This document shows positions 1 through 64,000 of a stretch of DNA of 64,000 bases, in pieces. Position 1 is the stretch's first letter. Each line of letters begins with the position of its first letter. Position numbers and translations under genes: made by a program. The notes beneath the pieces were generated by a model that was given only the letters and a program-made list of their open reading frames with translations, ran no database searches and was not told where the DNA came from. The stretch covers positions 54,485,365 to 54,549,364 of the forward strand of contig CM042090.1 in assembly GCA_023512835.1 (NCBI GenBank), in the 5' to 3' direction. The DNA is from Taxillus chinensis (taxonomy: Eukaryota > Streptophyta > Magnoliopsida > Santalales > Loranthaceae).

Positions 1-1928
1 CCTCCAATTATGCATGGAAGGGTAAAACTTTCTGGATCTGACATCTTAGGAGGCAATTTCCTCTGTAAAACAGCACTGCAATGATTGGTTAATGCTACTG
101 TCTCTTAGTCTTAATGTTTCTTTTGATAAAAACCATATTTTTCAAAAACTTCACATGACGAGGCATTTGCTCCAGTGCCTCTATCAATGGTATATTAATT
201 TTTATTATTTTGAACGTTTCCACAAATTTAGAGTACTTGTCTTTATCTTTCTTCTTTTTCTGCTAAAGCCTTTGTGGATATGGAACTGGCACCGTAATCA
301 ATGGTGGCTTCTCAAAAAACTTTATTCCTGGTTGAGATACTTCTTCCTCCTTCGAATTATTTTTGTCCTCTTCATCGTGGTCCGAATATTGACTCTCTTG
401 AGCACCCTTCTCTTCTTCTTGTACAGATTGTTTCACTTGCTCAGCTTTTCTTTCTATCTCCTTTCTACTGCGGAGAGTAATTGCCTTACACTGTTGTTTG
501 GGATTCACTTCGGTATTGCTTGAAAAAATTCCTTTCTATTGTGAATTGACAGAGTTAGCAATTTGACCAATCTGGTCTGTATTATCTTCATATTTGCACC
601 CTAATCTCGTATAGAGGTATTAATGTCGTCTAATTTTGATTTTTTTTTTTGAAACTGAGCCTCTATACTCTTCATAAGACCTACCAATATACTTTTCAAA
701 TCCTCATCTTTCTCCTTTTCTTTTTCTTTCTACTGGTTAAAACCAAGTTATGGCTGATTTGAAACTTGAGAGTTTAGAACATTCTTTTGATTGGACCAAG
801 AAATTTTTTCATGAAACCTGTTATTGGGATGGTAATATTTTGGAATAGGTTGGCTTTGTTGTTGTTGCTGGTAGTTCTGATTTTGATTTTGAACTTGATA
901 AAAGCTCCTATTACTAACATATTGTCAATGCAGACATCTGTTTAGTTAAGGAATCTAGCTTGGCATTTTCATTTGTCATTGGATCAGTAGTCTGTACATC
1001 AGCCACTTTTCTTGTAGGATATAGATATCTCTCATTTGACCAAAGAAAATTATTTTGGCCAATTCTTCTAATATGTGCAGGGCTGCTTCTCGACATTTTG
1101 ATAAAAAGGATCCACTAGTGGCTGCATCAACCATCATATGTGTCTGTCCACCTAATCCCTTGTAGAAAGCATGGATGTGATTGTAATTAGATAGTCCTTC
1201 TTGTGCTGGAATTTGCCTCCCATGATCCTTGAATCTCTTCCAAACCTCATATAAAAACTCTTGATTCATTTCCTTAAATTGGTTTACCTCATTCTTCAAT
1301 TGAATAAATTTTGCTAATGGGAAAAATTTACGAAGAAATTCTTCCTTCATCTCATCTCATGTGGTAATAGCACATGACAGCAATGTTTGCAGTCATCTTT
1401 TAGCATGGTCGCTCAATGAAAACAAAAACAACTTTAAATGAATGACACTTTCTGGGACTCCATTTATTTTAATTGTATCACACATTTCTAAAAATAAGAA
1501 AAGGTGATTATATGGGTCTTCCATTGCTGTGCCTCTAAAAGAAGTTGGCTAACCATGCTAATCAATGTTGGCTTCAACTCGAAACTATTACCAGGCATTC
1601 TTTGGCGCTGAATTCTAAAATAATGGTTCGCCACTACTGGTCGTATATAATCCCTCAATGACTGTTGTTGCTGTCCCTGAACTTGTTGTTGGCCCACTAC
1701 TTCTTGAACAATTGCTTGCGGAAGTCTATTTTCCTCTGCCATTGCTATCTCATCTACTTCTTTAACACACTGCTCTAATGCGTCAAGAATATTGTCAATC
1801 TGTTCTGAAATACTTTTTCTCCTCCTCTGACGAAAGGTTTGTTTTGGTTCCAAATTAAATGGTAACAATTCTCCAAAACGAGAGCAGGTTATAAACTGGG
1901 CCAAATGCCTAAAAAGAAAATGAAACAA
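1..1928 (-). pseudogene. Degenerate Athila-type Ty3/gypsy gag running into the protease region
   Basis: Reading right to left, about 1928-1488 encodes a gag N-terminus with a Gln-rich stretch and the SLRDYIRPVV and FELKPTLI blocks common in Athila-type gag proteins. About 1350-976 encodes the gag core (KFFP, VWKRFKDH, FYKGLG and MVDAATSGSF motifs). About 508-263 encodes the charged linker that starts NPKQQCKAITLRS and ends in PYPQRL, which in these elements leads into the aspartic protease. The left edge reads as the next block ([16 protein letters not shown]), so the element continues off the window. Frames change and stops occur between blocks, so no gag could be made. The protein would package element RNA in the cytoplasm. 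Family assignment rests on motif recognition by eye. Confidence 0.8.
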
Positions 1929-2070
1929 AACAAAACAACCATGGGAAACTCGAACTAAACAGATTCTAAAATCACAAAACTACCACTAATGAAAAACAGT
2001 AAACAAAGCTCTAGATTAAGCAAGTTTAAGTTATTCCAATATTATCTCAACAATCCTAATCTTTTTATTT

Positions 2071-2090
2071 CTCAACAACGGCGCCAAAAA
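2071..2090 (-). other. Primer-binding-site-like sequence of the Athila remnant
   Basis: On the minus strand this reads TTTTTGGCGCCGTTGTTGAG. TGGCGCCGTTG is the start of the primer-binding site usual in Athila/Tat elements. It lies about 140 bp upstream of the gag remnant on the same strand, which is the expected place, so the 5' LTR of this element should begin just to the right. Confidence 0.65.
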
Positions 2091-2455
2091 CTTAACATAA
2101 ATATTGCAATGCTATTACAAGTATACAAATAAAGTAATATAAAGTAGTAAAATATCCTGAAAATTATCGCCCCATAGAGAATAGTTTGAAACCAAAGAGA
2201 TAAACACTGAAACAATACTTATGCCTATTTATCTAGAAAGATCAAATTTTTGAGAATTTTTTATTATTGAATTTAAAATTTAATTAATCTTAATAAAATC
2301 ACAAGCAAGTTTTAAGATGGAAAATTCAGATAAGAGAATTTCAGGGGTTCGATTTGACCATCTTTTCACATGATAGGTTCTCAAACAAGCTATTGTTTTT
2401 ATGATTTTAATTTTAATGGTTATCACTTACCTACTACCATTTTGTCTATGTGAAC
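2091..2455. other. AT-rich non-coding stretch, possibly Athila LTR
   Basis: No coding sequence is visible. Its position directly upstream of the primer-binding-site-like sequence on the minus strand makes it a candidate for the end of an eroded Athila 5' LTR. I could not identify the LTR borders. The last 8 bases (ATGTGAAC, 2448-2455) are the left target duplication of the hAT element that follows. Confidence 0.35.
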
Positions 2456-3387
2456 CATGGTTCGAAAATACGTATAGAGGCGGCGCCTCTGTACGGCGCC
2501 TCGGCAGCCATCCGTACAGAGGCGGGTGCTCTGAGCCGGCGAGCACACGACGTCCGTTCTGGGCGGGTGAGGCAGTCGCCTCACCGTCTGTACGCCCGCC
2601 TCACAGACGGTACGGGGTGAGGTGGACGACTTTTTTTTTTAAAATAAAAAAAACAACCTATAAAAAACGTACCGCCCCGACGTAGCCCTACCTCAGTACC
2701 CGACGCAGCCGCCTCGACCGACGATTGCTGCGATCGTCATCAACGATCTGTCGCCTCGCTGCGCTGTGCCTTGACGCAGCCTCGCCGAGTCTCGCCTCGC
2801 GTCGATGCAGCCTCGTCGAGCCTTGCCTCCCGTCGATGCAGTCTCGCCGAGCCTTGACACAGCCTTGCCGAGCCGAGGCCGAGCCTTGCCTCCCGTCAAC
2901 GCTGTCTCGTCGAGCCTCGACGTACCCTCACCGTGCCTCGCGTTGCGTCAACGCCGTCTTTCCCTCTCGCTTGATTCTGTCACTCCTCTCGTCAACTGTC
3001 CGTCTGTGGCTGTGAGTATATATTATACTTAATATATCTTTTTTCTAATTGTTTTTATTTAATTAACATTATGTTATATATTAATAACATTAATATTAGT
3101 TGTTTTGTTTTATTGAATATTTGAAATTGATTACAAATACTTAATTTTGTTTTTGAGTGAGACTTGATTTATATTTTTAGTTTGATTTTATAAAGTATAA
3201 GACTATTATGATTGTAATATATTTCTACTAAAGTTATGGAGAAATTTAAGTTATTTTAGTATGATAATATTTCCAGTATAAAATTAATGTGTAAGGTTGA
3301 GGCGCCCGCCTCGACCGTACTGAGGCATCCGTATATTCGTACAGCTTTCGGCCATACCGTTCTCGCCTCACGTATTTTTGAACCTTG
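2456..3387. mobile_element. Non-autonomous hAT-type DNA transposon, 932 bp
   Basis: The element is bounded by an 8-bp direct repeat ATGTGAAC (2448-2455 and 3388-3395), the target duplication size of hAT transposons. Its ends are inverted repeats: left CATGGTTCGAAAATACGT, and the right end reverse-complemented CAAGGTTCAAAAATACGT, so 16 of 18 bases match. Both ends carry GAGGCG/CGCCTC-rich subterminal repeats, and the left 550 bases are far more GC-rich than the surroundings, with many CCTCG units. No transposase is encoded; the open frames inside come from GC-rich repeats. It would depend on a transposase supplied in trans. Confidence 0.85.
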
Positions 3388-3395
3388 ATGTGAAC

Positions 3396-3850
3396 AGGAT
3401 TAAAATTTATTCAAAACCATTTAGTTCATGTGAATTGAGATTTACTAATAAAGTGATATCAACCAATCAAGGTCAATACAAACTTGGTCTACTTTGTAAG
3501 GCCTTAATTTAAAATACCAGAAGCCGCCTCAGACTAAGGCTAATATATAATTGATTCATGCATAAAATCAAACACATTCCAAGCATGGTATTTTAATCAA
3601 AATCAAAATTCAAGAAGCTCACAACTCTTTAAAACCATAACATGTTTAAAGGGGACTACATCTCTTCTCCAAAAAAGAAAATTTAGCCAGGCATAATAAA
3701 ATATAAAATTACGTAAATCATGTCCATCATACTAAGTGAAAATGAGAAAAGAATATCCTCAAATTGAGCACCACCTTGTTCTTCAAATCACCAGAAGTTC
3801 CTTCAATATGTGTTAGGGTTTTCTTTCTCTAGCGTTTTTAGCCTCCCTAG
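3396..3850. other. Non-coding AT-rich stretch between two insertions
   Basis: I see no gene here. It continues the sequence interrupted by the hAT element and ends with CTAG (3847-3850), the left target duplication of the chromovirus that follows. Together with 2091-2455 and 9309 onward it may be one interrupted Athila LTR, but that is inference. Confidence 0.35.
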
Positions 3851-4235
3851 TGTCACGGACCGAGGCTTATCCTAGCATACTTAGGTTATTTTGGGGTGTT
3901 TTTCCCTTGTAAAGTGTTATAACTTAGCTTATAGAGTAAGTTGTAGAGATTTTAGATTTCGATCATATATGATGTCTCCTGGTGTCATAACCAGAAAAGT
4001 GTTAACATCTATATGTAGGGGAGTGATGTTGTAAAGCTTTCAAGCAATTAATACAATCGTTTGTTGCCTTCATTCAATCGTTTTTTCGCTAAACGCTTTC
4101 CTACACAATTGCTTTACAATCGATCGATGGGTTTCGATCCAAATGCGACGAGTTAGGCTGACCTAGCGTTTCTTCGTACGGGTGGGAACTAGGTGTCGCA
4201 CGGGTTAAGCTGCCATAAAGGCTGACCTCGTGACA
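3851..4235 (+). repeat. 5' LTR of the chromovirus
   Basis: This 385-bp copy matches 8920-9304 across its length, with TGTCA...TGACA ends. It should carry the promoter and the 5' end of the element transcript. I could not place a TATA box with confidence. Confidence 0.92.
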
Positions 4236-4237
4236 AG

Positions 4238-4250
4238 TGGTATCAAAGCA
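4238..4250 (+). other. Primer-binding site of the chromovirus
   Basis: TGGTATCAAAGCA begins three bases after the LTR. It matches the 3' end of plant initiator-Met tRNA (TGGTATCAGAGC) with one change, so minus-strand DNA synthesis would be primed here. Confidence 0.85.
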
Positions 4251-4304
4251 CAGTTCGGTGCTAAAGCTCGGTGGAACAATAAAAAACTTCGAGACGGTGT
4301 AAAA

Positions 4305-5570
4305 ATGACAAATGGAAGATCTATTGTCATTAGTGCTGGTGGGCACGGAGGCCACGAGAAGGAACAAACCGCCAAGGAACGGAGGAGATACAAGTCCGTT
4401 TCGAGGGAAACATGTCCGCTAGAGAGTCGGCTAGTCAAAGTGGAGTTGGCGTTAACTGACTAGATGGAGGTGATCGAGGAGCATTCCGGAAGCATCAAAA
4501 GGCTGGACTTAAAGGGTGTGGAAAGCTATGGGAGGATGCAAGGGCGTCTCAACTCCATCATGGATGAAATGAACTCTCGATTTGAGGGCTTGAAGGGCTC
4601 TCTCATGTCCCAAATCCTGGCGATGCAGGAAGAAATCAAAGAGATCAAGGCGGATTGGTCTCTATGCAAGATGGCGGTTATCTAAGGTGGTGTTGGCAGC
4701 CACTCCTGTTCCAAAATCAATGTGCCAAAACCTAAGACTTATGGTGGGTCAAGGAATTTGAGGGAGTTAGACAACTTCCTCTGGACCATGGAGCAGTACT
4801 TCGATGCCTTGAACATTGTCGACGAGGCAAAGAAGGTGAAGACTGCCCCACTATACTTAATCGATTCGGCTATGGTGTGGTGGAGGCGACGATATGCCTA
4901 CAAGGAGTGCGGCCTATGCATCATCGACAACTGGAGGGATTTCAAGCGGGAGATTAAGGCCTAGTTCTATCCCTAGAATGCGGAGGACGAGTCCCGGGCG
5001 AAATTTCGGCGCCTTACCCATAAAGGCACAGTGCGGATGTACGCCCGCGAATTTTCAGAGCTGATATTGGAGATCCCGGACATATTCGCGAATGATTCCT
5101 TATTTTCCTTCATGAATGGATTGCAACAATGGTCGAAGTTGGAGTTGCAGCGGAGAAATGTGGAGGACCTGGCGTCGGCCATGGCGGTAGCCGAATCACT
5201 CATCGAATACAAGAAGCCGGAGAAGACCACCAGCTCTTCATCGACTTTCAAGGCGAACAGGTTCCACAAGGAGAAACGTGGGGGAGACAACCGAAGTGAA
5301 GAAAAAGGGAGACCCTTCCAACCGTCTAAGGGCTTTCGCCCGAAACATTTCGTCAATAGTTCCAAGTATCTCTTGTTTATTTTGTGAAGGCTCTCACAAA
5401 GCGTTCGAGTGCCCGAAGCGCTCCAAGCTCTCCGCAATGATCAATGAAGACGAAGACAGGAATGCGAGGGATCCAAGACTTGGTTCCTTGCAACTCCTCA
5501 ATGCACTCAAGGCAAAGGTGGAGGTGCCACCATCCGGACGACAGAAGGGGCGCATGTATGTGCCTTGAAA
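4305..5570 (+). pseudogene. Chromovirus gag (nucleocapsid region), broken
   Basis: The likely start is the ATG at 4305, about 55 bases after the primer site; the frame meets a TAG at 4461 and reopens at ATG 4464. The region encodes a coiled-coil-like N-terminus (about 4464-4680), the gag core (about 4722-5220; blocks LRELDNFLWTMEQYF and AMVWWRRRYA), and a single zinc knuckle of the CX2CX3HX4C kind (CLFCEGSHKAFEC) near 5376-5415. This is the usual order for the family: capsid, then RNA-binding knuckle. At least three frame changes or stops separate the blocks, including a TAG in the middle of the core at about 4962. No intact protein is possible. Confidence 0.82.
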
Positions 5571-6075
5571 CTAAGGCCTTGGTGGACACGGATGCGACCA
5601 ACAACTTCATCAAGGTGGAAGAAGCTTGTAGACTGGGGATAGTCTACAAGGAAGAGAAGGGCTGATTGAAGGCGGTGAACTCCAGTGCTAGTCCAATCCA
5701 TGGCATGGCTCGAGGAGTCGAGCTAAGTATCGGCGAGTGGAGAGGCAAGATGAATCTCTCCGTGGTGTCGATGGATGACTATCCCATGGTGCTGGGGATG
5801 GAGTTCATTGACCAAGTGCGGGCAATTCCAATTCCAAGCACCAACACAATGTGGTTGGTGAAGGTAATGGAAGAGGAAGAGCTCAAGGCGAAGTCTCTTT
5901 CGGCGCTCCAATTGTCCAAAGGAGTTAGGCGACAGGAGCCAACCTTCATTGTCATGGTGAAGGAAGAATGCCCAGGTATTGGGGAGGAGCCCCCAACCAT
6001 GGTGAAGACGGTCCTTGAAGAGTTTGGGGACGTTATGCCACCCAAACTCCCAAACAACTTCCGTCGAAGTGGGAG
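5571..6075 (+). pseudogene. Chromovirus aspartic protease region, active site altered
   Basis: The block TKALVDTDATNNFI (near 5575-5615) aligns with the retroviral-type protease motif D-T/S-G-A-T-x-x-F. The Gly after D-T reads Asp (VDTDAT), which should destroy the catalytic loop. The block VVSMDDYPMVLGMEFI (about 5760-5810) is the second conserved part of these proteases. The domain would cut the polyprotein. Stops and a frame change around 5665 break it. Confidence 0.72.
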
Positions 6076-7474
6076 GTGGACCACGAGATCGAGCTAGAGG
6101 CCGGTGCAAGGCCTACTACTGCGGTGTCCTATCGAATGGCACCTCCGGAGTTGGAGGAACTTTGGAAACAATTGAAAGACTTGTTGGATGCCGGGTTCAT
6201 TCGGCCATCCAAAGCGCCATTTGGAGCACCAGTGTTGTTCCAAAAAAAGCATGATGGGTTGATGCGGCTATGCAATGACTATAGGGCGCTAAACAAGATT
6301 ACGGTGAAGAACAGCTACCCCATCCCACTCATATCCGACCTGTTTGATCAACTTGGTGCTGCGAGATGGTTCTCAAAGCTAGATTTGCGGTCGGGATATT
6401 GGCAAGTGCGGATAGCCGAAGGTGATGAGACAAAGACGACGTGCGTAACAAGATATGGCTCTTACGAGTTCTTGGTGATGCCCTTTGGCCTCACAAACGG
6501 CCCTGTCACATTTTGTACGTTGATAAACCGGATCTTTCAACCATACTTGGACAGATTCGTCGTGGTGTACCTACCTTGATGACATTGTCGTCTATAGCAA
6601 AACCTTGGAGAAACACAAGGCACACCTACGACGGGTTTTCCAAATCTTAAGGGAGAACCAACTTTTTGTGAAGAAGGAGAAATGTGACTTTGTGAAGAAG
6701 GAGGTGTCCTTCTTGGGTCACATCATTGGCGGCGGCAAGTTAAAGATGGATAACAAGAAAGTATTAGCCATCAAGGAAAGGGAGACGTCCAAGAAAGTTC
6801 CTGAAATGTGTTCCTTCCTTGGTTCGGTTAACTAATATAGAAGATTCATTTGCGGCTATTCCCATATTTTCGCACCCTTGATGGAACTATTAAAGAAGAA
6901 CAAGACTTGAGTGTGGGATGATGCTTGCCGAGAGACATTCGAGAAGTTGAAGCAAGCCGTGATAAACGGACCGGTGATGGCACTGTCGGACCATACAAAG
7001 CCTTATGAAGTTCACACGGATGCTTCAGACTTTGCCATCGGTAGAGTTCTAATGCAGGAGAGGCATCCTGTAGCATATGAAAGCTGAAAACTTAATCGCA
7101 CCGAACGGAGGTATGCGGTGCAGGAAAAGGAAATGATGGAAGTTATGCATTGCCTTCGGGTGTGGAGGCATTACTTGCTAGGGTCCAAGTTCGTGGTGAA
7201 TACGGACAACATTGTTACGAGTTATTTCCTAACTCAAAGGAAGTTAACTCCGAAGCAAGCACGATGGCAAGGACTCCTAGCGGAATTCGACTTTGTGCTC
7301 GAGTACAAATCGGGCACAAATAATGTGGTGGCTGATGCACTAAGTCGAAAGGCGGAACTTGCAGCCATTAGCCAACCACAGTTCCCCCTGGTGGACAAAC
7401 TAAAGGAAGGAATGAAGCATGATCCATTAGTTAAGTCCTTGGTGGAATGCGTCAAGGCTGGAAAGACGAGATGA
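6076..7474 (+). pseudogene. Chromovirus reverse transcriptase and RNase H, frameshifted
   Basis: About 6076-6570 encodes fingers and palm motifs of a Ty3/gypsy reverse transcriptase: [56 protein letters not shown]. The catalytic YxDD block falls at about 6568-6600, where one extra base splits it between two frames. The connection (FLGHIIGGGKLKMD) follows to about 6835. RNase H spans about 7010-7360 and ends in the typical YKSGTNNVVADALSRK. A TGA at about 7084 and other stops interrupt it. The enzyme would copy element RNA into DNA inside virus-like particles; this copy cannot. Confidence 0.88.
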
Positions 7475-8449
7475 TTTTGGCTAAGGGATAACTTGCTCCA
7501 TATATGAGGGGAACGAGTGTACGTTCCTAAATGGGGAAGTTTGAGGAGAGACATTCTCAAATAATGTCATCACTCGCGATGGGCTGGCCATCCTGAAGTC
7601 GATCGTACCTTGATGTTGGTGGAACAGAGCTACTACTGGCCTCAACTTTACGAGGACGTCCAAGTGTACGTGAGGACTTGTCTTGTGTGCCAACAAGACA
7701 AGATAGAGAATCGGCAATTGGTGGGACTGTTAGAACCTTTGCTTACTCCGGAAAGACTTTGGGACAGTGTTTCGATGGACTTTATTGTTTGTCTCCCAAG
7801 ATTCGAAGGATGTGGTACGATCAATGTGGTGGTCGACCGATTCTTTAAGTATGGAGTTTTCATTCCAGCTCCGAAGGACTGCACGGCAGACGACATGGCC
7901 CGACTATTCTTCAAGTATGCGGTGAAGTACTGGGGCATTCCAAAGACAATCGTGAGCGACCGGGATTCATGATTTACTGGGCGGTTTTGGACCGAGCTGC
8001 TTTGGATAATGGGTTCAGACTTAAACTTTTCAACAAGTTTCCACCCACAAATAGACGGCCAAACAGAACGTGTTAACGGCTTACTGGAACTGTATCTGAG
8101 GCACTACGTGAGTGTCAATCAAAGAGATTCGGCCAAGTTGCTGGACATAGCTCAATTCTCATATAACTTGCAGAAGAGTGAGTCCACGAACGAGAGCCCG
8201 TTCGAACTTGCAACTAGGTAGTAACCATTAACGCCCACTTTCATCACTCGGGGGTACATTGGAAAGAGCCCCGCAGTGTTCAAGTTTGCAAAAGAATGAC
8301 ATGAACAGACTGATCTGGCCAGGGCATACTTGCACAAAGCGGCGAAGAAGATGAAGAAGTGAGCGGATCAACAAATGAGGCCCTTAGAATTTCAGGAAGG
8401 ATACATGGTGATGCTCAAATTCCTTTCCTGCCAAACCAAAGCCCTTAGA
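7475..8449 (+). pseudogene. Chromovirus integrase, broken
   Basis: After the RNase H stop the integrase zinc-binding region is recognisable (YYWPQLYEDVQVYVRTCLVC, about 7630-7690, preceded by a His pair in another frame). The DDE core follows: the first Asp in SVSMDFIVCLP (about 7765), the second in TIVSDRDS (about 7945-7970), and the Glu in DGQTERVNG (about 8055-8080). A TGA right after SDRDS, a stop at 8219-8221 and frame changes downstream make it non-functional. A GPY/F-like motif (RRYERPFKVFKRVGKVSYKL) lies at about 8470-8535, just beyond. Integrase would insert the cDNA into the chromosome. Confidence 0.85.
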
Positions 8450-8907
8450 TAATTGCATAAGGGTTTGATGCGTCGATATGAGAGGCCTTTCAAAGTATTT
8501 AAGAGAGTTGGGAAGGTCTCATACAAACTAGACCTCCCGACTAGCTTACAAAGGCATCTGGTGTTCTACGTGAGTTTGCTCAAGCCTTACCATGAAGACT
8601 TGGAAGATACGAGCGAATACCGGGCGGTGCGGACACCAACAGCATCAACGGGCAACACCTACGACAAAGAGATAGAGAAAATCACTCTCATAGAGTCGTG
8701 CCAAGAAGGAGCGTAGATCCAAGCCGGGTGGAGTACTACGTCCAATGGAAGAACAGGCCAGTTGAAGAGGCAAGCTGGGAGAAGGAAGAGGATCTGAGGC
8801 AATTCTCCAAAGAGATTAAAGAGTGCCGGGAAGAAATTGAATGCTACATCCAGCAGTTCGACGGGTTCAAGGAAGCTAAAGGCGCAATGAGGACGCTGCG
8901 AAATTAG
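8450..8907 (+). pseudogene. Chromovirus integrase C-terminus with chromodomain
   Basis: About 8453-8690 encodes the end of the integrase (SLLKPYHEDLED). About 8725-8820, in another frame, encodes a chromodomain-like block: VEYYVQWKNRPVEEASWEKE, with the aromatic residues and the W-E pair usual in chromoviral chromodomains. Such domains direct integration to chromatin with particular histone marks. The frame ends at TAG 8905-8907, just before the purine tract. Confidence 0.8.
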
Positions 8908-8919
8908 GTGGGGGGTGAA
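8906..8919 (+). other. Polypurine tract of the chromovirus
   Basis: AGGTGGGGGGTGAA directly abuts the 3' LTR. This is the expected primer position for plus-strand synthesis. The T residues make it an imperfect tract. Very similar sequence precedes the LTRs of the miniature elements at 33.9-38.2 kb. Confidence 0.8.
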
Positions 8920-9304
8920 TGTCATTGACCGAGGCTTATCCTAGCATACTTAGGCTATTTTGGGGTGTTTTCTCCTTGTAAAGTATTGTAACTTAGCTTA
9001 TAGAGTAAGTTGTAGAGATTTTAGATTTCGATCATATATGATATCTCCTAGTGTCATAACCAAAAAAGTGTTAACATCTATATGTAGGGGAGTGATATTG
9101 TAAAGCTTTCAAGCAATCAATACAATCGTTTGTTGCCTTCGTTCAATCGTTTTTCCGCTAAACGCTTCCCTACACAATTATTTTACAACAGATCGATGGG
9201 TTCCGATTCAAATGCGACGAGTTAGGCTGACCTAACGTTCCTTCGTACGGGTGGGAACTAGGTACCGCACGGGTTAAGCTTCCATAAAGGCTGACTCCGT
9301 GACA
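8920..9304 (+). repeat. 3' LTR of the chromovirus
   Basis: This 385-bp copy has the same length as the 5' LTR and shows only scattered substitutions by eye. It is followed by CTAG, matching the sequence before the 5' LTR. Confidence 0.92.
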
Positions 9305-9948
9305 CTAGATTGTCTGCCTCCTCCCTGGTTTTATACAAATTCACCAAAATTAACCTAATGCAGTCATTACAAGTGTAATTACCTTTCTAGCCTTAGTTAA
9401 AAATCACAAGTTCGTACTTAAGCTAAACAGCGTCATTTTGGAGAAGAATAGGGGTGCAAGTGCCCAAGAATTTGTTGATGATAACCACTTATTTTGCGAC
9501 ACGTACAAGAACAAAAGGTTCTTAAAATCATATTTCTTACAATTTTTCTTACGCACGTGCTAAAAAATGTGCCAGTAGTGGACGCATGCATGTATTTATG
9601 TGACACGTACAAGAACCAAAATTGCTTGTAATGTCATTGGCTTCACCTATTATCATGCAAGTGTCAGTGAACATTCTAGTGATGGACACGTGCATGACCT
9701 TCTTTGTGATGTGCATGCTGGAAGTGCTTCATACTTGCTCCTTGACCTTTTTAGCTACCATGCATATCTTTGCTTTGAATTCTTTCGCTCCATTTTCCTA
9801 GAAAAAGCTACAAAACAATGCAAAATACATACAAAACTACACAAGCATAATATATCTTAAACTAATGCTAAAAACACACACTCAAGCATAAAAAGATATG
9901 CAAGGAATGAGAGATAATATATACCTAAAGTAGTACATAAATTACACA
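9305..9948. other. Non-coding stretch with a 104-bp imperfect duplication
   Basis: I see no gene; the open frame at 9600-9860 has no recognisable domain. GACACGTACAAGAAC occurs at 9498 and again at 9602, and related CACGTG/GCATGCATG sequence follows both, so a unit of about 104 bp appears duplicated. Such repeats are common in LTR promoters. This may be the far end of the interrupted Athila LTR, unproven. Confidence 0.4.
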
Positions 9949-10623
9949 TGTTAGGAAACCATTTGTTGACCCTGAGCAATATCGAAGGTTGGTTAGTAAG
10001 TTAAATTATCTTACCATCGCTCTTTCCGATATTGCTTATTTTGTCAGTGTTGGTAGTTAATTCATGTAATATCTAATAGTTAATCATTGAGTAGCATAAG
10101 AACATATTTTATGCTACTTTAAAGGAGCATTTGGATGTGGTCTCATATATACAAATTATGGACACATTTAGATTGAATGTTTCTCGTACGCAAATTCGGC
10201 AGGTTGCACAATGGATAGAAGAACTAGTTATTTTATCTTTTTTATAAAAAATTGATCTCGTGAAAAAGTAAGAAATAAAATGTTGTGTCATAATCCAGTG
10301 TTGAATTAAAATATAGGGTCATGACACAGTTTTTGTGTGAGATAATGTGAATATTTCATCTCTTAAAAGAAGTTGGTGTTAGTAATGTGATAATCAGGCT
10401 GCACTTCGTATGACCTCTAATACTGTGTTTCATGAGAGAATATGCATATTGAAATTGATTGTTATTTTATCCGTAAGAAAATTTAGTTTGAATGTCATAG
10501 GATATGTGAAAACTGGAGAACAATTAGGGAATATTTTCGTCAAACTATACACATAATTCGGATTGCATATCTTAATAATAAGTTTGGTATAATTAACATC
10601 TATGTTCCAACTTGAGGGAAAGT
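9949..10623 (+). pseudogene. Fossil Ty1/copia fragment: end of reverse transcriptase plus RNase H
   Basis: About 9970-10050 reads DPEQYRRLVSKLNYLTIAL, the conserved block after the copia reverse transcriptase. About 10120-10330 gives eroded RNase H (CGLIYTNYGH, LISWKSKK-like). About 10390-10610 gives the RNase H C-terminus (NQAALRMTSNTVFHER and YVKTGEQLGNIF). A degenerate CTTGAGGGAAAG tract at about 10613 is where copia elements have their polypurine tract. Many stops and frame changes are present. Nothing upstream of the reverse transcriptase end is visible, so this is a 5'-truncated or deeply eroded element. Confidence 0.8.
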
Positions 10624-11390
10624 ATTACCGTAAATAGAAAGATATTGTATAACTAGTGAAATAATCGGTGGAATATTGTAGAATACAATATAAATATGGT
10701 TGATATTCTAATATCTACATAGGTGGGTTTTTTTTTTTTGTATAAATATGTAGTATTGTATTGTTTTGAGATAAATGAAATATTGTTTTCTTTATTATTT
10801 TCTTTTTATTGGGATTAAGCTTAATTGGTTTTGTTTTTGTTTATTTGAAATTTATATTAATTTAATTTTGGTTTTCAAATTGAAGTTTAAGTTCATATAT
10901 GAATTTGAACTTTATATATTTTTGTTCGTCATTATATTAAATAAGTGATATTATTTTTAGGAAAATGTAGAAACGTGATTTTATCATCTATTTTTTGGAT
11001 CTTGAATTTGATAACTTAGATTTAGAATGCACCTAAGAAGACATAATTGGAAATAAATAGAAGGGATACTAATATGAGTGGCAAAGGGAAGACTTTTGTG
11101 GATAAGTAAAAAGTGGCATGTGTTCCCCGATTAAGTTACACTATATATGATTTCTCTAACTTGCATTGTTACTCACGTTTTACTTGAACAGCTAGTGCTT
11201 GACCTTCTCAATTATTGTCATTTTTTCTTTTCCTAAACATTCCGTTTGGCTGAAGTTTGAGTTATTGTCTTAAAATTGAGTTGTGTTTATGATCGCTTGG
11301 GACATCTCCTTGTAAGCTCTTTAATTGTTTTGTATTTGAACTCAATCAAGTGTGCATGTTTCCATGACATGGTAAACTTCCATTCAACAG
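10624..11390. other. Probable decayed 3' LTR of the fossil copia, then AT-rich intron-like sequence
   Basis: The first 150-200 bases after the purine tract should be the 3' LTR of the copia fossil; the border is not clear. The remainder is AT-rich, has no open frame of note, and ends in CATTCAACAG, the splice acceptor of the LAF3-like exon that starts at 11391. This stretch is probably intron. I looked here for the preceding LAF3 exon and did not find it. Confidence 0.5.
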
Positions 11391-12802
11391 CCAGAGCATC
11401 TACTGGTTGATGCTGCCTCCGCAATTGAAAAGCTTGGGATAGAGAGGGCACAAAATGGATCTTATCTACTCCAGTCACTCTTAGCTAACAATGGACAGTT
11501 GGCATTTGGTTCTGATTGGCCTGTGAGAATTTGCACCTCTGAGCTTTCGTTTCTCTCCAACGCTCTATCGTTATACCCTGCTATGATTTATATACTATTC
11601 TTGAGCATGCAATTTACATGTTTTTGACACTTGTTTCAGGTAGCAGATATTAATCCTTTAGGTGGTATCAATGCTGCAATGAAAAGGATTCCTCCTGGCT
11701 GGGAGAACAGCTGGATTTCATCTGAGTGCATTTCACTTGAAGATGCATTAAACGCGTGAGGAATCTCTCGATTGTTTGAACACCTGATAACAACCTTATA
11801 TAGACTGCTAAATTCTTTAGATGATGTACTGATAATTTTCATACATCCGGTGATTTCAAAATAGGATCAAGTAATCCTTGGCGGGAGCCACCAAACTATA
11901 TAGTTATACTTACAGTCAATTCGACCATCAACTTTCATATTGGTCAATTTAACAATTCAAATATCCAATATAACAATGTAAGCTAAATTTATATTGCATG
12001 ATCACGTCCCTTTTCCTTACATTTGGTCCCATGACCAAATGGCCAATTGCGCAGGTCAAACTATCATAATACGTTCATTTCACTCACACATGGCATTAGG
12101 AGTTAGGCCGATCCCGTCATATTTGTTTATCATCTTCGAGTTCTGTTATTGTGGTGTCACGTGGAAAGCTATATTAGTTGCCCAGCTTTGTGATTGAAGT
12201 CTTTCAGAGAATGCGTCCCATAAAATCCATCAGCGTTACTTGAAGAATAATGCTGGCGGATTCCCTCTTTAAGGGATACATGTTAGGATTATGTCGTGTC
12301 GTGGGAATTTATTACACCTTAGACGCCATATCTTCAATTGGTAGCTTTTGCTATTGTATTCTACCCTGCCCCAGTAACAGGCTTGGGCACCCTATTTTCA
12401 ATCGTATACCAGAATTCATCCAATCTGCATAACATTTCGATTTCAATTTGGCACCTCAGCCTACAACATAAGCATTTCTCTTGGTTTTACAGTTGGCAGA
12501 TTTCGGTTATCTTTGACTGAACACATTCAACCCCCAGACGCTGGGCAGAAGTTTTACCGTACTTCCAAAGCTTTAGTATTGTAGAGTTGTTTCTTCCTTA
12601 CGGTGGATCTGATACTTTATCTTGCAGGTACACTATTTCAGCTGCCACTGCTTGCTTCCTAGATCATGATTTGGGATCTTTATCACCTGGAAAACTGGCA
12701 GATTTTGTTGTTTTGTCTGCTGATTCGTGGGATGTCTTTGCAGCGGAAGGGTCTGCATCTATCGAGGCAACATATGTTGGCGGTGAACGAGCTTACCCAT
12801 AA
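11391..12802 (+). CDS. LAF3: LAF3-like amidohydrolase, last three exons
   Basis: Three exons join in phase: 11391-11522 (44 codons, starting PEHLLVDAAS), 11640-11755 (starting VADINPLGG), and 12628-12802 (ending TYVGGERAYP, stop TAA 12800-12802). Introns 11523-11639 and 11756-12627 both have GT...AG ends. The protein matches the C-terminal third of the LAF3/YtcJ-type amidohydrolase family: FGSDWPVADINP spans the first splice and carries the metal-site Asp region, and LGSLSPGKLADFVVLS is the family's C-terminal beta-sandwich signature. Arabidopsis LAF3 acts in phytochrome A far-red signalling; the substrate is unknown to me. No stop or frameshift is seen in these exons. The N-terminal two thirds are missing from the 11.4 kb to the left, which is full of transposons. 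The gene is either truncated or has a hugely expanded intron. Confidence 0.82.
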
Positions 12803-13969
12803 ATATTGAGAAAGGGAATGGAGGCTTATTCTAATCTGTCATCATCATTGTGAAAGCCATCCTCTAGACATGTAATGGTTCTCGCAGGCAGACCGTAGAT
12901 GTGCAAGTACGAAATGCAGAACCACCTCAATTATGTAGTTTTTGGTCATCATTTATTTGCTTGTCGGGATCAGGGCGGGCCAGCAATTTAACCCTGGGAT
13001 ACAATATGCCTATTGAAAATATATTAAGCAAAAGTCATTTTAAAAATCAAGAATATTAAGGATTATAATAAATTGTAGCACTTCATGGGTCGCTCTGCAT
13101 AAATATGCATAGATATCCAAAGTCTAATTCAAAACATACAAAAATATCAAATAATGATAAATGTTAATAAATTTGTAAAATATATTAAAACATATCTTAT
13201 ATATGCTGTGCTATAAATTAATGGTTACCTGACAACTTTTTGATGGGTCGACGTGATCTGAATGTATTTCATATTTCCTATTTTTGTAATGTTGACATAA
13301 ATGAAGGGGCCTAACGTATTTTATCAAAATAATGATAAAAACACTTTTTATCAAATATAACACCTATAATAAGTTTGATAACTTACCCACTACATCGTAT
13401 ATTTATTTTTTTAACGTGCACTTTCTAATGATGAAGTTATAAAATATATTAAAAAAAAACTTACGTCAAACATTTTGTCAATGACGGACATGGTGTCAAG
13501 GGTGCATTATCCTTTATATGCTGAAAATTTTAAAAAAGAGAAAAGTATTATGAAAATAATATAAAAAGTTCTTCCCAGTTGACTGGGAAAATTTTTGGGT
13601 TTAGGATACCTCATAGAATTAAACTATTTTGTGTGACAGATTTGTAAGATGTCCTAATAATTCATATAGTATAAGATACAAATATCCTTTTGGGTTTTAT
13701 AGTTGCATATTGTCTGATCCTATTTTATCTATGGGATATTTATATTTATATTTTGACTTCATTTATTTATATTCGTCTTCCTAATTTTTTTTAAAAAATC
13801 AATGAATTAACAATAATGAACAGTAAATGATCATGATGGAGTCCTGATATTGGATCAGATTACATTACTGGATTGGCATTCGGATATACGTGACAGCTAA
13901 TGTGTCACTATGATATTAGCCGAACTAATATTTTGTTTAGTCCATTGTGGCGTTCCAACGTGTCTATGT
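12803..13969. other. LAF3 3' flank and AT-rich intergenic sequence
   Basis: The first few hundred bases should be the 3' untranslated region of the LAF3-like gene. The rest is AT-rich with no open frame, repeat or motif I can support. Confidence 0.5.
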
Positions 13970-14084
13970 TATAAAAGTATCCTATGTCATTACGCGGTTA
14001 GGGTTTGGGAGGACACAACACAGCTCTCCTACTGACCTTGCTGTGTGACCTAGATGTCGCCTCTTTCCCTCTTCGAACACAAAG
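13970..14084 (+). promoter_or_regulatory. Promoter-like block: TATA box, telo-box-like motif, short leader
   Basis: TATAAAAG at 13970-13977 is followed about 28 bases later by TTAGGGTTTGGG (13998-14009), similar to the telo-box seen near plant transcription starts. A short pyrimidine-rich leader and an ATG at 14054 follow. The ATG opens only 16 codons, or about ten if the GT after CACAAAG (14085) is a splice donor. I could not find a following exon. It may be the start of an unrecognised or non-coding transcript. Confidence 0.3.
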
Positions 14085-15469
14085 GTCATTTTCTCTTTAA
14101 TTAGTACAAATTACTAATTTCATTATATAATTTCTTGTAGCTTTGGATCTGTTTGGGTGTTAGATTTAGTAAGAGTCCATTATGAAAATTTATATTACCT
14201 AACATTTTTACCGTGTGTTTGATTTAATGAGAATTTATTGTTTAGGAAGCATGTTTCTGTTATATGGTATTCACTTTTGCTTGATTTATTGGGGTTTTGT
14301 TGATTAAATTTGGAGATCGAGAAGGCTGGTCGTATGACCCTAAGGAATCTCTTATTCTGCAAAGTCTGGTTGTGGTTGAAATAAAATCAATTCTCCTTAT
14401 TTTGAATAGTTAAATTTTGTGTTTAAATTTTCGTTGTTGGACTGAAATAATTGTATTGTAATCTTTTACGGTGTTGCACTAAGGAGATCCTAAAAAGGCA
14501 CACTATGTTAGTTGGCGCATAATCATTTACCCCGAAATGTTGAAGGTTTGTTATTTTAGATCAAATAAGTTGTCGTCATCATTGGCTCGAAGATCAGTTC
14601 CTGAAGCTATGCTGCCTTGAGTCAAGCAAAGGTCAGGCGCAAGACTTTACAAACCTCAGCTCGACTCAAGTGCAACTTAGCTTCCTAATGGTGCGCAAAA
14701 CGTTTCCACAGCTTCTGGTCAATGTCATAGGAGTGTTCTACTTAGAGTAAAGAAGGTTTGTTATTTTAGATCAACTAATAATAGTTGTGGATATGCTTAA
14801 TTGTACAAATATAGCAATCATCTCCATGATTTATTAAACACGCAGAAAGCTTAAAATGGAGAAGGTATCGTTAATTTTAAATTCAGTAGTTGGCCAATAT
14901 TAATGGAGTAATGATAGATTTTGTGTTTGGTGTTTTCTGTGATGTCTCATTCTGACCGGTGAGAATGAGGAGGGTTTCCTTTGCCAATGGTGTAAATCCT
15001 CAAAATCCGCATGACTGTCTGGGCCTGGGACTGCAAGGAAGGCCATTTTGCTTCAGGGTGGTCCCATAAAGCTTGACTTCGGCCTCTAAGGATTGTATAT
15101 TGGCTTCAGTGCTAGTTGAAGTTACATTGGGAGAGCAGCAACATCTTGTGTTCATTGTAATTATGAATATGAAAAGTTTGTTATGAAAAGTGTTCTATGA
15201 GCAACAACTTTGTTGTTTGAGGACTACATACATACCTCTAATGGCGAGAAAAATATAAGTAAAATCTTTTATATGACTGTAAGTTGAGATGTAGTGACAT
15301 GTCTGGAATAGAATTGAAGAACTGAGGTCTTATTCATCCCGAATCGAAGTGAAAACCAACCTAATAATCATCAGTTAACATGACGATCCGAAAATTGTAC
15401 ATAATTCAACCTTCAAGACGTACACCTTCAAGTTGAACAAAATCGAATAAGCTTAAGTTACTTCCAAAG
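14085..15469. other. Intergenic stretch with a 24-bp direct repeat
   Basis: I see no gene. GAAGGTTTGTTATTTTAGAT (plus CAA) occurs at 14542-14564 and again at 14752-14774, 210 bases apart, bracketing a block of about 187 bp. The block has no recognisable ends. The sequence around 14940-15130 is less AT-rich than its surroundings but has no open frame. Confidence 0.4.
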
Positions 15470-15474
15470 ACGAG

Positions 15475-15735
15475 GTAAAGTGGTGACAATGGCTTGTCGT
15501 ATTTGATTTAAAACGAATCAAAGTAAACTGCTGACAATGAGTCAATGCACTGTAAACGTAGTATTTGACTATGACTTCACGAACCGAAGTAAACTGCTGA
15601 CGATGACTCAATGCGTTATAAACCAACTCGTATTCGAATATGACTTCCCGAATCGAAGTAAACTACTGACAATTACTCAATGTGTTGTCAGCAGTCTGGT
15701 ATTCGACTATGACTCTCAAATCGAAGTAAACTGCT
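15475..15735. repeat. Tandem repeat, about 68-bp unit
   Basis: The phrase AAGTAAACTGCTGAC recurs at 15521, 15587, 15656 (ACTACTGAC) and 15724, giving spacings of 66, 69 and 68 bases. Units also share TCAATGC and ATTCGACTATGACT. A shortened unit precedes at 15475. The open frame 15537-15776 is a by-product of units close to a multiple of three and is not a gene. Confidence 0.85.
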
Positions 15736-16158
15736 TCAAAACACGAAGGCAACTACTGAACCGATTGAAGGAATAAATCTTCTTTCGGAGACGACGTAAT
15801 TTCGGTTCAACATCTGTTAAAAACCAAAGCATTCAATCAACAATCTCCCCATATTTGATTTTGATCCATTAATGCATAATTGTCTTCAGATCAACATCCA
15901 TGAAGATTAAATTCTTTAGATATGGCTAACTGTTATCATTAAATAATTGAGATTTCTTACACATGTTCTTCAAAACTAACTCCAATCACTTTGAGCCAGA
16001 GAAAACGTTCAAATGTTATGAAAAGCAGTAATCCTATGGAGAAATAACAGATTAAATGCAATTGAATGAGAGAAGCTCAGACACAGTGAAATTTGCAAAA
16101 CTGAAATTATATAAATATCAGTACTACTTTATACAAAGTCTGCGTATGAGAATGTAAA
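15736..16158. other. AT-rich sequence without features
   Basis: No open frame, repeat or motif is supported here. It is downstream of the Ulp1-like pseudogene that lies on the minus strand. Confidence 0.5.
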
Positions 16159-17148
16159 TTAATGTGGATGTGCAGGTTTTGTCAATGGTTTAACAGATAG
16201 ACTTCTTTTAAAGATCATGTTAGCCACAATCATTCTCAGATATTGTGTGTCTTCATCAGTATATTCAGTCATGCCGTTCCATGGCCATTGTGGAATGCCT
16301 TCTGCAGTTTTGATCAATTGAACCAAAAAAAGGCATATGAAAGCACCATAACTAAGTCCATCTGGCTGTTGAGGAATTAAAGTACGACCAGGTCGGATGA
16401 CATTACATTTAATAGCAGGCTTTTTTCGCGACGGGTAGTAGCATAGAATCCTACAGCCTGAAATGTAGTGCTGAGTAACATAATCATGCTTCAATTTGAC
16501 CTCTTCTAAACTCCTAATCAGCTTTCTGATGGGAGTCATAGATAGTGATCCTCTTTTCTTTCACATCCAATTGTAATAAGACGAAATGATCCATCACATG
16601 ATAAGGAATAAGGATATAATCCTTTGTATTCCATGCAATTGAATAGCCTTCCTGACCTAAAATTAGTTTGGCGAAATGATCACCTCCAAGTAGGTGAGCG
16701 TGACTCATAACCTTCATGATGAGATACTTCAAATGTGCATAAGTTTGTGGAAACCTTTGACAATTTAGAAGAAGTGCAACAATAAAGTTATCTACGTCCA
16801 TCAATTCGAATTGTTCATTCTTATTGGTAATCCTTTTCAGGTCTTCTCATTTAAATTCAATACCGCCTTATATACTACGCCTGATTTCACTTTCACTATC
16901 AATATAGTCCATCATCTGCTTTGTTTTAACACCCGAAAGCTTGCTAGTGTGAAGTGGTTCTTCGTTTGCAGCCTGCAAACTAGAGGACGATGTATCAACA
17001 GTCTTATGTCGTTTCTTATAAGTTATTGTGTGTATTTCATCTTCACCATCTGATTCATCAGTAACCGCTAGTCTTTTTGTACTGCTTGGAGTGACAGCAG
17101 GTTGTGAGGGTTTTGGGGCATTAGGAGGTTTAACACGTGGATCCCATT
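16159..17148 (-). pseudogene. Ulp1-like (C48) cysteine protease pseudogene, 5'-truncated
   Basis: Read from 17148 leftwards, a Lys/Ser/Pro-rich, probably disordered segment (about 17148-16880) leads into the protease domain. The catalytic His is in VMDHFVLL (about 16590) and the Asp, 17 residues later, in TIYDS (about 16540). After a frameshift near 16530 comes IPQQPDGLSYGAF (about 16365-16330), where the catalytic Cys should stand directly before Gly-Ala-Phe but reads Tyr. The same H-x16-D spacing and QQPDG...GAF block occur in ORF3 of copia elements B and C, so it is a distant member of the same family. Stops at about 16876 and 16855 and the lost Cys make it dead. Its upstream part appears cut off by repeat X at 17149. 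C48 enzymes process or remove SUMO. Confidence 0.72.
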
Positions 17149-17760
17149 GTCATTACCGGTTTTTGTCTGGGCCGTAACCGAATGATGAAATGTATAGAGT
17201 TGCCATCAACTATTTTTGGGTTTTTGGGGTGCACTTGGTCACCTAAAATGTGGGTGGTCCACATTACCAGATAAGGGTTCAGGGGTTGATTACGTGTAGG
17301 GAAGCATTAGCACCCATACAGCGCCCTTTCGATACCTATCTTAGGAGGAGGAGATTTCTATCTATTTTTACTGTTGTGATTGGGTCTAGGCACTATGGTT
17401 TTCCTAGAAAGTTATTGTTTTGTTTTTTTGTTGTTTGAAGTGGAAAATAGAACTTTACAGTTTTGGTTTTTTTTTTTGTGTTTTGTGTTTTTGTTTTGTC
17501 GTTTTTGTTTTGTTTTCTTTTTTGTTTTTTTTCTTTTGAAAATTGAAGTCCTAAAAATTTAATCTTTGGTTTTTGGTTGGAAAACTTGTTTTTTCTGTGT
17601 AAAAGGATAAAAATATAAACTAACACACGTTAAAAAAACATATAAAGTTATATGTGTGATTGTGACACCCATAAATTAAATAACAAATCCCTTTTTTTTT
17701 TCTTTTTTTCCATTTTCATTTTTTTCTTTACTCTTTTTTTTGTCTTTACTATATTGTACA
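17149..17760 (+). mobile_element. Repeat family X, outer copy, left part
   Basis: From TGTCATTACCGG at 17149 the sequence parallels 43104 onward: shared landmarks are AGAGTCGCCACC-like, TACGTGTAGGGAAG, ATTAGCACCC and CAGCGCCCTTTCG. A TTTTG-rich low-complexity stretch (17440-17560) and a T-rich stretch (17690-17745) follow, as in the other copy. No coding sequence. It is interrupted at GTACA (17756-17760) by copia element B and resumes at 62635. X looks like a long LTR-type or non-autonomous element; see 58542-58560 for a primer-site-like sequence at its far end. Confidence 0.7.
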
Positions 17761-18580
17761 TGTTGGATCAAGCCTAGAATTTAGATGATGCAAACAAAAC
17801 CCTATGTAATTTGATCTGAGACTTTTGTTGTTTCATTTTAAGTTATTGCAGAAGATATGAACTTAATCCGGACCTACACTAGTGAGAGGAAAGCTAAGGA
17901 CGGGATACATAATCCTGATTCGGATGAGAGTGTGTGTCATAAAACACTTGGTACATAACCAAGTCTTCACTCATATGGAATAAGGATCATACGTGCGGAC
18001 TAATGAGTTAAAGCTACGAACTGAGGAATCTGCACCTAATACTTTAAATGGACTAAGTCAATAGATGCGGAGTAAGAATCCTAGTCTATAAGTCGCACGA
18101 AGAAAGTCATAGTTATCACGGAGTTAAAAAGCTAAGTTTTCCACTCAAACGGACTAAGGAAAAGAATCACGGAGTAAGAAATCCGGAGTATTCTATACAT
18201 GCGGAGTAAGGAACGACTTATGCGGAATAAGGACCCGAGTCCTTATTTCGCACGGAGTAAGGAAATTTGATGCGGAGTTAAGAATCCGAACTTGTTACTC
18301 TTGCGGAGTAAGGATGTGCAGATACGGAGTAAGCCATCCGTTCCTTTTAACTCATGCGGAGTAAGGAAACTAGATGCGGCGTAAGGAAGCACTGATGCGG
18401 AGTAAGCACTCTGACTCTCTCATTCATACGGAGTAAGGAAGCGCTCACACGGAATAAGGATTCCAGTACTAAATTGATACGGAGTAAGCAATCATTATTA
18501 CGGAGTAAGGATCCTAAATCATTTTACACGTGAATCATCTGGATATGTTGACACAACTTAAACTGAACTTGGGAACTCAC
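17761..18580 (+). repeat. Element B 5' LTR, left part
   Basis: This matches the start of the 3' LTR at 61218. It carries a dense array of degenerate repeats built on ACGGAGTAAGGA, roughly 18040-18530. About 120 bp present in the 3' LTR (around 61975-62095) is missing here near 18515. It ends in CTCAC, the target duplication of element E. Confidence 0.88.
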
Positions 18581-20810
18581 TGTCACGTCCCCGAATTCCA
18601 GGGAACCCGGAACCGGGTACATGACTTCCCCTTGCCCGCACCCGAAAGGTCAAGGGGTTGGTGACTAGCACCAAAAGAGATTACACCGGGGGCTTGTCTC
18701 AAATCTGCAACCCTGTACAGTCATACATCAAAGGTAATCCTGTACTTTCCCATATATCATCATGCATACAAAGAATCAAACAGTCATACAGACATCACAT
18801 CATACAGTATGCAAATACAACTGTCCACGGACCCATGTCCGGGATATCACATAAAACAATACAGAATATAACTGTATCATACATCAGAGTAGGGGGCGTC
18901 CTCCTGGAAGAAAGTCCTCCACTAGTCTCGGGTCACACCTGAAAAGGGTAAACAACAAGTAGGGGTGAGCGACAAGCTCAGTAGGTGACCCTAACACTCC
19001 ACATCATGCAACACATATAAGTCTATACTATATGCTTAGTGTACTCGTGCACCGTGTAGTGTGCACAATCATCGAGACTCGGCCTGCAACAAACATCAGG
19101 ACAACTTGTCCACGATCCTCCATGGGATCCCAGCTCGGGGCACTCGGCCCCTAGCTCCACGAGCTCAACGGCTCAACTCAGGCCTTAACCTGTCCACGCA
19201 ATATGCCCGGCCACAGTCGCCACACAGGCCTGCCATCGGTGCATATGCCTGCCACGTCAACCACATAGCACCATCGGTGCATCACGGTGAGAACCCAAAC
19301 AAGTCACGGAGTCCATGCCCCAATACCTCACACCAACATACTAACATTAGTATGGCATGTCATTCTCAACATTTCCTTTGGAATCGTAGCCGGTCTTCAC
19401 AAGTAAATCCTCAATCCTTGATTTATGAAGGAAGTACCCATAGCAGCTATTTTCTTGAAATCAAAAGTCCCAGGCATTGGGTTCCCATAGCATAAATAAG
19501 ATAATCTGATTTTTGGGGATTTTTCTGAGACGTCTAACCCCACTTTCCAAAAATTCACCACTACGAACTTTTGGGTTTTTCCGAAATTTTACACTAAAAC
19601 CCAATTTTCACATTTTGAAATAGTGGGAATTGATTTTTCTAGTATTTTTCTTTGAATCCAAATGGGGGGTATTTAATACTTAAATGTGTAGATGGGTATA
19701 GGTTGCAATGTAAATAGGTCCAGTCCAGTCAAACTGTATTTCGAATCTGCCAGTGAAACTACATTTTCGAATCTGCATTTCGAATCTGCATTTCGAATCT
19801 GTATTTTCGAATCTCTTTTCGGACTGCCTTCGACTCTCGAACCTACACTCGAACTACCTTCGAAAACTACCTTCGAAGTACCCATGAACTGCCTTCGAAA
19901 CTCCCTTCGAAGTACCTTCGAACCTTCGAAACGACACTCGAAAATTTCACATCCGACACTCGAAATTACACTACATCGAACCTACCTTCGAACCTTCGAA
20001 CCTTCGAAATCGCACATTCGAAATTTTCAATTTCCGGTCGATCTCATCACCGTTTTCTACCCAGGTTCACGACGATTCTTGTTCATCATCGTTTTTCACT
20101 GTTTCTCGTCTGGATTCAACCCGAAATCTCATAAAACTCATACCTAATACTATATATTAGGTTTTAAATCACGTCTTACCCCTCGAACGCATTTAAATAC
20201 AAGATTCAACCCAAAATTGGTTTTTCCCCAAATTCTAGGGTTCAACACGAATTTGCATAATTTCATCAAATTCTTACATGTTAATCCAAAAAAACAGCAA
20301 GAAAAGGGTGAAGAATCAATGGAACACCTACCTGGAATGATTCTTGATGCTTGAACGAGCTCAAAACGCCCCAAATCGCCAAGGCCTCCAAGCTTCCTTC
20401 TCTCTTTCTCTCTCTAAGCTCTCCAACGCAAAACTTGAAACGCTGAAACGTAACGTGGAAGCTCTCTTTCCCCTATTTATATTTTTGCTACCAACCGACC
20501 TAGTCAACCATTGACCCAGTCAATAATTAACCTCCAAGGTCCCGAACTCCAAATTGAGTCAAACTACGGTCAAAACGCTCGAAATGACGAGCACAATACT
20601 ACACGATATTAGTACACCCAAATGACCGCTCAAACGCAAAGTCAACCAATAGACCCCGAAAAGTCAACAATCGGGTCAAACGGGGCCCCGACTTGGAATC
20701 GGGCCCAAGTATGATCAAAATGCTCACATCGACGGCTACACTACCGTCCAGATAGTTACATTCCCATAGAATGACTATCTCTCAAAACTACCCAAATACG
20801 AGTCTTTACA
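18581..20810 (-). repeat. Element E 3' LTR (left end)
   Basis: It starts TGTCACGTCCCCGAATTCC and ends GAGTCTTTACA on the plus strand. It contains a cluster of TTCGAA-bearing short repeats at about 19735-20030. Compared with the other LTR it lacks about 26 bp near 19680, which explains most of the length difference; substitutions are few by eye. Confidence 0.92.
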
Positions 20811-21068
20811 TCCTCCCCACCTTAGGACTTTTCGTCCTCGAAAATAAAACACATGCCCAAATGACATAGCAAGATTCAAGCTCAATGTCCCAACAACAAA
20901 ACATCAAACATGGTCACCGATCACACATGTGCAATGCAACTTGCAACAAGCCAAAGGGCTGACAAAATCCAACAACAATAAGCTAGACCACATCTCAAAC
21001 AACATATGCAAAACAAATGCATAAAACATAACTCATACCTCAGGGAAGGTCCTCATATCCTCCCCACC
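20811..21068 (-). other. Element E 3' untranslated region with polypurine tract
   Basis: TCCTCCCCACC adjoins the LTR, so the minus strand reads GGTGGGGAGGA directly before it: the polypurine tract. A second similar tract (TCCTCCCCACC) lies at 21059-21069, next to the end of the coding region. The rest is non-coding. Confidence 0.75.
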
Positions 21069-21512
21069 TCACGACTGGTCATCCTCGAATAGCTCAGGAT
21101 GAAAAATCCGCATCTGGCTCTCTTTCTCCCAAGTTTGCTCCTCCATGCCTCGGTGTCGCCATAACACCCGAACTAGTGGGATCGTCTTGCCCCGCAAGAC
21201 CTGGTCCCGCCTGTCCAAAATCTGTGCCGGCATCTCAACGACGGCACCATCGTCAGCCAAGTCGATCTCGCGATAGTCCAACACATGAGAAGGATCTGGG
21301 TGATACCGCCTCAACTGAGACACATGAAACACATCATGTACTCGGGCCAACTCCGGTGGCAAAGCTAACCGATAAGCCACTGCGCCCACGGTGGCAACAA
21401 TCTCAAATGGCCCCACAAAACGAGGGGAGAGTTTGGATCCACGTCCAAACCTCCGATGCCCTCGACGTGGCGAAACCCGCAAAAATACACGGTCACCCAC
21501 CTCAAACTGCAA
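21069..21512 (-). pseudogene. Element E integrase C-terminus and chromodomain
   Basis: This open stretch encodes the integrase C-terminal module (FEVGDRVFLRVSP, then LSPRFVGPFEIVATVG, the GPY/F motif) and a short chromodomain-like tail (IPLVRVLWRHRGMEEQTWEK), ending MRIFHPELFEDDQS. These blocks are typical of Tekay/Del chromoviruses, in which the chromodomain helps choose heterochromatic targets. This piece is open, but it belongs to a polyprotein that is broken upstream. Confidence 0.85.
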
Positions 21513-22484
21513 GGGTCGACGCCTCCGGTCCGCATAGGACTTCGCCTACTCGCGCCGTCAACATGCGCTGTCGAATCAGCCGCACTATCTCTGTGGTCTC
21601 TCGAACCATATCGGGACCGAGAACTGCTGTCTCCCCGTCTGTGCCCAACACAAGGGTGATCTACAAGGCCGCCCATATAGCGCCTCATACGGAGCCATCC
21701 CAATCGTGGCCTGATAACTGTTGTTGTAAGAGAACTCCACCAAAGGAAGGTGAGTCTCCCAACAACCTCCAAAATCTAGGACACAGGCACGCAACATATC
21801 CTCGAGTGTCTGAATCGTCCGCTCAGACTGGCCATCCGTCTGCGGATGAAAGGCTGTACTGAGGTTCACCCTGGTACCCAAAGCTCGCTGTAACTGTCTC
21901 CAAAACTGAGAGGTGAACCTCGCATCCCGATCGATACAATAGACAATGGGACTCCATGCAACCGCACAATAACATCAATATACCTCTGTCCCAAAGTCCT
22001 CACTTGGGTCTGTCTCGCGAATCGGAATAAAATGCGCCGATTTGGTCAATCGGTCCACAATAACCCATATAGTGTCGTGTCCCCTGGAACGAGGAAGTCC
22101 AGTGACAAAATCCATGGTCACGTGGTCCCATTTCCACTCTGGCATTGGCAAAGACTGCAACTCACCAGGTGATCTCGGGTGCTCTGCCTTGACCTGGCCG
22201 ACAGGTCAAACACCGCCTCACAAAATCAGCAACGGCCTTCTTCGGGCCTGGCCACCAAAACGCCTCCTCACAAAGCATGGTACATCTTGGTCCCACCAGG
22301 ATGTACAATAACCTCGACCGGTGAAATTCCCCGAAGAACCTCCTCCTGAAGAGAAGTGGGAACTATCAATCTACCCCTATACCGCAACGACGTGCTCTTG
22401 CATCCTCGGTCCGATCAGAAGATACCTGCCCGGTCCCGAATCCTGTCGCGGATGACCTCACAATCAATGTCCCCACTTGATCCT
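21513..22484 (-). pseudogene. Element E integrase core, frameshifted
   Basis: The first catalytic Asp lies in [15 protein letters not shown] (about 22130-22080) and the Glu in [13 protein letters not shown] (about 21850-21810). The second Asp region falls in a disrupted stretch near 21900-21950. The following [13 protein letters not shown] block reads [20 protein letters not shown] (about 21745-21690). A degenerate zinc-binding region lies near 22170-22300. At least three frame changes separate these. Confidence 0.82.
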
Positions 22485-23181
22485 CTATGATCCTGTGTCT
22501 TTGCATCTCCTGGGACCGCTTACAACAACACCGAGGGTCCCTCGCCCCTCGCTGGTCACCATTTGTAACCTCATTGCTGCCAACCGACCCATCATCTCCC
22601 ATTCCTTAATGGCACAATGGGCCACCACGGCCCTGCTCTTCCTACTCAGAGCATCCGCCACCACATTACCCTTCCCAGGGGTATACATCATATCAAACCG
22701 AAATCATTGCGGGTACTCCACCCACCGCCTCTGCCTAAGGTTCAAGTCTCGTTGAGAGAAGATATCTGCAAGCTCTTGTGGTCCGTATACACCACAAACT
22801 TCTCCCCAAGGAGATAATGCTGCCCACTTTTAAGTGCAAAGATCACTGCAGCCAACTCCAAATCATGCGTGGGATAGCTCTGCTCATGTGGTCTCAACTG
22901 CCTGAACCCATAAGCAATCACCTCGCGTCTGCATCAACACACAACCAAGTCCCACCCCGGAAGCATCACAATACACCTCGAAAGGCACACCCTCCTGTGG
23001 AAGAATCAAGATAGGTCTTGAGGTCAATCGTGCCTTCAACTCCATGAAAGCACTCTCACACGTATCAGACCAAATGAAAGGAACTCCCTTCCTAGTCAAG
23101 TGTGTCATAGGAGCTGCCAACCGGGAAAAATCCTCCACGAACCTCCGATAATAGCCTGCCAAACCAAGGAAGCTACGAATC
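22485..23181 (-). pseudogene. Element E RNase H region
   Basis: Reading leftwards, [20 protein letters not shown] (about 23170-23110) is the connection to RNase [17 protein letters not shown] (about 22985-22935) holds the first catalytic Asp, and MMYTPGKGNVVADALSRKSR (22691-22632) is the C-terminal RNase H block. A frameshift lies near 22890. RNase H would remove the RNA strand during reverse transcription. Confidence 0.82.
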
Positions 23182-23923
23182 TCAAACACATTCGTGGGCC
23201 TCTTCCACGACATGATGCCTCAATCTTCTCGGGATCCACCGTGATACCCTCCGAAGATACCACATGCCCCAAGAAGTGCACTGTTGCAACCAGAAGTCAC
23301 ATTTTGTGAACTTCGCATACAACCGATGCTCTCGCAAGGTCTCGAACACAACCTGCAAATGCTCCTCATGCTCCCTCTTGGTCGCCGAATAGACCAAAAT
23401 ATCATCGATGAACACCACAACGAACATATCTAAAAATGGAGCAAACACCTGGTTCATCAATCCCATAAACACTTCTTGGAGCATTCGTGAGCCCAAACGG
23501 CATCACAAGCCACTCATAATGCCCATAGCGACAACTGAATGCGGTCTTTGGGATATCTGCCTCCCTAACCCTCAATTGATGGTATCCAGATCTCAAGTCT
23601 ATCTTGGAAAACCATCTTGCACCTCGAAACTGATCAAACAGGTCGTCGATCCTCGGCAATGGATACCTGTTCTTCACAGTCACCTGGTTCAGCTTCCGGT
23701 AGTCTATACATAGCCGAAGTGAACCATCCGCCTTCTTGGCGAACAACACTGGAGCGCCCCACGGTGAGCTACTCCGCCTGATAAAGCCTCGCGCCAATAG
23801 GTCATCTATTTGTCTCTTGAGCTCTCTAAGCTCTGTCGGTGCCATCCTTGAGGCCGCTAACCTGATCGGTGTTGTCCCTGGCAACAAGTCGATCGAAAAC
23901 TCTACCTCCCTCACGGGTGGCAA
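23182..23923 (-). pseudogene. Element E reverse transcriptase, one frameshift
   Basis: The 23923-23402 reading gives [50 protein letters not shown] and [12 protein letters not shown]. After a frame change near 23470 the catalytic block [20 protein letters not shown] (about 23410-23360) follows. All catalytic Asp residues are present. The frame change and another near 23280 prevent a continuous product. Confidence 0.87.
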
Positions 23924-24449
23924 CCGACCAAGTCCTCGGGAAACACATCCGGGAACCGATCTACAATGGGTGGCAAAACAGCCTTCCCCTCTCTCCTCCT
24001 GTCAACCAATGTCAAGTCGGCTAACCGGTGGGTCACATCACCCCACCCATGCCTCAATGGTCCCAACCTGCATGCCTCCTCAGTCCACTCACCCACAAAG
24101 ACACCCCGCGTGCCCCCTGGTGTGAGGAACGTCACACGCCGTCGAAAACAATCAATCTTGGCCTCCACGGAGACCAACCAGTCCATACCCAGGATAACAT
24201 CGAAATCATCTAACTCCATGATATACAAATCACACAACAGGTTAACACCCCCAAGTGTTACCTGACAAGCACGACAGATACTCTCAAGTATCACAATTCC
24301 ACCCAAAGGTGAAGCAACCATCAGAGACTGACTCACTGTCTCCTGGTCTAACTCTAATCCAACCACCGTAGCATACGAAATAAAAGAATGGGTAGCACCG
24401 GTATCAATCAAAACCGAACAAATAGTATGAGAAATGATGATGGTACCTC
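23924..24449 (-). pseudogene. Element E aspartic protease region
   Basis: ICSVLIDTGATHSFISYATV (about 24420-24365) holds the intact D-T-G protease active site. FDVILGMDWL (about 24195-24165) is the second conserved block. The open frame spans 24456-23911 without a stop, so this domain itself is readable, unlike its neighbours. It would process Gag-Pol in the particle. Confidence 0.8.
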
Positions 24450-25846
24450 TCACCACCGAAGGTCCTGCTCTGCCTCATCCACCTGGTGGAACCTCTGCCT
24501 CTCCTGGGTGAGGGCAAAAGTCCTCCCTCGTGGTCCACTGCCACTAGCCTGGCCCATTGGGGCCTTGCCCCGCTGATCAACATGACCCTGAGCCTCCCGC
24601 TGAGGCTGCTGCACCGCAGGTCGCATCTGCGTGCTCTGTGCCGGCGGCACTGACCTCTGAGATGGAGCCCCACTCCTCTGTCCCTGATCTCTCGGACGAG
24701 GGCCTACACTACTGGTTGAGCTAAGGGTAACACATTCCCTAGCTCCATGTCCCACCTTCCCACATCGGAAGCATGTCATCTTTTTCCTTGGGCAGTCTCT
24801 CGAGACATGCCCGGTCAAACCACAACTCCAACAGGTACCTGGCCTCCTGCTGGCTGAACTCTCACGGGGTCCCACCGCCTGGCTAGAAACCCTCTGCACC
24901 TGCCTCCTCTCAGGCCGAGCGGCACCGCTCTCCCCCACTCTGCCTCTTCTTGCTCGGACTGCCGAACCGCCCGGCCTCCGAGCTCTCGCCCGATCCCGAC
25001 CTCGCTCAATAATGATCGCCTTGTCGACCGCCTCCCGGTAGCTGGTCAACCGCATCGGTTCCAGTTTGTCTTTTCAAAGATGGCCTCAAGCCCTGAATGA
25101 AGTCCTGCGTCTTCCGGCCTTCCTTTTCCCAAGACTCCAGAGCAAACCGCCCCAAATCTGTGAAGGCTTGCACATACTCACCCACAGTCATGCTACCCTG
25201 CACAAGCTCATAATACTCTCTACGTCGAGTATACTGCAACGAGCTGGGAAAATACTCCCCAAAGAAGCGCTCAACAAACTCTCTCCAGCTCATCCGATCG
25301 CCATGGACAGCTCTAGTGGATTCCCACCACCTGCGTGGGATACCCAACGGATAGTGCGTCGCCACGCGCACCCGCTCCTCATCTGGCACCCCAATCATCT
25401 CAAAGATGTCCTCTCGTCCATCTAATCCAGGTCCTCGGCTACCTCAGGCCGTGAACCATCCTCAAAAGTCCTGGGTGCATGTTTCAAAAACGTGCAGCCC
25501 AATCCACTCCTCGTCGTGCTGGCTCTATCACGACCTCCTGTTGGTGCACATCCTGCACCACCCTCGCCTCCTGTCGCCGAGGCCGTAGTGGGCCGCGAGG
25601 CCGTAGTGGCTGCCGAGGCTCTTTGTTGCCTCTTTAGCTCATCCACCTCTCTAGCCATATCCCTCATCGAGCCCTGCATACCCTGCATGGCCTCCTGCAA
25701 CCGAATCAATACCCGAGCCAAATCAGGTCCCACAACGGGAGCCGACGATCTCTCGCTGCGGGCTCTGCTGCCCCCTGGTGCCCCGACTCTATCGTGGGCT
25801 CCTCTGCCGGGCCTTGGCCTCGGACGGCTCTCCTCGGTGGTGCCAT
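24450..25846 (-). pseudogene. Element E gag with two zinc knuckles
   Basis: The likely start is ATG 25846 (MAPPRRAVRGQGPAEEP). A coiled-coil segment (LIRLQEAMQGMQGSMRD, about 25710-25660), the capsid core (RWWESTRAVHGDRMSWREF, about 25335-25280) and two CX2CX4HX4C zinc knuckles (CWSCGLTGHVSRDC and CFRCGKVGHGAREC, about 24840-24735) follow in order. Arg-rich sequence flanks the knuckles. Frame changes near 25720, 25410 and 25040 break it. Confidence 0.82.
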
Positions 25847-26310
25847 CACACCGGCCACAATAACAAACAACAAACGATCAATAAGACAAACAGCCATCAA
25901 AGGCACAACCGACTTGTAGGTTCTCACCACACGACCCGTAGGTCCATACCATGCATATAGCATCGTGTCCCCCATCAGGGTACACCACATGACCCGTAGG
26001 TCCACAACCATGCATATAGCATCGTGTCACCCCATAGGGTACACCACATCCAATCCTGGCTCTCACGGCCACGTGCCATCCCTGGCACCACATACGAGCA
26101 CATCACACACAAAGACAATCTAGTGCCCTATATGCACACAATCATACCACTAGCAATGCACCCTATGTATGCTCCTAGGATGATCTAACTGACACCAACA
26201 TAACCTAGAATACCTATAAGGACTGCGTTGATCAGGCGCCCTCCTTATAGTTTTCCAAGTCACATGGAATCAATTAACCACCCCTCACTAACCTAGGTCC
26301 GCTAGACCAT
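25847..26310 (-). other. Element E leader with a 58-bp duplication
   Basis: Non-coding leader between primer site and gag. A unit with ACCCGTAGGTCCA and ATGCATATAGCATCGTGTC is present twice, 58 bases apart (starts 25934 and 25992). Confidence 0.6.
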
Positions 26311-26322
26311 GCTCTGATACCA
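26311..26322 (-). other. Element E primer-binding site
   Basis: On the minus strand this reads TGGTATCAGAGC, an exact match to the initiator-Met tRNA primer site. It lies three bases inside the right LTR (26326). Confidence 0.9.
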
Positions 26323-26325
26323 ACT

Positions 26326-28583
26326 TGTCACGTCCCCGAATTCCAGGGAACCCGAAACCGGGTACATGACTTCCCCTTGCCCGCACCCGAAAGGTCAAGG
26401 GGTTGGTGACTAGCACCAAAAGAGATTACACCGCGGGTGCTGTCTCAAATCTGCAACCCTGTACAGTCATACATCAAAGGTAATCCTGTACTTTCCCATA
26501 TATCATCATGCATACAAAGAATCAAACAGTCATACAGACATCACATCATACAGTATGCAAATACAACTGTCCACGGACCCATGTCCGGGATATCACATAA
26601 AACAATACAGAATATAACTGTATCATACATCAGAGTAGGGGGCGTCCTCCTGGAAGAAAGTCCTCCACTAGTCTCGGGTCACACCTGAAAAGGGTAAACA
26701 ACAAGTAGGGGTGAGCGACAAGCTCAGTAGGTGACCCTAACACTCCACATCATGCAACACATATAAGTCTATACTATATGCTTAGTGTACTCGTGCACCG
26801 TGTAGTGTGCACAATCATCAGGACTCAGCCTGCAACAAACATCAGGACAACTTGTCCACGATCCTCCATGGGATCCCAGCTCAGGGCACTCAGCCCTAGC
26901 TCCACGAGCTCAACGGCTCAACTCAGGCCTTAGCCTGTCCACGCGCAATATGCCCGGCCACGGTCGCCACACAGGCCTGCCATCGGTGCATATGCCTGCC
27001 ACGTCAACCACATAGCACCATCGGTGCATCACGGTGAGAACCCAAACAAGTCACGGAGTCCATGCCCCAATACCTCACACCAACATACTAACATTAGTAT
27101 GGCATGTCATTCTCAACATTTCCTTTGGAATTGTAGCCAGTCTTCACAAGTAAATCCTCAATCCTTGATTTATGAAGGAAGTACCCATAGCAGCTATTTT
27201 CTTGAAATCAAAAGTCCCGGCATTGGGTTCCCATAGCATAAATAAGATAATCTGATTTTTGGGGATTTTTCTGAGACGTCTAACCCCACTTTCCAAAAAT
27301 TCACCACTACGAACTTTTGGATTTTTCCGAAATTTTACACTAAAACCCAATTTTCACATTTTGAAATAGTGGGAATTGATTTTTCTAGTATTTTTCTTTG
27401 AATCCAAATGGGGGGTATTTCGTTATTTACATTGTAACTTACGTATAATACTTAAATGTGTAGATGGGTATAGGTTGCAATGTAAATAGGTCCAGTCCAG
27501 TCAAACTGTATTTCGAATCTGCCAGTGAAACTACATTTTCAAATCTGCATTTCGAATCTGCATTTCGAATCTGTATTTTCGAATCTCTTTTCGGACTGCC
27601 TTCGACTCTCGAACCTACACTCGAACTACCTTCGAAAACTACCTTCGAAGTACCCATGAACTGCCTTCGAAACTCCCTTCGAAGTACCTTCGAACCTTCG
27701 AAACGACACTCGAAAATTTCACATTCGACACTCGAAATTACACTACATCGAACCTACCTTGAACCTTCGAACCTTCGAAGCCGCACATTCGAAATTTTCA
27801 ATTTCCATCGATCTCATCGGTTCGTTCTCTACCCAGTTCTGACGATTCTTGTTCATCATCGTTTTTCACCTGTTTCTCGTCTGGATTCAACCCGAAATCT
27901 CATAAAACTCATACCTAATACTATATATTAGGTTTTAAATCACGTCTTACCCCTCAGAATGCATTTAAATACAAGATTCAACCCAAAATTGGTTTTTCCC
28001 CAAATTCTAGGGTTCAATACGAATTTACATAATTTCATCAAATTCTTACATGTTAATCCAAAAAAACAGCAAGAAAAGGGTGAAGAATCAATGGAACACC
28101 TACCTGGAATGATTCTTGATGCTTGAACGAGCTCAAAACGCCCCAAATCGCCAAGGCCTCCAAGCTTCCTTCTCTCTTTCTCTCTAAGCTCTCCAACGCA
28201 GAAACTTGAAACGCTGAAACGTAACGTGGAAGCTCTCTTTCCCCTATTTATATTTTTGCCAGTCAACTGACCTAGTCAACCATTGACCCAGTCAATAATT
28301 AACCTCCAAGGTCCCGAACTCCAAATTGAGTCAAACTACAGTCAAAACGCTCGAAATGACGAGCACAATACTACACAGATATTAGTACACCCAAATGACC
28401 GCTCAAACACAAAGTCAACCAATAGACCCCGAAAAGTCAACAATCGGGTCAAACGGGGCCCCGACTCGGAATCGGGCCCAAGTACAGTCAAAATGCTCAC
28501 ATCGACGGCTACACTACCGTCCAGATAGTTACATTCCCATAGAATGACTATCTCTCAAAACTACCCAAATACGAGTCTTTACA
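26326..28583 (-). repeat. Element E 5' LTR (right end)
   Basis: This 2258-bp copy matches 18581-20810, including the TTCGAA-rich short-repeat block (about 27505-27800). It ends TTTACA just before CTCAC. Confidence 0.92.
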
Positions 28584-28588
28584 CTCAC

Positions 28589-29058
28589 AAACGCACTTAT
28601 GGTTTGCAAACCCAAGACATTGAGCTCCACATCCACAACACTTAAGACAGAGAGGATTCCGAGGAACAGTAAATGTGCACATAGTCCGGAACAACAAGTT
28701 CCAAGACTGTCTCTCAAAGATGTGTTATATATATATATAATGTAAACCTTGTACAAAAAAAAAAAAGGAGTGAATGCGAAAATGTATAAGAGCTCAAGTA
28801 GATCATAGAGGCTAATGTGTGAGTACATTGTAAATAGAGTTTTATAGAGTTCTTAAGTAGATCAAAAAGCTCTTCAAGTTTTAATCGGCTTCCATTTTGT
28901 TGTACTTATCACTGTGATAATAAAACAAAATACTTCCACTATCTGGTTATCTTCCGCATTGATTCTATCTCTTAACCAGATAGGTGTTGTGCCAAAGAGT
29001 TAGACAAGAGTTTCAATAAGAGCCTATTCACCCCCCTCTAGGCTCCAAGGGACCAATA
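28589..29058 (+). repeat. Element B 5' LTR, right part
   Basis: It continues the LTR that stops at 18580, following the duplicated CTCAC. It includes the TATATATATATA tract (about 28725-28738) and the end GGCTCCAAGGGACCAATA, matching the end of the 3' LTR at 62629. Confidence 0.88.
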
Positions 29059-29060
29059 AG

Positions 29061-29072
29061 TGGTATCAGAGT
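29061..29072 (+). other. Element B primer-binding site
   Basis: TGGTATCAGAGT begins two bases after the LTR and matches the initiator-Met tRNA site except for its last base. Confidence 0.85.
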
Positions 29073-29098
29073 GAGTTCTATCTGCTCAAAGTAGAGAT

Positions 29099-29101
<3 letters not shown>

Positions 29102-29157
<56 letters not shown>
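29102..29157. repeat. (CT)n microsatellite in the element B leader
   Basis: About 28 CT units lie directly before the gag ATG (29161). Element C has only CTCTTTTACTC at this place (44600-44612), so the tract expanded in this copy. Confidence 0.95.
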
Positions 29158-29161
<4 letters not shown>

Positions 29162-31326
29162 ATGGCCGAAGAAAGCAGTATGCTATTCAACACTCGCCTG
29201 AACTTCGGAGGTGCACAAGAGTCCCTCCCTAATCGAAGCAGCAGTGAAAATGTCGATCCACCTCAACCTCTGTGTTGCCCGTTGCTCTCAACCACGGAGT
29301 TCTGGTTTCACTCTGACCAAACCGCCAAAGTTCACACCTGAGCTTTTCTCCCAGTGGAAAGCTCGCATGAGAATGTTCATGGTCTGCTATGATCATCTCA
29401 TGTGGCCATGTCTTCATCAGAAGATACCCACTCCGATGATGATCAGGGAACATGGAGTTAGAAGGCCAAAGACCGATGCTGAACTCACCATTGATGAAAC
29501 AGCCTGGCAGTGTGCTAACGAAAAGGCTCTGGCATATGTTACATCGTCTTTGGACTTCGAAGCTTTCACAGACATCTAGGGGTGCATAACAGCGAAAGCT
29601 ATCTGGGATAAACTAACAATCCTCCATGAGGGAAGTCAGTCCCAAATGCAGAATGTCATTTGTACTCTCAGGCAGATTTTTGAGAGTTTCAATCACAAAC
29701 TTGGCGAATCCCTCGAGAGCATCTATCAGAGATTCGGCAAGCTCATCCTTGAGCTAAAAACTATCAATTAGCACTACTATCAATCTCAAATCAATGACAA
29801 GTTTTTCCGCTCACTTTCGGATCGCTACTACTCCAAGCAACTCCAGATGCAAGCCGACAAGAACTAGCAGCATGTTCCCCTTGAAGAACTATACGGAGAG
29901 CTCTGGACTCACGAGGTCAGGTTCAAATACTCTGACCGAGATGAGAAAATAGCTCGGAAAGAAAAGGGGGTAGCTTTCAAAGCTACGGAATGTCTCAGCA
30001 TACTGAGGAATGATGATTCGGAAGAGTTAGAGAACTCTGTCTCTGATGCTGAAGAAGAAATAGCTCTTCTGGTCAAATCCTTTGAGCGATTCCTATAGAA
30101 AAGTAGAAAAAGATTCAGAAGAGGCTCCTCATCATTATTCCAAAGGAAGGAGTGATCAGAGTCTAGTTCCCATGAATGCAATAACTGTGGGAAACCTAGT
30201 CACTGGGCCAAGGATTATAAATTCAAATCTAAGATGGTTGAGAAAAGTGACAAGGTTACTCCTTGATGCTCCACCTCAGACAACAGCAAGAACAAGAGGA
30301 AGGCATTCGTCACCAAGTACGTAAGTGGCTCGGAAGAAGAGGAGGAATCCTTGGATGATGAACCAACTCCAAAGCCGAACGTCTGCCTCATGGCAAATAC
30401 TGAGGTACCTTCTATTTTTGAGCTCATGAGTAAATTATAATCTCTTATTACTGAACGTGATTATGAAAATAATGAGAGACTAATAATTACTCAAATGTAC
30501 AAAGATATGGAAGGTTAGAATAAATGTCTTGAAATTACTGTTGCTAGACTTGAAAAAGACAAAACTGACATCAAGGGTAAAGAGGCTTGGTATCATGATC
30601 TAAGACTCGAGAATGAATTGGAATAGGAAAAGGAAATAAATCGTAAGTGGCTAAAATCCGGGGAAATAGCCTATACATTTAGGACTGGTCCGGATGACAT
30701 CCAAGTTAAACCTGGCCTAGGCTTCGAACCATCAACCTCCACACAAGCTATTGAGTGTCCTCCGGATTTCATTCTGAAACTAACCAACCTTTATCCTATT
30801 AGTACATCTAAACCGCTGGATGGTTTCATTTCAGGTGGCACCATAGTCTATAATTGTGGAACTGAGGCTGTTACTGCTGTTCCTGAAGCAGTAGCACCCG
30901 TAACTAACGATGAAGGGAAGGTTGCTGCAATTAAAGCCAAAACTGTAGCACCCAGAAAGAAAGGAAAGGCTAAGGCTAGCGCATCTAGGGCTAAGAGCAC
31001 GTCACCCATTCGCAAAGGTATAGGCCATAGGGAACAGAGTAGAAAATTTGTAAAACATGAGAAACCTGTATCCCCTGTTTATGCTCCGCATCATAGTGTC
31101 TGTTCCATCTGTAGAGAAATAGGTCATTATCACTATGAATGTTGGAGCTTATCTGATAGCTGGCTTTGTAATCAAATTCGTATTAATAAAGATCAGTTTA
31201 TCAAAAAGGGTTCTTCGAGCAAATCAAAATCTAAATCTCAAAGGAGTCTCTCCCAAGAAAACTCAAGTTAAAAAAGTAGCTAACACTAAAAAAAATAAAG
31301 TTAACCTGGAAAGCTAAAGTTCCTAA

Positions 31327-32136
31327 GAGCATCTCCAATCATTCTAGCTAACTGAAATGAGCTAAAGTCATATTTAGCCTGCTATAGTGCAGTTTTAACT
31401 AATAGTACTCCAATGGTGTATCATGTATTTTTTTGCTTAAAAAATAATTTTCCCAATCTACCCTTTTATTACCTTTCCCAAATCCCTAATACGCAGATGG
31501 GAACACAGACTAACGGGGGTGCTTAGGGCGGAGGGTCGCGCAACAGGGGACGGGGAACGCAAGGGGGGTGGGGGCGTGCGACGGGGAGGGGTGAAACACA
31601 GGGGAGGGGGTGAAGCGCGGGGAGGGGATGGGATTGGGCGATGGGGAGGGGGTGAAGCGCGAGGAGGGGATGGGATCTAGCGACGGGCGACAGGCGACGG
31701 GCGATGGGTGATGGGCGACGGGCGACGGGTGACGGGCGATAGGCGACGGGGAGGGGCGATAGGGAAGGGGTGAAGCGCGGGGGGGGGAGGGAATTAGGGG
31801 ATGGGGAGGGGAGACGCAGAGGGGTGAAGCACGGGGAGGGGGAGGGGAGACGCAGAGGGGCGACGGGGAGGGGGTGAAGCTGGGGAGGGCAGCCGACGGG
31901 GATGGGGGTTGCGTGGAGGATGGGGCTGCGACCTGCGTGGAGGAAGGAGACGGTAGGGAGGGCAATACTGACAAGGGAGAGTATAAGTTGAGTTGGCATG
32001 GACAGCTAAAGCAAAAGCAAAAGCCAAATTTTGCTTTTTGTTTTGCTTTAACTATCCATTTAACTAATGCATTGGAGAAGATTTTTAACTAAATATAGCT
32101 TTAGCTATGACTTTACCTAATGCATTGGAGATGCTC
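31327..32136. mobile_element. Harbinger-type MITE, 810 bp, nested in element B gag
   Basis: TAA flanks both sides (31324-31326 and 32137-32139). The ends are perfect 13-bp inverted repeats GAGCATCTCCAAT, continuing imperfectly (TAGCTAA, AAAGTCATA). TAA-type duplications and such ends fit PIF/Harbinger miniature elements. No transposase. Its centre is a long G-rich block (31505-31930). ATGCATTGGAGA occurs both at the right end and about 55 bases inward, so the end may have been duplicated. Confidence 0.85.
31505..31930. repeat. G-rich minisatellite inside the MITE
   Basis: The plus strand consists mainly of short units such as GGGGAGGGG, GGGCGACGGGC and GTGAAGCGCGGGG, with dozens of runs of three or more G. 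The complementary strand is open in two frames (Pro/Ser-rich) only because it has no stop triplets; this is not a gene. The block has strong G-quadruplex potential. Confidence 0.85.
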
Positions 32137-32218
32137 TAATAAAGTTAAATCCGGAACTGTTGACACTACTGCTGTTTCTCCTAACTGCCCGAAACAAGTT
32201 TGGGCACCAAAAGTGTAA

Positions 32219-33893
32219 ACTATTGTCTTGCAGGAGCATCTCTGGATTGTACTACCAGATCACTTGAAGTTAAAGATCAATCAAAGCAAGTGGATCCTCG
32301 ATAGTGGATGCTCCGAACATATGATGGGTGATCAGTCTCTGCTCGTTGATGTTGCTGACAAATGAGGCCCATCCATATCATATGGGGACAATAGCAAAGG
32401 TAAGACTGTGGGGTATGACACTTTAACCAACGGCTGTGTATCAATCACTAAAGTTGCACTAGTCGAAGGTTTGAAGTATAATCTGCTAAGTGTCAGTAAT
32501 TTATGTGACAAAGGATTTACTGTTTCCTTTATGTCCAACACACTGATTAGGGGAAAACTTATCTGGAGATGTTAAGTTATCCAGATTAAGAGATGAGGAC
32601 ATATGCTTCCTCATTAAAGCATCAGATGAAGAAAGTTGGCCATGGCACAAGCGTTGCGCACATTTAAATTTCAAGGCCTTGTCTAAATTAGCGTCGCTTG
32701 ACTTAGTAAATGGTTTGCCCAAACATAAATTCTCCAAAGACTCTGTCTGTAGAGAATGCTAACTCGGCAAGCAGACCAAACACAGCTTTAAGAGCAAATC
32801 AGTTAACTCAATAACTGCTCCGCTATAACTTCTTCACATGGACCTTTGTGGTCCCATTTCTATTGCTTCTCTGGCTAGTGTGAGATATACCCTCGTGGTT
32901 ATCGATGATTTCACCAGGTATACATGGGTAATGTTCCTTAAATCAAAATATCAAACCTTTGAACATCTTGTAGATCTCTTCAACTGGATAAGCAATTCAC
33001 AAGGACTGAGCATTAAGTGCATCAGGAGTGATCATGGTACTGAGTTTGATTTTTCAGATATGAGATCCCATTATTCTGAAAAGGGCATTCAACACGACTT
33101 CTCTGCATCCAGGACTCCACAACAAAATGGAGTTGCTGAGCGTAAGAATCGCACTTTAGTCGAAGCTGGTAGATTTATGTTAGCAGGGGCAAAGCTTCCT
33201 CTCCGTCTATGGGCTGAAGCTATGTCCATTGCATGCTATGTTCAGAACAGAACTCTTATCAATAAGATTACCATGAAAACACCCTACGAGATGTGGAGAG
33301 GCAGGAAGCCATCAATCTCTCATTTCAAAGCCTTTGGGTGTGCTTGCTATGTGTTAAACAACGCTAACGAGGCTCGAAGTAAATTTGAGCCAAAATCCGA
33401 TGATGGAATCTTTGTTGGATACTCGTTGAACAGTAGGGCTTATCGCATTTTCAATAGAAAACGTCTAACGGTTGAAGAATCTATCCATGTTAATTTTGAT
33501 GAATCTAACCTTGGCTGGTCAAGTGTAGGATCTTCAAATCAAATTATGCAGGATCACACGGACTCGATTGACTATTCTCAGTTTAGGCATGTACCTGCTG
33601 CAATACCTGATGAATCACTCAGTACCGGTGAAGCAAGAAATGCTACTGATGATGCTTCATAAGACTCGGACTCAGGACTTCCACTTAACTCCGGAGAATT
33701 TGTCACGAAAACCTATAACTCCGGAGAGCCTTCTAGTCCGTCTGAACCTATTCATACTGAAAGTAACAGTTCCGAAGCAGTTCCAAGTACTTTTGGAACT
33801 GTTCATCATACGGATACAACAGGTCTGGAAGAAGATCAACCAGCTGATGTACAAAATCCACTTGATCTGGCAGAGCTTCAAATCATTCACTAC
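32219..33893 (+). pseudogene. Element B pol, first part: protease and integrase
   Basis: After TAA 32216-32218 the same frame continues (EHLWIVLPDHLKLKI). The protease motif reads LDSGCSEHMMGD (about 32298-32335; normally DSGCSGHM). The pre-integrase zinc region (WHKRCAHLN) and a mostly open integrase core (32838-33662) follow: Asp in HMDLCGPIS, Asp in IRSDHGTEF, Glu in NGVAERKNR. All three catalytic acids are kept. The Ser/Gly/Thr-rich linker to reverse transcriptase is cut at CTAC (33890-33893) by the miniature-element array. Frameshifts lie near 32560 and 32760. Confidence 0.85.
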
Positions 33894-34295
33894 TGTCACG
33901 GGGTCAGGTTTCTTGCGCCTCTCAACCCATTGTGGCACTTAGCTTCTCTATCCACGGTCCGCTAAGTTTAGCCTTTGAGGGTTGAAGCGCACGTAGACTG
34001 GTTTCGCCCTACCACTGGGCTCATCAGGAGAACGGCTCCAGTTTCCGACCAGTTTGTGTAACGATGGCCAAATCCCTTCTTCAACGTCAAGTCCACGACT
34101 AGCGGCGTACTTCCCGCATTTAACCGGGTCGGTACGTCTGAACTCCGAAGGGGCTCCATCAATCTCCGGCACGAATTGCCGTGGAGCCTATCCTGTCCGC
34201 ACTAGCTACGCTTCCCGCTCTGCCCCTCCGCAAGTAGCACGCACCTGAGCCACTTGGGAGACACCCGCCAGCACCTCACTGTTCGGGGCGTGACA
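33894..34295 (-). repeat. Miniature-element LTR 1, type A (402 bp)
   Basis: It begins TGTCACGGGGTCAGG and ends GTTCGGGGCGTGACA on the plus strand. Its partner of the same subtype is 36171-36572 in opposite orientation. TCCTCCCCCAC follows, the polypurine tract read on the minus strand. Confidence 0.88.
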
Positions 34296-34587
34296 TCCTC
34301 CCCCACTTGATTTCGCAACGTCCTCGTTGCGTCAGCGAGTTCGGAGGAACCAAGATCGTTTGGCAACGCGCTCCTCTCGATCGCAGCGCTACTCTATCCC
34401 ATCCTCGGGAACTCCACCATGGCTCGGCGGCCGATGTTGGTGGACGCGATGTGTTCAAGACCCCCTCTTGGTCGACCCCCATCTATTAGGGGCTCCCTCC
34501 CAACTTGGGATCAGGGACCACGCATATCTCTCGCGAGAGTACTTCGGCGAGCATGTGGGTACGGGCCGCAACCGCTCTGATACCACT
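34296..34587 (-). other. Miniature-element internal domain, type A (292 bp)
   Basis: Non-coding. Purine tract at the left edge (minus strand GTGGGGGAGGA) and primer site at the right edge (minus strand TGGTATCAGAGC, near 34574-34585). It is the mirror image of 35881-36170. Confidence 0.85.
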
Positions 34588-35001
34588 TGTCACGGGGTCA
34601 GGTTTCTTGCGCCTCTCAACCCATTGCGGCACTTAGCTTCTCTATCCACGGTCCGCTAAGTTTAGCCTTTGAGGGTTGAAGCACACGTAGACTGGTTTCG
34701 CCCTGCCACTAGGCTCATCAGGAGAACGGCTCCAGTTCCCGACCAGTTTGTGTAAGGATGGCCAAATCCCTTCTTCAACGTCAAGTCCTCGACTAGCTGC
34801 GTGCTACCCGCATTCAACCGGGTTGGCATGTCTGAACTCCAAAGGGGTTCCATCCGTTTTCCTCCACGAACTGCCTGGAACCTTCCGCTGCGCACTATCT
34901 ACGCTTTCAACCAACCCCTCTCTTTTACGTAGCACGAATACATTCCTGAATCGTGCCACTGAGAAACGTCCCGCCAGCACCACGCTGCTCGGGTCGTGAC
35001 A
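34588..35001 (-). repeat. Miniature-element LTR 2, type B (414 bp)
   Basis: TGTCACGGGGTCAGG to GGGTCGTGACA. It is separated from LTR 3 by only six bases (TTCCCT, 35002-35007). Confidence 0.88.
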
Positions 35002-35007
35002 TTCCCT

Positions 35008-35421
35008 TGTCACGGGGTCAGGTTTCCTACGCCTCTCAACCCATTGCGGCACTTAGCTTTTCTATCCACGGCTCGCTAAGTTTAGCCTTTTAGGGTAGAA
35101 GCGCACGTAGACTGGTTTCGCCCTGCCACTGGGCTCATCAGGAGAACGGCTTCAGTTCCCGACCAGTTTGTGTAAGGATGGCCAAATCCCTTCTTCAACG
35201 TCAAGTCCCCGACTAGCGGCGTGCTCCCCGCATTCAACCGGGTCGGCACGTTTGAACTCTGAAGGGGTTCCATCCGTTTTCCTCCACGAACTGCCTGGAA
35301 CCTTCCGCTACGCACCATCTATGCTTTCAACCAACCCCTCTCTTTTACGTAGCACGAATACATTCCTGAATCGTGCCACTAAGAAATGTCCCGCCAACAC
35401 CACGCTGCTCGGGTCGTGACA
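35008..35421 (-). repeat. Miniature-element LTR 3, type B (414 bp)
   Basis: It has the same length and ends as LTR 2. The purine tract of the adjoining internal domain (TTCTCCTCCACCC) follows directly. Confidence 0.88.
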
Positions 35422-35847
35422 TTCTCCTCCACCCAATCCTCGCAACCTCCTCATTGTGTTTGTCGACATTGCTTCCCCGCAGACGATGGCATTGTTACCT
35501 AGACACCCTCCCACTCGCCCAATGTCAACAGCTTGGACATCGCTTCCCCGCAGGTTGCAACACCTTTACCAAGATGCTCGCCCGCTCGTCTAATGTCCAA
35601 AGGATAGAAGCCTTCCAAGATCGCTCTGACGCGCTCCTTCGTACTCCCTTGCCCAACTCTGTATCACACTCTAGGATACTCCAACTCTATGGACACGATG
35701 CGTGCAAGACCTTCTCTTGGTCGACCCCCATCTGTTAGGGGCTCCCTCCCAACTTGGGATCAGGGACGACGCATATCTCTTGCAAGAGTACTTTGGCGAG
35801 CATGTGGATACGGGCCGCAACCGCTCTAATACGGGCCGCAACCGTTC
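35422..35847 (-). other. Miniature-element internal domain, B/A recombinant
   Basis: The first 275 bases (to about 35696, ending CCAACTCTATGGA) match the purine-tract side of type B internals in reverse orientation. The remainder, from about 35700, matches the primer-site side of type A (GGGGCTCCCTCCCAACTTGG). The primer site itself is missing; ACGGGCCGCAACCG is repeated twice (about 35807 and 35831) at the switch point. Confidence 0.75.
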
Positions 35848-36170
35848 TGAGAGGCACAAGAAACCTGACCCCGTGACATGTGGTATCAGAGCGGTTGCAG
35901 CCTGTATCCACATGCTCGCCGAAGTACTCTCGCGAGAGATATGCGTGGTCCCTGATCCCAAGTTGGGAGGGAGCCCCTAACAGTTGGGGGTCAACCAAGA
36001 GGAGGTCTTGAACGCATCGCGTCCACCAACGTCGGCCGCCGAGCAATGGTGGAGTTCCCGAGGATGGGACAGAGTAGCGCTGCAATCGAGAGGAGCGCGT
36101 CGCCAAAGGATCTTGGTTCCTCCGAACTCGCTGACGCAACGAGGGCGTTGCGAAATCAAGTGGGGGAGGA
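35848..36170 (+). other. Switch point: 31-bp LTR stub and type A internal domain
   Basis: 35848-35878 is the last 31 bases of a forward LTR (ends CCCCGTGACA). A forward primer site TGGTATCAGAGC (35881-35892) and a type A internal domain follow, ending GTGGGGGAGGA before LTR 4. The orientation of the array inverts here. Confidence 0.8.
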
Positions 36171-36572
36171 TGTCACGCCCCGAACAGCGAGGTGCTAGCA
36201 GGCGTCTCCCAAGTGGCGCAGGTGCGCGCTACTTGCGGAGGGGCAGAGTGGAAAGCATAACTGGAGCGGACGGGATAGGCTCAATGGCAGTTCGTGCGGG
36301 AGATTGATGGAGCCCCTTCGAAGTTCAGACGTACCGACCCGGTTAAATGCGGGGAGTACGCCGCTAGTCGAGGACTTGACGTTGAAGAAGGGATTTGACC
36401 ATCCTTACACAAACTGGTCGGGAACTGGAGCCGTTCTCCTGATGAACCCAGTGACAGGGCGAAACCAGTCTATGTGCGCATCAACCCTCAAAGGCTAAAC
36501 TTAGCGGACCGTGGATAGAGAAGCTAATTGCCGCAATGGGTTGAGAGGCGCAACAAACCTGACCCAGTGACA
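36171..36572 (+). repeat. Miniature-element LTR 4, type A (402 bp)
   Basis: TGTCACGCCCCGAACAGCG to GACCCAGTGACA, forward. Same subtype and length as LTR 1. Confidence 0.88.
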
Positions 36573-36967
36573 AGTGGTATCAAAGCCGAACCGGCCCGTA
36601 TCCTAAAGACTCGCCGAGCACTCTCGCGAGTAGCGTGATCCCGAGGTGGGAGCTCACAGAGGTGAGTCAACCGATACTGTCTTTCACGCCTTTCGTCCAT
36701 AGAGTTGGAGTATCCTAGAGTGTGATACAGAGTTGGGCAAGGGAGTACGAAGGAGCGCATCGGAGCGATCTTGGAAGCCTCCTATCCTTTGGACATTGGG
36801 CGAGCGGGCGAGCATCTTGGTAAAGGTGTTGCAACCTGTGGGGAAGTGATGTCCAAGCTGTTGACATTGGGCGAGTGGGAGGGCGTTGAGGTAACGATGC
36901 CATCGCCTGCAGGGAAGCGATGTCGACAAACGCAACGAGGACGTTGCGAGGATTGGGTGGAGGAGAA
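36573..36967 (+). other. Miniature-element internal domain, type B (395 bp), first copy
   Basis: AGTGGTATCAAAGCC primer site at the left edge and GGGTGGAGGAGAA purine tract at the right edge, with no open frame of meaning. It is nearly identical to 37382-37776. Confidence 0.85.
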
Positions 36968-37381
36968 TGTCACGACCCGAGCAGCGTGGTGCTGGCGGGA
37001 CGTTTCTCAGTAGCACGATTCAGGAATGTATTCATACTACGTAAAAGAGAGGGGTTGGTTGAAAGCATAGATGGTGTGCAGCGGAAGGTTCCAGGCAGTT
37101 CGTGGAGGAAAACGGATGGAACCCCTTCGGAGTTCAGACGTACCGGCCCGGTTGAATGCGGGGAGCACGCCGCTAGTCGAGGACTTGACGTTGAAGAAGG
37201 GATTTGGCCATCCTTACACAAACTGGTCGGGAACTGGAGCCGTTCTCCTGATGAGCCCAGTGGCAGGGCAAAACCAGTCTACGTGCGCTTCAACCCTCGA
37301 AGGCTAAACTTAGCGGACCGTGGATAGAGAAGCTAAGTGCCGCAATGGGTTGAGAGGCGCAAGAAACCTGACCCCGTGACA
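36968..37381 (+). repeat. Miniature-element LTR 5, type B (414 bp)
   Basis: TGTCACGACCCGAGCAGCG to CCCCGTGACA, forward; same length as LTRs 2, 3 and 6. Confidence 0.88.
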
Positions 37382-37776
37382 AGTGGTATCAAAGCCGAAC
37401 CGGCCCGTATCCTGAAGACTCGCCGAACACTCTCGCGAGTAGCGTGATCCCAAGGTGGGAGCTCACAGAGGTGACTCGACCGATAGTGTCTTACACGCAT
37501 TGCGTCCATAGAGTTGGAGTATCCTAGAGTGTGATACAGAGTTGGGCAAGGGAGTACGAAGGAGCGCGTCGGAGCGATCTTGGAAGCCTCCTATCCTTTG
37601 GACATTGGGCAAGCGGGTGAGCATCTTGGTAAAGGTGTTGCAACCTGCGGGGAAGCGATGTCCAAGCTATTGACATTGGGTGAGTGGGAGGGCGTCGAGG
37701 TAACGATGCCATCGCCTGCGGGGAAGCGATGTTGACAAACGCAACGAGGACGTTGTGAGGATTGGGTGGAGGAGAA
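37382..37776 (+). other. Miniature-element internal domain, type B (395 bp), second copy
   Basis: Same primer-site and purine-tract edges and the same length as the first copy; only scattered substitutions are seen. Confidence 0.85.
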
Positions 37777-38190
37777 TATCATGACCCAAGTAACGTGGTG
37801 CTGGCGGGACGTTTCTCAATAGCACGATTCAGGAATGTATTCGTGCTACGTAAAAGAGAGGGGTTAGTTGAAAGCGTAGATGGTGCGCATCGGAAGGTTC
37901 CAGGAAGTTCATGGAGGAAAACGGATGGAACCCCTTCGGAGTTCAGACGTGCCGACCCGATTGAATGCGGGGAGCACGTCGCCAGTCAAGGACTTGACGT
38001 TGAAGAAGGGATTTGGCCATCCTTACACAAACTGGTCGGGAACTGTAGCCGTTCTCCTGATGAGCCCAGTGGCAGGGCGAAACCAGTCTATGTGCGCTTC
38101 AACCCTCAAAGGCTAAACTTAGCGGACCGTGGATAGAGAAGCTAAGTGCCGCAATGGGTTGAGAGGCGCAAGAAACCTGAACCCGTGACA
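37777..38190 (+). repeat. Miniature-element LTR 6, type B (414 bp)
   Basis: It begins TATCATGACCC, where two bases have changed from TGTCACGACCC, and ends ACCCGTGACA at the right target duplication. Confidence 0.88.
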
Positions 38191-38194
38191 CTAC

Positions 38195-38760
38195 TCACCA
38201 CCACTTGCGCAGAACTATAGGTGGACTCAGAACCACCCATCAGAACAAGTGATTGGTGATCCTACTGTTGGAGTAAGGACGAGAGCAGCCACTTCCAGAT
38301 TTTCTGATGTTGATTTTGCTGGGTGTCGCATCGACAGGAAGAGCCCTAGTGGTGCTTCTCAGTTTCTTGGAAGCAGATTGATTTCATGGTTCAGTAAGAA
38401 GTAGAATTCTGTATCAACTTCTACTGCTAAGGTGGAATATATAGCTACTGGGAGTTGCTGCGCACAGCTACTCTAGATGCAAAGTCAACTTACTGACTAC
38501 GGGTCAACATGTCATCTGTTCCACTGTACTACGATAATACCAGTTCGATTGCCATCAGCAACAATCCAGTTATGCACCCAAAGACTAAGCACATTGAAGT
38601 CAGGTATCACTTCATCCGAGATCATATTCTTAAACAGCATATATCTATTGAACATGTTGCTACGGATGATCAACTCGTGGATATACTCACCAAGCCCCTA
38701 CCAGATGCAAGATTTTCTGAACTACTCCTCAAATTAGGTATGCTTGATTTGTCTGCATAG
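38195..38760 (+). pseudogene. Element B pol, last part: RNase H; reverse transcriptase deleted
   Basis: The start ([18 protein letters not shown]) continues the linker seen in element C. At about 38297 it jumps directly to the RNase H block DFAGCRIDRKS (about 38312). The corresponding span in C (about 48735-49840) holds the entire reverse transcriptase, so about 1.1 kb is deleted. The RNase H end (YHFIRDHILKQHISIEHVAT, then MLDLSA-stop 38758-38760) matches C. Stops at 38402 and 38474 are also present. This copy cannot make reverse transcriptase. Confidence 0.87.
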
Positions 38761-40297
38761 TTTCTAATTTATCACTCCACCAGTATTTTCTTTAGGACAT
38801 GCATTGTGATTCTTAATGAGTGTTAGACACCTACTATACTTCATGCTGATCATTTTTGCCGATAATATGCATTTGTCCTTACTATCTTCCCATATCTCCC
38901 GCTGGGAGGATGCTTGTGTTTCTCGACTGAAGTTGTTAAGCCAACATAATTAACACTATATGAGTTCACTCTTCTTCGGATTTCATGATTCAACTTTTCA
39001 TGTATCACCTCATGTTCAATGCTTTTTCATATTGATTGCCCTATTAACATGTCTAATTGAAGAAATGAAATGGGTTAGCTCAGAATGCTTATGGATGAAA
39101 TCACAGTGATAGTCTGTTCAGCTTCTAAAGTGAAGTTCCCAAAAGATAGACAGTATTCTTCTCAAAATCTAAATCTTTTGGCTGGCAATGTCATCGAGAG
39201 GATTGCAAGATCTAATGGGGAGAAAATGCTTATTAATTACTCAAGTAATACCCTCCCCCCTTATATGTCTCATGACCTCTTTCCCGATTGTCTATCTGAC
39301 GGGGAGTTCATCACTGAGAGGATTGCACGATCTACGGGGGAGCAAAAGCTTTATTTATTATTTTAGTAATAACCCCCAATATGTCTCGGATGCTCTTCCC
39401 TCTTACTTCTCACTTCCGGATCTGACTGGACATACATTGTTGAATCTGCTTTGTGGCATGTTTGGATGTTTTTCTTTCTTCAACTGTGCATCTTAATCGG
39501 ATAATCAATTGATAGCATCTGGCATGTGTTCTTTCTTCCATTCTCACATATGAATCTTATTCAGAGTAACTCACATATTGTTCATTTATCCTGGCTACAT
39601 TGTTCAGCATGACGGTTTCACTCTGTTGACCAATGAGAACCTATGTGTTTCTAATCAGACATATGCTTCTTTTTTAGCACCATTGATTTAGTCATTCATT
39701 TGTATATGTCTAGCATTCATTTTCAATGCATGAGTTCTACCTTTTCCATTTGTTCAGACTATGCTAATTTTTCATATTTGTTTACATCCGTACAGATTCC
39801 AACCTGTCAAAGCTCTGTGTTCCTTTTAGTTTATCTTCATGTAACTATAGGTTCCGATTCACTTTGCATTTTCACTGACATATCTTGCTTGAAGTCTCGG
39901 CTTTGAAGTGTTGTGGTACTTCATCTTTCTTCGACTTTAAGCCAGCAAAGGAATCACTCTCTCTCTCACACTCTGTTGCTCATCCGGATATACTTCTACG
40001 GATTACTTTTTAATCCAGATGATCATCAGTTCATCTCCTCCGGATTCTTAAAATACTCAAGTCTTATAGCGTGTTTTTGAGGAGGAATAATGATGGGCTA
40101 TTTTAATTGCAAGTCTCGAGACAAGGCACTTCCGGAAGAAGGCATACAGCTGTCTTACATACTTAATTCTGCGGCCTCCACGCCATTTTTAAATACGGAG
40201 GCGCTCACATCTCAAGTTAAATGACATCAGCTTGTCAGGTGGATCACTATTTATCTCGCTTAATCCCATGATCCGCTGGCAACCACGGACTCAGTCT
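38761..40297 (+). other. Element B spacer between pol and ORF3, with repeated purine tracts
   Basis: Non-coding, homologous to 50302-51870 in C. AGGATTGCA followed by a tract such as CTACGGGGGAG occurs twice (about 39197-39222 and 39313-39342), each followed by TCTCATGACC/TCTCGGATG-type sequence: an internal duplication of about 120 bp. Extra purine tracts are a known feature of Sireviruses. Confidence 0.7.
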
Positions 40298-40414
40298 TAT
40301 AAATACTGAATTTTCACACAGCACGAGTTTACATTTTCAAATCCCTAAACCCTCGTCGCTCTTCCGATCTCTTAAACCCACCTTCCTTATTCCTCTCCTT
40401 TTCTCTACCTCGAA
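40298..40414 (+). promoter_or_regulatory. TATA box and pyrimidine-rich leader before ORF3 in element B
   Basis: TATAAATA at 40298-40305 lies 117 bases before the ATG. CCCTAAACCCTCG (about 40344-40357) contains a telo-box-like AAACCCT, and a pyrimidine-rich leader follows. This arrangement resembles an ordinary plant gene promoter and leader, so ORF3 may have its own transcript. In C the TATA position reads TATATG (51879-51884). Confidence 0.45.
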
Positions 40415-41197
40415 ATGGCACCCAAGCTCTCCCTTTCTGGCGTAAATCCCAGCCATCTGGTCAATTGGCCTGCAATTTCCGATCCTCCAGCTTGGTTCTT
40501 CGAACTACGCCCCCTTTTGGAAGCCTCCCATATTATAAATCTGGTTTCCAACCCTGTCGATCTTCTCATCGACGACATCACCGAGTATTACCAGCATATC
40601 CACTGCACCACCAACTCCATTCTTTCCCATGTTCAGGGTGAATCCATCGTCATCACCCCCGCCATCCTTCGTTCCGCTCTCAACCTACCCACTAGTGAAC
40701 CTCAACGTCCGGAACCAGAAACAATGGCAGCTTCCATGGGCTGCACTTACAAAGGGAAGGAATACAAGGTGAAGTCCTTCCACGGTTGCTACCGGTGTAT
40801 GGCGACCATCCTCAGTCGCTATCTTTTGGCTCGCACCTTCGCTCTCGACTCTGTTCTGTATGACCTTTTGCTGGCCATGTACAGAGTCTTCGAAGGTCTC
40901 CCGATGGACTGGGGGACATTCTTGTTCCAATTGCTGAAGAACGGGCCCAAGAACCAATCTTTTGGGCGGATCCTCAACATAGCCTTCCGGCATCTGCGTC
41001 CGTCCCATTTTAATGGAACTGGCACTATCTCTTTCACCCAGGCCTATTATATCCGCCATCTTACGCCTAACAGGACCATGACGGCTCGCCGACCTTTTGC
41101 TACTCTTCGCCTCCTTCCCGTATCGGAACAACAGGGCAGTTCGGTTGGTGACCCAGCCGACAGCTATGCTCCCGAAGTTAGCTCTGCTCACCGGTCC
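40415..41197 (+). pseudogene. Element B ORF3, N-terminal part, cut by solo LTR D
   Basis: The frame opens at ATG 40415 (MAPKLSLSGVNPSHLVNW; purine at -3 and G at +4) and stays open for 261 codons to RS at 41197, where LTR D is inserted. It aligns without gaps to residues 1-260 of ORF3 in element C at roughly three of four residues. The block GESIVITPAILRSALNLP followed by CMATILSRYLLAR and DLLLAMYRVFEG resembles the 'putative plant transposon protein' domain found in plant transposon ORFs. The rest of the protein resumes at 59139. No signal peptide is visible. Function of the domain is unknown. Confidence 0.82.
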
Positions 41198-43103
41198 TGT
41201 AAAGACTCGTATTTGGGTAGTTTTGAGAGATAGCCATTCTATGGGAGTGCACCTATCTGGATGGTAGTGTAGTCGTCGATGTGAGCATTTTGACTGTACT
41301 TGGGCCCAATTCCGAGTCGGGGCCTCGTTTGACCCAATTGTTGACTTTTTAGGATTTATTGGTTAACTTTGCATTTGGGCGGTCATTTGAGTGTGATAAT
41401 ATTTGCTTAGTGTTGTGCTCGTCATTTTGAGCGTTTTGACTGTAATTTGACTCAATTTGGAGTTCGGGACCTTGGGGGTCAATTTTTGTGTTAGGAGGTC
41501 AATTATTGATTAGGTCAATGATTGACTAGGTCAGTTATTGGTCAATGACTGGTAGAAATATAAATAGCAGGAAAAGAAAGAGCTTTCACTTTACGCTATC
41601 ATGCTTGTGCGTTTGAGAGAGAGCTTGGAGCTTGGAGCCTTGGCGATTTGGGGCGATTTGGGTTCATGGAGCTCAAAGAATCACTCCAGGTAGGTGTCCT
41701 TGAACTTCTTATCTTGATTCTATCTTTGGTATGCACGAATTTGTCATGATTTATGAAATTAAGCATGAACCCTAGGTTTTGGGGGAATCCAATTTTGGGT
41801 GAGATCTAATGATTTAGCATAAGATATGTGGTTAAGAACTATTTTATATCAGTTTTAATATATGTTTCTGTGATTTTGTGGTTGTATAACTGTGTATGCC
41901 ATGAGGGTTGAGAAGTCAACCACGGAAATCTGGATTTAGATCGAGATTTCTGGAAATCTGCAATTTGGTGCATATTTCTGTTGTTATCTGTGCGATTTAG
42001 AGGCATTTTGGACGCATTTTGAGGTAGATATCGTAGTCTGTTGCGTAAAATGTGTATTTGTGAGTGTCTGGGGGTTGTTGGGTTGATCCCAGACAAGGAA
42101 CAGGCAAAAACAACAATAAACAGTACCCTGAGCGAATTACTGGGTAGAAATGACGAAGATCCAAAGTTCTGGGTCGAAGGGTCGAAGATCCAGGGTCATT
42201 GGGTCGAAGGGTCGTAGACTCGTAGTTCGTAGTTCGTAGATCCACAGTTCGTAGATTCGTAGTTCATAGACTCGTAGTTCGTAGATCCATAGTTCGTAAT
42301 CTGAAGGTCGAAGATCAAAGACCAGCTTCGAGTCTTTGAGGCGCGCTGCAGTTCCGCGCTCCGCAGCTACGAGTCGCAACTCCAGCAATGTAACTGAACA
42401 CTGGATTGGACTATTTACATTATAGCCTATACCCATCTACACATTTAAGTATTATTAAGTTACAATGTAAATAACGAAATACCCCCCTTTTGGGTTCAAA
42501 GAAAAATACAAGAAAATTAAATTCCCACTCCTTCAAAATGTGAAAATTGGGATTTAGAATCTCGGAAAAATCCAATTTTTCATAGAGGTGAATTTTTGGA
42601 AAGTGGGGTTAGACATCTCAGAAAAATCCCCAAAAATTAGATTATCTTATTTATGATATGGAGACCCAATGCCGGGACTTTTTATTTCAAGAAAACAACT
42701 CCTATGTGTATCTCCTTCCTTGGTCAAGGAATGATGATGAGTTTGTGAAGATTGGCTTCAGTTATAAAGGGAGTATGGTGAAGCTTAATGCCATTTTGGT
42801 GTTGGTATGTTGGTTTGAGGAATTGGGGCTTGGGCTCTATGACTTGTTGGGTTCTCACCGTGAAGCACAGATGATGCTATGTGGTTGACGGCGCAGGCAT
42901 ATGCGCCGATGGCAGGCCTGTATGGCACTGTGTCCGGGCATATAGCGTTGTGGTAGGGCTGAGTGCCCTGAGCTGGAATCCTATTGAGGATCGTGGACAA
43001 GCTGTCCTGTGTGGGCAGGCTGGGTCCTGATGTTTGTTTGCAGGCTGAGTCCTGATGATTGTGCACACTACACAGTGCACGAGTACACAGAGCACGTAGT
43101 ATA
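41198..43103 (+). repeat. Solo LTR D, left part
   Basis: It includes a minisatellite at about 42165-42320 built from GTAGTTCGTAGATC-like and GGGTCGAAG-like units, at the place where the LTRs of E have TTCGAA repeats. It ends TAGTATA (43097-43103), which is repeated at 58680-58686. Confidence 0.85.
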
Positions 43104-43274
43104 TGTCATCATTGGTGTTCGTCCGGGCCCATTTGGGGTGAGCTCAAACTAAACCAATGGTGAGAAAATTTAGAGTCGCCACCAACTGTTTTTGGGGTAC
43201 AGTTGGATATCCTCTACCTTAAGTAGTAAAATGTGTGGTTTGCGTTATCAGAGAAGGGTTCGGGAGTTAGTTAC

Positions 43275-44557
43275 TGTTGGATCAAACCCAGAATTTGGAT
43301 AATGCTGATAAAGCCTTATGTAATTTGATCTGTGATCTTTTGTGTTTATTTGATCATTGCAGAAGATATGTTATTAATCCGGAGATGCACTCGTAAGAGC
43401 AAAGCTAAGGACAGGATACATAATCCTGATCCGGACAAGAGTGAGTGTCGTCAAACATTTGGTAAATAACCAAGTCATCAATACATACGGAATAAGGAAC
43501 ATTCGCGCGGACTAAGAACTTAAAAGCTACGGATTGCGGAATATGTTCCTAGTGCCTCAAACGGACTAAGTCAAATTGATACGGAGTAAAGAAGTATTAA
43601 TGAAAAATAAGGACCCGAGTCTTTATTCGCACGGAGTAAGGAAACTAGATGCGGAGTAAGGAATCCGGACAACTTTACTCATACGGAGTAAGGAAGCGCT
43701 AGTACGGAGTAAGCATTCCGAACCCTTAGACTCGCCCGGAGTAAGGAACTTACATACGGAATAAGGAACTTACATACGGAGTAAGGAACTTACATATGGA
43801 GTAAGCAATTTACATACGGAGTAAGGAACTTACATGCGGAGTTAGGAAGCGCTGACACGGACTAAGGATTCCAGTACTAAATAGATACGGAGTAAGCAAC
43901 TACTGACACAGAGTAAGGTTCCGAGCTTCATTAGCAATGGAGTAAGGAAAATTACACCGGACCAAGAAAATACTACTTCAACTCACCGCATTTAAAGTTA
44001 TCAGCTCGTGGCGTCCCGATGTAAGACAAACTTATTGAGAACCTGAAGAATCTTATACGTGGATCAGCCGGATATGTGGACACAACCTCAATTGTATTTG
44101 GGAACTCACAAATGCACTTATACTCATCAGACCCAAGACCTTGAGCTCCACAAACCGCAGCAGTCAAGACAGAGAGATTACCGAGGAATAGTTAGTGCGG
44201 AACGCATTTCGGAACTACAAGTTCTAAGGTTGTCTCTTAGGAATGTTTGTATAAATATTCATACTTGTATATTTGTAAAGGAGAAGGTGTGCGAACAAGC
44301 CTAAATAACCTGTGTATGCACAAGAGCTCAAAGAAGTAATCTAGGCTAGTGTGTGAATCCCTTTGTAAACAGAGTGTAAGAGAGTCTTGCTTCTATTTTG
44401 TTGTATTTATCTCTTGATAATAAAACAAAATACTTCCACTATCTGGTTATCTTCTGCAGTGATTCTATCACTTGACTAGATTAGTGTAGTGCCTTAAGAG
44501 ATAAAAGAGTTTAGATAAGAGCCTATTCACCCCCCTCTAGGTTCCAAGGGACCATCA
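43275..44557 (+). repeat. Element C 5' LTR
   Basis: TGTTGGATC to GGGACCATCA. It contains an array of CGGAGTAAGGA units; between about 43735 and 43850 they become a clean 20-21-bp tandem (TACGGAGTAAGGAACTTACA). It ends in the same CACCCCCCTCTAGG block as the LTRs of B. Confidence 0.95.
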
Positions 44558-44559
44558 AG

Positions 44560-44571
44560 TGGTATCAGAGC
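44560..44571 (+). other. Element C primer-binding site
   Basis: TGGTATCAGAGC, an exact initiator-Met tRNA match, two bases after the LTR. Confidence 0.92.
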
Positions 44572-44618
44572 AAGTCTATTTGTTCAAAAGTAGAGATCCC
44601 ACTCTTTTACTCTAAGCA

Positions 44619-46918
44619 ATGGCAGAAGAAAGTAGTATGCTATTCAACACTCGCCTTAACTCCGGAGGGGCACAAGAGCCCATCCCAAATCGAAGCAGCT
44701 GTGAAAACGTCGACCAACCTCAACCTGCTGCTGCCACCGCTCCTCAACCACGGAGTTCTGGTTTTACTCTGACGAAACCGCCCAAATTCACACCTGAGCT
44801 TTTCTCCCAATGGAAAGCTCGCATGAAGATGTTTATGGTATGCCATGATCATCTTATGTGGCCATGTCTTCATCAGGAGATTCCAATTCCGATGACTATC
44901 GGAGAACATGGAGTTAGGAGGCCAAAGACGGATGCTGGAACTTACCAACGATGAAAGAGCCTGGCGGTGTGCTAGTGAAAAGGCTCGGCTTATGTTACAT
45001 CATCTTTGGATTCCGAGGCTTTCACGGACGTCCAGGGCTGCACGACAGCAAAAGCTGTTTGGGATAAACTGGCAATCTTCTATGAGGGGAGTCAGTCCTA
45101 AATGCAAAATATGATATGTGCTCTCAGACAGAATTTCGAGAGTTTCAATCACAGACCTGGCGAATCCCTTGAAAGCATCTATCGGAGATTCGGCAAGCTC
45201 ATTCTAGAGCTAAAAACTGTCAATGAGCACTACACTCAGTCTCAAATAAATGACAAGTTCTTTCGATCCTTGCCGGATCGATACTACTCCAAGCAGCTCC
45301 AGATGCAAGCTGACAAAAACTGGCCATTCACTGCCCTTGAGGAAATATATGGAGAGCTTCGGACTCATGAGGTCAGATTCAAATACATTGACCGTGATGA
45401 GAAGATAGCTCGGAAAGAAAAAGGGGTAGCCCTCAAAGCTACGGAATGCTCCAGTAATCATTAAGAGGATGATATGGATGAGTCAGAGAATTCTGACTCA
45501 GACGCAGAAGAGGAAATAACTCTTCTTATCAAATCCTTTGAATGATTCCTTCGGAAAAGTAGAAAAGGATTCAGAAGAGGTTCCTCATCATCCAGAAGGA
45601 AGGAACGATCAGAGTCAAGCTCCCAAGAATGCTTCAACTGTGGAAAACTCGGTCATTGGGCCAAGGAATGCAGAACCAAATCAAAAGTGGCTGAGAAAAG
45701 TGACAAGGTAACTCCTCGCCGTTCCACCTCAGACAACAGCAAGAACAAGAGGAAGGTGTTCGTGACAAAGTACATCAGTGGCTCGGAAGAAGAGGAAGAA
45801 TCCTCGGATGATGAGCCAACTCCTTAGCCGAACGTCTGCCTCATGGCAAATACTGAGGTACCTTCTATCTCTGAGCTCATGAGTCAATTAGAATCTCTTA
45901 TTAGTGAGCGTGATCATGAAAAGAATGAGAGACAAATAATTACTCAAATGTACAAAGATGTGGAAAGTCAGAATAAACGCCTTGAATTTACTATCACTAG
46001 ACTTGAAAAGGACATAGTTGACTTCAGAGGAAAAGAGGCTTGGTATCATGATCTAAGAGCTGAAAATCATCTGTTAAATACCAACTTAATGGGCCTAAAA
46101 GTTATCGTCAAACGACTCGAAAATGAACTGGAACAGGAAGGGAAATAAATCGTAAGTGGCTAAAATCCGGTGAAATAGCCTCTACCTTTAGGACTGATCC
46201 TGGCAACATCCGAGTCAAACCAGGCCTAGGTTCAGAACCATCAACTTCCATAGCTCAAGCTACTGAGTGCCCTTCGGATTTCACTCCTAAACTAACCAAC
46301 TTATATCCTGTTAGTACATCTAAACCATTGGATGGCTTCATTTTAGGTGGCACCATAGTTTATGACTGTGGAGTTGAGGCGGTTACTGCACTTCCCGAAG
46401 CAGTAGCACCCGTAACTAATGATGAAGGGAAGGTTGCTGCAGTTAAAGCCAAAACTGTAGCACCCAAAAAGAAAGGAAAGACTAAGGCTGACGCATCTAG
46501 GGCCAAGAGCGTGTCACCCAAACGCAAAGGATTAGGCCACAGGGAACAGAGTAGAAAGTCTGTAAAATCCAAGAGACCTGTATCCCCTGTTTGTACTTCA
46601 CATTATAGTGTCTGTTCCATCTGTAGGGAAATGGGTCATTATCACTATAAATGTTGGAGTTTATCTGATAACTGGCTTTGTAATCAAATTCAATCCAATA
46701 AAGATCAGTTTAATAAAAGGGTTTCTTTGAGCAAAACAAAATCTAAACATCAAAGGAGTGTCTCTCCCAAGAAAACCCAAATAAGAGAAGCAGTTGAAAC
46801 TAACAAGTTAAAGTCAACTTGGAGAGCTAAAAGACCTAGCAAAATCAAATCTGGAACTGTTGATAATACTGCTGCTCTCTCTAACCGCCCGAAACAAGTT
46901 TGGGCACCAAAAGTGTAA
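44619..46918 (+). pseudogene. Element C gag, few frameshifts and stops
   Basis: ATG 44619 begins MAEESSMLFNTRLN. The copia-type gag domain (FTPELFSQWKARMKMF) spans about 44760-45460. Zinc knuckle 1 (CFNCGKLGHWAKEC) lies at about 45631-45672, and a coiled-coil region at 45843-46148. Zinc knuckle 2 (CSICREMGHYHYKC) at about 46612-46654 is followed by a Lys/Ser-rich tail. Compared with B there is an extra base at about 44938 and a missing base at about 44990, plus stops near 45461, 45543, 45826 and 46146. The frame ends VWAPKV-TAA at 46918, exactly as in B. Gag would form the particle; two knuckles and the length fit Sireviruses. Confidence 0.88.
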
Positions 46919-49900
46919 ACTGTTGTCTTTTAGGAGCATCTCTGGAATGCATTGCCGGATCACTTGAAGTTAAAGGTCAATCAAAGCAAGTGGATCCTCG
47001 ATAGTGGATGCTCCGGACATATGACGGGTGATCAGACTCTGCTCGTAGAAGTTAATGAAAAACGAGGTCCATCCGTTTCATATGGTGACAACAGCAAAGG
47101 TAAGACTGTCGGGTATGGCACTTTAACTAACGGCTGTGTATCAATCACTAGAGTTGCATTAGTCGAAGGTTTAAAGTATAATTTGCTGAGTGTCAGTAAT
47201 TTATGTGACAAAGGATTTACTATTTCCTTTATGTCCAACTCCTGTACAGTAAGAGAAAACTTATCCGGAGATATTAAGTTATCCGGATCAAGAGATGGGG
47301 ACATATACTCAATGGTCTTAAGAAATAATTCTTCTGACCCTGTATGCTTTCTCACTAAAGCTTTAGATGAAGATAGTTGGTTATGGCACAAGCGATATGC
47401 ACATTTAAACTTTAAGACATTGTCTAAGTTAGCGTCACTTGATCTTGTCACTGGTCTACCTAAACTCAAATTCTCCAGAGACACTCTCTGTCGAGAATGC
47501 CAACTGGCAAACAGACCAAACACAGCTTTAAGAGCAAATCAGTTAATTCAATAACTGCTCCTCTACAACTTCTTCATATGGACCTCTGTGGTCCTATTTC
47601 TATTCCGTCACTGGCTGGTGCGAGATATACCTTTGTGGTTATCGATGATTTCACTAGATACACTTGGGTGATGTTCCTGAAATCAAAGGATCAAACTTTT
47701 GAACATCTAGTAGATCTTTTCAACTGGATAAGCAACTCACAAGGACTGAGCATAAAGTGCATCAGGAGTGATCATGGTACAGAATTTAATTTTTCAGAAA
47801 TGAGATCATATTGTTCTGAACAGGGCATATAGCATGACTTCTCTGCTCCTAGAACTCCACAACAAAATGGGGTAGCTGAGCGCAAGAATCGTACTTTAGT
47901 TGAAGGTGGTAGATCCATGTTAGCAGGGGCAACACTTCCTCTCAGTCTATGAGTTGAAGCTATGTCCACTGCCTGCTATGTTCAGAATAGAACTCTAATA
48001 AATAAATCTACCATGAAAACACCCTATGAGATGTGGAGAGGACGAAAACCTTCAATTTCACATTTCAGAGCTTTTGGGTGTACTTGCTATATATTGATAA
48101 ATGGCAAAGAGACCCAAAATAAATTTGAACCAAAATCTGATGATGGGATTTTTGTCGGATACTCACTACATAGCAAGGCTTATCGGGTCTTCAATAGAAA
48201 ACTTTTTAAAGTTGAAGAATCTATCCATGTGACCTTTGATGAAACTAATCTTGATTGGTCAACAGTTGCTTCTTCAAGTTCTAACGTACAGGTTCAAGAC
48301 AACAACATCGACTATTCCAAGTTTATGACTGTTACTGTTATACATACTGACCAACCAAGTGGCACCAAAGGAGCACAAAGAAATGATATGGACGATGCTA
48401 CGGATGACTCGGACTCTGGACTACCGTTTAGCTTCGGACATACTCCTACGGATACCCAAAATTCCGGAGCCCCTTCAAGTTCGTCCGGACTAATTAACAC
48501 TGACAGAAACAGTGTTGAAGAACCATCTAGTTCAACCGTACCTTCTAATACGGAAAGAACTGGTCCGGAAGAAGCTCAACCAGCAGATATACGTGATCCA
48601 CCAAATCTGGCAGAGCTTCAAATTATTCACGATCAACCATCACATGCACAAAATTACAGATGGACCCAAAACCATCCCTCAGATCAAGTGATTGGTGATC
48701 CTACTATTGGTGTAAGGACAAGAGCAGCCACCTCAAACATGAGTCTTTACTCGTGTTTTCTATCTCAAATAGAACCAAAGGTGGTAGATGAAGCTCTTCA
48801 GGATTCAAATTGGATAGCAGCCATGCAAGAAGAGCTGAATCAATTTAAGAGGAACAATGTGTGGTCCTTAGTACCAAGGCCTAAGTCTCAGGAAGTCATT
48901 GGAGTTAAATGGGTGTTTCGGAACAAGCTTGATATGGATGGAATAGTAATCCGGAACAAAGCCAGACTGGTAGCGAAAGGATATCGTCAAGAAGAAGGAA
49001 TAGACTATGATGAGACCTTTGCTCCAGTAGCAAGACTTGAGGCAATTCGGATGTTTCTGGCATACGCTTCATATGAAAACTTCATAGTTTATCAAATGGA
49101 CGTCAAGAGCGCATTCCTGAATGGAGATTTTCAAGAGGAGGTTTACGTAGAACAACCTCCCGGCTTCATTGAACCTAAAGCAGGACATCTGGTCTACAAA
49201 CTTCAGAAAGCTTTATACGGGTTGAAGCAAGCTCCAAGAGCCTGGTACGACACATTGTCTGAATTCCTACTAGCTCACAACTTCCAAAAAGGGAAGATTG
49301 ACACCACATTATTTCTACGAAAAGAGAAAGGACATACCCTAGTCGTACAGATATACGTGGATGATATTATCTTCGGATCAACGAATCCGAAGCTTTGTGA
49401 AGAGTTTGATAAGTTGATGACAGGCAAGTTTGAGATGAGCATGATGGGAGAACTGTCCTACTTCCTTGGAATAGAAGTTAGACAATTGAAGAAAGGAATA
49501 TTCATTAATTAAGCTAAGTACACACGTGATCTTATTAAGAAGTTTGGTATGGAAGGTTCATCTCCCGTCAAAACTCCCATGCCTGTTAGTGCCAAATTAG
49601 ATCCTGATGTGGATGGCATATCAGTAAATGTGACTGACTACAGAGGGATGATAGGATCATTGCTGTATCTAACAGCAAGTCGCCCAGACATTATGTTTGC
49701 AACTTGCATCTGTGCACGATATCAGGCGAATCCCAAGGAGTCACATATGCTTCATGTTAAACGGATATTAAGGTATCTCAAGGGAACGATGAATTTGGGA
49801 CTCTGGTACCCAAAGGAGTCCAACTTCACCTTATCCGGATACTCTGATGCCGACTTCGCTGGATGTCGCATCGACAGGAAGAGCACAAGTGGTACGTGTC

Positions 49901-50301
49901 AGTTTCTTGGAAATAGATTAATCTCATGGTTCAGTAAGAAGCAGAATTCCGTATCAACCTCTACTGCTGAGGAAGAATATATAGCTGTTGGGAGTTGCTG
50001 CGCACAGCTACTCTGGATGCAAAGTCAACTTACTAACTATGGTTTCAACATGTCATCTATTCCACTCTACTGCGACAACACTAGTGCAATTGCTATCAGC
50101 AACAATCCTATCATGCATCCTAAGACGAAGCATATTGAGGTCAGGTATCACTTCATACGTGACCATGTTCTCAAAAATCACATTTCCTTGGAACATGTTG
50201 CTACTGAAGATCAACTGGCAGACATTCTTACAAAGCCCCTACCTGATGCAAGATTCTCTGAACTACTCCTCCGATTATGTATGCTTGACTTCTCTGCATA
50301 G
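46919..50301 (+). pseudogene. Element C pol: protease, integrase, reverse transcriptase, RNase H
   Basis: Pol continues in the gag frame after TAA 46916-46918. Protease: WILDSGCSGHMTGD at about 46990-47030, intact motif. Pre-integrase: WLWHKRYAHLNFKTL and CRECQLANRP. After a frame change near 47530, integrase has Asp in HMDLCGPIS, Asp in RSDHGTEFN and Glu in NGVAERKNR; stops at 47830 and 47950 interrupt it. A long open stretch, 47962-49512, holds the linker and the complete reverse transcriptase ([40 protein letters not shown], catalytic IYVDDIIFG). A TAA at 49510 precedes RNase H (SDADFAGCRIDRKSTSG, CDNTSAIAISNNP), which ends at 50301. About four lesions separate it from a continuous frame. 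Confidence 0.92.
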
Positions 50302-51878
50302 CTTCACACTTACATTACCCAACAGTATACTTACTATCAGAACATGCATGGTGCTTCTATTGAAAGTAGAAGATACATACTGACTTTAATGCTGATCATA
50401 CTTACTGATTAACGGCTTCATGCTTCTGATATTAATATTAACTTCATATTGGGAGGATGCTTGCGTTTCCCGACTGAAGTCGTTTAAGCTAACATGACTA
50501 AAGTTTACATGATTTACCTCTTTCTGGTTTCATGATCTTAATTTCCACTGATCACCACATGACAAAAGCATGTTCATTTAGATTACTCTATTAACATGTA
50601 TAGTTGAAGAAGTGAAATGGGTTAGCTCGGAATGCCTGGTGGATGAATACTCAATCGCAATCTGATCAGCTTCTGAAGTATAGTTTTCTAATAAGATAAA
50701 CAGTGCTGTATTTCTACAAACCGGAAAGGTCAACCGAGAGGATTGCACAATCTACGGGGGAGAAAATGCTTTATATATTATTCAAGTAATACCCCCCGTA
50801 TATGTCTCATGACCTCTTTCCTGGCTGTCTATTTGAGGGGGAGTCTTTCATTGAGAGGATCAAATGATCTATGGGGGAGCTTACATTTCATCTATTACCT
50901 CAGTAATGACCCCCTAATATGTCTCGGATACTCCCTCCTCTAAACCCTTACTTCCGGATCTGACTGGACATGCTGTTTTGGATCAGAAAAGTGGCATGCT
51001 TGGATGTATTTTCTTTCTTCAACCATGCATGTTAATCGACTAATCACCTGCTTACTTTTGACATGTGTTCACTTCCTCATTTTTCACTCATGAATCCTAA
51101 ATTGGCCAAATCATATGATCTTTAATTAATCTTAGCTACGTTGTTCAGCAAGACGGTTTCGCTATGTTGACCTATATGAACTTGTGTATTGTTATTTGAC
51201 ATATGCCCTAATTCAGTAATATTGATCATTTTCACGTATGTATATGTCTCTTACATGCTTTGTAATGCATAAGTTCTGATTCTCATTAGTTCGGATTACG
51301 TCGTTTTCCACTGATTATTTTCTCTAATCCGTACTAATCCTTGCCTGTTAAGCTTTTGTATTTTCAGTTCATTTTTTTTAGCTACAGGTTCAGATTTTCT
51401 TTGCAACAGTATCGATCAATCTAGTCCATAGTCTTGGATTTGAAGTGTTGTGGTACTTCTCTTCTCTTCGACTTATTGACTGCAAAGGAATCTACTTTAC
51501 TCTCTCACCGAACTCTGTCTACTACGGACACGGTCTACTTTTTATCCGGATACTCCTCCTCGACTATTATTTACTCTGGATGATTGTCGGTTCATTCCTC
51601 CGGACTCCTGACACAGTCTAATTGCGACAATCCAAGTCTTCCTATATGTCGCGTGCTTTTGAGGAGGAATCATGATGATTCATTAAATGCAAATCTCGGG
51701 ATGCACACACACTACTCTGGATGGCAACCAGCTGTTACACTTATTTGGTCATGCGGTCTCTATGACATCGTTTCATTCGGAGGCGCATCGATATCCAGAC
51801 TAATGACATCAGCCTGTCTAGCGGGTCCCTATTTCACTCGCCAATTCCTAGACCCACTGACATTTGCGGACTCGGTCT
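50302..51878 (+). other. Element C spacer between pol and ORF3
   Basis: Non-coding, 1.6 kb. AGGATTGCACAATCTACGGGGGAG (shown only to its tract at 50753-50763), TTTGAGGGGGAGTC (about 50831) and CTATGGGGGAGC (about 50870) form a cluster of polypurine tracts with duplicated flanks, also present in B. The remainder is AT-rich with scattered small frames. Confidence 0.72.
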
Positions 51879-51999
51879 TATATGTTCTGGTCATTCCTGC
51901 GAAGCACAAGTATTGCTCATTTGAAATCCCTAAACCTCTCGTTGCTCCTTCCATCGCCAAGACCTCACCTTTCCTCTTCTCCTTCAAAGTTCATCTGCA
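51879..51999 (+). promoter_or_regulatory. Degenerate TATA and leader before ORF3 in element C
   Basis: TATATG (51879-51884) stands where B has TATAAATA, 121 bases before the ATG. The following CCCTAAACCTCTCGTTGC and pyrimidine-rich leader match B. Weaker than in B. Confidence 0.35.
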
Positions 52000-54738
52000 A
52001 TGGCACCCAGAATCTCTCTCTCCGGCGTTAATCCTGGCCATCTGGTTGATTGGAATGTTGTCTCAAACCCGCCGGACTGGTTTTTCCAACTTCGCCCTCT
52101 ACTCGAAGCCTCGCATATACTCAACTTGATCTCCAATCCTGTCGATCTTCTTATAAACGACATTCGTGAGTATTACCAACGGATCCGTTGTACCACCGAC
52201 TCAATCATCTCCTATGTTCGCGGTGAATCCATCCTCATCACCCCCGCCGTTCTCCGCGCTGCTCTCCACCTACCCCTCGGTGAACCACAGCGCCCAAATG
52301 CCGATCCAATGGCAGCATCTATGGGTTGCACCCAAAAAGGCAAGGAATACAAGGTGAAATCCTTCCAAGGTCGCTATCGCTGTATGGCGACCATACTGAG
52401 TCGCTGTTTATTGGCCCGTACTTCAGCACTGGACTCGGTTCATTACGATCTTCTCCTGGCCATGTACGGCATTTTTGAAGGTCTTCTGATGGACTGGGGG
52501 ACGTTCTTGTTTCGCCTGCTGCAGAATGGTCCCAAGAACCATTCCTTTGGGCGCATACTTAGCATTGTCTTCCGGCATCTTCATCCGGACCACTTCGCCC
52601 GCTATGATGCTGTTCCTTTTCCCTCGGTTTATTACCTCCGTCATCTTACGCCGGATGGGAACATGACAGCCCGCCGTCCTTCTGCAGCTCTCCGCATTCT
52701 CCCTGCCTCGGAACAACAAGGCAGTTCTGTTGGTGACCCCTCCGATAGCCAAGCCCTCGACGTCAGTTCTGCACCCCGATCCTCCCGGATTCGGTCCGTC
52801 GCAGCACCTTCTCTTTCTTGGGCCTCCCAGCACAGCGTTCGTGCCGACCCGTCTGAGGTTGCGGGGCCATCTCAGCGCAGTGCCCCTAAAGCTGTTTCTT
52901 CAGTCCCCTCTGCTGTGGATGTCCCTACTCCCTCTACCTCCGCTATTGCTGCCGCGGTTGACACCGCTGTTGCTGCAGCCATTGCTGATGTCCCGGATTC
53001 TCCTCCTGAAGCTCCTTTGCCTCCCCTACCTCAACCCCGAGATTACCTAGACCATCTCTCCGCTGACACTCTAACGGACCTATGGCTCCGTTTTAGCCTT
53101 GCCCACACTGCCTCCATTCCTGACAACGATCTCCGGGTGTTTTACACACGCCATACCCAATCCCTGGAGACAATGATCATCTGGAACTTGGATCATGGCT
53201 TTCTTACGCCGGCCTCCATTCCAGATGTGCCATTCCCTACCCCCTCCAGCCCAGTCCTTTCCGCCCGAGGTCCTTCCCCTGCTAAAGCTGGCCCCTCTTC
53301 TCCTGTTGACGCCATTCCCGTGGTTGACCTATCTGGTCAAAGCGGGTCAGCTGCTCCGGATGCCTCTAATGCTCCGGCTGCCCCTTCTGCTGCTGCTGAT
53401 ACTCCTGCGGACTCCTCTGCCCAGCGCGCTCCTGCTCCTGTTCATGCGGGGGAGTCCTCCAAAGCTCCGGAGTTGGTCCTTGGGCGTGCTTCCTTTGGCA
53501 CGGTTCACTCCGACGCTGTGCTCTCCGCCCAGCTGGACTGCCACGCCCAGGCTCACAGCGTCCAAATTTCCGCCATCGCCGCCAAGGTTGATGCACTTGG
53601 TGCCCAACTCCTCTCCGCTCTCACTGACTCCTCCACCTCCATGGAGCAGAAAATGGATCTCGTCGCCTCGTCCGTCCATTCTTTGTCTACCTCCTTCGCG
53701 GACCTGGCGCACACGATGGCTCGTCCTCCCATTGCTTCCCGGTGATCTGCCAAACCGGGGGAGAGAGTGCCATCTGATCCGTCTGCCCCTTCTGCTCCTT
53801 CTGCACCACAACCACCTACTCGGGCTGAGAAGTGGCCTGCCTCTTCAGTGCTTCAGGGAGTTCAAATTCCCAAACGAAGCCGCTTCTCTCAGCCAAGCTC
53901 CTCTACTACAGCTCCAGCTCCTCCTCTATCCTCCTCATCCGCAGCTGACACCTTCCTCCCATCATACACGGCGTGTGACCCTTCTGATGCGGATGAAAGC
54001 GTGCGTAAAGCAATGAAGTCCTATGCTGTGTCTTCTGCCGAGAGAAGATGTCTCTCTGACATGTACCCTTTTTCCCTGGATGACATTCGGACCCTTTGTT
54101 CGGAAAAAGGACTCTTTACAACAGAAGACATTGATAACTTCTCCAGGGCTGCTAAAATGGAGATGAGGTTGTTTCCGTCTTTATACAAGGACGGGCACTT
54201 GTTTGAAGTTCTGTCGTGCTGGAATGAAGGCTATCTTCCCAGTGTGGATCTAATTCAGTCCTTCATCGACGGAACTGCTGAGGATAGCAAGCCATGGAAA
54301 ACACTCTCAACTGTCCTCATTCCGTACCGGATCATGTCGCCACACTTCATGATGGCTGTCTTCATGATTCAGTCCAAGCAAATGATTCTCATTGATTCTC
54401 ATCAGATAGTGGAGCACTTTGTAAGAAAGAATCAATGGGAACCACTGTGTCTCAGGCTGACTGAAGCTGTGAAGAAAGCTGGTTTATATGAAGAGTTGGG
54501 CATCACACCCTTGGGTCCAACTAAGAAGCTGAAGGTGACATTCCGGGGCAAGAAGCAAGTGCCACAACAGCCGGATGGAGATAGCTGCGGGGCATTTGTC
54601 TGTTACTTCATCAAGTTATTCTTGACTGTGGGCAAATCTTGGAGCCAACACACTACTTATACGATGAAGCAGACAATGGAGCTTAAAGAAAAGGCAGCAA
54701 CTATGATCTTCAAGTATAGTAAGCCTTATGTACCTTAG
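52000..54738 (+). CDS. Element C ORF3: transposon-protein-like domain fused to a Ulp1-like (C48) protease; one in-frame stop
   Basis: One frame of 912 codons runs from ATG 52000 to TAG 54736-54738, broken only by TGA 53743-53745, where B has CGA: a CpG transition. Residues 1 to about 245 resemble 'putative plant transposon protein' domains (GESILITPAVLRAALHLP, CMATILSRCLLAR). About 250-600 is Pro/Ser/Ala-rich, with a conserved block (PRDYLDHLSADTLTDLWLRF) and a long amphipathic helix (about 510-585). About 690-912 is the protease: His782 in SPHFMMAV, Asp799 in ILIDSHQ (17 apart, as in yeast Ulp1), Gln857 and Cys863 in QQPDGDSCGAF. C48 enzymes cleave SUMO or related proteins; the substrate here is unknown. 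No signal peptide or clear membrane segment is seen, arguing against an envelope protein. It lies between pol and the 3' LTR. Confidence 0.85.
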
Positions 54739-54870
54739 TGAAAATCTTGTATTAAGGATGAATTGTATTTTGTTGCTGATAAATGAAAATTGGTTGTGAT
54801 GTGTATTTTGTATGTTATCTTTTTACACTGCTTACCAGATCAGAGTACAAGGGTTTGGGCATATCCATAA

Positions 54871-54881
54871 TTGGGGGAGAT
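54871..54881 (+). other. Element C polypurine tract
   Basis: TTGGGGGAGAT directly before the 3' LTR (54882), preceded by CATATCCATAA as in element B. Confidence 0.88.
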
Positions 54882-56165
54882 TGTTAGATCAAACCCAGAA
54901 TTTGGATAATGCTGATAAAGCCTTATGTAATTTGATATGAGATCTTTTGTGTTTATTTGATCGTTGCAGAAGATATGTTATTAATCCGGAGATGCACTCA
55001 TGAGAGTAAAGCTAAGGACAGGATACATAATCCTGATCCGGACAAGAGTGAGTGTCGTCAAATACTTGGTAAATAACCAAGTCATCAATACATACGGAAT
55101 AAGGAACATTCGCGCGGACTAAGAACTTAAAAGCTACGGATTGCGGAATATGTTCCTAGTGCCTCAAACGGACTAAGTCAAACTGATACGGAGTAAGGAA
55201 GTATTAATGAAAAATAAGGACCCGAGTCTTTATTCGCATGGAGTAAGGAAACTAGATGCGGAGTAAGGAATCTAGACAACTTTACTCATACGAAGTAAGG
55301 AAGCGCTAGTACGGAGTAAGCATTCCGAACCCTTAGACTCGCCCGGAGTAAGGAACTTACATACGGAATAAGGAACTTACATACGGAGTAAGGAACTTAC
55401 ATACGGAGTAAGCAATTTACATACGGAGTAAGGAACTTACATGCGGAGTTAGGAAGCGCTGACACGGACTAAGGATTCCAGTACTAAATAGATACGGAGT
55501 AAGCAACTACTGACACAGAGTAAGGTTCCGAGCTTCATTAGCAATGGAGTAAGGAAAATTACACCGGACCAAGAAGATACTACTTCAACTCACCGCATTT
55601 AAAGTTATCAGCTCGTGGCGTCCCGATGTAAGACAAACTTATTGAGAACCTGAAGAATTTTACACGTGGATCATCCGGATATGTGGACACAACCTCAATT
55701 GTATTTGGGAACTCACAAATGCACTTATACTCATCAGACCCAAGACCTTGAGCTCCACAAACTGCAGCAGTCAAGACAGAGAGATTACCGAGGAATAGTT
55801 AGTGCTGAACGCATTCCGGAACTACAAGTTCCAAGGTTGTCTCTTAGGAATGTTTGTATAAATATTCATACTTGTATATTTGTAAAGGAGAAGGTGTGCG
55901 AACAAGCCTGAATAACCTGTGTATGCACAAGAGCTCAAAGAAGTAATCTAGGCTAGTGTGTGAATCCCTTTGTAAACAGAGTGTAAGAGAGTCTTGCTTC
56001 TATTTTGTTGTATTTATCTCTTGATAATAAAACAAAATACTTCCACTATCCTGGTTATCTTCCATGATGATTCTATCACTTGACTAGATTAGTGTAGTGC
56101 CTTAAGAGATAAAAGAGTTTAGATAAGAGCCTATTCACCCCCCTCTATGCTCCAAGGGACCATTA
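54882..56165 (+). repeat. Element C 3' LTR
   Basis: TGTTAGATC to GGGACCATTA, 1284 bp, collinear with the 5' LTR including the 20-21-bp tandem (about 55340-55450). Confidence 0.95.
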
Positions 56166-57839
56166 GTTACGTGTAGGGAAGGATTAGCACCCCTACAGCG
56201 CCCTTTCGGTATCTATTTTTGGAAAAAGAGGTTTTCTATTTATTGTTACTGCTGTGCTTGGGTTGGGTTTCCTAGAAAGTCTAGGCTGTTTATTTGGCTA
56301 AGTAATTTGTTAAAGTTATGGTTAAATTGATTTACCCTAAATTTCTAAAGGGAATCCTAAAAGTTTTTGTTTAAAGTGGGAAATGAAATCCTAATTTTTT
56401 TTTTTTGGTTTTTTTTATGTTTTGTTTTTTTTTTGTTTCGTTGTTTTTTTTTTGGAAAACATGTTATTTTTTTTGTTTTGCTTTGTTTTGTTTTTGTTTT
56501 GTGTGTTTTTTTGTTAACAAACATTTTGTGTTTTTTTTTTTTGTGCTTTTTTTTGTTTTCAACTTTTGAAAACTTTTTCCTTTTTTTGTTTTATTTTGAA
56601 AACCCAAAGTCATAAATGCGTATCAACATAATGAACACATACATTAAAATAAATAAACGTGAAATGTGTGATTATGACATCCACAAATAAATAAAAATAA
56701 AAGCACTCTTTTTTCTTTTTCTTTTTTTTTTCATCTTCTCTTTTTTTTTATGCCTCTCCTTGTGCTCTCTGTTTTTTTTTTTGTTTTCACTATATTTTAC
56801 ATATTACAATGTATAACATACAAAGAAAGAAAATACAAAGAAAATACAACGGCAAATACTAAAAATTACATCAAATATATAGAGATAAGCTAAAAAATGA
56901 AAACCAGGAAAATACTAAAATTACATTAAATATAAATACAAATAAGCTGAAAAAAATAGAGCAGCAAATGTAAATTACACTGACTTTGGCTTGAATGGGG
57001 CTTTAGCACGGGACGTCCGTCTGAAATATTTTGTCTGTACTGAAAGACGCTTGCTCACCCAAATCACCAAATTCTAGTAGCGCCAAGTGCAACAATCAAC
57101 TAGGACGTACTGTGGAGACTGCCAAGTTACGTTGGGATTTTTTTTGTTTTTGTGACGGAAACGTAAGAAGAAAAAAAGGGTAGACTAGAGTTGTTTTTTA
57201 TGTCTTTCTTCTGCTAAAAAAAAGAGAGCTGGAATGAAATAATAGGGAAAGAGAAGTTGGGAAGGATGGGCGATTTGGTTTTTCGGAATGGTAGAAAGCT
57301 ATCTGGGTGTTTTGTTTTGTTTTTTTTTTTTGGGGATTAGGGAGCTGGGTGTGAAGATGGCAGAAGAGCTTTTCTTCTTTTGATTTTCGGAAAAAGGTTT
57401 TGGTGAAGATCTGGGCAGGCGTTAAAGGCTTTGGGCATTTTTTAGGGTGAATCTGAGAGAAAATGGCAACACTTTTTCAGTCAGAGAGGGGGTTTTTTTT
57501 CGGGCGTAATCTCTATTCTCCTTTTAATTGCGTGGACAGAAGGCTGGATTTAAAGGGGTTGGCTGCATCTCATTAATTGCTACATTTATTGCTTTGTCGG
57601 GTGTATTATTAATCCCAATATTATTAACTTCCAGATTCTATGCTTTGTCTGGTGGTTGGACGACCTATGCATAAAATGGGGCAGCTTGTGATTGCTTTTT
57701 CGTTCTTTTGTGAGCACATGCGTCTGACAGGCGTTGAAAAGCATCTTTGACAATTGCCAGCTAATAAAAATGCATCCCGTGAGCAAACGGCGAGAGAACT
57801 AGCGAGAGAGGCCAAATAGCAGAGGTCAGAGAGTCAGAG

Positions 57840-58145
57840 TGTCTGCGGGTCGGAGTGTCGGCAGGTCGATGTGTTGGCAGGGTCGAAGGTTGGTGGGTCG
57901 CCGGTCAATGGTCAATGGGGTCGCAGGTCAATGCTCAACGGGTCACAGGTCAATGGTCAACGAGTTGTAGGCCAACCCTTGAAGGTCAAGGGTTGAAGAT
58001 CAACAGGGCGAAGGGTCGAAGGTCCACGGGTCGAAGTGTCGGAAGGTCGGAGCGTCGGCAAGGTTGAAGGGTCACTCCTCGAAGACCCGAAGGCTTACTG
58101 TGTCGAAGGCTTATAGGATTTGAGGCTTCGAGTCTTCGAGTCTTC
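57840..58145. repeat. GGTCAATGG / GGTCGAAGG minisatellite in repeat X
   Basis: Irregular units of about 10-25 bp (GTCGGCAGGTCGATG, GGTCAATGGTCAACGGG, GGGTCGAAGGTC, CTTCGAGTCTTCGAG). The outer X copy has a different, 51-bp array at the same position (63500-63868), so this segment evolves by repeat turnover. Confidence 0.8.
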
Positions 58146-58541
58146 GAGGCTTCGAGTCAAGTTTTTTTTTTAATTACCCTTTTACCCGCACCCAAAATGC
58201 CAAAACGGATAACCTTTTGAAAATTGTTTGGGAAGACCCATATTTTCCTGAATAGACATTTTGGAGACTTTCGGATAATCACTTTTTCGGGCAGTTTGAC
58301 CAGGGGCATTGACCATCTTTTGGCAAGTTTGACTTTTTCTAATGATAATTATTTTGGCCATAATTTCTTCATTTTACATCGGATTTAAGTGCGGTCAAGT
58401 GCGTTAGTCTCCAAATTTCACCCTCTATCACCTGATGGTGGCCTTGGGGCACTTTAGGGACTTACAACAATGGTCCTCAATTTTTGGCTTCCCCTGTTCT
58501 TGTTATAGCGTATCGATCACGTGCAAATTGGAATTTTAACA

Positions 58542-58560
58542 TTGGCGCCAAACCTGGGAT
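58542..58560 (+). other. Primer-binding-site-like sequence at the end of repeat X
   Basis: TTGGCGCCAAACCTGGGAT follows TTTTAACA. TGGCGCC is the typical beginning of primer sites in Tat/Athila-type gypsy elements, and an LTR ending in CA just before it would fit. A purine-rich GTGGGGGGAGC lies 18 bases later. No coding region follows before X ends at 58679. Confidence 0.4.
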
Positions 58561-58686
58561 TGATGCTTTGATAGTGGGGGGAGCTTTATGGACCTGTTTA
58601 ATGAGATACATGGCATGGGAGGATAGATATAAAATTTTCAAATGGTTAGTGTGACCAACCTCGACAAAATGGGGTCCAATAGTATA

Positions 58687-59133
58687 AACTTGTATGTTTG
58701 CATGATGTGGAGTATCGGGGTCACCTACTGAGCTTGTTGCTCACCCCTACTTGTTGTTTACGTTTTTCAAGTGTGACTCGAGACTAGTGGAGTACTTTCT
58801 TCCAGGAGGATGCCCACTACTCTGATGTATGATACAGTACTATATTCTGTATTATTTTGTGTGATATCCCGGACATGGGTCCGTGGACAGTTGTATTTGC
58901 ATACTGTTTGTGATATGATGTCTGTATGGCTGTTTAACTTATTGTATGCATGATGATATATGGGAAAGTACAGGATTACCCTTGATGTATGACCGTATTG
59001 GGTTACATATTTGAGACAGCACCCGCAGTGTAGTCTCCATTGGTGCTAGTCACCAACCCCTTGACCTTTCGAGTGCGGGCAAGGGGAAGTCATGTTCCTA
59101 GTTCCGGGTTCCCTGGAATTTGGGGGCCTGACA
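58687..59133 (+). repeat. Solo LTR D, right part
   Basis: From GTTTGCATGATGTGGAG to CTGACA this matches the first 450 bases of the element E LTR in reverse (TGAGCTTGTTGCTCACCCC, GTGGACAGTTGTATTTGC). Confidence 0.87.
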
Positions 59134-59138
59134 GGTCC

Positions 59139-61076
59139 TCTTGGATTCGGTCTGTTGCTGCCCCATCCATCTCCCGAGCCTCTCAGCACAGCGTCCGTGC
59201 CGACCCGTCTGAGGTTGCGGGGCCCTCTCAGCCAACTCCTCATCCGGCTGACTCTCTAGCGTCTTCTCCCGCTGATGTCCCCGCACCTGACTCGCCTGCT
59301 GTTGCTGCTATTGTTGATGCTTCCATTGCTACGGCAATGGCAGATGTTCCTCCTTCTCCTCCGGAAGCACCGTTACCACCTCTACTTCAACCTCGAGACT
59401 ACCTTGCTCATCTCTACACCGACACCTTAACGGACTTTTGGTTCCGTTTTAGTCTCGCCTGCATTGCCTCTGTCCCTGATCACGACATCAAGGTGTTTTA
59501 CGCCAAACACACCCACTGCCCGGAGGAAATGATCGTCTGGAACTTGGGCCACGGCTTCCTTACACCAGCCCATATTCTGGACGTTCCCTTTACTGTTTCC
59601 TCCGGCCCGGCTCATGACGCCCGCGTGCCTTCTCCTGCTGAGGCTCGGCTTGCCTCTCCTGCCGTCGGTATCCCCGTCGTTGACCTCTCTAGTCAAAGTA
59701 GCTTTGATGCTCGATGTCTCTGCTGCTCCGGATGCCCCTACTGCTGTTGTTGATGCCCCTTCTACTCCTGCTGACTCATCTACCCAGCACACGCCTGCAG
59801 CCATTCTTACGGGGAGTCCTCCAAAGCCCCGGAGTTGGCACTTGGACGTGCCTCGTTTGGCACGGTTCACTCCGATGCCGTGCTATCCGCTCAACTCGAC
59901 CGCCACGCCCAAGCCCAGAGCGCCCAAATCTCTGCCGTCACTGCCAAGGTTGATGCGTTAGGCGCCCAACTCCTCTCCGCCCTGACCGACTCCTCCACTT
60001 CCATCGAGCAAAAGATGTATCTCGTCGCCTCGTCCATTCATTCTCTATCAGCTTCTTTCGCGGACTTGGCGCACACCATGGCTCGTCCCCCTACTGCACC
60101 CTGGCGATCTGCCAAACTGGGGGAGAACGTGTCTGATCCTCCTGCATCTTCCACCGCTCGTGTGGAGAAGCGACCCGCATCTTCATTGCATCCACTTTCG
60201 GGAGTTACCATTCCCAAATGCAGCCCTTTCTCTCAGCCTAGCTCCTCAAGTGCAGCTCCTCCTTCCACCACTCCATCAGCCGCTGACACCTTCCTCCCAT
60301 CATATGCGGATCGTGATCCACTTGATGCGGATGGAAGTGTTTTTCTCGAAATGTCCAAGTATGCCGCATCCAATGCCGAGAGAAGATGTCTTTCTAACCT
60401 ATACCCCTTCTCTCCTAAGGACATTAAGACTCTATGTTCCGAGAAGGGCCTATTCTCCACAGAAGACATAGAGAACTTCTCTCGAGTAGTTAAGATGGAG
60501 ATGAGGCTGTTTCCATCCTTCTACAAGGACAGACATATATTTGATATTATGCCTTGTTGGTCTGAAGGATATCTTCCTGAAGTACCTTTCATTTGGACCT
60601 TCATCGACGGAACTGCTGAGGATAGCAAACCATGGAAAAACCTTTCAATTGTCCTCATTCCGTACCGAATTCTGTTGCCACACTTCATGTTGGTTGCCTT
60701 CATGATTCACTCGAAGCAGTTGATGCTGATTGATTCTCATCAGGTTGTGGATAACAACATAAGAAAGAATCAATGGGAACCTCTATGCCTCCAACTGACT
60801 GAAGTAGTAAAGCAATCCGGACTCTATGAAGAAATGGGCCTTACCCCCTTGGGTCCAAATGAAAAGCTGAAGGCGTTGGTCCGGAGTAAGAAACAAGTGC
60901 CACAACAGCCTGATGGAGATAGTTGCGGAGCCTTTGTCTGCTTCTTCATCAAATCGCTCGTTCAAGTGAATAAGGGCTGGAACAATTTCCGCAATTATAC
61001 AATGGAGCAAACAATGGAGCTAAGGGAGAAAGCAGCAACTATGATCTTCAAGTATAGTAAGCCTTATATAACTTAA
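59139..61076 (+). pseudogene. Element B ORF3, C-terminal part with Ulp1-like domain
   Basis: The frame resumes in phase after the GGTCC duplication (SWIRSVAAPSISRASQ, matching C). The Pro/Ala-rich linker has two frame changes (about 59705 and 59815) that cancel, so 59835-61076 is again in the original frame. It covers the helix segment and the full protease: His in LLPHFMLVAF, Asp 17 residues later in LMLIDSHQ, Gln and Cys (codon 60924-60926) in QQPDGDSCGAF. It ends FKYSKPYIT at 61076, as C does (FKYSKPYVP). The codon at the C-element stop reads CGA here. The catalytic residues survive although gag and pol of this copy are heavily decayed. Confidence 0.83.
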
Positions 61077-61206
61077 AGAAATTAAATATAAAGGCTGAAT
61101 TGTAAGTTGTTATTGCTTAATGAAAATGGAAGTTATTTCCTTTCCATATACTATCTTTTGTTGTCTTTACGGATCGGATTACAAAAGAGGTTTGGCATAT
61201 CCATAA

Positions 61207-61217
61207 TTGGGGGAGAT
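61207..61217 (+). other. Element B polypurine tract
   Basis: TTGGGGGAGAT immediately before the 3' LTR, identical to that of element C. Confidence 0.88.
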
Positions 61218-62629
61218 TGTTGGATCAAGCCTAGAATTTGGATGATGCAAACAAAACCCTATGTAATTTGATCTGAGACTTTTATTGTTTCATTTTAAGT
61301 TATTACAGAAGATATGAACTTAATCCGGACCTACACAGGTGAGAGGAAAGCTAAGGACAGGATACATAATCCTGATCCAGATGAGAGTGTGCGTCATAAA
61401 ACACTTGGTACATAACCAAGTCTTCACTCATACGGAATAAGGATCATACGTGTGGACTAATGAGTTAAAGCTATGGACTGAGGAATCTGTGCCTAATACT
61501 TCAAATGGACTAAGTCAATAAATGCGGAGTAAGAATCCTAGTCTATAAGTCGCATGGAGAAAGTCACAGTTATCATGGAGTTAAAAGGCTAAGTCTTCCA
61601 CTCAAGCGGACTAAGGAAAAGAATCACGCAGTAAGAAATTCGGAGTATTCTATACATGCGGAGTATGGAACGACTTATGCGGAATAAGGACTCGAGTCTT
61701 TATTTCACATGGAGTAAGGAAATTTGATGCGGAGTAAGGAATCCGAACCTGTTACTCTTGCAGAGTAAGGATGTGCTGATACGGAGTAAGCCATCCATTC
61801 CTTTAACTCATGCGAAGTAAGGAAACTAGATGCGGAGTAAGGAAGCGTTGATGCGGAGTAAGCACTCCGACCCTCTCATTCATACGGAGTAAGGAAGCGC
61901 TTACACGGAATAAGGATTCCAGTACTAAATTGATATGGAGTAAGCAATCATTGTTACAGAGTAGGGATCCGAGCCTAGTTTAACACGGAGTAAGGAACCT
62001 TACACTGGATTCAAGAAAATGCTGCTTCAACTTATCTCTTCGCATTCAAAGTCACTAGCTCATTTGCTGCCGATGTAAGACAAACTTGTTGAGAACCTAA
62101 AGCATCTTACACGTGGATCATCCGGATATATGGACACAACTTGGACGAACTTGGGAACTCACAAACACACTTATGTTTTGAAAACGCAAGAAATTGAGCT
62201 CCACATCTGCAAAGACTTGAGACGAGAGAGGATTCTGAGGAACAGTAAATGTGCATATAGTCCGGAACAACAAGTTCCAAGACTGTCTCTCAAGGATGTG
62301 TTATGTATATATAATGTAAACCTTGTACAGAAAAAAAGGAGTGAATGCGAAAATGTACAAGAGCTCAAGTAGATCATAGAGGCTAGTGTGTGAGTACATT
62401 GTAAACAAAGTTTTAGAGAGTTGTTAAGTAGATCAAAAAGCTCTTCAAGCTTTAATTTGCTTCCATTTTGTTGTACTTATCATTGTGATAATAAAACAAA
62501 ATACTTCCACTATCTAGTTATCTTCCGCATTGATTCTATCTCTTAACCAGATAGGTGTTGTGCCAAAGAGTTAAACAAGAGTTTCGATAAGAGCCTATTC
62601 ACCCCCCTCTAGGCTCTAAGGGACCAACA
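61218..62629 (+). repeat. Element B 3' LTR
   Basis: TGTTGGATCAAGCC to GGGACCAACA, 1412 bp. Degenerate ACGGAGTAAGGA units fill about 61490-62010. It contains about 120 bp missing from the 5' LTR. GTACA follows. Confidence 0.93.
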
Positions 62630-62634
62630 GTACA

Positions 62635-64000
62635 AATTACAACATACAACATAAAAAGAAAAATACAAAGAAAATATAACATATACCAACAACATAAAAA
62701 ACAGGAAAATGCGAAGCATTATATTGAGTCTACATAAAAATAAACTAACAGTAATAAACAAATACAGATTAACTAAACCGACTTTGGGCTTTAACTCGTC
62801 GTCCATTTGAATTGTCCTGTTCGCACCAATAATCCGCTTGAAAATAAACAAACAAATCTAGTAGTGAGATTTGTCAAACTCAAATTGAATTTGCATTAGA
62901 TTTTTTTTTTTGATAGCTAAAAATAAGGAGAGTAGGTGTAAGAAATAGGGGAATGAAAAGGAATTGTTTTTTTGTTTTGGTTTTTGTGATGGAAACATAG
63001 CAAAGAGTGGGGGGCAGAATGGAGGTGTTTTTGCGTTTTTCTTTTATTGGGAAAAAGAGAACCTGGAATGGGATATTCGGGAAAGAGGAGTTAGAAAGGG
63101 GCGGTTAAGGCTCATAAGAAAAAAGAGAGATTGGGTTTAACTTTTGGGCATAAAAACTCGGGTGCTCTTGGGTGTAAGCTTAGGCGTCGTCTCCTTTGTG
63201 CGAGGGGAAGGACCCCTTTTTAATGCCTTTGACGTAGCCTCATTATTGCTACATTTATTGTTGTATTATTCATGCCAACATTTTTTATTTTCGGATTCCG
63301 TCTTGTCAGGGTGGACCGACGACCTATGATTGCCACTTTTGGTTTCATATGAGCACATGTGATTGACAGGCATTGAAAAGCATTTGCACAGCTAATACCA
63401 ACACATCCCGTGAAGAAACATTGAGCGAGCCCGTGGATAGGCCAAACAATGAAGAGGTTGGTAGGGTCGAAGGTCAATGGAGGCCTGGATCTGGATCAAT
63501 GGAAGTTTATTCCGGATGATTCCGAAAGGTTGAAGCTTAATCCAGATCAATGGAAGGCTCGGATCCTTACTCCGTATCAGTGGAAGGTTAGTCCACATCA
63601 ATGAAAGGCTCAGATCCTTACTCTGTATCAGTGGAAGCTTAGTCCAAATCAATGGAAGGCTTAGATCCTTACTCCGTATTAGTGGAAGATTAGTCCGGAT
63701 CAATAGAAGGCTCGGATCCTTACTCCATATCAGTTGAAGTTTAGTCTGGATCAATGGAAGGCTCGGATCCTTACTCCGTATCAATGGAAGCTTAGTACGG
63801 ATCAATGGAAGGCTCGGATCCTTACTATGTATTAGTGGAAGCTTAGTCCGGATCAATAATGTCTCGGAGTTAACCATGATGCTCCGAATTTGACTATGAT
63901 ACTCCGAAGTTAATTACCTTTTTACCCCTACCCAAAATGCCAAAATGGACGAACTTTGGGAGACTGTTTGGGAAGTCCCGTATTCGCCTAAATAGTCATT
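62635..64000 (+). mobile_element. Repeat family X, outer copy, right part (runs off the window)
   Basis: It continues the sequence stopped at 17760 (AATTACAACATACAAC; inner copy ATTACAATGTATAACATAC). It is collinear with 56800-58265 of the inner copy through GTGATGGAAACATAG, TTGCTACATTTATTG, GAGCACATGTGATTGACAGG, CATCCCGTGA and, beyond the minisatellite, CCTACCCAAAATGCCAAAA. No coding sequence. Confidence 0.75.
63500..63868. repeat. 51-bp minisatellite in repeat X
   Basis: GGCTCGGATCCTTACTCCG recurs with starts at 63556, 63607, 63658, 63709, 63760 and 63811: exactly 51 bases each time, with a decayed unit after. Each unit also holds ATCAGTGGAAGCTTAGTCC. Because 51 is 17 codons, the minus strand is open for 161 codons; this is an artefact, not a gene. 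CCTTACTCCGTAT is the reverse complement of the ATACGGAGTAAGG motif of the copia LTRs. Confidence 0.92.

Follow-up and report, generated by a model that had tools for sequence, protein, structure and literature searches.

Does a plant Ty1/copia retrotransposon carry a third gene for a Ulp1-like protease behind pol, and what would such a gene do for the element? The question is raised by a 64,000-nucleotide stretch of the Taxillus chinensis genome (hereafter the window; contig CM042090.1, positions 54,485,365 to 54,549,364), where a preliminary description placed a peptidase C48 domain in a third open reading frame (ORF3) of a copia element, here called element C.

Element C and the frame of ORF3

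Element C is bounded by matching LTRs of about 1.28 kb each and by GTTAC on both sides (Table 1), and ORF3 lies inside it on the plus strand, with pol on one side and the polypurine tract (PPT) and 3′ LTR on the other, all as first proposed. It has the features of Ty1/copia elements: an LTR pair, a target-site duplication and an integrase preceding the RVT_2 reverse transcriptase (RT). Pfam matches in the internal region comprise copia-type gag, Pol_BBD, gag_pre-integrase, integrase (rve) and RVT_2, and gag-pol is spread over several separate frames in this copy. A Mutator-type transposase and DNA-transposon ends were sought in element C and not found; LTRs and copia pol are there instead. The LTRs are 97.4% alike, with 27 transitions and 5 transversions over 1281 aligned sites (K2P distance 0.0255). 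LTRs are dated with a substitution rate of 1.3e-8 per site and year, at which element C was inserted about 1 million years ago. It sits within an inserted stretch of an older relative, element B, whose LTR distance of 0.067 gives an age of about 2.6 million years at the same rate.

Other elements are also present in the window. An LTR-like element at 18581-28583 (repeats of 2.25 kb, 96.5% alike) interrupts the 5′ LTR of element B, and reverse-oriented relatives of it flank element C. Copies of about 420-1260 bases, in both orientations and 80-94% alike, are nested in element B pol at 33884-38193, and a Ty3/gypsy-like element at 3851-9304 has LTRs of 385 bases (92.7% alike) and RT- and integrase-like frames recognized by eye.

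Table 1 Features of elements B and C in the window
Feature	Position	Strand	Remark
Element C, Sirevirus-like Ty1/copia LTR retrotransposon	43275..56165	+	LTR pair, PBS, PPT, TSD, copia-type domains
Target-site duplication of C, left	43270..43274		GTTAC
5′ LTR of C	43275..44557	+	
Primer binding site (PBS) of C	44563..44571	+	TATCAGAGC; 16-base junction CA/AGTGGTATCAGAGC
gag-pol of C	45102..50301	+	broken pieces, copia order (integrase before RT)
PPT-like octamers in linker	50755, 50836, 50872 (50755..50879)	+	three NGGGGGAG
Telo-box-like motif	51928..51936	+	CCCTAAACC; 72 bases upstream of ORF3 ATG
ORF3 of C, first open piece	52000..53742	+	581 aa; weak Transposase_32-like part, then Pro/Ala/Ser-rich stretch
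TGA stop in frame	53743..53745	+	codon 582; interrupts ORF3 of C
ORF3 of C, second open piece	53746..54738	+	330 aa, with C48 domain (modelled part 53998-54735)
His782 codon	54343..54345	+	catalytic-type
Asp799 codon	54394..54396	+	
Gln857 codon	54568..54570	+	
Cys863 codon	54586..54588	+	
Terminal PPT of C	54872..54879	+	TGGGGGAG; 10 bases from first base to 3′ LTR
3′ LTR of C	54882..56165	+	
Target-site duplication of C, right	56166..56170		GTTAC
Element B, older relative of C	17761..62629	+	split by nested insertions
Duplication of B	17756-17760 and 62630-62634		GTACA
5′ LTR of B	17761-18514 and 28583-29058	+	
ORF3 of B, first part	40415..41197	+	74% aa identity to C
ORF3 of B, remaining part with C48	59136..61073	+	67% aa identity to C; frame broken mid-way
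3′ LTR of B	61218-62629	+	
Third C48 relative	16201..17110	-	decayed, distant; 25-38% identity

Sequence signals lead us to call element C Sirevirus-like and to hold its class at that level. The term follows from a junction match, a PPT that is off by one base and several signals present in part. The 5′ LTR/PBS junction fits the Sirevirus form CA/A(T or G)TGGTATCAGAGC, the variable second place being G, and the terminal PPT lies where Sireviruses have the octamer AGGGGGAG, 10 bases before the 3′ LTR (PMC2829016; here and below, cited papers stand for the parts of their texts that were available, unless stated otherwise). Its letters, TGGGGGAG, differ from that octamer by one base; two Sireviruses named in the same paper depart from it in the final base. 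Sireviruses also have several PPT copies in the linker. Among the linker octamers before ORF3 one is exact and two are one-base variants, two further variants lie inside ORF3 (53447 and 53756), and none was found between ORF3 and the terminal PPT. A C-rich TATTCACCCCCCTCTA, a candidate for the Sirevirus integrase signal, can be read close to the LTR end, and the short inverted repeat at the PPT is present in part. Element C resembles Sireviruses with an env-like ORF in its copia pol, long LTR and 5′ junction, in where the PPT lies, and in having a third ORF between pol and the 3′ LTR (PMC2829016). The LTRs of element C also hold 13 CGG(A/T)NTAAG motifs per copy (43697-43948 and 55304-55559), partly in a 20-base tandem register; they lack the CGG-CCG palindrome of most published Sirevirus repeats.

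ORF3 had been described as a single open frame from 52000 to 54738, which needs correction, as an in-frame TGA divides it in this copy. The four residues named at the outset, His782, Asp799, Gln857 and Cys863, are nevertheless present, counted from 52000 across the TGA at codon 582. Peptidase_C48 matches the second piece significantly (E 5e-6, 26.9 bits, above the Pfam cut-off of 20.7), as had been expected; element B reaches 25.8 bits and relatives from other families 48-63, all against the same cut-off. The likeness of the N-terminus to a ‘plant transposon protein’ stands as a weak match to Transposase_32 (PF20167) in the first piece (E 1.2e-4) and falls short of a Pfam assignment, its 22.5 bits being half of the cut-off of 45. 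That cut-off was reached in none of the five proteins in which the match appeared (15.2 bits in element B, 20.9 and 13.5 at loci L009 and L016, 34.5 in the gypsy ORF described below).

The telo-box-like CCCTAAACC is found at the same distance before the ATG in element B and in five of six other copies examined, which suggests a promoter or leader of a separate ORF3 transcript. A spliced subgenomic RNA for ORF3 was also considered, and was dropped because an AG acceptor upstream of the ATG is not common to C, B and L009.

A Ulp1/SENP-type protease domain

Sequence, active-site residues and predicted fold support the assignment of the C-terminal part of ORF3 to the Ulp1/SENP-type C48 peptidases. 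A profile search of the domain retrieved SENP1 (E 4.6e-11) and Ulp1 (E 1.4e-7), and the domain aligns with SENP1 in the stretches HW, D, PQQ and CG. The comparison with Ulp1/SENP that the preliminary description had called for gave the same answer, the model of the C48 part having the predicted SENP/Ulp1 fold. An earlier structure model built on four sequences had a pLDDT of 40, a single-sequence PDB search gave at best E 0.08, and a protein database search that took the 330-aa piece as query returned 0 of 3041 candidates at E 1e-3. The relatives compared here all come from this genome.

The His, Asp, Gln and Cys set is invariant and in order in all 20 aligned domains, a statement that holds for open copies and not for all, because the alignment took open copies. 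It included 16 of 20 fetched stretches (L054, L058, L062 and L071 were left out), themselves picked from genome C48 matches without stops, and two (L003 and L006) of eight further C48 loci, the other six being left out. The assembly's strongest C48 match, L001 (G000:C191:93103-96594), lies on a small contig and is possibly foreign DNA; its protein looks unlike the others, with long acidic and Ser-rich runs, for which it was excluded. At L082 and L092 a His stands at the catalytic Cys position, produced by at least two base changes or by a slight shift, and these loci are possibly a sub-lineage with an inactive protease.

The best Foldseek and profile matches of the domain are SUMO proteases. 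Fold matches of the model also include NEDD8, ubiquitin and viral processing proteases, and SUMO is therefore not singled out as the substrate. Action on NEDD8 or ubiquitin, by which ORF3 would shield element proteins from degradation and antagonize no silencing, draws on the fact that substrate specificity is not readable from a fold; with SUMO proteases as the best matches, we consider it rather unlikely. Adenovirus, ASFV and poxviruses have related cysteine proteases that process the viruses' own proteins, and maturation of the element's own proteins by ORF3 in the same manner appears to us a little less likely still.

As proposed, ORF3 occupies the slot of the Sirevirus env-like ORF, and env-like ORFs are common between pol and the 3′ LTR (PMC3414828). 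The Sirevirus env-like ORF is described by membrane and coiled-coil features (PMC3414828), whereas ORF3 has an enzyme domain. In a hydropathy scan the maximum in element C was 1.51, and element B has one 19-residue stretch, with a mean of 1.90, around the catalytic His in C48; from these values a transmembrane helix in the ORF3 protein appears unlikely. An env-like gene for cell-to-cell movement would fit the position and the stretch in element B, but element C has nothing above 1.51, and the hydrophobic residues of B, which hold the catalytic His, correspond to enzyme-core strands in the model of C. We regard this reading as very improbable.

ORF3 in the copia family and in other elements

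The C48 part of ORF3 served as query against the genome, which comprises 264 contigs and 521 Mb. All 150 scored matches, the best 150 of 9600 first-look candidates, span nearly the whole query (243-246 of 246 residues) and are 89-100% identical to it. Thirty copies (one of them C) were cut out by protein score and are thus a biased sample; the PPT region and 3′ LTR directly follow ORF3 in every one. His and Asp are conserved in all 30 copies. One copy has a stop in place of Gln and one a Tyr in place of Cys, so that each of these residues is kept in 29; the aligned second piece is free of stops in 15.

A second set was picked by DNA, with 40 PPT/3′-LTR junctions scored of 1637 candidates. Twelve of these (one being C) abut a listed ORF3 match, and 19 of the remaining 28 were fetched, all with ORF3 directly upstream (85-96% identity), so that ORF3 is present at 31 of 31 junctions examined (C included) out of the 40 scored. 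The Cys codon is TGY in 13 of the 19 fetched copies and changed or frame-shifted in six, which may be expected from their decay. In six fetched stretches, chosen among scored C48 matches, RNase H is followed by ORF3 about 1.65-1.70 kb on, on the same strand (6/6). Seen from the pol side, 14 of 40 scored pol-end matches have ORF3 or the junction 3.2-4.6 kb downstream on the same strand, and 0 of 40 have either on the other strand, both counts being among the matches listed. The expectation that other copies of the family carry ORF3 was thus borne out in both sets, and in the copies examined ORF3 is a third gene, probably long kept, of a large Sirevirus-like copia family.

Comparison of C with B yields dN/dS ratios of 0.136, 0.191 and 0.239 for the three parts of ORF3, similar to the 0.08-0.33 of the gag-pol pieces with a computable value; the ORF3 frame is therefore kept about as strictly as pol. 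The protein-picked copies give 0.108 in frame (435 pairs; 1.54 and 1.62 in the other frames), a value that is biased because of how these copies were picked. The DNA-picked 300-base pieces (190 pairs) give 0.38 in frame, and 0.88 and 0.73 in the other frames. These results bear on whether ORF3 is a passenger, a captured piece of a host gene carried without function. Many ORF3 copies are decayed, and plant transposons are known to capture Ulp1 pieces (PMC13317346), but the presence of ORF3 at every junction examined, the active-site residues that are invariant in the open copies and a dN/dS below 1 make a passenger improbable.

Relatives of ORF3 were found outside this family in a broader genome C48 search, in which all 150 matches retained were scored (the best 150 of 4308 candidates). 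At C2:17236000, gag, copia RT (51%), the ORF3 N-part (28%) and C48 (27%) follow in that order on one strand, with a closely similar copy at C2:17394500. At C2:27758500 the N-part and C48 are accompanied by RNase H, and at C2:19029697, a single locus where pol and C48 were compared, copia RT (54%) and RNase H (56-86%) lie upstream of C48. A Ty3/gypsy element at C6:17797621-17805429 (RVT_1 E 2e-30, integrase 3e-8) has a post-pol ORF of 674 aa with a Transposase_32-like N-part (Pfam E 2.4e-8, below the cut-off) and a C-terminal C48 (Pfam E 2e-14). It matches ORF3 at 23% in the N-part (E 1.6e-16) and 28% in C48 (E 1e-20), E-values that apply to the 7.8-kb search only.

When all 134 C48 matches were set against the first 76 of 150 gypsy integrase matches, C48 lay 1.5-2.9 kb downstream on the same strand for 19 of the first 32 (84-100%) and 16 of the next 44. 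No integrase of the 76 had C48 on the opposite strand, and none had it upstream on the same strand. Because same-strand downstream pairs recur and other arrangements do not, C48 in gypsy is not a lone nesting accident. At the level of sequence matches, a two-part ORF after pol (Transposase_32-like, then C48) is thus shown beyond the family of element C, in a second copia family and a Ty3/gypsy family.

C48 is far more variable than pol. Between copia families the pol pieces are about 49-86% alike and C48 about 21-31%, and in 15 gypsy pairs the integrase is 73-78% alike and C48 only 32-47%. Several of these divergent gypsy copies have long open frames. A tree of the 20 C48 domains separates groups with full support and places the gypsy group weakly (support 69-73). 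VANDAL elements have a conserved transposase and a variable VANC (PMC5735166), a contrast similar to that of pol and C48 here.

Possible role and known systems

We propose, giving it an even chance, that ORF3 is a long-kept Ulp1/SENP-like third gene that likely deSUMOylates host silencing proteins and so allows freer production of element RNA. We infer protease activity, SUMO as the protein cut, silencing factors as the substrate and targeting by the N-part. The ORF3 protein would be a protease of ubiquitin-like proteins, SUMO being the most likely of them; it would remove SUMO from host silencing proteins, element chromatin would be freed from silencing, and element RNA would be made more freely, with the Transposase_32-like part perhaps targeting the protein. 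In yeast, reduced SUMOylation (ubc9, siz1 siz2) or a displaced or defective Ulp1 raises the RNA of the copia element Ty1 (PMC8585004). In Arabidopsis, VANDALs that bear KIU (Kaonashi) genes are reported to hypomethylate their kin, an effect in which their Ulp1 part may or may not share (PMC13317346).

Several points count against the deSUMOylation proposal. MOM1-SUMO binding is reported to be dispensable for silencing in Arabidopsis (PMC6084981), which speaks against an anti-silencing role of ORF3, as does the Arabidopsis VANC paper (PMC5735166), which has no word beginning ‘ulp’ or ‘SUMO’. The Transposase_32 matches below the cut-off in five of five proteins, the Cys codons lost or shifted in six of 19 DNA-picked copies and the 14 of 40 pol ends linked among the matches listed weigh in the same direction.

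A wider and more doubtful version holds that plant LTR retrotransposons have genes like ORF3 in common as a movable unit, in which a SUMO protease is preceded by a Transposase_32-like targeting part, and that this unit passed between Ty1/copia and Ty3/gypsy lineages and took the env slot. It would act as a sequence-targeted deSUMOylating anti-silencing factor, the counterpart of VANC and KIU in retrotransposons, and would evolve much faster than pol through an arms race with host silencing.

Ulp1 domains have been reported from Mutator (PMC13317346), CACTA (PMC8978399), Ginger (PMC2836005) and nematode non-LTR elements (PMC4640811). The KIU genes of Arabidopsis VANDAL/Mutator-like elements, with similar genes in melon, rice and grapevine, resemble ORF3 in that a plant transposable element carries a Ulp1-type domain in an additional gene, and an anti-silencing link is reported for KIU (PMC13317346). 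Their elements are, however, DNA transposons with a VANC-type gene, whereas ORF3 belongs to LTR retrotransposons with reverse transcriptase and has a Transposase_32-like N-part. Chenopodium CACTA elements encode C48 in ORF2, where in some it follows a further transposon-specific domain (Transposase_24), but are DNA transposons, one type with a 122-bp C48 fragment (PMC8978399). The NeSL and Utopia non-LTR retrotransposons (PMC4640811) and the Ginger1 DNA transposons (PMC2836005) likewise have a Ulp1-like protease in an element protein; they are from animals, with the domain as part of the RT protein or the transposase itself, whereas ORF3 is a separate ORF after pol. The Ty3/gypsy element Athila 14 of sunflower has an additional 3′ ORF partly similar to Transposase_32, as in the gypsy ORF here, but of 487 aa and with no C48 described in the available text (PMC11728184), compared with 674 aa and a terminal C48.

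A literature search over titles, abstracts and text passages, with few subscription papers among them and apart from Repbase and annotation files, found no Ulp1/C48 domain in an LTR retrotransposon. Words that start with ‘ulp’ or ‘SUMO’ are absent from the main texts of a review of additional ORFs (PMC7264820) and of the Retand paper (PMC11963269). This suggests that the Ulp1-like domain may be new in LTR retrotransposons, the same domain being known in other classes of transposable elements.

Among the third ORFs of plant LTR retrotransposons, called ‘env-like’ or additional, one is here identified as a recognizable enzyme domain. A gene of this type lies at each of the junctions examined in the large copia family, and within this one genome it occurs in Ty1/copia as well as Ty3/gypsy elements, the two main LTR superfamilies. 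If SUMO is what it cuts, a simple idea would be escape from silencing, matching the presence of the domain in Mutator, CACTA, Ginger and non-LTR elements.
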